This document shows, piece by piece, positions 1 through 38,944 of a stretch of DNA of 38,944 nt. This DNA comes from a virus. The notes under the pieces were generated by a model. The model made no database searches. It worked only from the letters and a program-made list of their open reading frames with translations, and was not told the DNA's origin. Both the position numbers and the translations under genes were made by a program. The DNA lies in the IMG/VR virus record IMGVR_UViG_3300036770_004472, positions 1 to 38,944 of that record; one strand, given 5' to 3'. How positions within the stretch are numbered: the first letter of the stretch is position 1; each line of letters begins with the position of its first letter.

Positions 1-1
1 T

Positions 2-3000
2 ACACAAGGTACACAAGGTCTACAGGGACTTCAAGGTACACAGGGTACACAAGGAACACAAGGATTACAAGGACTACAAGGTTTACAAGGTACACAAGGG
101 CTACAGGGACTTCAAGGTACACAAGGTACACAAGGACTACAAGGCTTACAAGGTCTTCAAGGAACACAAGGCTTACAAGGTCTTCAAGGAACACAAGGAC
201 TTCAAGGAACACAGGGTACACAAGGACTACAGGGATTACAAGGAGTACAAGGCACACAAGGTCTTCAAGGAACACAAGGTCTTCAAGGAACACAAGGATT
301 ACAAGGACTTCAAGGAACACAGGGTACACAAGGACTACAGGGATTACAAGGAGTACAAGGTACACAAGGTCTTCAAGGAACACAAGGTACACAAGGACTT
401 CAAGGTACACAAGGACTACAGGGCTTACAAGGAACACAGGGTACACAGGGTCTACAGGGCTTACAAGGAACACAGGGTCTACAGGGCTTACAAGGAACAC
501 AAGGTACTCAGGGACTTCAGGGATTACAAGGTCTACAAGGAACACAGGGCTTACAAGGAACACAAGGAACACAGGGCTTACAAGGCACTCAGGGACTTCA
601 GGGATTACAAGGAACACAGGGCACTCAGGGACTACAGGGATTACAAGGAACACAAGGTACACAAGGACTACAAGGTTTACAAGGAACACAGGGTACACAG
701 GGTCTACAGGGCTTACAAGGAACACAGGGTCTACAGGGCTTACAAGGAACACAAGGTACTCAGGGACTTCAGGGATTACAAGGTACACAGGGTACACAAG
801 GACTACAGGGCTTACAAGGAACACAAGGAACACAGGGCTTACAAGGAACACAAGGACTTCAGGGCTTACAAGGAACACAGGGCTTACAAGGAACACAAGG
901 GCTACAAGGCTTACAAGGAACACAGGGTCTACAAGGAACACAAGGTCTACAGGGCTTACAAGGTACACAGGGCTTACAAGGAACACAAGGTACACAAGGT
1001 CTTCAAGGTCTACAAGGCTTACAAGGTGTACAAGGAACGCAAGGTTTACAGGGCTTACAAGGAACACAAGGTACTCAAGGACTTCAGGGCTTACAAGGAA
1101 CACAAGGCGTTCAGGGTCTACAGGGATTACAAGGAGTACAAGGTACACAAGGTCTTCAAGGAACACAAGGTACACAAGGACTTCAAGGTACACAAGGACT
1201 TCAAGGTACACAAGGAACACAGGGCACTCAAGGATTACAAGGACTACAAGGAACACAGGGTACTCAAGGACTTCAGGGATTACAAGGTACACAAGGTCTA
1301 CAGGGATTACAAGGTACTCAAGGACTTCAAGGACTACAGGGTACACAAGGTTTACAAGGTACACAAGGACTTCAGGGCTTACAAGGAACACAAGGCGTTC
1401 AGGGTACACAGGGTCTACAGGGTCTACAAGGAACACAAGGCGTTCAAGGTCTACAGGGCTTACAAGGCACTCAGGGATTACAAGGAACACAGGGTACACA
1501 AGGACTTCAGGGAACACAAGGACTTCAGGGCTTACAAGGAACACAAGGTACTCAGGGACTTCAAGGTCTACAAGGAGTTCAAGGTACACAGGGACTTCAG
1601 GGCTTACAAGGTACACAAGGGCTTCAAGGTCTACAAGGTTTACAAGGTACACAAGGGCTACAAGGTTTACAAGGTACTCAAGGAGTTCAAGGTACACAAG
1701 GACTACAAGGTTTACAAGGTACACAAGGACTTCAAGGTACACAAGGTACTCAAGGAGTTCAAGGTACACAAGGACTACAAGGTTTACAAGGTACACAAGG
1801 ACTTCAGGGTCTACAAGGTACTCAAGGCACTCAAGGACTTCAAGGCACACAAGGTACACAGGGTATACAAGGACTTCAAGGACTACAAGGTACACAAGGT
1901 CTACAGGGGTTACAAGGACTACAAGGTATACAAGGGCTACAAGGTTTACAAGGTACTCAAGGAGTTCAAGGTCTACAAGGCACTCAAGGTCTACAGGGCT
2001 TACAAGGAACACAGGGTGTTCAAGGTCTACAGGGACTACAAGGAACACAGGGTACACAAGGAACACAGGGTACACAAGGACTTCAGGGCTTACAAGGAAC
2101 ACAGGGTACTCAAGGTCTACAGGGATTACAAGGTACACAAGGAACACAGGGTACACAAGGACTACAAGGCTTACAAGGTACACAAGGATTACAAGGACTA
2201 CAGGGTTTACAAGGTACACAAGGTACACAAGGACTTCAGGGCCTACAAGGTACACAAGGACTTCAGGGCGTACAAGGAACACAAGGTGTTCAAGGTCTTC
2301 AGGGTCTACAAGGAACACAAGGTGTTCAAGGTCTTCAGGGTCTACAAGGAACACAAGGTACACAAGGGCTACAGGGATTACAAGGAACACAAGGAACACA
2401 AGGAACACAGGGTACACAAGGTACTCAAGGACTTCAGGGACTACAAGGACTACAAGGCACTCAAGGTCTTCAGGGATTACAAGGAGTTCAAGGTCTACAG
2501 GGCTTACAAGGACTACAAGGAGTTCAAGGTCTACAGGGCTTACAAGGAACACAAGGTTTACAGGGCTTACAGGGAACACAGGGTACTCAGGGTCTACAAG
2601 GTTTACAAGGAACACAGGGTACACAGGGATTACAAGGTCTACAGGGATTACAAGGAACACAGGGTACACAGGGGCTACAAGGGCTTCAAGGAACACAAGG
2701 CGTTCAGGGTCTACAGGGTCTACAGGGTCTACAAGGTACTCAGGGTACACAAGGCACACAAGGCACTCAGGGTACACAAGGCACTCAGGGTACACAAGGC
2801 ACACAAGGCACTCAGGGACTTCAGGGCTTACAAGGAACACAAGGACTACAAGGTTTACAAGGAACACAAGGTACACAAGGACTACAAGGTATTCAGGGTA
2901 CACAAGGACTACAAGGTATTCAGGGTACACAAGGACTACAAGGTTTACAAGGCACTCAAGGACTTCAGGGTCTACAGGGTCTACAAGGAACACAGGGTAC

Positions 3001-6000
3001 ACAAGGGCTACAGGGATTACAAGGAACACAGGGTACACAAGGATTACAAGGTACACAGGGTACTCAGGGACTTCAGGGACTACAAGGGTTACAAGGGTTA
3101 CAAGGAACACAAGGTACACAGGGACTTCAGGGCTTACAAGGTGTACAAGGAACGCAAGGTTTACAGGGATTACAAGGCACTCAAGGACTACAGGGACTTC
3201 AAGGTACTCAGGGACTTCAAGGTCTACAAGGAACACAAGGACTTCAGGGATTACAAGGTACTCAGGGCCTACAAGGACTTCAAGGTATACAAGGCTTACA
3301 AGGACTTCAAGGGTTACAAGGTGTACAAGGTACACAGGGAATTCAAGGTCTACAGGGACTACAAGGAACACAGGGTACACAAGGACTTCAGGGCTTACAA
3401 GGTACACAAGGTCTACAGGGATTACAAGGTACTCAAGGACTTCAAGGACTTCAAGGACTACAGGGTACACAAGGTTTACAAGGTACACAAGGACTTCAGG
3501 GTCTACAAGGAACACAGGGTACTCAGGGATTACAAGGTTTACAAGGAGTTCAAGGTACACAAGGGCTACAGGGATTACAAGGACTACAAGGTACACAGGG
3601 TCTACAGGGCTTACAAGGCACACAAGGTGTTCAAGGTCTACAGGGCTTACAAGGCACACAAGGCGTTCAAGGTCTACAGGGCTTACAAGGCACACAAGGC
3701 GTTCAGGGTCTACAGGGCTTACAAGGCACACAAGGCGTTCAAGGTCTACAGGGATTACAAGGCACTCAGGGACTACAAGGCACACAGGGCACTCAAGGAT
3801 TACAAGGACTACAAGGAACACAGGGTACACAAGGACTTCAGGGCTTACAAGGAACACAAGGTACTCAGGGACTTCAAGGTCTACAAGGAGTTCAAGGTAC
3901 ACAGGGACTTCAGGGACTACAAGGAACACAGGGTACACAAGGCATTCAGGGTCTACAAGGTTTACAAGGTACTCAAGGTCTACAGGGGTTACAAGGATTA
4001 CAAGGCCTTCAGGGATTACAAGGAACACAGGGTACTCAAGGTCTACAGGGATTACAAGGAACACAGGGTACTCAAGGTCTACAGGGATTACAAGGTACAC
4101 AAGGGCTTCAAGGTCTACAAGGAACACAGGGTACACAAGGACTACAGGGACTTCAAGGTACACAGGGTACACAAGGACTTCAGGGACTACAAGGCACTCA
4201 AGGACTTCAAGGCTTACAAGGAACACAAGGACTACAAGGTTTACAAGGTACACAAGGTCTACAGGGGTTACAAGGACTACAAGGTACACAAGGGCTACAA
4301 GGTTTACAAGGTACTCAAGGAGTTCAAGGTACACAAGGACTACAAGGTATTCAGGGTACACAAGGACTACAAGGTATTCAGGGTACACAAGGACTACAAG
4401 GAACACAGGGTACACAAGGACTACAGGGCTTACAAGGTACTCAGGGCCTACAAGGGCTTCAAGGAACACAAGGCACACAAGGAGTTCAAGGTCTACAGGG
4501 CTTACAAGGTACACAGGGTCTACAGGGCTTACAAGGAACACAAGGCACTCAAGGGCTTCAAGGAACACAAGGCACACAAGGCACACAAGGTATTCAGGGT
4601 CTACAGGGTCTACAAGGAACACAGGGTACACAAGGACTTCAGGGCTTACAAGGAACACAGGGTACACAAGGACTACAGGGCTTACAAGGTACTCAAGGTC
4701 TACAAGGAGTTCAAGGTACACAGGGCATACAAGGACTTCAGGGATTACAAGGAACACAGGGTCTACAGGGACTACAAGGTACACAAGGAATACAAGGAAC
4801 ACAGGGTCTACAAGGTACACAAGGACTACAAGGACTACAAGGTACACAAGGAACACAGGGACTACAAGGAACACAAGGACTTCAAGGTACTCAGGGCTTG
4901 CAAGGAACACAAGGAACACAAGGTACACAGGGACTACAAGGAATACAAGGTACACAAGGAACACAGGGGTTACAAGGTCTACAAGGAACACAAGGTACAC
5001 AAGGTTTACAGGGTCTTCAAGGCGTACAAGGAACACAAGGACTACAAGGTACTCAGGGTCTACAGGGGTTACAAGGTACACAAGGAACACAGGGACTACA
5101 AGGTACACAAGGACTTCAAGGTACTCAGGGACTACAAGGAACACAAGGTACACAGGGACTACAAGGAATACAAGGTACACAAGGTCTACAGGGCTTACAA
5201 GGTCTACAAGGAACACAGGGTCTACAAGGCACTCAGGGCTTACAAGGTACACAAGGATTACAAGGTGTTCAAGGACTTCAAGGAGTACAAGGTACTCAAG
5301 GGCTTCAAGGTCTACAAGGAACACAGGGTCTACAAGGCACTCAGGGCTTACAAGGTACACAAGGACTACAAGGTGTTCAAGGAACTCAAGGACTTCAAGG
5401 AGTACAAGGTACTCAAGGGCTTCAAGGTGTTCAAGGACTTCAAGGTCTACAAGGTACACAAGGGCTTCAAGGAACACAGGGTACTCAGGGCGTACAAGGT
5501 CTACAGGGCTTACAAGGTACACAAGGTACACAAGGACTTCAGGGTCTACAGGGATTACAAGGTACTCAGGGTCTACAGGGACTTCAAGGAACACAAGGAC
5601 TACAAGGAACACAGGGTCTACAGGGTACTCAGGGTACTCAGGGTACTCAAGGTCTACAGGGACTTCAAGGAACACAAGGACTACAAGGAACACAGGGTCT
5701 ACAAGGAACACAGGGTCTACAAGGATTACAAGGAACACAAGGTCTACAGGGCTTACAAGGGCTTCAAGGAACACAAGGTACACAAGGACTTCAAGGTACT
5801 CAGGGTCTACAGGGCTTACAAGGCACTCAGGGTGCTCAAGGTCTACAGGGCTTACAAGGAACACAGGGTATACAAGGACTACAAGGACTTCAAGGTACAC
5901 AAGGACTTCAAGGTACACAAGGACTTCAAGGTACACAGGGCACTCAAGGACTACAAGGACTACAAGGAACACAAGGTCTTCAGGGCTTACAAGGACTACA

Positions 6001-6430
6001 AGGAACACAAGGAACTCAGGGCTTACAGGGTCTACAAGGAACACAAGGTCTTCAGGGCTTACAAGGACTACAAGGAACACAAGGTCTTCAGGGCTTACAA
6101 GGACTACAAGGAACACAAGGAACTCAGGGCTTACAAGGTACACAAGGTCTTCAGGGCTTGCAAGGAACACAAGGTCTTCAGGGCTTACAAGGAGCACAGG
6201 GACTTCAAGGACTTCAAGGACTACAGGGTCTACAAGGAACACAAGGAGTTCAAGGCACACAAGGAGTTCAAGGCACACAAGGAGTTCAAGGCACACAAGG
6301 AGTTCAAGGTTTACAAGGAACACAAGGACTTCAAGGAAGTCAAGGTATACAGGGCTTACAAGGAAGTCAAGGTATACAGGGGCTACAAGGATTACAAGGC
6401 ACGCAAGGTCTACAAGGGTTACAAGGTATT
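2..6430 (+). repeat. Gly-X-Gln collagen-like repeat tract, 9-bp unit
   Basis: This is more than 6.4 kb of uninterrupted degenerate 9-bp units encoding Gly-X-Gln, where X is mostly Thr or Leu. Synonymous variation (caa/cag; ggt/gga/ggc/ggg; ctt/cta/tta) keeps most copies non-identical in DNA while the protein pattern is strict. The unit contains no stop in several other frames, so long spurious ORFs appear on both strands. Confidence 0.95.
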
Positions 6431-9400
6431 TCATTAGAGCAATGGCAATTAATTACATCAAATACAACTGTGGCTGATGGAGGTAGATATATTGCTAATA
6501 CAAGTAGTGGGGCATTTACAGTAACATTACCAGCAAGTCCTGTACTTGGTGATTATATTATCATCACAGATGGAGATTTCCCAACAAATTGGTCTGTTAA
6601 TAATCTGACAATTAATGGCAATGGAGAGACAATAGCAGATCAGGTTGGAGATTTACTACTAAATGTAGGAGCGACCACAGTTGAATTAATTTATAGTGGA
6701 ACAACTTGGTTAGTGACAGCTACTTTGGGACCAGCTGGTGTTCAAGGAACACAAGGAATACAGGGTCTTCAAGGAGTTCAAGGTTTACAAGGCTTACAGG
6801 GATTATTTGGAATTCAAGGCTTACAGGGTACACAAGGCTTACAGGGTACACAAGGAGTACAAGGTACACAGGGTATACAGGGTACTCAAGGTATTCAAGG
6901 TACACAAGGAACACAGGGTGTTCAGGGTGCACAAGGACTACAAGGTGTACAAGGAACACAGGGTGTTCAGGGAACACAGGGCTTGCAAGGAACACAGGGT
7001 GTTCAGGGAACACAGGGCTTGCAAGGAACTCAAGGTGTTCAGGGAGCACAAGGTCTTCAGGGATTACAAGGCACGCAAAGTACTCAAGGTCTTCAGGGTC
7101 TACAAGGAACACAAGGTACTCAAGGACTTCAGGGATTACAAGGCACGCAAGGTACTCAAGGACTTCAGGGATTACAAGGCACGCAAGGTACTCAAGGTCT
7201 TCAGGGATTACAAGGCACGCAAGGTACTCAAGGTCTTCAGGGTCTACAAGGCACGCAAGGTACTCAAGGTCTTCAGGGTCTACAAGGAACACAAGGTACT
7301 CAAGGACTTCAGGGTCTACAAGGAACACAAGGACTTCAAGGTACACAAGGTACTCAAGGAATACAAGGAACACAAGGAACACAAGGTATACAGGGACTTC
7401 AAGGTATACAGGGTACACAAGGTACACAGGGTTTACAAGGTCTACAAGGAATTTCACTAGAGCAATGGCAATTAATTACGTCAAATACCACTGTGGCTGA
7501 TGGCGGTAGATATATTGCTAATACAAGTAGTGGGGCATTCACAGTAACATTACCAGCAAGTCCTGTACTTGGTGACTACATAATCATCACAGACGGAGAT
7601 TTCCCAACAAATTGGTCTGTTAATAATCTGACAATTAATGGTAATGGAGAGACAATAGCAGATCAGGCTGGAGACTTACTACTGAACGTGGGAGCGACAA
7701 CAGTTGAATTAATCTATAGTGGAACGACCTGGTTAGTGACAGCTACGTTAGGACCAGCTGGTGTTCAAGGAACACAAGGAATACAGGGTCTTCAAGGAGT
7801 TCAAGGTTTACAAGGCTTACAGGGTATTCAAGGAGCTCAAGGTGTACAGGGTATACAAGGTATTCAAGGTGTTCAGGGCTTACAAGGAACACAAGGAACT
7901 CAGGGCTTACAAGGAACACAAGGTGTACAAGGAACACAAGGAACACAAGGTACTCAAGGATTACAAGGCTTACAAGGATTACAAGGTACACAGGGCTTAC
8001 AAGGTCTACAAGGCACTCAGGGCACTCAAGGACTACAAGGTCTACAAGGTACTCAAGGACTACAAGGTCTACAAGGTACTCAAGGACTTCAAGGTACTCA
8101 AGGTCTACAAGGTACTCAAGGACTTCAAGGCATTCAAGGAGTTCAAGGAACACAGGGACTTCAAGGCACGCAAGGTACACAAGGTCTTCAAGGTTTACAA
8201 GGTACACAGGGTACACAGGGGCTTCAAGGAGCACAAGGAACACAAGGTCTTCAGGGCTTACAAGGAACACAGGGTACTCAGGGCTTACAAGGTACACAAG
8301 GATTACAAGGATTACAAGGAACACAGGGTACTCAGGGCTTACAAGGTACACAAGGAGTACAAGGAGTACAAGGATTACAAGGGACTCAGGGTACTCAAGG
8401 CTTACAAGGACTACAAGGTACACAAGGACTACAAGGTACACAAGGACTACAGGGCACACAAGGTACACAAGGAACTCAAGGTACACAGGGTCTTCAAGGA
8501 ACTCAGGGTTTACAAGGAACACAAGGTTTACAAGGAACACAAGGTCTTCAGGGATTACAAGGAACACAAGGTCTACAAGGCATTCAAGGAGTTCAAGGAG
8601 TTCAAGGAGTTCAAGGAACACAAGGACTTCAAGGAACACAAGGACTTCAAGGAACACAAGGACTTCAAGGAACACAAGGTCTACAAGGAATTCAAGGAGT
8701 TCAAGGAATACAAGGTACACAAGGCATACAGGGTACACAAGGCATACAAGGACTACAGGGTACACAAGGCACACAGGGTACACAAGGACTTCAAGGCATA
8801 CAGGGTACTCAGGGTACTCAGGGTATACAAGGACTTCAAGGTATACAAGGAACACAAGGACTTCAAGGTCTACAAGGAACACAAGGACTACAAGGAACAC
8901 AAGGAACACAGGGACTACAAGGAACACAAGGAACACAAGGTCTACAAGGAACACAAGGTCTACAAGGAACACAAGGACTTCAAGGTACACAAGGACTTCA
9001 AGGTACACAAGGAACACAAGGTCTACAAGGAACACAAGGACTTCAAGGTACACAAGGAACACAAGGTCTACAGGGACTACAAGGAACACAAGGAATACAA
9101 GGGTTACAAGGAACACAGGGACTACAAGGAACACAGGGACTACAAGGAACACAAGGAACACAAGGTCTACAAGGAACACAAGGCACACAAGGCGTTCAGG
9201 GACTTCAAGGATTACAAGGCACTCAAGGAACACAAGGACTTCAAGGTACACAAGGATTACAAGGATTACAAGGCTTACAGGGTATTCAAGGCGTACAAGG
9301 AACACAAGGACTACAAGGTACTCAGGGTCCACAGGGATTACAAGGAACACAAGGAATACAAGGAACACAGGGTGTTCAGGGACTACAAGGAACACAGGGT

Positions 9401-11605
9401 GTTCAAGGATTACAAGGAACACAAGGATTACAAGGAGTTCAAGGTCTTCAAGGTACACAAGGTCTACTGGGCTTACAAGGAACACAAGGGCTTCAAGGAT
9501 TACAAGGTACACAAGGATTACAAGGTGTTTCGCTAGAACAATGGCAACTAATAACATCAAACACCACTGTAATAAATGGTGGTAGATATATTGCTAATAC
9601 AAGTAGTGGGGCATTTACTGTAACACTTCCAGCAAGTCCATCACTTGGTGATTATATAATCATCACAGATGGGGATTTCCCAACTAATTGGTCTGTTAAC
9701 AACCTTACCGTCGACGGAAATGGGGAAACAATTGCCGATCAGTCTGGCAATTTGCTATTAAATGTAGGAGCTGTCACAGTTGAGTTACTTTACAGTGGAA
9801 CAACTTGGTTAGTTACCGCTACATTAGGACCGGCCGGGGTTCAAGGAACACAAGGAATACAGGGAATAACAGGATCAGGCACACAAGGATTACAAGGAAC
9901 ACAAGGACTACAAGGACTACAAGGATTACAAGGAACACAAGGAATACAGGGAATAACAGGATCAGGCACACAAGGACTACAAGGACTACAAGGAACACAA
10001 GGTACACAAGGTACACAAGGTCTACTGGGCTTACAAGGAACACAAGGTCTACAAGGTACACAAGGCACACAAGGCACACAAGGTACACAAGGTCTACTGG
10101 GCTTACAAGGAACACAAGGTCTACAAGGTACACAAGGCACACAAGGCACACAAGGCACACAAGGTCTACTGGGCTTACAAGGAACACAAGGAACACAAGG
10201 ATTACAAGGAGTTCAAGGTCTTCAAGGTACACAAGGTCTACTGGGCTTACAAGGACTACAAGGACTACAAGGTATTCAAGGTATTCAAGGTATTCAAGGT
10301 ATTCAAGGTATTCAAGGTATTCAAGGTATTCAAGGAATACAGGGATTACAGGGATTACAGGGATTACAGGGATTACAGGGAATTACAGGATCACAGGGCG
10401 TATTTGGTAATCAAGGTACACAAGGATTACAGGGAACTATAGGAAGTCAAGGCATACAAGGACTAAGTGGTAGCCAAGGCATACAAGGTATTCAAGGAGT
10501 TCAAGGATTACAAGGTACATCTTTAGCATCATGGACATACATTACAACTAATACTTTAGTTGAAAATGGTGGTCGTTACATAGCAGATACAAGCTCAGGT
10601 TCATTTACAGTAACATTGCCAGCAGCTCCGGTGGTAGGGGATTACATAATAATAACCGATGGTGATTATCCAACCAATTGGTCAATAAACAACTTAACAA
10701 TAAATGGAAACGGATCATTAATAGCAGACCAATCAGGAAATTTACTATTAAATGTGGGTAATGTAACAGTTGAGTTGATTTATAATGGAAGTACATGGTT
10801 AGTAACTGCCACTTTAGGTCCAGCTGGAATTCAAGGCCTACAAGGTTTCCAAGGTGTTTCTGGTACAGGCATACAAGGTACACAAGGAGTTCAAGGTACA
10901 CAAGGAACACAAGGAGTTCAAGGATTATTAGGATTCCAAGGAACACAAGGACTACAAGGACTACAAGGAACACAAGGAACACAAGGAACACAAGGAACAC
11001 AAGGAGTTCAAGGATTATTAGGATTCCAAGGAACACAAGGAACACAGGGTACACAAGGTCTACAGGGACTTCAGGGACTTCAGGGATTATTAGGATTTCA
11101 AGGTATACAAGGTGTTCAAAGCCTACAGGGACTTCAAGGACCACAAGGAAGCACAGGTGACGAAAGTAAGATTAACGCTACAAACGATATAACAACTGAT
11201 GCTAGCTTCTACCCAGTAATGGTAGCAACATCAGGCTCAAGTCAAACTGCTACAGTTACAACAAGTAAACTATATTTTAATCCAAGTACAGGTACATTGA
11301 ATGCTACAGATGTAAATACCTTATCAGATGTAAACTTAAAAACAGATATTAATGAAATTTATGATCCGTTAAGTTTATTGAAACAAATTCAAGGGTATAA
11401 GTTTAAGTTTATGGATTCTGGAAAACAAAGTGTTGGAGTATTAGCTCAGGATGTTGAAAAAGTGTTACCTGAGTTAGTTTCTACAAATAGTAAAGGTGAT
11501 AAATCCGTATCATATAATGGTATTATAGCATTATTGATTGAAGCTGTAAAAGAACAACAAATTATAATTAATAATTTACAAAATCTTTTTAAAAATAAGG
11601 AGTAA
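2..11605 (+). CDS. Giant collagen-like tail/virion fibre with C-terminal S74 chaperone (5' partial)
   Basis: One frame is open from base 2 to a TAA at 11603-11605, giving 3,867 visible codons; the start lies upstream of the window. TTG codons such as 4898 are internal Leu codons, not starts. Most of the protein is a three-residue repeat Gly-X-Gln, with X being Thr, Leu, Val or Ile and very few Pro or Lys. Four ~103-residue non-repeat modules interrupt it, all in its last 1,730 codons. The C-terminus (from about 11318) is a peptidase S74 intramolecular chaperone: a [10 protein letters not shown] motif with the expected cleavage Ser at 11324-11326, a [13 protein letters not shown] motif and a terminal helix. 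S74 domains trimerise fibres and then cut themselves off, so this is almost certainly a trimeric fibre. Gly-X-Y repeats in phage proteins are known to form collagen-like triple helices. The repeat register is never broken, which argues against internal frameshifts. Exact repeat number may be affected by assembly. Confidence 0.93.
6431..6739 (+). repeat. Fibre beta module 1 (~103 aa) inside the collagen-like protein
   Basis: This non-collagen module starts at [10 protein letters not shown] and ends at ATLGPAG. It has alternating hydrophobic strands and Gly/Asn turns ([38 protein letters not shown]), typical of small beta domains in T4-like phage fibres. It is nearly identical to modules 2 and 3. 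It may act as a trimerisation or registration knob or as a glycan-binding site; which one cannot be told from sequence. Confidence 0.85.
7454..7762 (+). repeat. Fibre beta module 2 (~103 aa)
   Basis: The protein is nearly identical to module 1 (visible change GDLLLN preceded by QA instead of QV), with scattered synonymous DNA differences. Both modules are followed by the same triplets ([16 protein letters not shown]), so the duplication unit included collagen flank as well as the module. Confidence 0.85.
9530..9838 (+). repeat. Fibre beta module 3 (~103 aa)
   Basis: This is a third copy, more diverged than modules 1 and 2 ([31 protein letters not shown]). It is separated from module 2 by about 1.8 kb of Gly-X-Gln repeat and followed by GITGSG-interrupted triplets. 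Confidence 0.85.
10271..10378 (+). repeat. Perfect 9-bp tandem arrays within the fibre gene
   Basis: Seven identical ggtattcaa units (Gly-Ile-Gln) run from 10271 to 10333. One variant unit follows, then four identical ggattacag units (Gly-Leu-Gln) at 10343-10378. Copies elsewhere in the fibre differ synonymously, so these perfect runs suggest recent slippage expansion. Confidence 0.9.
10520..10828 (+). repeat. Fibre beta module 4 (~103 aa), most diverged copy
   Basis: This copy begins [20 protein letters not shown] and ends ATLGPAG. It keeps the same strand pattern but has many substitutions ([25 protein letters not shown]). It is the copy closest to the S74 domain. Confidence 0.82.
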
Positions 11606-11607
11606 AT

Positions 11608-11997
11608 ATGGCACATTTTGCTGAATTAGATCAAAATAATATAGTAATTAATATTATGGTTGTTAATAATTCTGATATGTTGGATATTAATGGCATTGAA
11701 TCAGAAGAAATAGGTATACAATACTTAACAGGTTTATTTGGTAATAAAAGATGGAAACAAACAAGTTACAATGATAATTTTAGGTACAGGTATGCTGGAT
11801 TAGACATGGTATATGACGAAGAACATGACGCATTTACCTTTCCAAAACAATTTCCAAGTTTTATATGGAGTGTAACAGAAGGAATCTATGTACCACCTAT
11901 ACCCAAACCAAATGATCCTCAAAACTTGTATGATTGGAATGAGGAGTCTCAATCTTGGATGTTTGTTGGACCTGACCCAGACTATACTCCGAATTAA
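11608..11997 (+). CDS. MAHFAEL-family phage protein (fibre-associated, function unknown)
   Basis: This 129-aa protein starts MAHFAELD, with WKQTSYNDNFRYRYAG in the middle and a Pro/Trp/Asp-rich tail (FPSFIW, PPIPKPND, YDWNEES). Small proteins of this plan are frequent next to tail-fibre genes in cyanophages and other aquatic T4-like phages, where they are usually left as hypothetical or virion-associated. It lies 2 bp after the giant fibre stop, with GGAG just upstream of the ATG, so it is probably co-expressed with the fibre. A paralogue lies at 19271-19768, again directly after an adhesin gene. That placement suggests a role in fibre attachment or assembly, by inference only. Confidence 0.75.
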   Translation: MAHFAELDQNNIVINIMVVNNSDMLDINGIESEEIGIQYLTGLFGNKRWKQTSYNDNFRYRYAGLDMVYDEEHDAFTFPKQFPSFIWSVTEGIYVPPIPKPNDPQNLYDWNEESQSWMFVGPDPDYTPN

Positions 11998-12020
11998 TTT
12001 TTTTTAAAAGCCTTTTGTTT

Positions 12021-12028
12021 TATAAATA
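12021..12028 (+). promoter_or_regulatory. T4-type late promoter TATAAATA
   Basis: A perfect TATAAATA octamer followed by TT lies in an AT-rich 54-bp gap, 23 bp before the ATG at 12052. In T4 this element is read by RNA polymerase carrying gp55 and gp33, about 10 bp upstream of the transcript start. Its place before the oxygenase genes suggests they are expressed late, with virion genes. Confidence 0.75.
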
Positions 12029-12051
12029 TTTAAAATTTAAAGGTCTTTAAT

Positions 12052-12645
12052 ATGGAAAATAACCAAAACAATTTTTCTTTTGATACAAGAGATTTTGTTA
12101 AAATTTATGATGTGTTTGATACAAAATTTTGTAAAAAGGTAATTAAAGAAATCGAACAGGATAAAAATTGGGGTCTTCATGCCTATTATGATTATTCAAG
12201 TGATTCAAGTCATAGTAATGATGATGATTTAGATGTTTTGATAAATGACTCTAAAAAAACTAATAAAATAATGGAAAAACTTTACAAGGTTATAGAAAAT
12301 TATATATTCGTAGACCTTAAATCACACGGTGTTGATTTTATTTTTAATTGGCATGGTTATACTAAGATACGATATAACAGATATAAAGTTGGAACAAGAA
12401 TGAAGTTACACTGTGACCATATTCACAGTATATTTGATGGAAATTTAAAAGGAGTACCTTGGTTAACACTTTTAGGATCGTTAAACGACAAATTTGAAGG
12501 TGGAGAACTTATATTATTTAAAAATATCGATTATAAACTTAAACCGGGTCAAGTTATGGTATTTCCTAGTACACTTATGTATCCACATGAAGTTTTACCA
12601 GTTAAAAAAGGAACAAGGTATAGTTTTGTAAGTTGGGTTTGGTAA
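12052..12645 (+). CDS. 2-oxoglutarate/Fe(II) dioxygenase, prolyl-4-hydroxylase fold
   Basis: The 197-aa protein has the double-stranded beta-helix signature. The metal ligands are H120-x-D122 in MKLHCDHIH and H179 in YPHEVLPV, and R189 ten residues later should bind the 2-oxoglutarate carboxylate. FEGGELILF and PGQVMVFPS fit the strands between. This is the layout of the P4H-like 2OG-Fe(II) oxygenases, which hydroxylate Pro, Lys or Asn in proteins using O2 and 2-oxoglutarate. It sits two genes after the collagen-like fibre behind a late promoter, so the fibre is an attractive substrate. However, the fibre repeats hold almost no Pro, so the target residue is unknown. Another oxygenase follows after one base. 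Confidence 0.85.
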   Translation: MENNQNNFSFDTRDFVKIYDVFDTKFCKKVIKEIEQDKNWGLHAYYDYSSDSSHSNDDDLDVLINDSKKTNKIMEKLYKVIENYIFVDLKSHGVDFIFNWHGYTKIRYNRYKVGTRMKLHCDHIHSIFDGNLKGVPWLTLLGSLNDKFEGGELILFKNIDYKLKPGQVMVFPSTLMYPHEVLPVKKGTRYSFVSWVW

Positions 12646-12646
12646 T

Positions 12647-13264
12647 ATGTCAAGAAAGCAAATTACAGGCATTTTTCCTGTTCCTGTAGGACTTTATGAG
12701 TTTCATAGAGAACTAACTGAAAAAGAGAAAAAATTCTTATTTAATTTGGAAAAAATACCCAATGATGGTAACACAACTAGTAAAAATAACTATATTTTAG
12801 AAAATAAAAAGTGTAAAAAAATTAAAAAATTTTTAGAAGAAAGTGTTAATGATTTTTTCATAGAAATTATGAAACCTAAATTTGATGTTTCGCTAAGAAT
12901 AACTCAATCTTGGTTAAATTATAGTGAAAAAACTCAATATCATCATAGTCACATTCATCCCAATAGTTATTTTAGTGGAGTTTTTTATTTACAAGCTGAA
13001 AAAACTACTGATAAAATATTTTTTAATAAACATGATACAGTTTTTAACAAAGTTTTAACAGTTTATTCGGAAGAATATAACTTGTATAATTCTGATAGTT
13101 GGTATTTTGAAAATTATACTGGTTTACTTGTTATTTTTCCCAGCACACTTAATCACAACGTTTTACCTGTACAACATGAATCCACTAGAATAAGTTTATC
13201 TTTTAATACTTTTCCTAAAGGAAAACTAGGTAATCCTGTCTCTCTTACTGAGTGTATGTTATAA
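12647..13264 (+). CDS. Putative 2OG-Fe(II) oxygenase, phage type (2OG-FeII_Oxy_5-like)
   Basis: The 205-aa protein resembles the phage and bacterial TIGR02466/PF13759 group. It has an N-terminal FPVPVGLYEF, then SWLNYSEKTQYHHSHIHP, a SGVFYLQ strand, VIFPSTLNHNVLPV and RISLSFNTF. The His-rich H99-H-S-H102-I-H104 region should supply the first metal ligand(s), and the His in LNHNV the distal one. The Arg of TRISLSF should bind 2-oxoglutarate. The strict HxD motif of typical members is replaced by an HxH arrangement, as in the homologue at 31861. It starts 1 bp after the preceding oxygenase stop, so the two are probably co-translated. The substrate is unknown. Confidence 0.75.
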   Translation: MSRKQITGIFPVPVGLYEFHRELTEKEKKFLFNLEKIPNDGNTTSKNNYILENKKCKKIKKFLEESVNDFFIEIMKPKFDVSLRITQSWLNYSEKTQYHHSHIHPNSYFSGVFYLQAEKTTDKIFFNKHDTVFNKVLTVYSEEYNLYNSDSWYFENYTGLLVIFPSTLNHNVLPVQHESTRISLSFNTFPKGKLGNPVSLTECML

Positions 13265-13287
13265 ACTTTTACGATGCTATAATTGTT

Positions 13288-13295
13288 TATAAATA
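13288..13295 (+). promoter_or_regulatory. T4-type late promoter TATAAATA
   Basis: A perfect TATAAATA followed by TT lies in the 52-bp gap before 13317, ending 21 bp before the ATG. The gene has GGGAAACAG ahead of its start. Same element and spacing as the one at 12021. Confidence 0.75.
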
Positions 13296-13316
13296 TTATG
13301 GATTTTAGGGAAACAG

Positions 13317-14312
13317 ATGGAAAAGTTTAATGACGGTATAGTAAAATTTATAATTCAAAACAATGGCTCTATTCATCCACTTGTTATAAATTCTGAATTA
13401 AATGGTGGAACTGGGTTAATGAATCCTAGTGTTTTTGTAGATGAAGCAGATAATATATATGTAAATTTAAGGTCTATTAATTACACACTTTATCATAGTG
13501 AAAGTAAAAAATTTGCCCATGCTTGGGGACCTTTACAGTACTTACATCCTGAAAACGATCAAACTTTAAAAACTAAAAATTACTTTTTATGTCTAAATGA
13601 AAATTTAGACATTACTAAAATATCATTGGTAAATACAAACAAAAATGACATACCACCAAAATGGCATTTTATAGGTCTTGAAGACGCTAGATTATTTAAA
13701 TGGCATAATAAATTTTATATTTGTGGTGTGAGACGAGATGATAATACTACTGGATCTGGAAGAATGGAACTTCAAGAACTTGAAATTACAGGTGATGAAG
13801 TAAAAGAAGTTAATAGACATAAAATTCCTGCTCCTGGCAGAAACGCAAGTTATTGCGAAAAAAATTGGATGCCAATTGTCGATAAACCATTTCACTTTGT
13901 TAAATGGTCCAACCCAACTGAAATAGTACATACAAACGTTACTGAAGGGACTTGTAAAACTGTTATTTTAGATGAAAGCAAAAAATTACCATTGCCAAAT
14001 GATTTACGTGGAAGCAGTCAGGTAATACCTTGGAAAAATGGACATTTAGCAATTACACATGAAGTAAATTTATACAATGATATACAGGGAAGAAAAGATG
14101 GAAAATATCGTCATCGTTTTGTATATTGGGATAGTGACTGGAATTTAGTTAAAACAAGCGATTTTTTTCATTTCATGACTGGAGAAATTGAATTTTGTGC
14201 TGGATTAGCTAAACATAAAGACAATTTACTTATAAGTTTTGGTTTTCAGGATAACATAGCATTTTTACTTAAGATGCCAATAGTATTATTAGATCAATTT
14301 ATTACAATTTAA
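13317..14312 (+). CDS. GH130/GH43-like five-bladed beta-propeller protein (glycoside hydrolase or phosphorylase-like)
   Basis: The 331-aa protein has blade-like motifs of the glycosidase propeller clans: LMNPSVFVDEADNIYVNLR near the N-terminus, IGLEDARLFKWHNKFYICG (the GxEDxR/F signature of GH130-like proteins), a WMPIVDKPFHFVKWSNP blade, and FCAGLAKHKDNLLISFG near the end. GH130 enzymes cleave beta-mannosides, mostly by phosphorolysis. Related propellers also occur in glycan-synthesis clusters without proven activity. It sits directly upstream of a double GT17 glycosyltransferase (8-bp gap), so a role in making or trimming a glycan is likely. The sugar is unknown. Confidence 0.6.
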   Translation: MEKFNDGIVKFIIQNNGSIHPLVINSELNGGTGLMNPSVFVDEADNIYVNLRSINYTLYHSESKKFAHAWGPLQYLHPENDQTLKTKNYFLCLNENLDITKISLVNTNKNDIPPKWHFIGLEDARLFKWHNKFYICGVRRDDNTTGSGRMELQELEITGDEVKEVNRHKIPAPGRNASYCEKNWMPIVDKPFHFVKWSNPTEIVHTNVTEGTCKTVILDESKKLPLPNDLRGSSQVIPWKNGHLAITHEVNLYNDIQGRKDGKYRHRFVYWDSDWNLVKTSDFFHFMTGEIEFCAGLAKHKDNLLISFGFQDNIAFLLKMPIVLLDQFITI

Positions 14313-14320
14313 GGTTAAAA

Positions 14321-16696
14321 ATGATAGTAGATTATTTTATGTTTCATAACGAAGTAGAATTACTTCAGCTTAGATATCACATGTTAAAGTATGTCGTAGA
14401 CAAATTTGTTATATCAGAAGCTAGCACAACTTTTACGGGAAAACCTAAAGAATTTCGTGCCAAAGAATTAGTAGATCAACTAGATTTAGATCCAAATAAA
14501 TTTATTTTTTTAAGTGTAAGAACTGAAGAAGAATTTTTACAAACTGAAAAAATAGATATTTGGAACGCAGAAAATGTGGGGCGTTCTGATAAAGTAGAAG
14601 TTTATACCAGACAAAGAACACAAAGAGATGCTATAGGCAAAATTTTAGATAATTTTCCTGATGATACTGTGTTTATTTGTGGTGACATAGATGAAATTCC
14701 TAAACCATCCGCAGTTAAATGGATAGCCAGTCAAACACGTAATCAACCAAATAATTTTTTTAAAATTCCACTTGTTTTATTAGAAGGAGGTGCTAATCAG
14801 CGAGTTTATAATGAAAATGATCAACCTGTTCCTTGGAGTTTGTCGTTAATTTTTACTACAAAAAATATTTTAAAACATACCCCAAGTAAGCTTAGAGCTG
14901 ATTTTGAATGCAACATTATCCCATTGGCCCTTACAGAAAATGGTAAAGTAATACAGGACTTAGGTTGGCATTTTACTTGGATGGGTGATAAGGAAAGGAA
15001 ACAAATAAAAGCACAATCATGTGCTCATTCAGTAGTACCTAATTTAATTAATAACGTTACTGAAGAAACAAAAAAAGAGTTACAAAATTTAGTAGATGAA
15101 AAATTTGGGGAAATAGTACGTTACCACCATAAACCTTATGACATAAAAGAATTACCTGTTGAAATTTTTCAACTACCCAATGTCAAAAAATTCTTATTGC
15201 CTAATCTAGATCGTGTTAAAACAGTTGATTGTTTCATGTATTTTAATGAAAGTGAATTGCTAGAATTAAGATACCATTTACTTAAGGATTATGTTGATCT
15301 TTTTGTTGTAATTGAATCAAATGTTACTTTTTCAGGTAATCCAAAAGAGTACACAGCAGAAGGTATAGTTGACACTTTAAAATTAGATAAGAAAAAATTT
15401 AGATTTTTACATGTTGATCAACGGTTTATTTCTGAAAATGATATAAAGAACGAGGATAAAATTTATTCAAAGGTAGCAAGAGATGAAAATGGTATATTAA
15501 AATGGGTGAGAGAACGACATCAACGAGATTATGTTGTAAGGATTTTACATGAATTTGATGATGAATGTGCCTTTATTGTAAGTGATGCGGATGAAATTAT
15601 AGCTCCACACGCTGTTAATTACATCACTAGACTTGTAAGGGAAAATCCCTCTCATATTATAAAGGTTCCATTAATTTTACTTGAATCAAGAGCAGACAGA
15701 AGAATACATCACAGCAATAATAATCCTATGATGTGGGATAAATCTATGTTTATTGCTACTGCAAAACAATTAATGATTTCAAGTCCAAATTCAATTAGAG
15801 GAGAAACACAAACTCAATTTAAAATAAGCTATATAGCCGAAAACAATAAACGTGTAGAAGATTTGGGTTGGCACTTTACTTGGATGGGTGATAATAATAG
15901 AATTAAGGATAAAGCACTAAATTTTGGTCATTCAGGAAATTTAGCCGCATCTAATACAATTTCTCCACATACAGCGAAAAAACTAACTGATCTATTAGGT
16001 AAAACAGTTAACAATAAAAACTATACTATAAAAGAATTCAATAAAAAAGATTTACCAAAAGAAATTTTTGATTTACCAACAGTAAGAAAATTTTTATTAC
16101 CTAGCCCCACTGATTTAACTGAAGAAACAATGATTAACATGAAAAAAGAAAAAATCAGTGCCTTTGTATTGAATCCTAAAAATCCAGTTACAAACTTTGA
16201 ACTAGGATATTCCTATGAATGTATAGGTCAAACTGCTGCTGCTGTAAGTTTTTACTTGCGTACTGCCGAACTTACAGACGATGATAATTTTCAGTATGAA
16301 TGTTTGTTACGATTAGCGAACTGTTTTAAACTACAAAAAAACAGAAATTTTACAGTAACACATATAGTGAACCGTGCTATTACTGTAAATCCTCATAGAC
16401 CTGAAGCATATTTTGTGCAATCAAATAATTATTTAGAAGCAAAAGATTATCAAAATGCTTATTTATATTCTTCAATTGGCTTAGCCTTGTTGTCCAAAGA
16501 TTTAGTGCCATTTAAAACTGAATTTCATTATCCAGGTTTGTATGCTTTAGAATATATAAACGCTATTTCAGGATATTATGTTGGTTTTTATAAACAATCT
16601 AAAGAGAAGTTGCTTGAGTTGCAGGATAATAAATATATATCATTGTATTACAAAGAAAAAATTAAAGAAGATTTATCTACAGTAATTAAAATTTAA
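14321..16696 (+). CDS. Tandem GT17 glycosyltransferase with C-terminal TPR region
   Basis: The 791-aa protein holds two glycosyltransferase family 17 domains (the family of beta-1,4-N-acetylglucosaminyltransferase III), offset by about 300 residues. Domain 1 starts VDYFMFHNEVELLQLRYH and has GDIDEIP (D122, D124) and LGWHFTWMG. Domain 2 starts VDCFMYFNESELLELRYH and has SDADEI (D422, D424) and LGWHFTWMG. The DxD-like acidic pairs should bind nucleotide-sugar and metal, and both domains keep them, so both may be active. Residues from about 615 on look like TPR helices (FELGYSYECIG, YLRTAEL, NPHRPEAY), which may dock a protein substrate. It follows the propeller gene by 8 bp and precedes the second fibre operon. 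Activity on the fibre is inference. Confidence 0.85.
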   Translation: MIVDYFMFHNEVELLQLRYHMLKYVVDKFVISEASTTFTGKPKEFRAKELVDQLDLDPNKFIFLSVRTEEEFLQTEKIDIWNAENVGRSDKVEVYTRQRTQRDAIGKILDNFPDDTVFICGDIDEIPKPSAVKWIASQTRNQPNNFFKIPLVLLEGGANQRVYNENDQPVPWSLSLIFTTKNILKHTPSKLRADFECNIIPLALTENGKVIQDLGWHFTWMGDKERKQIKAQSCAHSVVPNLINNVTEETKKELQNLVDEKFGEIVRYHHKPYDIKELPVEIFQLPNVKKFLLPNLDRVKTVDCFMYFNESELLELRYHLLKDYVDLFVVIESNVTFSGNPKEYTAEGIVDTLKLDKKKFRFLHVDQRFISENDIKNEDKIYSKVARDENGILKWVRERHQRDYVVRILHEFDDECAFIVSDADEIIAPHAVNYITRLVRENPSHIIKVPLILLESRADRRIHHSNNNPMMWDKSMFIATAKQLMISSPNSIRGETQTQFKISYIAENNKRVEDLGWHFTWMGDNNRIKDKALNFGHSGNLAASNTISPHTAKKLTDLLGKTVNNKNYTIKEFNKKDLPKEIFDLPTVRKFLLPSPTDLTEETMINMKKEKISAFVLNPKNPVTNFELGYSYECIGQTAAAVSFYLRTAELTDDDNFQYECLLRLANCFKLQKNRNFTVTHIVNRAITVNPHRPEAYFVQSNNYLEAKDYQNAYLYSSIGLALLSKDLVPFKTEFHYPGLYALEYINAISGYYVGFYKQSKEKLLELQDNKYISLYYKEKIKEDLSTVIKI

Positions 16697-16703
16697 AAAA
16701 TTA

Positions 16704-16711
16704 GATAAATA
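16704..16711 (+). promoter_or_regulatory. Possible variant late promoter GATAAATA
   Basis: A one-mismatch form of the TATAAATA late element lies 57 bp before the fibre gene at 16769, in the 72-bp intergenic gap. AGGAGAACGAAG precedes the ATG. Weaker than the perfect sites, but correctly placed for a late structural gene. Confidence 0.4.
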
Positions 16712-16768
16712 TATGTAATCAAGTAATTATTCAGTCTTGATGCCGAGTTCAATTTTAGGAGAACGAAG

Positions 16769-18277
16769 ATGGCAATCAAAGTAACTGGTAACATTGTCAT
16801 AAGCGATACGCAGGCTATTTCTAATGTTACCACAATAAGTGCCAATGGTAATGCAAATTTAGGCAATTTAGGAACAGCTAGTGTATTAGCTACAGCCAAT
16901 GTTACAGCCCCACAACTTATAAGCAATATAAGTACTGGAACGGCACCGCTTACAGTAAGTTCAACAACAGTAGTTGCTAATTTAAATGCTGATTTATTAG
17001 ATGGATATAATACAGCTACCGCGGGAACTGCTAATACAGTAGCAGTTAGAGATACAAATGGAAATCTTACAGCCAATTTTTTCAGTGGAAATGGAAGTCA
17101 ATTAACAGGTGTTACAGCAGGGTTCCCTATTGCCAATGGAACAAGTAATATTAATGCTCCAGCAGTAAATGGAAATGTTAATATTAGTGTAGGCGGGACT
17201 GCTAATGTATTGATAACAACATCAACTGGTGTTAATGTAGCTGGAACATTAAATGCTACAGGCAATGCCAATACGGGAAATTTAGGCACAGGTAGAATAT
17301 TAGCCTCAGGAAATATTACAACAACGCAACTAGTAAGTAACATTACTACAGGTACAGCCCCATTAGTTGTTTCTTCAACTACAGCAGTTGCTAATTTAAA
17401 TGCTGATTTATTAGATGGATATAATACAGCTACAGCGGCAACTGCTAATACAGTAGCAGTTAGAGATACAAATGGAAATCTTACAGCTAATTTTTTCAGT
17501 GGAAATGGAAGTCAACTAACTGGAATAAGTGCTGGTTTTCCAATTGCCAATGGAACAAGCAACCTAAGTGCGCCGGCTGTAAATGGAAATATTAACATTA
17601 GTGTAGGTGGTGTGGCGAACGTACTTGTTACAACAACTACTGGTGTTAATGTAGCTGGAACACTTAATGCTACAGGAAACGCAAATACAGGAAATTTAGG
17701 CACAACTACAGCAATTATAACAACAGGTAATATTACTACGATTAACAGTGGTCTTTTACAAAACGGCAACAGTAATATAGCAATAACAGCTAACGGAAAT
17801 ATAGGGTTTTCTGTAACAGGTAGCGCAAATGAAGTAGTATTTACTAGCACAGGTGCCAATATAAATGGTTATTTAACTGTAACAGGCAATATTACAGGGG
17901 GCATTTTAAGTAATAGTACAAATGTTTTTAGCACGGCAAGTAGCAACTATTCTATTGGTTATCGTCAGATGCCACAAAATAGCCAAGGTGGTGCTACATA
18001 CACATTAGTATTGGATGATGAGGGCAAAAGTGTTGTATTCACAGGAACCACAACGTGTACTTTAACTGTGCCATTAAATAGTTCGCAGGCATTTCCAGTT
18101 GGATCAGTGATAACATTTATCAATAATAATAGCGGAAATTTAACAATAAATAGTTCGGCTACCTTACAACTAGCAAACGGTAATGCAGCCAATAGAACAG
18201 TTTTGACAAAAGGTATGGCAACCTGTATTAAAATTGCCACGGACACATGGTATTTAATAGGAGCAGGAGTATCATAA
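16769..18277 (+). CDS. Tail fibre-like structural protein with internal duplication
   Basis: The 502-aa protein is rich in Asn, Thr, Gly and Ala, with almost no Lys after the N-terminus. A ~60-residue block (STGTAPL, NLNADLLDGYNTATA, VAVRDTNGNLTANFFSG) occurs twice, about 140 residues apart. NLNADLLDG is a common phage fibre motif, and the repeating hydrophobic/polar pattern suggests a beta-helical shaft. The last ~90 residues (YTLVLDDEGKSVVF to TWYLIGAG) resemble the small beta-barrel tips found at the ends of tail-fibre proteins. It is followed after 1 bp by the glycine-rich adhesin, so the pair probably forms a shaft and tip. No enzymatic motif is seen. Confidence 0.8.
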   Translation: MAIKVTGNIVISDTQAISNVTTISANGNANLGNLGTASVLATANVTAPQLISNISTGTAPLTVSSTTVVANLNADLLDGYNTATAGTANTVAVRDTNGNLTANFFSGNGSQLTGVTAGFPIANGTSNINAPAVNGNVNISVGGTANVLITTSTGVNVAGTLNATGNANTGNLGTGRILASGNITTTQLVSNITTGTAPLVVSSTTAVANLNADLLDGYNTATAATANTVAVRDTNGNLTANFFSGNGSQLTGISAGFPIANGTSNLSAPAVNGNINISVGGVANVLVTTTTGVNVAGTLNATGNANTGNLGTTTAIITTGNITTINSGLLQNGNSNIAITANGNIGFSVTGSANEVVFTSTGANINGYLTVTGNITGGILSNSTNVFSTASSNYSIGYRQMPQNSQGGATYTLVLDDEGKSVVFTGTTTCTLTVPLNSSQAFPVGSVITFINNNSGNLTINSSATLQLANGNAANRTVLTKGMATCIKIATDTWYLIGAGVS

Positions 18278-18278
18278 T

Positions 18279-19259
18279 ATGACAGGCGCAGCAGCAGGGA
18301 TGATGATGATGGATGGTAAAGGAGGAGTACCACCAGTACCACCAGTACCACCAACCTATACAATTGAGTATTTGGTTATAGCAGGAGGCGGGGGCGGTGC
18401 TAATGGCAGAAATACTTACGGTGGGGCCGGTGGGGGTGCGGGTGGTTGTGTATGTGGGAGTTTTACAGCTAATGTTGCTCAAGTTTACCCAATAAGTGTG
18501 GGAGGTGGCGGAGCAGGTGGGTCTGGTTGGCCTCCCAGTCCCGGCGCGGGGTCCTGCCGAGGATCTGTTGGAACAAATAGTTCCATACCAGGCATATCAG
18601 CAGCAGGATGCGGTGGAGGAGGTGGAGGAAATACCTGCCCTGCGAGCTTATTAGGAGGTTGCGCCGGTGGTTCTGGTGGTGGCAGTGGCAATATTACCTC
18701 TGGTGGAGCCGGTACTCCTGGACAAGGCACAAATGGTGGATATGGGCGTACCTCGACCCCACAGAGACTTGGAGGTGGCGGAGGTGGAGCAGGCGAAGCA
18801 GGAGGATCCTACGATGCTCCCGCACCAGCAAAACCCCCAGGGGTTCGAGTTTATGGTGGTTGTGGGAGCGCATGGTTAGATGGTGTTCTTAGAGCTGGAG
18901 GTGGAGGTGGAGGATCAACGACTTCTTCAACAGCTACAGTAGGTTTCATAGCAGGTTATGGAGGAGCTGGTGGAGGTGGTGCTGGTAAACGTCAGCCAGC
19001 AGCTCCTAGAACTCCAGCTACTCTAGAAGAAGGTGCAGGAGACCCTGGGACGGCAAATACAGGTGGTGGTGGTGGTGGTGCTGCAGCACCTGCCACATAC
19101 CCACCTTTTTTGACTATCACTGTTCAGGGAGGATCAGGAGGAAGTGGCGTCGTAATTTTACGTTATTCAGGACCTCCTCGAGGAACAGGTGGTACAATTA
19201 CAGTGTCAGGTGGATATACTTACCATCAATTTAACGGATCAGCCTCATATACAGGATAA
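18279..19259 (+). CDS. Glycine-rich adhesin (tail-fibre tip, Gp38-like polyglycine domain)
   Basis: The 326-aa protein has a short Met/Gly start, a PVPPVPP linker, then IEYLVIAGGGGG and about 230 residues of Gly-rich segments. It ends GSGVVILRYSG and GGYTYHQFNGSASYTG. This YLVIAGGGG...GVVILRYS frame is the signature of phage glycine-rich adhesins, where polyglycine-II helices pack into a rigid tip, as in Salmonella phage S16 gp38, and variable loops between them bind receptors. Several Cys and Pro-rich loops between the Gly runs are candidate receptor-binding loops. The higher local GC follows from Gly codons and need not mean transfer. It is coupled to the fibre gene by a 1-bp gap. Confidence 0.85.
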   Translation: MTGAAAGMMMMDGKGGVPPVPPVPPTYTIEYLVIAGGGGGANGRNTYGGAGGGAGGCVCGSFTANVAQVYPISVGGGGAGGSGWPPSPGAGSCRGSVGTNSSIPGISAAGCGGGGGGNTCPASLLGGCAGGSGGGSGNITSGGAGTPGQGTNGGYGRTSTPQRLGGGGGGAGEAGGSYDAPAPAKPPGVRVYGGCGSAWLDGVLRAGGGGGGSTTSSTATVGFIAGYGGAGGGGAGKRQPAAPRTPATLEEGAGDPGTANTGGGGGGAAAPATYPPFLTITVQGGSGGSGVVILRYSGPPRGTGGTITVSGGYTYHQFNGSASYTG

Positions 19260-19270
19260 ATGGAGAATTA

Positions 19271-19768
19271 ATGGCACATTTTGCTGAACTTGATGAAAAT
19301 GATATTGTTATAGGGGTTTTAGTTGTAGAAAACAAGAATATTGTTGACGAAACAGGAAAAGAACAAGAACATATAGGTATAGCTTATTTAAGAAATTTGT
19401 TTGGTCAAGAAAAACGTTATGTTCAAACAAGTTATAATCATAATTTTAGAAAAAAATATGCTGGAATAGGTGACACATATCGTTCCGATCTTGATATGTT
19501 CATAGAGATAAGACCATATCCAAGTTGGACGCTTAGTAATATTGGGACTTGGGAACCTCCAATATCTAAACCAGACGAAATTAAACCCTATAGTTGGGAT
19601 GAAGATAATCAACGTTGGTTCAATGATCCTGGACCACAACCTTTTGCTAGCTGGATTATTAATGAAGAAACAGGTGTTTGGGAAGCACCTATCCCCATAC
19701 CTGACGATTCTGAAACGGTTTTCTATGATTGGGATGAAGAAAATCAAGCTTGGATACAAGTTGAGTAA
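19271..19768 (+). CDS. MAHFAEL-family phage protein with duplicated C-terminal Trp/Pro repeat
   Basis: This 165-aa paralogue of the protein at 11608 shares the MAHFAELD start, the QTSYNHNFRKKYAGIG core and the tail SWT...WEPPISKPDE...YSWDEDNQRW. It then carries a second copy of the tail (FASWIINEETGVWEAPIPIP, YDWDEENQAW), which explains the extra length. The first tail is also kept, so the tail unit can be gained in tandem. As with the first copy, it directly follows an adhesin/fibre gene (11-bp gap). Function unknown; a fibre-associated structural role is the best guess. Confidence 0.75.
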   Translation: MAHFAELDENDIVIGVLVVENKNIVDETGKEQEHIGIAYLRNLFGQEKRYVQTSYNHNFRKKYAGIGDTYRSDLDMFIEIRPYPSWTLSNIGTWEPPISKPDEIKPYSWDEDNQRWFNDPGPQPFASWIINEETGVWEAPIPIPDDSETVFYDWDEENQAWIQVE

Positions 19769-19833
19769 TCAGTAAAATATATAATTACTATAGACCAGTC
19801 TACCCAAGTAAATAGTATTTCATTTATATTACA

Positions 19834-19842
19834 TGTTATAAT
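19834..19842 (+). promoter_or_regulatory. Extended -10 sigma70-type promoter upstream of nrdA
   Basis: TGTTATAAT fits an extended -10 (TG, one base, TATAAT), 18 bp before the nrdA ATG at 19861, in a 92-bp gap. No good -35 hexamer is seen at 16-18 bp, as is common for extended -10 promoters. It fits early or middle expression of the nucleotide genes by host-type polymerase, unlike the late elements near the fibre genes. Confidence 0.5.
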
Positions 19843-19860
19843 CGTTTTGGAAATATTATT

Positions 19861-22182
19861 ATGCAAATACAAGTTATTAAAAGATCAGGAAAGAAAGAAA
19901 CACTAGCACTAGAAAAATGGCAAGGACAAATACAAAAAATATGTAGAAATATACCAGACGTAAGTCAAAGTATGATAGAAATAAAGGCACAGCCTCATTT
20001 CTATGATGGAATAACAACGAGAGAAATCGACGAAATCACACTACGTGCTGTAGTTGATCTAATAGATGTAGAGCATAATCCAGATACAGGTAACACGAAT
20101 TATCAATACGTGGCTGGTAAACAAAGATTAAGTATGCTGCGTAAAGATGTTTATGGAGAATACGAACCCCCTCATTTATATGAAATCGTTAAAAAGAATG
20201 TAGAAGTAGGATTGTACACACCCGAATTATTACAATGGTATACCAAAGAAGATTGGAATAAAATGAATGATATGATAGACCATAGCAAAGATGAGTTGTA
20301 TAGCTTTGCTGCTATCGAACAACTTATTGAAAAATATCTAGTAAGAAATCGTAGTACAAAGGATATCTATGAAACTCCGCAAGTTCGTTATATGGTTGCT
20401 GCTGCTACCGTTTTCCATCGTGAAGAACCTTTATCAGCGAGAATGCGATACATTAAAGAGTATTACACAGCAGCATCGGACGGTTTGTTTACTCTTGCCA
20501 CTCCAGTATTGGCTGGTCTTGGGACACCCACTAAACAGTTTAGTTCTTGCGTTCTTATCCGCAGTGATGATGACTTGGATAGCATCTTTGCATCCGGAGA
20601 AATGATGGCTAAATATGCTAGCAAACGTGCTGGCATTGGCTTAGAAATTGGCAGATTAAGACCACTAGGCAGTCCTATTCGTGGTGGTGAAATCATGCAT
20701 ACTGGCATGATTCCGTTCTTAAAGAAATGGTTTGGTGATTTACGTAGTTGCTCACAAGGAGGTATACGCAATGCTAGTGCTACTGTGTTTTATCCAATTT
20801 GGCATCATCAGTTTGATGATCTTATCGTACTTAAAAACAATCAAGGCACTGAAGAAACTAGAGTACGCCACATGGACTACGGAGTCGTATTATCAGCATT
20901 CTTTTGGCGTAGGTTCAAAAACAAAGAAAACATAACATTCTTTGATCCAAACGAAGTTCCTGATCTATATGAAGCATTCTACAAAAACACAGAAAAGTTT
21001 GAAGAACTATATGTAAAGTATGAAAAACAAAAAGGTCTACGTAAAAAAACAATGTCGGCTGAAGAAGTTTTCAAATCAGGAATATTAAAAGAAAGAACTG
21101 ACACTGGAAGAATTTATCTTGTATTCGTTGACAATGTAATGAATCAAGGTCCGTTCGATCCTGAATATCATACAATTTATCAAAGTAACCTATGCTGTGA
21201 AATACTATTACCTACTAAGCCTTTCAAGCGTCTTGATGATCCTAACGGTCGGATTGCTCTGTGTACTCTTGGTTCGATTAATTGGGGAGCGTTCCGTCAC
21301 CCTGAAGACATGCGTAGGGCTTGTCGCATACTCCAGCGTAGCCTATGTAATATATTGGACTACCAAGACTTTCTTAGCATACAATCTAAACTAAGCAATG
21401 ACGAAATACAACCACTTGGTATAGGTGTTACAAACTTAGCGTATTGGCACGCTAAAAAATCATTAAAGTATGGCGATAAAGAAGGATTACAAGAAGTTAA
21501 ATCTTGGATGGAACATCAAGCCTATTATCTTACGGAAGCCACTGTTGAGTTAGCAAAAGAACGTGGTAAATGTAAGGACAGTGATAGAACATATTATGGT
21601 CAAGGTAAATTCCCTTGGGAACGTAGAGCGAAAGGTGTCAACGAATTGGCTGATTTCAAACCTGAACTTGATTGGGAAATACTGCGTGAAAAGATGAAAA
21701 AATACGGAGTTCGTAATGCTACATTAATGGCAATCGCCCCTGTAGAAAGTAGTAGTGTTGTAATTAATAGTACAAATGGTATTGAAATGCCAATGAGTTT
21801 AATTACTGTAAAAGAAAGCAAGGCAGCTAGCTTAACACAAGTTGTTCCTGAACATCACAAACTTAAAAACAAGTATCAACTTATGTGGGAACAAACTGAT
21901 TGTTTGAATTATATCAAAACAGCAGCAGTATTACAGGCATATGTAGACCAAAGTATAAGCACAAATACATTCTATAATCCAGCACATTTCCCAAACCGTA
22001 AAGTTCCTATTACTACAATTGCTAAGAACCTTATGCTTGCCCATCATTATGGTATTAAGACCTTTTACTATTCACTTATCAATAAGTCGGGTGCTAAAAT
22101 AGAAGATACATACAAAGAAGTTAAGCAATTTGAGCCAACTGAACACGAATTAGAAGAGGATTGTGAGGCATGTAAATTATGA
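19861..22182 (+). CDS. nrdA: Class Ia ribonucleoside-diphosphate reductase, alpha subunit
   Basis: The 773-aa protein is full length for NrdA. It has an N-terminal ATP-cone (VIKRSGKKETLALEKW onward, residues ~1-100) for allosteric control, then the ten-stranded barrel. Catalytic residues align with the E. coli enzyme: C230 in FSSCVL and C468 in ALCTLG form the redox pair, C445 in NLCCEI is the thiyl-radical cysteine with E447, and Y736-Y737 in KTFYYS relay the radical. The C-terminal tail DCEACKL has the swinging Cys pair C768/C771, with CxxC spacing rather than the longer spacing of E. coli. It reduces NDPs to dNDPs with NrdB, fed by the glutaredoxin at 23505. Its stop overlaps the next ATG (ATGA). 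Confidence 0.97.
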   Translation: MQIQVIKRSGKKETLALEKWQGQIQKICRNIPDVSQSMIEIKAQPHFYDGITTREIDEITLRAVVDLIDVEHNPDTGNTNYQYVAGKQRLSMLRKDVYGEYEPPHLYEIVKKNVEVGLYTPELLQWYTKEDWNKMNDMIDHSKDELYSFAAIEQLIEKYLVRNRSTKDIYETPQVRYMVAAATVFHREEPLSARMRYIKEYYTAASDGLFTLATPVLAGLGTPTKQFSSCVLIRSDDDLDSIFASGEMMAKYASKRAGIGLEIGRLRPLGSPIRGGEIMHTGMIPFLKKWFGDLRSCSQGGIRNASATVFYPIWHHQFDDLIVLKNNQGTEETRVRHMDYGVVLSAFFWRRFKNKENITFFDPNEVPDLYEAFYKNTEKFEELYVKYEKQKGLRKKTMSAEEVFKSGILKERTDTGRIYLVFVDNVMNQGPFDPEYHTIYQSNLCCEILLPTKPFKRLDDPNGRIALCTLGSINWGAFRHPEDMRRACRILQRSLCNILDYQDFLSIQSKLSNDEIQPLGIGVTNLAYWHAKKSLKYGDKEGLQEVKSWMEHQAYYLTEATVELAKERGKCKDSDRTYYGQGKFPWERRAKGVNELADFKPELDWEILREKMKKYGVRNATLMAIAPVESSSVVINSTNGIEMPMSLITVKESKAASLTQVVPEHHKLKNKYQLMWEQTDCLNYIKTAAVLQAYVDQSISTNTFYNPAHFPNRKVPITTIAKNLMLAHHYGIKTFYYSLINKSGAKIEDTYKEVKQFEPTEHELEEDCEACKL

Positions 22183-22373
22183 TGGATCCAAATATCAAAA
22201 CAAACATAGAACATCTAAAGTCACATATTGAAGAAATAAACAAATTAATAACAGAATTAACACACAAAGGAGTAGAGATACAATTAACTTATGACAATAA
22301 TATGAACGGTAAAGGAAACACTACTCCCAGTTTACAATTATGGCGTGCTATTGAAAAAGTTGATTATCTATAA
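22179..22373 (+). CDS. Small hypothetical protein between nrdA and nrdB
   Basis: The 64-aa protein starts in an ATGA overlap with the nrdA stop, so it is likely translated by coupling. The first half (IKTNIEHLKSHIEEINKLIT) looks like an amphipathic, possibly coiled-coil helix. The second half is polar (DNNMNGKGN) and ends LWRAIEKVDYL. It resembles no family I can name. Its fixed place inside the nrd operon makes a link to ribonucleotide reductase possible, but nothing in the sequence shows it. Confidence 0.65.
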   Translation: MMDPNIKTNIEHLKSHIEEINKLITELTHKGVEIQLTYDNNMNGKGNTTPSLQLWRAIEKVDYL

Positions 22374-22381
22374 CAATAAAA

Positions 22382-23494
22382 ATGAGCAAACAACAATATA
22401 ACCTACATACAAAGACAGATTATTTACATCGTAAAATGTTTTTGGACATTAATGGTCCAGTTACAATTCAACGATTTGAAGAAGTTAAGTATCCCAAAAT
22501 ACAAAAGATGGAACAGACAGCTCGTGGATTCTTTTGGGTACCTGAAGAGGTCAGTTTAACAAAAGATTCACAGGATTTTAAAGAGGCAAGTGATGCTGTA
22601 AAACATATCTTTACAAGTAATCTATTACGCCAAACAGCACTTGATAGTTTACAGGGTCGTGGTCCTAGTCAAATATTCACACCAGTTATTAGTTTACCTG
22701 AATTAGAAGCATTGGTATATAATTGGACATTTTTTGAAACTAACATTCATAGTCGCAGTTATAGTCATATCATTCGTAATATCTATAATGTTCCTAAAGA
22801 AGTATTCAATACTATTCACGATACAAAAGAAATTGTTGATATGGCAAGTAGTGTTGGAAAATATTACGATGACCTTCACAGATTGAATTGCATTAAGGAA
22901 ACTTCTGAACCTCCAAACATTCCATTTCTTGAATCAACCCATATCAAGGCTATTTGGTTAGCATTGAATGCTAGCTATGCACTAGAAGCATTTCGTTTTA
23001 TGGTATCATTTGCTACAAGCCTAGCAATGGTTGAGAACAAGATTTTCATTGGTAATGGCAATATTATTAGTCTGATTTTACAAGATGAGTTAATGCACAA
23101 AGAATGGACATCATACATTATCAATCAAGTAGTAAAAGAAGATCCAAGATTCGCAACAGCTAAGATACAATGTGAAACAGAAGTATATAATTTGTATATG
23201 GATGTTATCCGTGAAGAAAAAGCATGGGCAGATTACTTGTTTAAGAAAGGTCCTGTTATTGGACTAAATGCTAATATATTGAAAGATTTTGTTGACTATA
23301 CAGCTAATAACGCACTAAAAGAAATTGGAATCAAATACAATAATCCAGCACCAAAAACAACTCCTATTCCTTGGTTCAATAAACATCAGGATACACATAA
23401 AAAACAAACAGCATTACAAGAAAATGAATCAACCAATTACGTCATTGGAGTTATGTCCGATTCATTAGAATACGAAGAACTACCAACACTATAA
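22382..23494 (+). CDS. nrdB: Class Ia ribonucleotide reductase, beta subunit
   Basis: The 370-aa protein is homologous to E. coli NrdB. Metal ligands are D88 (LDSLQGRG), E119 and H123 (ETNIHSRSY), E202 (LEAFRF), and E236 and H239 (DELMH). The radical tyrosine is Y127. The C-terminus has a Tyr in TNYVIG equivalent to E. coli Y356, and a tail that should dock on NrdA. Odd feature: compared with E. coli ETIHSRSY there is one extra residue (Asn) between the Glu and His ligands, while D88-E119 and H123-Y127 spacings match. The small gene at 22179 lies between it and nrdA, and a glutaredoxin follows after 10 bp. Confidence 0.96.
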   Translation: MSKQQYNLHTKTDYLHRKMFLDINGPVTIQRFEEVKYPKIQKMEQTARGFFWVPEEVSLTKDSQDFKEASDAVKHIFTSNLLRQTALDSLQGRGPSQIFTPVISLPELEALVYNWTFFETNIHSRSYSHIIRNIYNVPKEVFNTIHDTKEIVDMASSVGKYYDDLHRLNCIKETSEPPNIPFLESTHIKAIWLALNASYALEAFRFMVSFATSLAMVENKIFIGNGNIISLILQDELMHKEWTSYIINQVVKEDPRFATAKIQCETEVYNLYMDVIREEKAWADYLFKKGPVIGLNANILKDFVDYTANNALKEIGIKYNNPAPKTTPIPWFNKHQDTHKKQTALQENESTNYVIGVMSDSLEYEELPTL

Positions 23495-23504
23495 GGAGAA
23501 AAAG

Positions 23505-23729
23505 ATGAAAGCAATTCTATGGAGTAAGTACCACTGTAACTTTTGCGAACAAGCAAAATCATTATTAAAAATGAACGGCATAGATTATGAAGAACGCAAA
23601 ATTGGCGATGGTTGGACGAAAGAAGAATTGCTTGAAGCTGTGCCCAACGCAAGAACTGTCCCACAAATCTTTTTAGGCGAAGAATATGTGGGCGGATTTG
23701 AAGAACTTAGAAAACGCCTAGCCGCATAA
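23505..23729 (+). CDS. Glutaredoxin (probable electron donor to NrdAB)
   Basis: The 74-aa thioredoxin-fold protein has the dithiol active site C11-N-F-C14, the cis-Pro loop TVPQIFL and the GGFEEL glutathione-side motif. It lacks extra domains. AAGGAGAAAAAG gives a strong ribosome site, and it follows nrdB by 10 bp, so it most likely reduces the NrdA tail, as phage-encoded glutaredoxins do in T4. Confidence 0.93.
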   Translation: MKAILWSKYHCNFCEQAKSLLKMNGIDYEERKIGDGWTKEELLEAVPNARTVPQIFLGEEYVGGFEELRKRLAA

Positions 23730-23738
23730 AGGAAAATA

Positions 23739-24038
23739 ATGAATATTAAAACAAATGAAGTATATACATTTAAACTTACTAGTGGTGAAGAACTTATTGC
23801 CAAAGTATTAAGTGTAAGTGATAAAGAAATTAAAGTAGAAGAACCAGTAAGCGTAGCCCCAGGACCACAGGGTATGGGACTAGTTCCAAGCATGTTTACT
23901 GCTGATCCATCAAGTGAAATCATGCTAAATACTAATAGTATTACTATGTTTGCACAAACTGATGACGCTGTAAAAGGTAAGTATATACAAGCCACAACAG
24001 GTATCACTGTGCCTAGTAAAAAATTAGTATTAGGATAA
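23739..24038 (+). CDS. Small conserved phage protein, possible Sm-like fold
   Basis: The 99-aa protein begins with a strand-rich segment (VYTFKLTSGEELIAKVL, KEIKVEEPVSV) that resembles the Sm/Hfq-like barrel pattern, followed by PGPQGMGLVP and a stretch ending ITVPSKKLVLG. Similar short proteins occur in aquatic T4-like phages without assigned function. It sits between glutaredoxin (9-bp gap) and the PAAR gene (1-bp gap). The fold assignment is tentative. Confidence 0.6.
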   Translation: MNIKTNEVYTFKLTSGEELIAKVLSVSDKEIKVEEPVSVAPGPQGMGLVPSMFTADPSSEIMLNTNSITMFAQTDDAVKGKYIQATTGITVPSKKLVLG

Positions 24039-24039
24039 T

Positions 24040-24309
24040 ATGGCACAACTAAGTAGAAAAGGCGATAAAAATCAAGTCGGTGGACAGATTGTAAGAGGTG
24101 CTAGGACTGTATATGCCAATGGCATTGCTGTTGGTTTACATGTAAGTCCTATCTCATCACATCCAAGAAAAAAAGAGCATACACGAGCAAAAACAACTTC
24201 AGGAAGCCCCACAGTTTACTGTGAGGGTGTGCCTGTACTTAAAGTAGGGTCAGGAAATAGTTGTGGACATAGTATTGTCCAAGGCAGTCCTGATGTTTAT
24301 GTGCCTTAA
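24040..24309 (+). CDS. PAAR-motif protein, tail-spike tip
   Basis: The 89-aa protein carries PAAR-type repeats: SPTVYCEGVPVLKVGS, NSCGHSIVQGSPDVYV and an earlier ARTVYANGIAVG. PAAR proteins cap the central spike (T4 gp5.4 position) with a sharp cone that binds a metal through His and Cys; H and C residues (H130-like positions in CGHS, and SSHP) are present. It would sharpen the membrane-piercing device at baseplate centre. The two following genes are probably baseplate or tail proteins. Confidence 0.85.
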   Translation: MAQLSRKGDKNQVGGQIVRGARTVYANGIAVGLHVSPISSHPRKKEHTRAKTTSGSPTVYCEGVPVLKVGSGNSCGHSIVQGSPDVYVP

Positions 24310-24314
24310 ATATT

Positions 24315-25844
24315 ATGGCAGATTCAGGCAAACAAAGCCCATTGGGCGTTAACACATTAGGGTCATTATTAAACAATACTGGCTTTAAAGTTAATCCTAT
24401 TGCCGAAGCATATATAGGTATAAGCAAAGATAATATGACTTATACACCGGGCGCATTGGTAAATAATACTGTTTTAAAAGATTTAACAACTGCTATTAAT
24501 ACTAAATTTGCTAGTGGTATCAGTAACGTTACATTATATAATAACTTAATTAGTATTGGAAGTAATACTATTCCAGCATTAGGAAATAGTAAACCTCCCA
24601 AGTATCAAATACTTGATGCTAATGTATGGCTTGGTATAGCCTCAACAGGTTATGCTATGACTGGAAATGTAGGTCAAGGACAAAACGCAACTTGGTTACC
24701 TTATACAGGTGATGTATCAGTAAACAATAACTATAGCATAACAAGATATGGATTTTTACGATTATTTGCCCTACAGGCATATAATGAATTTAATTATAAT
24801 GGAATCCTTAAAGAACAATTTGTAATAAACGGAGCCATATCAGGAACTACATTAACTGTCAGTAGTATTGTATCTGGTACAGTTGTTGTAAATTCTTACT
24901 TAGATAATACAACTGTTGTTCCAGGTACAATGATTGTAAGACAAATTTCAGGATCGGCAGGTGGAACAGGAACATATCAGGTTAATACAACTCAGACGAT
25001 TTCTTTTTCAGTAAGAATTACAGGTTATACGATTGATACAACAAGTAATGTTCAATATACTGATTTTTTAGGTAGTTTTCAACAAGCTGATTCATTTGTA
25101 AATGGTATAAATCCTACAATTTATACTTTAGAAAATGCTAAAAGTTTCCAACAGGGAACCTTTAGTAATATGAATGATTTAATTACAGGTGATGTTTCTG
25201 GTGTTAGTTTAGCTTTTAAAGATTTTGGAGCTGATTTAATAGCTTTAGGTAGAGCAATTGATTTAAGTAAAATATCAACGTTTGGATTACCTAGCACATT
25301 GTTACAAACTTTATATACAAATAATTGCTTTACTGACGATTTAAGTGTAGCATTACTTGGGAGTGATTTAGAATTTAATGAAGCCCGTGACTTAATGACA
25401 GGCGATAATACTACACCTTCTGTTGAACAAGAAAAGAAAATATATAGTGCCTTTTTACTAATAACAGGTGAAAGTCTTAATCAAATATTAGTTCCATTAA
25501 ATTGTAAAACACAAGGTCTTACCACACTTGCTGATTTATTAGATGTTAAAAAATTATTTCCATCAAGTTATCTTACACTAACTGTTCCAATCTATAACAG
25601 TAATCCTAGTCCAACAAACAGTAAAACATATTATCCAATTTATGTTAATGATGGTGTAAATTCTAGTTTAACTAATCCTAGTGTATCACAAATTATAGGT
25701 CCACAACCTTTACCAGGTCCTCCACCTATTACACAATCAGCAGCAACTAATGATCCAGTAAATACTATTACTACTGAACAATCAGGAGACGTATTCACCA
25801 ATCCTAATTATTTTGTAGATAGTCAGGACACATCGGGGTTATAA
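24315..25844 (+). CDS. Probable virion structural protein with inserted fibre-type domain
   Basis: The 509-aa protein starts MADSGKQSPLGVNTLGSLL and is rich in Asn, Thr, Ser and Gly. Residues about 175-240 (SGTTLTVSSIVSGTVV, VPGTMIV, GGTGTYQVNTTQTIS) match a small beta domain often inserted in phage fibre and structural proteins; it looks like a late insertion between YNEFNYNG and the rest. The C-terminus is Pro-rich (GPQPLPGPPP). It is translationally coupled to the next gene (TAATG overlap). Its place after PAAR suggests a baseplate or tail role. No catalytic motif is seen. Confidence 0.65.
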   Translation: MADSGKQSPLGVNTLGSLLNNTGFKVNPIAEAYIGISKDNMTYTPGALVNNTVLKDLTTAINTKFASGISNVTLYNNLISIGSNTIPALGNSKPPKYQILDANVWLGIASTGYAMTGNVGQGQNATWLPYTGDVSVNNNYSITRYGFLRLFALQAYNEFNYNGILKEQFVINGAISGTTLTVSSIVSGTVVVNSYLDNTTVVPGTMIVRQISGSAGGTGTYQVNTTQTISFSVRITGYTIDTTSNVQYTDFLGSFQQADSFVNGINPTIYTLENAKSFQQGTFSNMNDLITGDVSGVSLAFKDFGADLIALGRAIDLSKISTFGLPSTLLQTLYTNNCFTDDLSVALLGSDLEFNEARDLMTGDNTTPSVEQEKKIYSAFLLITGESLNQILVPLNCKTQGLTTLADLLDVKKLFPSSYLTLTVPIYNSNPSPTNSKTYYPIYVNDGVNSSLTNPSVSQIIGPQPLPGPPPITQSAATNDPVNTITTEQSGDVFTNPNYFVDSQDTSGL

Positions 25845-27181
25845 TGGCAGACCTATTAAACGTACAGATTTTAAGTGAAGGATTCGGTAGTTACTTGACA
25901 GGAATACTCCCTGATGAACAAGCCACTGCTTGTGGAGCATTTGCTTATTCAATGTCGCAAATAAAAAATATAACAAATATTAATATTGAAGACTTTGCTC
26001 AGGTCGTATTCTCCCTTGAGTCAACTATAAACTTACCATTAACAAACGGCACTGACATTCCAACTGATACAACATTAGCAGATAATGCCATAAATGATAT
26101 AGCATTAGGTAGCGGCCCACATGGCACATATACAATGAGTGATTTTTTTGGTTGTATGACTGGTTTACCTTATGCTTGGGAACAAGTTTACGCACAAATC
26201 ATACAAACACAAACTCCAACACTTGCTACAATTTACAATAATTTGTTAGGCAATATATCTAGTAGTGATAGTACTGTACAAGGTTTTATTGACCAAGCAA
26301 ATAACGAAATAGCAAATATTTACAATTCCAATGATGCTGTAACTAAACAAAATGTTACTTTATTAAACACAAATTATGATACAGCAGGACAACAACTAGC
26401 GTTAGAACAACGTGCTAGATATATTGGTATTCCACCTGTACCAAGCCCAGGACGTGATACAACTATCAATCCTTATCCACAAACAACGATAGGATTTGTA
26501 GATAGTTTGCCAACTTATGCCGCCAATACATTACCACATATGCAGGCTCAAACATTAGAAGGTATTATAGATTTTTGTACAACAGGTGGACAAAGTGCAT
26601 TAGCAATGTTAAGAGCAGCAAGAAATCAAGCAAGACTAAATGCTATTGGCATAGGTATTGATGATAACATAAGTGATAATCTTGAACCATCAACAACTGA
26701 ACAACTTGTAACAAATGGTACAGTAAAATTAGCAAAAAGTAATGCCGGTATCAATGGATATACACTTCCTGCTTATCCTAAAAATGCGACTTGTGAAGGT
26801 GAAGAATATACAATTAAACCAAGTTTGATTTTTGATAACGCAAGTAATGTTGCCTTAGTAGCTACTGGTAATGTAGTATCAGGTAACACTCAATCAATTT
26901 TAAATGGAGGAAATATAGTAGTTGTAAGCACAGTTGTACCAACAGGCCCTTTTATAAACCCATATACATTAGTGGGTACAGATGTTGTTAAAGCAGGATT
27001 AGCAGGGGCAGTAGTTGGACAAATCCCAAGCACAACAGGAAGTGTGGCAAACGCACAACCTGTTCTTCCTATTCAACTAAACACCGCTTATACATCAAGC
27101 ACGTTATTAGCAAGTACACCAACTGTACAAGAAGCTATTGATACTGTAATATTGTGTAACTGTGATTGTTGGATTACCTAA
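25844..27181 (+). CDS. Probable virion structural protein (baseplate or tail region)
   Basis: The 445-aa protein starts MADLLNVQILSEGFGSYLTGILPDEQ. A helical, Gln/Asn-rich N-terminal half is followed by conserved-looking segments (LALEQRARYIGIPPVP, ALAMLRAARNQARL) and a beta-rich C-terminus ending in a Cys cluster (LCNCDCWIT). The start overlaps the previous stop by one base, so the two products are probably made together. I recognise no named family; position after PAAR and composition suggest a structural protein. The terminal Cys-x-Cys-x-Cys could bind metal. Confidence 0.6.
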   Translation: MADLLNVQILSEGFGSYLTGILPDEQATACGAFAYSMSQIKNITNINIEDFAQVVFSLESTINLPLTNGTDIPTDTTLADNAINDIALGSGPHGTYTMSDFFGCMTGLPYAWEQVYAQIIQTQTPTLATIYNNLLGNISSSDSTVQGFIDQANNEIANIYNSNDAVTKQNVTLLNTNYDTAGQQLALEQRARYIGIPPVPSPGRDTTINPYPQTTIGFVDSLPTYAANTLPHMQAQTLEGIIDFCTTGGQSALAMLRAARNQARLNAIGIGIDDNISDNLEPSTTEQLVTNGTVKLAKSNAGINGYTLPAYPKNATCEGEEYTIKPSLIFDNASNVALVATGNVVSGNTQSILNGGNIVVVSTVVPTGPFINPYTLVGTDVVKAGLAGAVVGQIPSTTGSVANAQPVLPIQLNTAYTSSTLLASTPTVQEAIDTVILCNCDCWIT

Positions 27182-27185
27182 AGTC

Positions 27186-27214
27186 TTTACTACGTACACA
27201 AACTAACGTATAAT
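27186..27214 (+). promoter_or_regulatory. sigma70-type promoter TTTACT-N17-TATAAT
   Basis: A perfect -10 (TATAAT, 27209-27214) lies 17 bp after a four-of-six -35 (TTTACT, 27186-27191), in the 79-bp gap before the lysis gene at 27261. The leader contains a small CGAAC/GTTCG hairpin (27230-27243) just before AAAGGAG, which could tune translation of the hydrolase. Confidence 0.5.
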
Positions 27215-27260
27215 TGACTTTCCAATTACCGAACGTAGGTTCGAACGAAAGGAGAATGAA

Positions 27261-27803
27261 ATGGAAAAATCATTAAAGGGTATTTACCATATGATAGGTT
27301 TTAGCCTAGTATTAATGCTTATGTTCCAAATAACAACTTTTAAGTTTGATTATTATAAGTCTAAGGACTATACATTAAGTGGTCCTACAACAAAAGAAAT
27401 TGAAAAAAGATTACAATGTTTAGCTATCAACATATACCGTGAAGCAGGTAAAGAACCTTTTGAGGGTAAAGTTGGAGTAGCACAGGTGACTCTTAATCGA
27501 AGTAATGATCCTAGATTTCCAAAAGATATTTGTTCTGTAGTATATCAGAAAAATATCGTAATGGAAAAAGTTGTATGTCAGTTTAGCTGGTATTGTGATA
27601 ACGCAGTAAGAGCAAGACCAATTAATAACGATGCCTACAAGGAAAGTTACGAAGTAGCTAAAAAAGTATTACTTGAAGGTTTTAGGCTTGAAGTATTACA
27701 AGACGCATTATACTTTCACGCAATTCATATTAATCCAAACTGGAAACATTTACGTGTGGCTAAAATTGGCAATCACATTTTTTATAACGAAAGACAAAGG
27801 TGA
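27261..27803 (+). CDS. SleB-type cell-wall hydrolase with N-terminal membrane anchor (endolysin)
   Basis: The 180-aa protein has an N-terminal hydrophobic helix (residues ~8-27, MIGFSLVLMLMFQITTF) and then a Hydrolase_2/SleB domain: CLAINIYREAGKEPFEGK with the likely catalytic E61, VAQVTLNRSNDPRFPKDICSVVYQ, and CQFSW. SleB-family enzymes cut peptidoglycan glycan strands. The anchor with few charged residues recalls signal-anchor-release endolysins, which reach the periplasm by host Sec and are held inactive until the membrane collapses. Its neighbour at 27809 is a small membrane protein, consistent with a lysis cassette. Start chosen for AAAGGAG 7 bp before the ATG. Confidence 0.88.
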   Translation: MEKSLKGIYHMIGFSLVLMLMFQITTFKFDYYKSKDYTLSGPTTKEIEKRLQCLAINIYREAGKEPFEGKVGVAQVTLNRSNDPRFPKDICSVVYQKNIVMEKVVCQFSWYCDNAVRARPINNDAYKESYEVAKKVLLEGFRLEVLQDALYFHAIHINPNWKHLRVAKIGNHIFYNERQR

Positions 27804-27808
27804 TAACT

Positions 27809-28141
27809 ATGAGTATAGTAAACATGATTACAGCAAAGATACTTGGATTTTTCTCAGAATTAGGCAAAGACTTTACAGAAAAAATTAAGCATCTTTCAAG
27901 CGAAACAATTCATTTTATGGCAGTATTGTGTTTTCACGCAGCCACAGCACCTAGTCTACTAGGACTAATGTTTGGGCTAACTGATACAATGCCACCAATT
28001 GACTTTGTTTTAATTGTATGGGCAGGATTAGGATTGTTATTTATGAAAGCTATCATTATGAAAGATAGATTAAATCTTATAACAATTGGGGTTGGGTTTA
28101 TGGCACAAGCAGTTGTTATGGCACTAATATTTTTTAAATAA
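27809..28141 (+). CDS. Small membrane protein, candidate holin
   Basis: The ~110-aa protein has about three hydrophobic segments: around IHFMAVLCFHAATAPSLLGL, FVLIVWAGLGLLFMKAII and ITIGVGFMAQAVVMALIFF. A short amphipathic N-terminus precedes them. I prefer the ATG at 27809 over the GTG at 27800 because AAAGG lies 8 bp upstream. Position directly behind the endolysin gene is typical of holins, but the last residues lack the strongly charged tail of many holins. A non-lytic membrane role is possible. Confidence 0.6.
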   Translation: MSIVNMITAKILGFFSELGKDFTEKIKHLSSETIHFMAVLCFHAATAPSLLGLMFGLTDTMPPIDFVLIVWAGLGLLFMKAIIMKDRLNLITIGVGFMAQAVVMALIFFK

Positions 28142-28150
28142 AGGAAAACA

Positions 28151-29293
28151 ATGAGTTATCTTTTTACAAGCGAAAGCGTGAGCGAAGGACACCCTGATAA
28201 GGTTGCTGATGCTATCAGTGATGGTATATTAGATGCTGTTATGTCACATGAAAATACCAGCTTACGCTGTGCTTGTGAAACATTGGTTACAACAAATAAA
28301 GTTGTTGTAGCAGGAGAATATAAAGGTGAGTTAGATGACCTTGATGTAAAATATCTTGTTCAAAAAACAATCAAAAACATTGGTTATGAACAACAAGGCT
28401 TTGATTGGAGAACAATAGAAGTATATAATTTATTACATCCTCAAAGTGCTGATATTGCCCTTGGTACAGACAACTTCGGAGCAGGTGATCAAGGATTAAT
28501 GTTTGGATATGCCTGTAACGAAACCAGTGAATATATGCCAAGTGCCATATATTATAGTCATCGTATTGTAGAGGGACTTACACAAGTAAGGAAAAACAGT
28601 GGTATAATGTTAGGTCCTGATAGTAAGTCACAAGTCACAATGGAATACAACGATGATTCTACTGTAAAACGTATTGCTAAAGTAGTATGTAGTACACAAC
28701 ATCACACCGATTATAATATCGAAAATGTACGTATTGATGTAGAACACGTTATACGTAATATACTTCCAAAAGATTTAGTTGATGACAATACTGAATTTTA
28801 TATCAATCCAACTGGGAGATTTGTAATTGGTGGACCTGATGGCGATGCAGGACTAACTGGACGTAAGATTATTGTTGATACATATGGTGGGTATGCTCCA
28901 CATGGTGGTGGTGCGTTTAGTGGTAAAGATCCAACTAAAGTAGATCGTAGTGCTGCTTATATGATGCGTTATATTGCTAAAAATATTGTAGCAAGTGGAT
29001 ACGCACAATGGGCTACCTGTCAAGTAAGTTATGCCATTGGATTGAAAGAACCAATGAGCTTTTATATTGAAACCCCTGACTTGGACACAAGCAGATATCT
29101 AACAAATTGGGTAAATACTAACGTAGATTTGAGCCCAGCTGGTATTATTGAAAGATTTAACTTGTTTAGACCAATATATCAGTCAACTACAAACTACGGA
29201 CATTTTGGAAAAGCTATGTTACCATGGGAACAAGTAGACTTATTTAATGACGAATCCTGCAGACCAACCTTCCCAAACCAATACAAAGAGTAA
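28151..29293 (+). CDS. metK: S-adenosylmethionine synthetase
   Basis: The 380-aa protein is full length (E. coli enzyme 384 aa). It makes AdoMet from Met and ATP. The N-terminal FTSESVSEGHPDK has H14, D16 and K17 in exactly the E. coli positions. GAGDQGLMFGYA is the ATP/Met loop, and GGGAFSGKDPTKVDRSAAY is the phosphate-binding motif. No key residue appears lost. AAAGGAAAACA precedes the ATG. Codon use is AT-rich like its neighbours, so it is not a very recent arrival. Three AdoMet-dependent methyltransferase-like genes lie in the same window. Confidence 0.97.
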   Translation: MSYLFTSESVSEGHPDKVADAISDGILDAVMSHENTSLRCACETLVTTNKVVVAGEYKGELDDLDVKYLVQKTIKNIGYEQQGFDWRTIEVYNLLHPQSADIALGTDNFGAGDQGLMFGYACNETSEYMPSAIYYSHRIVEGLTQVRKNSGIMLGPDSKSQVTMEYNDDSTVKRIAKVVCSTQHHTDYNIENVRIDVEHVIRNILPKDLVDDNTEFYINPTGRFVIGGPDGDAGLTGRKIIVDTYGGYAPHGGGAFSGKDPTKVDRSAAYMMRYIAKNIVASGYAQWATCQVSYAIGLKEPMSFYIETPDLDTSRYLTNWVNTNVDLSPAGIIERFNLFRPIYQSTTNYGHFGKAMLPWEQVDLFNDESCRPTFPNQYKE

Positions 29294-29756
29294 TCTAAGT
29301 AAAGGGCGTAATAGTTTTGATGCTGATTTAGGCACAGGACTTGTACAATTTTTTAATCGTAATGTTACCCCATATCCAACTGAGATTGGAGGTCCAAAGT
29401 TTGACTTAATCCCAATAGAAAAACAAAAAGACATTATGGTCAATGTAGCAAGACTACATGCCCAACAAGAATATGAACGTATTATGGCACTTGTACGTGT
29501 TTTGGAAGAACAAGCACAACAAATCAAAAGACGTTTGGATATTACAGATATGGTTCATAGTGCCCAATATACTTTTCAAATATTCCATGGTAATGTATAC
29601 TGGCTATTATATGACAATAAGGACAATTGTACAAGGTTGTCATTGTTAGGACCCAATGATTGGTGTACTGGCATACCTGTACAATATGAATATATTTGTC
29701 CTGTAAAATGGTTAGGTGATTATACTTGGATAGAGGTTGAAAATGCTGAACACTAG
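29247..29756 (+). CDS. DUF2452 family protein
   Basis: The 169-aa protein has the DUF2452 core: YPTEIGGPKFDLIPIEKQ, DIMVNVARLHAQQEYERI, then a helical QAQQIKRRLDITDMVHSA and YTFQIFHGNVYWLLYD. This family is found in bacteria and phages; its function is not established. The first 47 bases overlap the 3' end of metK in another frame, which is long for this genome, so a later start is possible. However, no better ribosome site is seen. Confidence 0.75.
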   Translation: MTNPADQPSQTNTKSNLSKGRNSFDADLGTGLVQFFNRNVTPYPTEIGGPKFDLIPIEKQKDIMVNVARLHAQQEYERIMALVRVLEEQAQQIKRRLDITDMVHSAQYTFQIFHGNVYWLLYDNKDNCTRLSLLGPNDWCTGIPVQYEYICPVKWLGDYTWIEVENAEH

Positions 29757-30318
29757 TAAAGATAGACATAGCTTCCAAAAATCTAAATACATAGAACGTA
29801 AGGCTGCTGAGGGCAAAACTGTGGAAAATGATCAAACTGTAAAAGCAATGGCTGAGTACTTTGATAATATTCCTATTGAAAAGGCTGAACAAGAAGCCAA
29901 AGAAAAATTCAAAAAAGATAATTTAGAATACGATTTACGCTCTACTAAGTGGATTTGCGATAAAGCAAAAGAACGGGAAGAATATGCTCAAAACTTATAT
30001 GCTGCTATGTGTAATAATGAGTTTATAAGAAATGATGTATGGCCATTACTAAAACATCAAACTTGGAGTTGTAGTTGGAGATACGCAGGTGGCATCATTG
30101 CTGATATGATTGAAGAGGGTGATTATATTGATTGGTATTGTTCTGGTATTAAATTTATTCCCAAAGATGAAACAGATAATGAAACCTTGACCGAAGAACA
30201 AAAAATATTAAATAAATTATACGAAAAATATGTTGGTGAAGGTGTTGTTACCGACGAGATTCGCCAAGATTTGTTTGATTTAGGCTGGATTGTTATCGAT
30301 GATGACAGTTTAGTATAA
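29743..30318 (+). CDS. Conserved phage protein of unknown function
   Basis: The ~191-aa protein has an N-terminal NTSKDRHSFQKSKYIERKA, a central REEYAQNLYAAMCNNEFIRND and a conserved-looking W-rich patch (LKHQTWSCSWRYAGGIIADM, DYIDWYCSG). The C-terminus is acidic (GWIVIDDDSLV). I place the start at the ATG 29743, with GAGG 6 bp upstream, rather than the TTG at 29737. It overlaps the end of DUF2452 by 14 bp, so the two are likely coupled. Similar proteins are seen in aquatic T4-like phages, without a role. Confidence 0.65.
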   Translation: MLNTSKDRHSFQKSKYIERKAAEGKTVENDQTVKAMAEYFDNIPIEKAEQEAKEKFKKDNLEYDLRSTKWICDKAKEREEYAQNLYAAMCNNEFIRNDVWPLLKHQTWSCSWRYAGGIIADMIEEGDYIDWYCSGIKFIPKDETDNETLTEEQKILNKLYEKYVGEGVVTDEIRQDLFDLGWIVIDDDSLV

Positions 30319-30321
30319 ATA
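30314..30321 (+). promoter_or_regulatory. T4-type late promoter TATAAATA
   Basis: A perfect TATAAATA overlaps the stop codon of the preceding gene and ends 19 bp before the ATG at 30341. AGGAGG lies in between. Transcription from it would give a very short leader, as in many T4 late genes. Confidence 0.65.
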
Positions 30322-30340
30322 CATATAGGAGGCTAGTAAA

Positions 30341-30640
30341 ATGAAAAAACTCATCTTAACGCTTTTATGTTCTTTAATTACATTCCCTGCTTTTGCTGGA
30401 CCTCATCATCATCACAGGCATCACGGTTACCATACTTGGCATCATAATAACAATTGGGTAGCCCCTGCTATAATCGGTGGAGTAATTGGTTATTCAATAG
30501 CTAGGCCGTATAAAGTAGAACAGCCAGTCATTGTTCAACAACCAACTGTCATATCACAGCCTACAGTACAATGTACTGAATGGCGTGAAATTATGACACA
30601 AGATGGTCGTATTGTTCAAGAAAGAATATGCAGGCAGTAA
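30341..30640 (+). CDS. Secreted His-rich small protein
   Basis: The 99-aa protein has a clear Sec signal peptide (MKKLILTLLCSLITFPAFA, cut before GPHHHH). A His cluster follows (HHHHRHHGYHTWHH, 30396-30440 approximately), then a Gly/Ile hydrophobic stretch (VAPAIIGGVIGYSIA), a Val/Gln/Pro linker and a C-terminal CTEWREIMTQDGRIVQERICR with two Cys. Bacterial periplasmic proteins of the same plan are common. The His run suggests Ni, Zn, Cu or Fe binding, by inference. It has its own late promoter and an AGGAGG site, so it is made late and exported. An acquired host gene is a reasonable origin. Confidence 0.8.
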   Translation: MKKLILTLLCSLITFPAFAGPHHHHRHHGYHTWHHNNNWVAPAIIGGVIGYSIARPYKVEQPVIVQQPTVISQPTVQCTEWREIMTQDGRIVQERICRQ

Positions 30641-30795
30641 AAATAGAACACATAGATGTAGAAGTAACTCCTGAAGAGGAGGAAGTATGGACAAACTTTT
30701 TAGTAAAATTTGCTAATATTCAGGTAAGAGAAATAAATTATGAGACAACTATACCAAGGGAGAATAAATATGGCCTATTCGACTCAGGTGAATAG
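30628..30795 (+). CDS. Small hypothetical protein (55 aa)
   Basis: An ATG at 30628, inside the last codons of the His-rich gene, opens a 55-codon frame ending TAG at 30793-30795. The product (MQAVKIEHIDVEVTPEEEEV, then WTNFLVKFANIQVREINYET) has the composition of a real protein and fills most of an otherwise empty gap. The ribosome site is weak, so coupling to the upstream gene would be needed. No family recognised. Confidence 0.45.
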   Translation: MQAVKIEHIDVEVTPEEEEVWTNFLVKFANIQVREINYETTIPRENKYGLFDSGE

Positions 30796-30868
30796 GTATT
30801 GGAATAGTGTGGTAGTGGTTGAAGAAAACTAAAGGATCACAAACGGGTGCGCCAAGATAAATAAGTCT

Positions 30869-31477
30869 ATGAGAAATGATTATGGTCAAACAATGTCATG
30901 TGCGTATTGTGGTAAATGCTTTTTAAGCAAGCCTCGATTCATTGAATATTGTTCAACACCATGTAAAAATCCAATTAATCGTAAAGGAAATATTCCATGG
31001 AATAAAGGTAAACTGTTTTCAGTAGAACAAAAATTAAAACTAAATTTAGATGGATTAAAAAGGGGACAAGGTTGGAACAAAGGATTGCCTAATATTAGGC
31101 AGAAAGAAAAATGGACTGGATCAAATAATCCTAATTGGGAAGGTAGACTAAATAATATAAGGCCTAAAAAGTTAATTTCTGATGAATATATTAAATATAA
31201 AAAAGAATGTAAAAAAGCAACTTATAGGACAAAATACGCTATGAAAAAAGAAGGATTAATACCTGAAAATACCGGCAAAAGAAAGGATCAATATCAGCTA
31301 GATCATATCATTCCTTTCAAGCAAGGTTATGAAATGGGCTTAGATCCTAAAATCATTGGTGGTAAAAGTAACCTTCAATGGATTCTGGGGAAAGAAAATA
31401 GGACGAAATGGGATCGCTTTCAACCAGAAGAAGTAATTAACAAAGTATTAGGAGAACACAATGGCTTATTCAGATAA
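30869..31477 (+). CDS. Free-standing HNH homing endonuclease
   Basis: The 202-aa protein has an N-terminal zinc-ribbon-like CAYCGKCF...CSTPC, then NUMOD3-type DNA-binding repeats (IPWNKGK, GWNKGLP, SNNPNWEGR). The C-terminal HNH nuclease is seen as QLDHIIPFKQGYEMG, KSNLQWI and ENRTKWDRF. Such genes in T4-like phages spread by cutting a neighbouring gene in phages lacking them. It lies immediately upstream of iscU and its last 17 bases overlap the iscU start in another frame, with the iscU ribosome site (AGGAG) inside its coding region. The adjacent iscU is broken. No group I intron core was recognised around it. Confidence 0.85.
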   Translation: MRNDYGQTMSCAYCGKCFLSKPRFIEYCSTPCKNPINRKGNIPWNKGKLFSVEQKLKLNLDGLKRGQGWNKGLPNIRQKEKWTGSNNPNWEGRLNNIRPKKLISDEYIKYKKECKKATYRTKYAMKKEGLIPENTGKRKDQYQLDHIIPFKQGYEMGLDPKIIGGKSNLQWILGKENRTKWDRFQPEEVINKVLGEHNGLFR

Positions 31478-31854
31478 AGTACTCGACCATTATGAGAACC
31501 CAAGAAATGTAGGATCGTTCGCCAAGGAGGACCCGCAAGTCGGCACCGGTATGGTTGGTGCACCGGCTTGCGGCTGACGGCGATGTTATGAAACTACAAA
31601 TTAAGGTCGACAAATCAACAGGAATTATCACAGATGCCAAATTTAAGACATATGGGTGTGGGTCAGCAATTGCTTCGTCAAGTCTTGTCACAGAGTGGGT
31701 CAAGGGTAAAACATTGGATGAGGCATCAACAATCAGAAACACTCAAATCGCTGAAGAACTCGCACTCCCCCCAGTCAAGATCCATTGCTCTATCCTCGCA
31801 GAAGATGCGATAAAGGCAGCGATTAAGGATTACAAAAATAAAATTTTGTGCTAG
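31461..31854 (+). pseudogene. iscU: Iron-sulfur cluster scaffold iscU, interrupted by 7-nt insertion with in-frame TGA
   Basis: The first 38 codons (MAYSDKVLDHYENPRNVGSF to MVGAPACG) match E. coli IscU residue for residue through the ligand Cys37. Frame then meets TGA at 31575-31577. The rest continues in the +1 frame as DVMKLQIKV, YGCGSAIASSSL (second ligand Cys), LPPVKIHCSILAEDA (HscA-binding LPPVK and third ligand Cys) to TAG-adjacent KNKILC. The expected junction is CGGC-GATGTT; here TGACGGC is inserted, leaving CGGC on both sides. All ligands are otherwise intact, so either the loss is recent, the break is a sequencing error, or it is read through by +1 shifting (which would add two residues, DG). 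Bases 31511-31580 are about 66% GC, far above the surroundings, suggesting transfer from a host. IscU assembles Fe-S clusters with IscS. Confidence 0.85.
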
Positions 31855-31860
31855 GTTATA

Positions 31861-32508
31861 ATGAAATTATTAGGTATTAATACAATCGATTTTTATGAAT
31901 TTCAATGTAACGAATTATTATTAGTAGAAGTATTAGAACAAGTCAAAAAATTAAACTTTGTAAAAAATAAAACCAATCAAATAAGTAACAATGAAAATCA
32001 ATTACACTATTTTCACAATGAATTATTTGATTGGTTTGATAGTTGCTTATCACAAGTAAAACAACAACTCAAAATTGATGAAAATATAAATTTACCTGTC
32101 GTAAGTTGTTGGGTAAACAAAGCACAAAAGCTTCAAGGTCATCATATCCATAGTCATAGAAATAGTTTCGCAAGTGGGATATTTTATCTTACTTCACACG
32201 AAACTGGTAAGACTTTTTTCTATCATGATAATCAATGGTTTAATAACTTTAATCGTTTCACATTAACAAAAGATATTAAACAATATATGATGACTATTAA
32301 GCCAGAAGCAGGAAAATTAATCATTTTTCCTAGTCACATAACACACAGTGTAGGACCATTAATGCTTGATGAACCTGACCGTTATACTATAGCTTTCAAT
32401 ACATTTTTTGAAGGCTCTATAAACGATTATCAAACATTAGACTTTTCAATTAAAGTAAAAACTGTGCGTGAAATGAATAAGGATAAAGAAAATGAGTGGA
32501 GCAGATGA
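31861..32508 (+). CDS. Putative 2OG-Fe(II) oxygenase, phage type
   Basis: The 215-aa protein is related to the oxygenase at 12647. It has VVSCWVNKAQKLQGHHIHSH, a SGIFYLTS strand, a KTFFYHD segment, KLIIFPSHITHSVGPL and RYTIAFNTFFEG. His residues in GHHIHSH and THSV are likely iron ligands, and the Arg of DRYTIAF should hold 2-oxoglutarate. As in its relative, the usual HxD is HxH. It starts 6 bp after the iscU remnant. The substrate is unknown. Its ORF end overlaps the next start by 17 bp. Confidence 0.72.
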   Translation: MKLLGINTIDFYEFQCNELLLVEVLEQVKKLNFVKNKTNQISNNENQLHYFHNELFDWFDSCLSQVKQQLKIDENINLPVVSCWVNKAQKLQGHHIHSHRNSFASGIFYLTSHETGKTFFYHDNQWFNNFNRFTLTKDIKQYMMTIKPEAGKLIIFPSHITHSVGPLMLDEPDRYTIAFNTFFEGSINDYQTLDFSIKVKTVREMNKDKENEWSR

Positions 32509-32737
32509 TAAAATAAAACATAGTAAAAGATTGCTTAAAGATCAAAACGCTATAGTAAAACAAACTAATATACTAAAAGCTTATCATATACCAACTGATC
32601 AACCACACAAATATGCTAAACGTCACGCATTAAATTGCGGTGATCCTAAGTGTATACTTTGTTCAAATCCAAGAAAAATTTTTAAAGAAAAAACAATACA
32701 AGAACGTAGGTTTGATCAAGACGTTGGAGATGAGTAA
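32492..32737 (+). CDS. Small conserved Cys/basic protein of unknown function
   Basis: The 81-aa protein has a basic N-terminal half and the motif HKYAKRHALNCGDPKC followed by ILCSNPRKIFKEKT. The C-x4-C-x2-C pattern with NPR is a recognisable conserved block in small phage and bacterial proteins and could bind zinc, but no function is known. The gene overlaps the oxygenase gene by 17 bp. Its TAA stop abuts the stop of the minus-strand gene at 32738, with no bases between. Confidence 0.7.
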   Translation: MSGADDKIKHSKRLLKDQNAIVKQTNILKAYHIPTDQPHKYAKRHALNCGDPKCILCSNPRKIFKEKTIQERRFDQDVGDE

Positions 32738-33283
32738 TTATATTTTACCGATTAGCATGAATCTTTTATAGCTAAACGTAGGATAAGTTATATCAAGTGT
32801 GTCTTCAAACAAGTAATTCATTTTATATTTGTTTTTAAAGTTTAATAAAGTTGTATTCGGGTTAACACAATACCAAGGATCACTTTTATCCTCCACATTG
32901 CTTGATTGTAGTATAACAGTTGTATTTGGTTTAATTTTGTAAAACCATTCGTTATGAATCATATGTTCCGGGCTGCAATTAATCACCATATTATAATCAA
33001 ATTGATTTAAGTATGTACTATCACTTACTACATTTTGTACTTTACCAAAGCCTATATATGCGTCACAAACTTTGTTGGCAATATTAATGGCTGATTCATC
33101 TTTATCCAAGTTTATTATTGAGTGTATCTTATCATAGTATCTTGTAAGAAGTAGCAAACCAAGAATATTGTACCAACCACCTAAAATAACAACCTTGGTT
33201 TGATCAAATAAATATTGTTCTATATGATCAAGTAACCATTGCTTGCTTATAATTTGACCATGTGAAAAAGCTGTATAATCCAT
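32738..33283 (-). CDS. Class I AdoMet-dependent methyltransferase-like protein
   Basis: The 181-aa Rossmann protein has motif I as VVILGGWYNILGLLLL, an acidic post-strand-2 residue in IINLDKDESAINIANKV and NMVINCSPEHM as motif IV. This suggests AdoMet binding and methyl transfer to a small molecule or macromolecule. It is the only gene on the minus strand in the window. Its stop abuts the + strand gene on one side, and its ATG is 12 bp from a divergent ATG on the other, so its promoter must lie inside the neighbouring gene. A CATAAATA (reverse strand of 33291-33298) lies there but is too close to the ATG to give a leader. Confidence 0.75.
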   Translation of the reverse strand: MDYTAFSHGQIISKQWLLDHIEQYLFDQTKVVILGGWYNILGLLLLTRYYDKIHSIINLDKDESAINIANKVCDAYIGFGKVQNVVSDSTYLNQFDYNMVINCSPEHMIHNEWFYKIKPNTTVILQSSNVEDKSDPWYCVNPNTTLLNFKNKYKMNYLFEDTLDITYPTFSYKRFMLIGKI

Positions 33284-33295
33284 TTAATTTTATTT

Positions 33296-33739
33296 ATGAT
33301 AAAATATATTTCTTATAATCAAATTTATGAAATTTGGCAAACTAAATTATGGCCTAATAGATTAAGTAAGATTGAACCTAATAGTAGTATGTGTTTCTTA
33401 GCAGGTGTTGATATAAACAATATGTATTTACCATCTACCTTTATTGGATTATTTGTTGATGAAAAATTAGTAGGAGTAAATAGTGGTCATTTATGCTCAG
33501 ACAAATCCTATAGAAGTAGAGGATTATATGTTGACATTGATTATAGAGGATTTGGATATGGGGTCGAATTACTTACAGCTACAGTTAATATAGCAATTAA
33601 GAATAAGGCAAAATTCATTTGGAGTTTACCTAGACAAACTAGTTGGAAAACTTACAAAAGCGCAGGATTTAAATTAGCAAGTAATTGGACAAGAACGGAA
33701 ACTAGTGAAAGTAATGCTTATTGCTACAAAGTGTTATGA
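33296..33739 (+). CDS. GNAT family N-acetyltransferase
   Basis: The 147-aa protein shows the GNAT order. A substrate-side N-terminal half includes FIGLFVDEKLVGVNSGH. Motif A follows as RSRGLYVDIDYRGFGYG (acetyl-CoA pyrophosphate loop), then ELLTATVNIAIKNKAKFIW, and motif B as TYKSAGFKL. It transfers an acetyl group from acetyl-CoA; the acceptor is unknown. Its stop overlaps the ATG of the QueC-like gene in an ATGA, so the two are coupled. Confidence 0.85.
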   Translation: MIKYISYNQIYEIWQTKLWPNRLSKIEPNSSMCFLAGVDINNMYLPSTFIGLFVDEKLVGVNSGHLCSDKSYRSRGLYVDIDYRGFGYGVELLTATVNIAIKNKAKFIWSLPRQTSWKTYKSAGFKLASNWTRTETSESNAYCYKVL

Positions 33740-34362
33740 TTACTACATTAGATTTTACATTAGGTCCAACAAATGATAGAATTAAATTAAATTTTAAAAT
33801 TAACTATATAACTACCCGAGTAGGAGTACTGGTAAGCGGTGGTATAGACAGTGCGATACTATATTATCTTATGTTGTTATACAATTTAAAAAATAATAAC
33901 CGACATAATATTACTCACTATCATATTTTTCATAACAATATTTTCGCAAACAGTGCTGAACAAATAATAAGACATATTAATAATCAATTTAATATTCCAT
34001 TCAATGGTTTAAACTTTATAGGAGATGGAACACTTGATGACATTTACAGAATACCACAAGCTTGTAGAGAAGTTATAACAAAACAAAGTGTGGTATATTG
34101 TGGGCATATAAAAGTTTTGCCTGAGCATAGTATAAATGTCAATTACGATACAAATTGGAAGGAATCGCATTTAGTAAAATATCCATTCAAAGATTTAAAC
34201 AAAAGTCATATAGTAGATTTAGTAATACAAAATAATTGTACTAAACTCTTTGGTCTTTCCCATAGTTGCGTTAATGGCAAAATTTGTAATCTATGTAATA
34301 GATGTAATGAATTAAATTGGGCTTTTAAAACTTTGGGTAAATCAGCAGTTGACAAATGCTAA
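33736..34362 (+). CDS. QueC-like PP-loop ATPase (7-cyano-7-deazaguanine synthase family)
   Basis: The start is the ATG at 33736 (ATGA overlap with the GNAT gene), giving 208 aa. S34-G-G-I-D-S39 in VGVLVSGGIDSAIL is the PP-loop ATP motif. The C-terminus has FGLSHSCVNGKICNLCNRC with Cys spacing x5, x2, x2, the zinc site pattern of QueC. QueC converts carboxy-deazaguanine to preQ0, used for tRNA queuosine and for guanine replacement in some phage DNAs. No queD, queE, folE or dpdA gene is in this window, so partner enzymes would be elsewhere in the phage or in the host. A different PP-loop ligase activity cannot be excluded. Confidence 0.75.
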   Translation: MITTLDFTLGPTNDRIKLNFKINYITTRVGVLVSGGIDSAILYYLMLLYNLKNNNRHNITHYHIFHNNIFANSAEQIIRHINNQFNIPFNGLNFIGDGTLDDIYRIPQACREVITKQSVVYCGHIKVLPEHSINVNYDTNWKESHLVKYPFKDLNKSHIVDLVIQNNCTKLFGLSHSCVNGKICNLCNRCNELNWAFKTLGKSAVDKC

Positions 34363-34414
34363 AAAACAGACTAATATTAAGCAAATTTTTTAACAAGGCA
34401 TAAATAACTTCACT

Positions 34415-34546
34415 ATGATGAATTCTATTAAAAATATATTGGTACAACAGCATATGACTTGGTCAGCCAAAGAGTCATTTGCGCCAGTATATCCTAATAG
34501 TATCTGTGGCTTAACAGATTCAAGAGGATACTCGGGGAATAGGTAA
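34415..34546 (+). CDS. Possible micro-protein (43 aa)
   Basis: An ATG-ATG start at 34415 opens 43 codons to TAA at 34544-34546. The product includes SAKESFAPVYPNSICGL and ends SGNR. A CATAAATA lies 8 bp upstream, but there is no clear ribosome site, and that spacing would give an almost leaderless mRNA. The frame ends just before the terminator. It could be chance. Confidence 0.3.
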   Translation: MMNSIKNILVQQHMTWSAKESFAPVYPNSICGLTDSRGYSGNR

Positions 34547-34563
34547 TCATAAAAATAATTATC

Positions 34564-34599
34564 AAAACCCTGGGAAAATAAAAAGTCCCAGGGTTTTTT
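34564..34599 (+). terminator. Strong rho-independent terminator
   Basis: A perfect 12-bp stem (aaaaccctggga with tcccagggtttt) with a 10-nt A-rich loop is followed by two more T. The A-run before and T-run after the GC core would let it work on both strands. It ends the transcript that carries the GNAT and QueC-like genes. Confidence 0.9.
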
Positions 34600-34673
34600 G
34601 TTGTAAGTGTGAAAAGGTAACGAGGACCATTAAGCAGCACTATAAACTTGCGTTAAACGGGCGGACAGTATAC

Positions 34674-34778
34674 ATGAACTTTGTGGAGATAACACAAACT
34701 GTAAGACTACTGACTGGGACACGATCCCAGTATGATATTGCTCATGCCTTTGGCATGAGCATTTCATTAACTGAATAA
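34674..34778 (+). CDS. Possible micro-protein (34 aa), HTH-like composition
   Basis: ATG at 34674 to TAA at 34776-34778. The product contains TRSQYDIAHAFGMSIS, which has the spacing of a helix-turn-helix pair but is too short to form a full domain. There is no good ribosome site. The same bases form three hairpins, so an RNA reading is as likely as a coding one. Confidence 0.2.
   Translation: MNFVEITQTVRLLTGTRSQYDIAHAFGMSISLTE
34680..34760 (+). ncRNA. Candidate structured RNA: three consecutive perfect hairpins
   Basis: There are three stems in 81 bp. tttgtg/cacaaa is at 34680-34698 (loop 7), ctggga/tcccag at 34714-34730 (loop 5), and gctcatgcc/ggcatgagc at 34740-34760 (loop ttt). No T-run follows the last stem, so it is not a classic terminator. 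The regular spacing suggests a folded leader or small RNA just upstream of the gene at 34799. A 34-codon frame (34674-34778) overlaps it. Confidence 0.4.
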
Positions 34779-34798
34779 GTAATAGTAAGGAGAAATTT

Positions 34799-34948
34799 AT
34801 GTACAAATATCAATTATGGGTTAGAATTAATGACTTTCAAACAGCTAATACTTATGTTTGGGCAAGTAATGATTACGAAGCAAAATTGTTAGGTGAGGCT
34901 CAATATGGTGTTGGCAATGTACTAAACTATACCAAAGTAGATGATTAA
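34799..34948 (+). CDS. Small phage protein (49 aa)
   Basis: The ATG at 34799 is preceded by AAGGAGAAATTT, a strong ribosome site. The product MYKYQLWVRINDFQTANTYV continues to WASNDYEAKLLGEAQYG and ends NYTKVDD. Its composition is that of a compact alpha/beta protein, and similar mini-proteins occur in aquatic T4-like phages without a known function. It overlaps the def start by 8 bp, so translation of def is probably coupled to it. Confidence 0.7.
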   Translation: MYKYQLWVRINDFQTANTYVWASNDYEAKLLGEAQYGVGNVLNYTKVDD

Positions 34949-35375
34949 ATTAACTGATATAGAATTAAAGAATTCTTGTGAACAAGTAGAATTTGTTGAT
35001 ACCAAGCAAAATTTAAAACTGGCACAAGAATTATTCAAACTTATGATAAAAGAAAAGGGTATAGGACTAGCTGCCAACCAAGCTGGTATAAACAGTAGAG
35101 TATTTGTAATGTCAGTAAATAATAAGGCATACCATTGTTTTAATCCTGAAATTTTAGAGACTGGAACACAATTAGTTGGGTACAATGAGGGATGTTTAAG
35201 TTTTCCAAATGATAGATGTGAAATAATTAGACATGATAAAATACATGTTAAATATTACAATGCCTATGGTGTTGAAACAACTGAGTGGTTAGATGGGCTA
35301 GCAAGTCGGTGTTTTCAACATGAGTTAGACCATTTAAACGGTTTGACAATGTTTGATAGGATAACGCCCCGGTGA
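34941..35375 (+). CDS. def: Peptide deformylase
   Basis: The 144-aa protein removes the N-formyl group from new proteins. All three motifs are present: GIGLAANQAG (motif 1), EGCLSFP (motif 2, metal Cys) and QHELDHLNG (motif 3, two metal His and catalytic Glu). It is shorter than bacterial enzymes because it lacks the C-terminal extension, as is normal for phage and organelle-like forms. Its last three codons and stop lie inside the tRNA gene that follows. No ribosome site of its own is evident; the 49-aa frame upstream overlaps its start. Confidence 0.96.
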   Translation: MIKLTDIELKNSCEQVEFVDTKQNLKLAQELFKLMIKEKGIGLAANQAGINSRVFVMSVNNKAYHCFNPEILETGTQLVGYNEGCLSFPNDRCEIIRHDKIHVKYYNAYGVETTEWLDGLASRCFQHELDHLNGLTMFDRITPR

Positions 35376-35442
35376 CGGAATTGGCATACGTGTATGACTT
35401 AGGATCATAATTTTAGGAGTTCGACTCTCCTCTGGGGCACCA
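35366..35442 (+). tRNA. tRNA-Leu (anticodon UAG), encoded CCA, short variable loop
   Basis: A 77-nt cloverleaf. The acceptor GCCCCGG pairs with CTGGGGC (one G-T), followed by encoded ACCA. The D-arm ACG/CGT has an 11-nt loop containing GG. The anticodon arm TATGA/TCATA has loop CTTAGGA (anticodon TAG at 35400-35402). The T-arm AGGAG/CTCCT has loop TTCGACT. The variable loop is only ATTTT (5 nt), whereas leucine tRNAs normally have a long variable arm. It should read CUA codons. It overlaps the end of def by 10 bp. Confidence 0.9.
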
Positions 35443-35454
35443 AAAAGGTTAAAA

Positions 35455-35979
35455 ATGTTAGAATATTATTTTAAACACGAATATGAAAATGCATGTAATA
35501 CGTCAAGTGACATAAATGAACACCTTCCTGTATTGTTTGAATACGCTAATAAAGTAAATCATATTACTGAATTAGGGGTACGTTGGGGGGTAAGCACCAG
35601 GGCATTTTTGTACTCTGCTGTTTTAAATAAAACTACATTGCGTTCTTACGATATAAATTTGTATCATACAGTAACAGAACTGTTTGATATGGCTATTAAA
35701 ATTAATCCTAATGTAAGTTATCAACAGGCAAATACTTTAGACCTAACTATAGAAGCAACTGATTTGTTGTTCATAGATACCTTGCACACGTACGAACAAC
35801 TTTCTACTGAATTAAAACTACATGGAAATAAGGCAAAAAAATATATAATTTTTCATGACACTGTTACTTTTTTTGAGTTAAGTAAAGCAATAGATGAATT
35901 TTGTGAAGCAAACAAACATTGGAAATTGTTAAGTAATTATACTAACAATAATGGATTAAAAATACTTGAAAGATACTGA
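35455..35979 (+). CDS. Class I AdoMet-dependent methyltransferase (Methyltransf_24-like)
   Basis: The 174-aa protein has motif I as ITELGVRWGVSTRAFL, a RSYDINLYH strand 2, and DLLFIDTLHTYEQLSTEL with IIFHDTV, the D-x-x-H and HD pattern of the Methyltransf_24/macrocin O-methyltransferase-like group that often acts on sugars. It lies 12 bp after the tRNA and begins the sugar-modification cluster. The substrate is not evident. Confidence 0.8.
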   Translation: MLEYYFKHEYENACNTSSDINEHLPVLFEYANKVNHITELGVRWGVSTRAFLYSAVLNKTTLRSYDINLYHTVTELFDMAIKINPNVSYQQANTLDLTIEATDLLFIDTLHTYEQLSTELKLHGNKAKKYIIFHDTVTFFELSKAIDEFCEANKHWKLLSNYTNNNGLKILERY

Positions 35980-35980
35980 A

Positions 35981-36610
35981 ATGGCAAATGGAATATATAA
36001 AGTTACCGAAGATTTTGAAAAGGCACTTGCTGACTATACTGGCGCTCCATACGCAATAACTGTAGATAATCAAAGTAATGCTTTATTCTTGGCATTAATG
36101 TATATTGGGGTAAAAGATCAAACTATTACTATACCTAATAGGACATATCCAAGTGTACCATGTGAAATTATCCACGCTGGAGCTAAAGTAAACTTTAGTC
36201 CTGTTGAGGGTAAGACAATCAAAGGAGCCTATCGTTTAGAACCTACTCCAGTTTGGGATAGTGCCCTAAGATTTACAGCAGATATGTATTTGCCTGGACA
36301 GTATATGTGTTTAAGTTTTACAGGACCATACAAACATTTTAAATTAAGTAAAGGTGGTTGTATATTGACAGATAACTATGAAGCAATGTTATGGTTTAAA
36401 CGTGCTAGATTCAGTGGACGCCGTGAATGTAGTTACCATGAAGATCATTTTGATATGTTAGGTTGGAATTTTTACATGATGCCTGAATTAGCAGCCCGCG
36501 GACTGTTACTGATAAATCAATTTTACAATCCAAATGGAAGCAAAAAAGTAAATGAGGATTTAGAACTTCCTTATCCTGATTTAAGTAAATTTGGGGTTTA
36601 CAAGACATGA
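35981..36610 (+). CDS. Compact DegT/DnrJ/EryC1-like PLP aminotransferase
   Basis: I start at ATG 35981, one base after the previous stop, giving 209 aa. NGIYKVTEDFEKALADYTGA and TVDNQSNALFLAL fit the N-terminal part of sugar aminotransferases. D93 in VWDSALRF is the expected Asp facing the PLP nitrogen, and K118 in SFTGPYKHFKLSKGG is the likely Schiff-base lysine. The family is usually ~370 aa; here most of the C-terminal small domain is missing, yet the end is clean and coupled (ATGA) to the next gene, so it looks like a shortened enzyme rather than debris. It would put an amino group on a keto-sugar nucleotide. Confidence 0.75.
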   Translation: MANGIYKVTEDFEKALADYTGAPYAITVDNQSNALFLALMYIGVKDQTITIPNRTYPSVPCEIIHAGAKVNFSPVEGKTIKGAYRLEPTPVWDSALRFTADMYLPGQYMCLSFTGPYKHFKLSKGGCILTDNYEAMLWFKRARFSGRRECSYHEDHFDMLGWNFYMMPELAARGLLLINQFYNPNGSKKVNEDLELPYPDLSKFGVYKT

Positions 36611-37377
36611 AAATAACTCAAATAGCAGTAGATTCAACTGTGATTTTTTTTAGAGAAAATTTAATTAAAAGATATAAATTTTTAAATTATGAATCAATAG
36701 AAGAACCTACTCTTTTTTTTGGAATTCACCACCAAGTTGAAAAAATTAATAATCATAAGGGTTATAAAGTTGTTTATTTAGCAAGTCCTAAAGATGGAGA
36801 AAAGGTGAGAAATCTCGCCCCAAGTGAAAAATTATTTATTAAAGAAGATAAAGTGCTACATGGACAAAATCTTGTAGATATACCCAATCATTATCAAAAA
36901 AAACATATTATTTTTGAAACTAAACCTTATGATAACTATGTGCCTAATATGTTAGGCAATAAGGTATATGTATATTTAGGATCTGAAGGTAGAAAAAACG
37001 GAGAATTTCAGTATGAAAGGATAAAACAAGTTGAGGAAAGATGTAATTTTGAATTTATTTATGGAATGTCTCGACCAAATAATACATTTTATCCTGAAGA
37101 TTATGTAAAAGAAAATTGGTATGATAAATGTTTTGTGAACATAAATTTATCAAAATACAACGGATTACAAAGTATGGTAGAGTTGGCGTTTATGGGTAGA
37201 AAAACCATAGCAAACTTTCATAGAGATTTCCCATGTGTTATAAAGTACAACAATGATGAACATATTATTGAAATAATTGAAAGTGAAAGTAAAAAAATTG
37301 GGACCATTCAACCTTCAATAAATGTTCATAATGTTAAAGATGAATGGTTAAACATAGAATGGTGGAAAAATGAATAA
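36607..37377 (+). CDS. Putative glycosyltransferase (GT-B-like)
   Basis: The 256-aa protein has a C-terminal half resembling the donor domain of GT-B enzymes: a KVYVYLGSEGRKNG strand, FEFIYGMSR, and FVNINLSKYNGLQSMVELAFMGRKTIANF, which parallels the E-x7-E type motif. The N-terminal half is shorter than usual (FFGIHHQVEKI, YKVVYLASP). It starts in an ATGA overlap with the aminotransferase and overlaps the acetyltransferase gene by 8 bp. Its place between sugar genes supports the call, but the family is not certain. Confidence 0.55.
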   Translation: MKITQIAVDSTVIFFRENLIKRYKFLNYESIEEPTLFFGIHHQVEKINNHKGYKVVYLASPKDGEKVRNLAPSEKLFIKEDKVLHGQNLVDIPNHYQKKHIIFETKPYDNYVPNMLGNKVYVYLGSEGRKNGEFQYERIKQVEERCNFEFIYGMSRPNNTFYPEDYVKENWYDKCFVNINLSKYNGLQSMVELAFMGRKTIANFHRDFPCVIKYNNDEHIIEIIESESKKIGTIQPSINVHNVKDEWLNIEWWKNE

Positions 37378-37996
37378 AGAAAAATTAGTAATTTTTGGGT
37401 CAGGTGGTTTAGCAAAAGAAATTATAGGCTATCTTGTTAAGACTTACGGAGATAACCATGGTATTATGGCTGTAGTAAGCATTGAACCTTTTAATAACCC
37501 TGTGTTTTCTGAAAGATTTAAAGTTTTACAAAAACTTGAAAAGGGGGATTTTCCTGGTGCGAAATTTATTTTGGCTGTGGCAGAACCTAAAATAAAAAGA
37601 ATTATTGTTGAAAAAAATGAAGATAGGTGGACAAATTATATACATCCTTCTGTAGAGTTGAGCCCATTTGCTAAAATAGGCAAAGGATGTGTGTTTGCCC
37701 CTCAATCTATGATAGTTGGAGATTGTATCTTAGGAGATTTTATATTTTGTAATACAAATGCCACAGTTGGACATGATAGCACTGTTGGAGACTTTACTAC
37801 AATGTATCCAAATACTGAGGTATGTGGTAATTGTAATATAGGAACTGATTGTGTGTTTGGAATAGGATCATATGTAATTCCAAATATAAATTTACCAAGT
37901 TATACAAAAGTTTCAGCAGGTGCTGTTGTAAGAAACAGTTATGAAGAGCCACATTTGTTGGTTGGTAATCCAGCTAAACCTTATAAGAGAACCTAA
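37370..37996 (+). CDS. NeuD/PglD-like sugar O/N-acyltransferase (hexapeptide repeat)
   Basis: The 208-aa protein has an N-terminal Rossmann-like part (KLVIFGSGGLAKEIIGYL) typical of PglD/NeuD, then a left-handed beta-helix (IGKGCVFAPQSMIVGDCILG, FCNTNATVGHDSTVGDF). The catalytic His of the VGHDS motif is present. It ends AGAVVRNS and VGNPAKPYKR. PglD acetylates the amino group that a DegT-type enzyme puts on UDP-sugar, and such a gene lies two genes upstream, so the pair could make an N-acetylated amino sugar. Confidence 0.9.
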   Translation: MNKEKLVIFGSGGLAKEIIGYLVKTYGDNHGIMAVVSIEPFNNPVFSERFKVLQKLEKGDFPGAKFILAVAEPKIKRIIVEKNEDRWTNYIHPSVELSPFAKIGKGCVFAPQSMIVGDCILGDFIFCNTNATVGHDSTVGDFTTMYPNTEVCGNCNIGTDCVFGIGSYVIPNINLPSYTKVSAGAVVRNSYEEPHLLVGNPAKPYKRT

Positions 37997-37998
37997 AT

Positions 37999-38616
37999 AT
38001 GTTATACAATCTTATAGTTTCAGACCATTTAGATATAGTAGGTAAAATTCAACCAGATAAAATGAATTTCATTTTAAGTTTTATAAAAGAAAATAAACCA
38101 AAAAATTGTGTTGAAATAGGTGTATGGAAGGGGTCATCTTTATTTACTATAGCGGAAGCATGTAAATCATATGGCGGAGTGGTCACTGGAATAGATCCAT
38201 GGAGCTTTATAGAATTACCAAATGATATACCTTTTAACCCTAGTCTTAGTAATCATATTATGAATAATGTGATTGTAAAACAAGAAACATTGGATAGTGT
38301 TTATGAAAATTTGCAAAATATAATTAATAGTAACGATTTGAATAGCCTAATAAAATTAGTACGCAATACATCGGAAAATGCTGTAAACAGCTTTGAAGAT
38401 GAATCTATTAATTTTTTACATATTGATGGTAACCACAATCAAGAAAATGTGTCAAAAGACATTATAAACTATTTACCAAAAGTTAAAAGAAATGGATATA
38501 TTTTAATGGATGATACAGATTGGCCATCAGTAGACAAGGCTATACAAAATCATTTAAGTTCAAAAACTATAGTAACTAATAAAAGTAAACAATGGACTTG
38601 TTTTCAAAAATTATAG
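37999..38616 (+). CDS. Class I AdoMet-dependent methyltransferase (Methyltransf_24)
   Basis: The 205-aa protein has CVEIGVWKGSSLFTIAEA as motif I, VTGIDPWSF, and NFLHIDGNHNQENVSKDI with GYILMDDTDWPSV, which are typical of Methyltransf_24 proteins that methylate sugars or natural products. It starts 2 bp after the acetyltransferase stop and overlaps the formyltransferase gene by 25 bp. It is distinct from, but in the same superfamily as, the protein at 35455. Confidence 0.85.
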   Translation: MLYNLIVSDHLDIVGKIQPDKMNFILSFIKENKPKNCVEIGVWKGSSLFTIAEACKSYGGVVTGIDPWSFIELPNDIPFNPSLSNHIMNNVIVKQETLDSVYENLQNIINSNDLNSLIKLVRNTSENAVNSFEDESINFLHIDGNHNQENVSKDIINYLPKVKRNGYILMDDTDWPSVDKAIQNHLSSKTIVTNKSKQWTCFQKL

Positions 38617-38944
38617 TAATCTCAGATAATTTTGATTTATCAAAATTTATCCTTAAAGAAATTACTAAGCACAATGTTAGTGTAGACTTATATTTTTCTA
38701 AAAACAATACCGTAACAGTCAATAAAATGACTTCATTAGGAGCAAGTGTAATAGATGTTAAAAGTGATAACACTATTAACTTTATTTTAGAAAATTATGA
38801 ATTAGTAATAAGTCTACATTGTAAACAAATTTTCCCAGCTAAATTAGTAAATAATATTACTTGTATTAATGTACACCCAGGCTTTAATCCTTATAATAGA
38901 GGTTGGTTTCCACAGGCATTTTCTATCATTAATAAAAAACCCAT
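38592..38944 (+). CDS. Formyltransferase-family protein (3' partial)
   Basis: The open frame runs from ATG 38592 to the window edge (117 codons, no stop). The product starts MDLFSKIIVISDNFDLSKF and has the formyltransferase core: ELVISLHCKQIFPAKLV, then CINVHPGFNPYNRGWFPQ, containing the catalytic Asn and His (INVHPGFNP). Relatives that formylate dTDP- or UDP-amino sugars with N10-formyl-THF use this motif. With the aminotransferase nearby, N-formylation of an amino sugar is likely; a purine or tRNA role is less likely here. Confidence 0.82.
   Translation, partial: MDLFSKIIVISDNFDLSKFILKEITKHNVSVDLYFSKNNTVTVNKMTSLGASVIDVKSDNTINFILENYELVISLHCKQIFPAKLVNNITCINVHPGFNPYNRGWFPQAFSIINKKP

Follow-up and report, generated by a model that had tools for sequence, protein, structure and literature searches.

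The question raised by this locus was what protein is encoded by a very long Gly-X-Gln array lying at the edge of a viral sequence, and how long a fibre it could form. The window analysed, of 38,944 bases, is the entire record of a virus of bacteria (IMGVR_UViG_3300036770_004472). The ORF bearing the array lies on the plus strand from position 2 to 11605, with 3,867 codons visible and a stop at 11603-11605. As the preliminary description had noted, its 5' end lies beyond the visible sequence, the frame being open at the 5' edge of the record, which cuts the ORF within the repeat. In the repeat DNA, GG and CA(R) are almost fixed, third positions are free and 88 distinct 9-mers occur. Since both the S74 C-terminus and the inserted domains described below are encoded in this frame and variation concentrates at third positions, 2..11605 is the true coding frame. 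The long ORFs found over the array in antisense and in other frames were discarded as a side effect of a repeat unit that is poor in stops in any frame.

The protein contains 1,104 Gly-X-Y triplets, that is 3,312 residues, and glycine occupies every third residue over long runs, as in collagen-like proteins (PF01391). It had been described as some 3,300 residues of strict repeat in one unbroken frame. Size and frame agree with this, but the repeat itself is interrupted by four domains of about 98 residues, one Gly-to-Ser change and a few register shifts. The Y position is Gln in 1,077 of the 1,104 triplets (97.6%), while X is mainly Leu (510), Thr (435), Val (75) or Ile (61). Pro appears five times over the 1,104 triplets, four of them in Gly-Pro-Ala directly after an inserted domain. 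These residue counts confirmed the composition initially reported, with Thr, Leu, Val or Ile in X, almost always Gln in Y and hardly any Pro. The accompanying remark that this chemistry is unlike that of animal collagen was correct and even understated, as Lys, Arg, Asp, Glu and His are all absent from the repeat, which thus carries zero charge besides lacking Pro. The order of Thr and Leu in X is non-random, with autocorrelation peaks at lags 3-4 and Leu runs exactly two long in 113 of 200 cases. Shuffled run lengths reproduced most of this autocorrelation and, therefore, a structural period in X is not claimed.

All segments of the gene are on the plus strand. The first and longest uninterrupted run comprises 714 triplets (8..6433, residues 3-2144). 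It is followed by a first inserted domain (6434..6727), identified by profile and fold match, and by 39 + 41 triplets (6728..7456) separated by the Gly-to-Ser break at 7079-7087. The second domain (7457..7750) precedes a segment of 198 triplets (7751..9532), and the third (9533..9826), found by profile match, precedes 6 + 10 + 62 triplets with two register shifts (9827..10522). The fourth (10523..10816), which comparison of the copies indicated to be the most diverged, leads into the final 6 + 28 triplets (10817..11119). Beyond them, sequence and alignment delimit a mostly non-repetitive distal tip region (11120..11323), extending up to the predicted self-cleavage Ser and modelled as a monomer with low confidence, and an S74 intramolecular chaperone (11324..11602).

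The four inserted domains are homologous to XD1 in both sequence and fold. Profile comparison matched them with TSP4 of bacteriophage CBA120 (E 1e-7), T4 gp10 (E 4e-6) and T4 gp34 (E 0.003), and an AF2 monomer model (pLDDT 87.5) matched the folds of TSP4, T4 gp9, gp10 and the KP1 baseplate. The copies differ mainly at third codon positions; copies 1 and 2 share 273 of 294 bases, their differences falling 1, 1 and 19 times at codon positions 1, 2 and 3, respectively. In TSP4, the threefold axis is where the XD1 domains pack; their termini emerge on opposite faces, and the domain apparently acts as a spacer (PMC8825819). Whereas CBA120 TSP4, T4 gp10 and T4 gp9 are baseplate or tailspike proteins with one copy, four are set here within a collagen shaft. 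XD1 with collagen on either side was also found in about ten further viral contigs.

Pfam identified Collagen (PF01391, E 2e-17) in the last repeat segment and Peptidase_S74 (PF13884) at the C-terminus. The S74 region matched the distal subunit gp37 of the S16 long tail fibre (PDB 6f45, E 2e-10), many PHROG tail-fibre and baseplate families and, at fold level, MyRF ICA and the K1F chaperone (3gw6). Among 12 aligned sequences the Ser encoded at 11324-11326, an Asp and a Lys five residues past the Ser were invariant, so that C-terminal placement, family match and conserved Ser/Lys motif are those of an S74 chaperone. Self-cleavage at the conserved Ser is known for relatives and, by analogy, would also occur here. 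The S16 fibre shares this homologous chaperone with its Ser...Lys motif and belongs to the same fibre class. However, the similarity is confined to the chaperone end, the collagen shaft and the XD1 domains being additional in the present fibre, which is far longer and has no recognised tip protein gene directly after it. The Pfam, S16 and XD1 matches, together with the tail and baseplate neighbours of its relatives, uphold the initial identification as a collagen-like phage fibre, but XD1 domains and breaks interrupt its shaft.

We consider it rather probable that this protein forms the distal portion of a phage tail fibre, with a collagen shaft that a C-terminal chaperone trimerises and XD1 clamps hold in register. 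S74 would join three chains at the C-terminus and then cut itself off at the conserved Ser. From that end the Gly-X-Gln repeat would zip into a very long, thin and flexible collagen-type triple helix. The four XD1 trimers may serve as in-line clamps and spacers resetting the chain register, because chains of so uniform a repeat could slip. The missing N-terminus would be the virion anchor, most likely at the baseplate or tail, and host contact would be made by the tip or by a protein attached there. The fibre is probably a host-catching one.

The same trimeric collagen rod could instead decorate the head as a whisker, a location that we regard as unlikely. It would agree with the gene order in the nearest relative, L127, which lies three genes downstream of gp23 (phrog_138), the major head protein, and with the GPQ-type collagen gene found between gp24 and Hoc-like genes in the T4-like coliphage VR7 and, similarly, in ESCO10. 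In addition, a collagen-like fold is present in SPP1 gp12, a protein of the capsid (PMC6316719), and the XD1 model weakly matched the capsid spike 9ny6 (E 0.003). However, the best S74 and XD1 matches are tail and baseplate proteins, the upstream neighbours of Gly-X-Gln genes, where named, belong mostly to tail-fibre and baseplate families, and no head gene is present in the 38,944-base record.

Returning to the tail fibre, a triple-helical shaft of 3,312 residues with a rise of 0.286 nm would measure about 947 nm as a lower bound, of which the 714-triplet run would account for about 613 nm. About 62 further triplets past the contig end would take it beyond 1 micrometre. We know of no measurement of a stable triple helix formed by a Pro-free and charge-free Gly-X-Gln repeat. 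The near-micrometre estimate made at the outset is consistent with a 111-residue phage collagen domain that measures about 30 nm by electron microscopy, in agreement with the 0.286 nm rise, and trimers with a triple helix have been demonstrated for one collagen side-fibre protein of a phage (PMC3368898). The frequent Pro in X and the many charges typical of tabulated viral collagens (X = Pro 22%, Asp/Glu 35%; Y = Lys/Arg 38%, Gln 13%; PMC3368898) are not found in this repeat. As reports on non-animal collagens name Pro and charge pairs as stabilising features (PMC3368898, PMC8968730), their near or complete absence would suit another kind of trimeric fibre, or a mostly disordered chain, far shorter than a micrometre. 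We find this quite improbable, since Gln often occupies Y in the collagens of bacteria and viruses (PMC3368898), Gly-Pro-Ala opens the collagen after each XD1 and S74 closes the chain. Moreover, Gly is essentially invariant over the 1,104 triplets while third positions vary freely and, as a consequence, every third residue must be under strong selection to be Gly.

The array is the longest among the 253 Gly-X-Gln ORFs retrieved, followed by that of contig L115, with 722 triplets, 464 of them uninterrupted. Because exact DNA repeats stay below 120 bases (the longest is 108) and the 714-triplet run has homogeneous codon usage throughout (p 0.18-0.91), the array shows, at the level of its sequence, no sign of being a chimera. 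An assembly artefact inflating the repeat number or fusing the arrays of several related phages is therefore very improbable, even though this metagenomic contig ends within the repeat and 150 of 219 related ORFs reach the ends of their sequence stretches, as two other contigs hold 713-722 triplets and short-read assemblers tend to collapse repeats and not to expand them.

Cellular genomes seldom contain 20 or more Gly-X-Gln triplets in an uninterrupted row (25 stretches in 84,980 species, with X mostly Pro, Asp, Ala or Val), whereas viral contigs abound in such stretches (at least 118), so that long arrays of this type look like a phage speciality which annotation calls merely 'tail fiber'. 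Collagen-like phage tail fibres are already known, and Gly-X-Gln fibres, often with Thr, Leu, Val or Ile in X, are common in aquatic phages, including Synechococcus phages DSL-LC02, S-CRM01 and S-SCSM2R and many IMG/VR contigs. Some of them have S74 and some in-line XD1. Isolated Kyanoviridae phages bear shorter fibres of this type, the arrays of the three named isolates being much shorter than the present one. DSL-LC02 combines a Gly-X-Gln fibre carrying S74 with a mannosyltransferase-like neighbour that it shares with the window. DNA comparison found no near phage isolate, nor was a sister contig carrying the missing 5' end found, the best domain identity being 66%.

Among characterised systems, the collagen-like EHEC prophage side-tail proteins EPclA-D are also phage fibres, whose collagen stalk is trimeric and whose C-terminus carries a trimerisation domain (PMC3368898), an arrangement predicted here. 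However, the EPclA collagen has 111 residues against at least 3,312 in this fibre, X is Pro in 48% of cases and charges are numerous in EPclPs, against an uncharged, nearly Pro-free repeat, and their capping domains are unlike those of the present protein (PMC3368898). SPP1 gp12 is likewise a phage virion protein with a collagen-like fold; it has 64 residues, is located on the capsid and lacks S74 and XD1 (PMC6316719).

The fibre is, thus, extreme in length and chemistry within the known collagen-like phage fibres. More tentatively, and with less expectation of being right, we suggest that this single protein forms the longest known viral fibre, of more than 1 micrometre, in which a Gln ladder in Y replaces Pro/Hyp and charge pairs and XD1 trimers act as register clamps, as a separate collagen chemistry specialised in phages. 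If so, a long collagen helix would need neither proline, hydroxyproline nor salt bridges, very long homotrimeric helices would have a design rule to follow, and the roles of Y-position Gln and in-line trimer clamps would become directly testable. A shaft of about 1 micrometre is about the size of many aquatic bacteria; if real, this length would give the phage a reach comparable to the size of its host cell and would bear on host-finding in dilute water.

The genes accompanying the fibre gene in the record are largely metabolic and sugar genes. A phrog_7759 protein (11608..11997, plus strand), starting 2 bases past the fibre stop, is a candidate assembly or accessory protein. Downstream of phage fibres, members of this family usually come right behind a Gly-rich protein, and a Gly-rich protein comes next after 14 of 63 S74 fibres, against 85 Gly-rich ORFs among 7,655 overall. 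Some Gly-X-Gln fibres are also followed by one, the order in contig L157 being fibre, Gly-rich protein and phrog_7759. Here no Gly-rich tip protein lies directly after the fibre gene, where phrog_7759 stands instead, and a Gly-rich PF21722 protein is encoded at 18279-19259 after a different fibre-like gene. No solved relative of the Gly-rich neighbour was detectable and, therefore, we do not propose it as a homologue of the Gly-rich tip protein of S16.

Finally, three 2OG-Fe(II) oxygenase genes (at 12052, 12647 and 31861) lie near the fibre gene. They were rejected as collagen-modifying partners, since the surroundings of Gly-X-Gln genes show no enrichment of such genes (0.82 per 100 kb, versus 3.5 near repeat-less S74 genes) and there is almost no Pro for hydroxylation. 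Glycosyltransferase-like genes (at 13317 and 14321) are also close by, and the presence of both kinds of gene recalls hydroxylated or glycosylated collagens.

The window is an entire IMG/VR record, 38,944 bases long. Its fibre reading frame (2..11605, + strand) runs open over 3,867 codons, begins within the repeat and contains 1,104 Gly-X-Y triplets (3,312 residues). Gln occupies position Y in 1,077 of these triplets, and position X is taken mostly by Leu (510), Thr (435), Val (75) and Ile (61). The repeat contains no charged residue and five Pro, four of them in Gly-Pro-Ala immediately C-terminal to an inserted domain. The size and open frame of the giant collagen-like repeat, put at about 3,300 residues in the preliminary description, were thereby confirmed but not its continuity: the longest unbroken run has 714 triplets, and the remainder is broken up by four domains of about 98 residues, a single replacement of Gly by Ser and a few shifts of register. 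If each residue adds 0.286 nm, as in a collagen helix, the Gly-X-Y segments total 947 nm, of which the longest run accounts for 613 nm. The interpretation as a micrometre-scale collagen-like fibre is partly supported.

A profile of the inserted-domain copies and their relatives matched CBA120 tailspike 4 (TSP4), T4 gp10 and T4 gp34, and PHROG matches included tail and baseplate families. Its predicted structure (pLDDT 87.5) matched TSP4, the KP1 baseplate, T4 gp10 and gp9. In TSP4 the match covers residues 80-178, which make up the XD1 domain. This beta-sandwich is packed on the threefold axis, has its N- and C-termini on opposite faces and appears to serve as a spacer (PMC8825819). Such a geometry lets XD1 sit in line between stretches of triple helix, and the order collagen-XD1-collagen was also found in about ten other viral contigs. 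The fibre C-terminus matched Pfam Peptidase_S74 and the distal subunit of the long tail fibre of Salmonella phage S16. In a predicted model of moderate confidence, the S74 fold matched MyRF ICA and the K1F chaperone. The motif residues Ser, Asp and Lys are invariant in 12 aligned sequences. Domains of this type trimerise phage fibres and then leave by self-cleavage (PMC10579305).

The gene product is most likely a tail fibre, notable for its length, chemistry and XD1 punctuation and otherwise of a known sort. During assembly, S74 would gather three chains and set their register, the triple helix would zip from there toward the N-terminus, with XD1 trimers resetting the register, and the chaperone would finally depart; the fibre tip or a tip-bound protein would contact the host. 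The Gly-X-Gln repeat, almost without Pro and without charge, may form a stable triple helix; the phage collagen for which measurements exist uses both Pro and charge (PMC3368898).

The main alternative is that the collagen fibre is anchored to the head instead of the tail. This is favoured by SPP1 gp12 (PMC6316719), by the gene order in phages VR7 and ESCO10, and by the nearest relative, L127, whose collagen gene (L127:2-10794; N-terminus intact, 482 triplets, two XD1 domains) sits three genes further downstream than that of the major head protein; between the two are encoded a homing endonuclease and a desaturase-like protein. In the T4-like coliphages ESCO10 (L313:4851-7043) and VR7 (L314:4650-8008), a GPQ-type collagen gene adjoins Hoc-like head decoration genes and possibly encodes capsid collagen fibres.

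The inserted domains and the S74 domain are read in the same frame as the repeat. The first two positions of the Gly and Gln codons hardly vary; the third is free to change, and it is also at the third position that most differences between inserted-domain copies fall. A chimera of joined sequences is unlikely, because the 714-triplet run shows the same codon usage throughout and no exact DNA repeat exceeds 108 bases, although contigs broken at longer repeats during assembly would equally show none longer. Since such breakage gives the same pattern and the contig end falls within the array, the triplet count is best read as a lower bound.

When viral contigs were scanned for sequence patterns, the core motif turned up in at least 118 stretches, and 20 unbroken Gly-X-Gln triplets likewise in at least 118; a stricter scan, listed completely, gave 56. 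Cellular genomes yielded only 25 stretches, with X mostly Pro, Asp, Ala or Val. Among 253 Gly-X-Gln ORFs, a sample with many members cut by stretch ends, the two ranked behind the window's fibre in the retrieved set had 722 and 713 triplets, and the second-longest unbroken run counted 464. The phage contigs L115, L366 and L223 each carry 650-720 Gly-X-Y triplets, mostly with Gln, their 5' ends being open in the stretch compared; in L115, Asp is also present in X. Shorter versions occur in isolated phages, including S-CRM01, S-SCSM2R and DSL-LC02.

Two bases past the stop of the putative tail fibre begins a phrog_7759 gene (11608-11997). This family is probably a fibre-accessory or assembly one, so far unnamed, as in 22 of 23 loci its members stand after a Gly-rich protein. 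A paralogue (19271-19768) closes a second fibre cassette (16769-19768), in which a Gly-rich PF21722 protein (18279-19259) stands between a fibre-like structural protein and phrog_7759. A Gly-rich protein comes next after an S74 fibre in 14 of 63 cases, against a background of 85 in 7,655 ORFs. In gene order this recalls S16, where a fibre is paired with a Gly-rich tip protein. Relatives of the gene at 13317 lie in fibre-gene regions of S-SCSM2R and DSL-LC02, which places the phage near Kyanoviridae. Glycosyltransferase-like genes (36607-37377 and within 13317-16696), a short DegT-type aminotransferase (35966-36610) and a hexapeptide acyltransferase (37370-37996) could form a surface-sugar set. 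Additionally, the phage carries an S-adenosylmethionine synthetase (28151-29293), a NifU-like N-terminal domain protein (31555-31854), a QueC-like protein (33721-34362) and a peptide deformylase (34941-35375).
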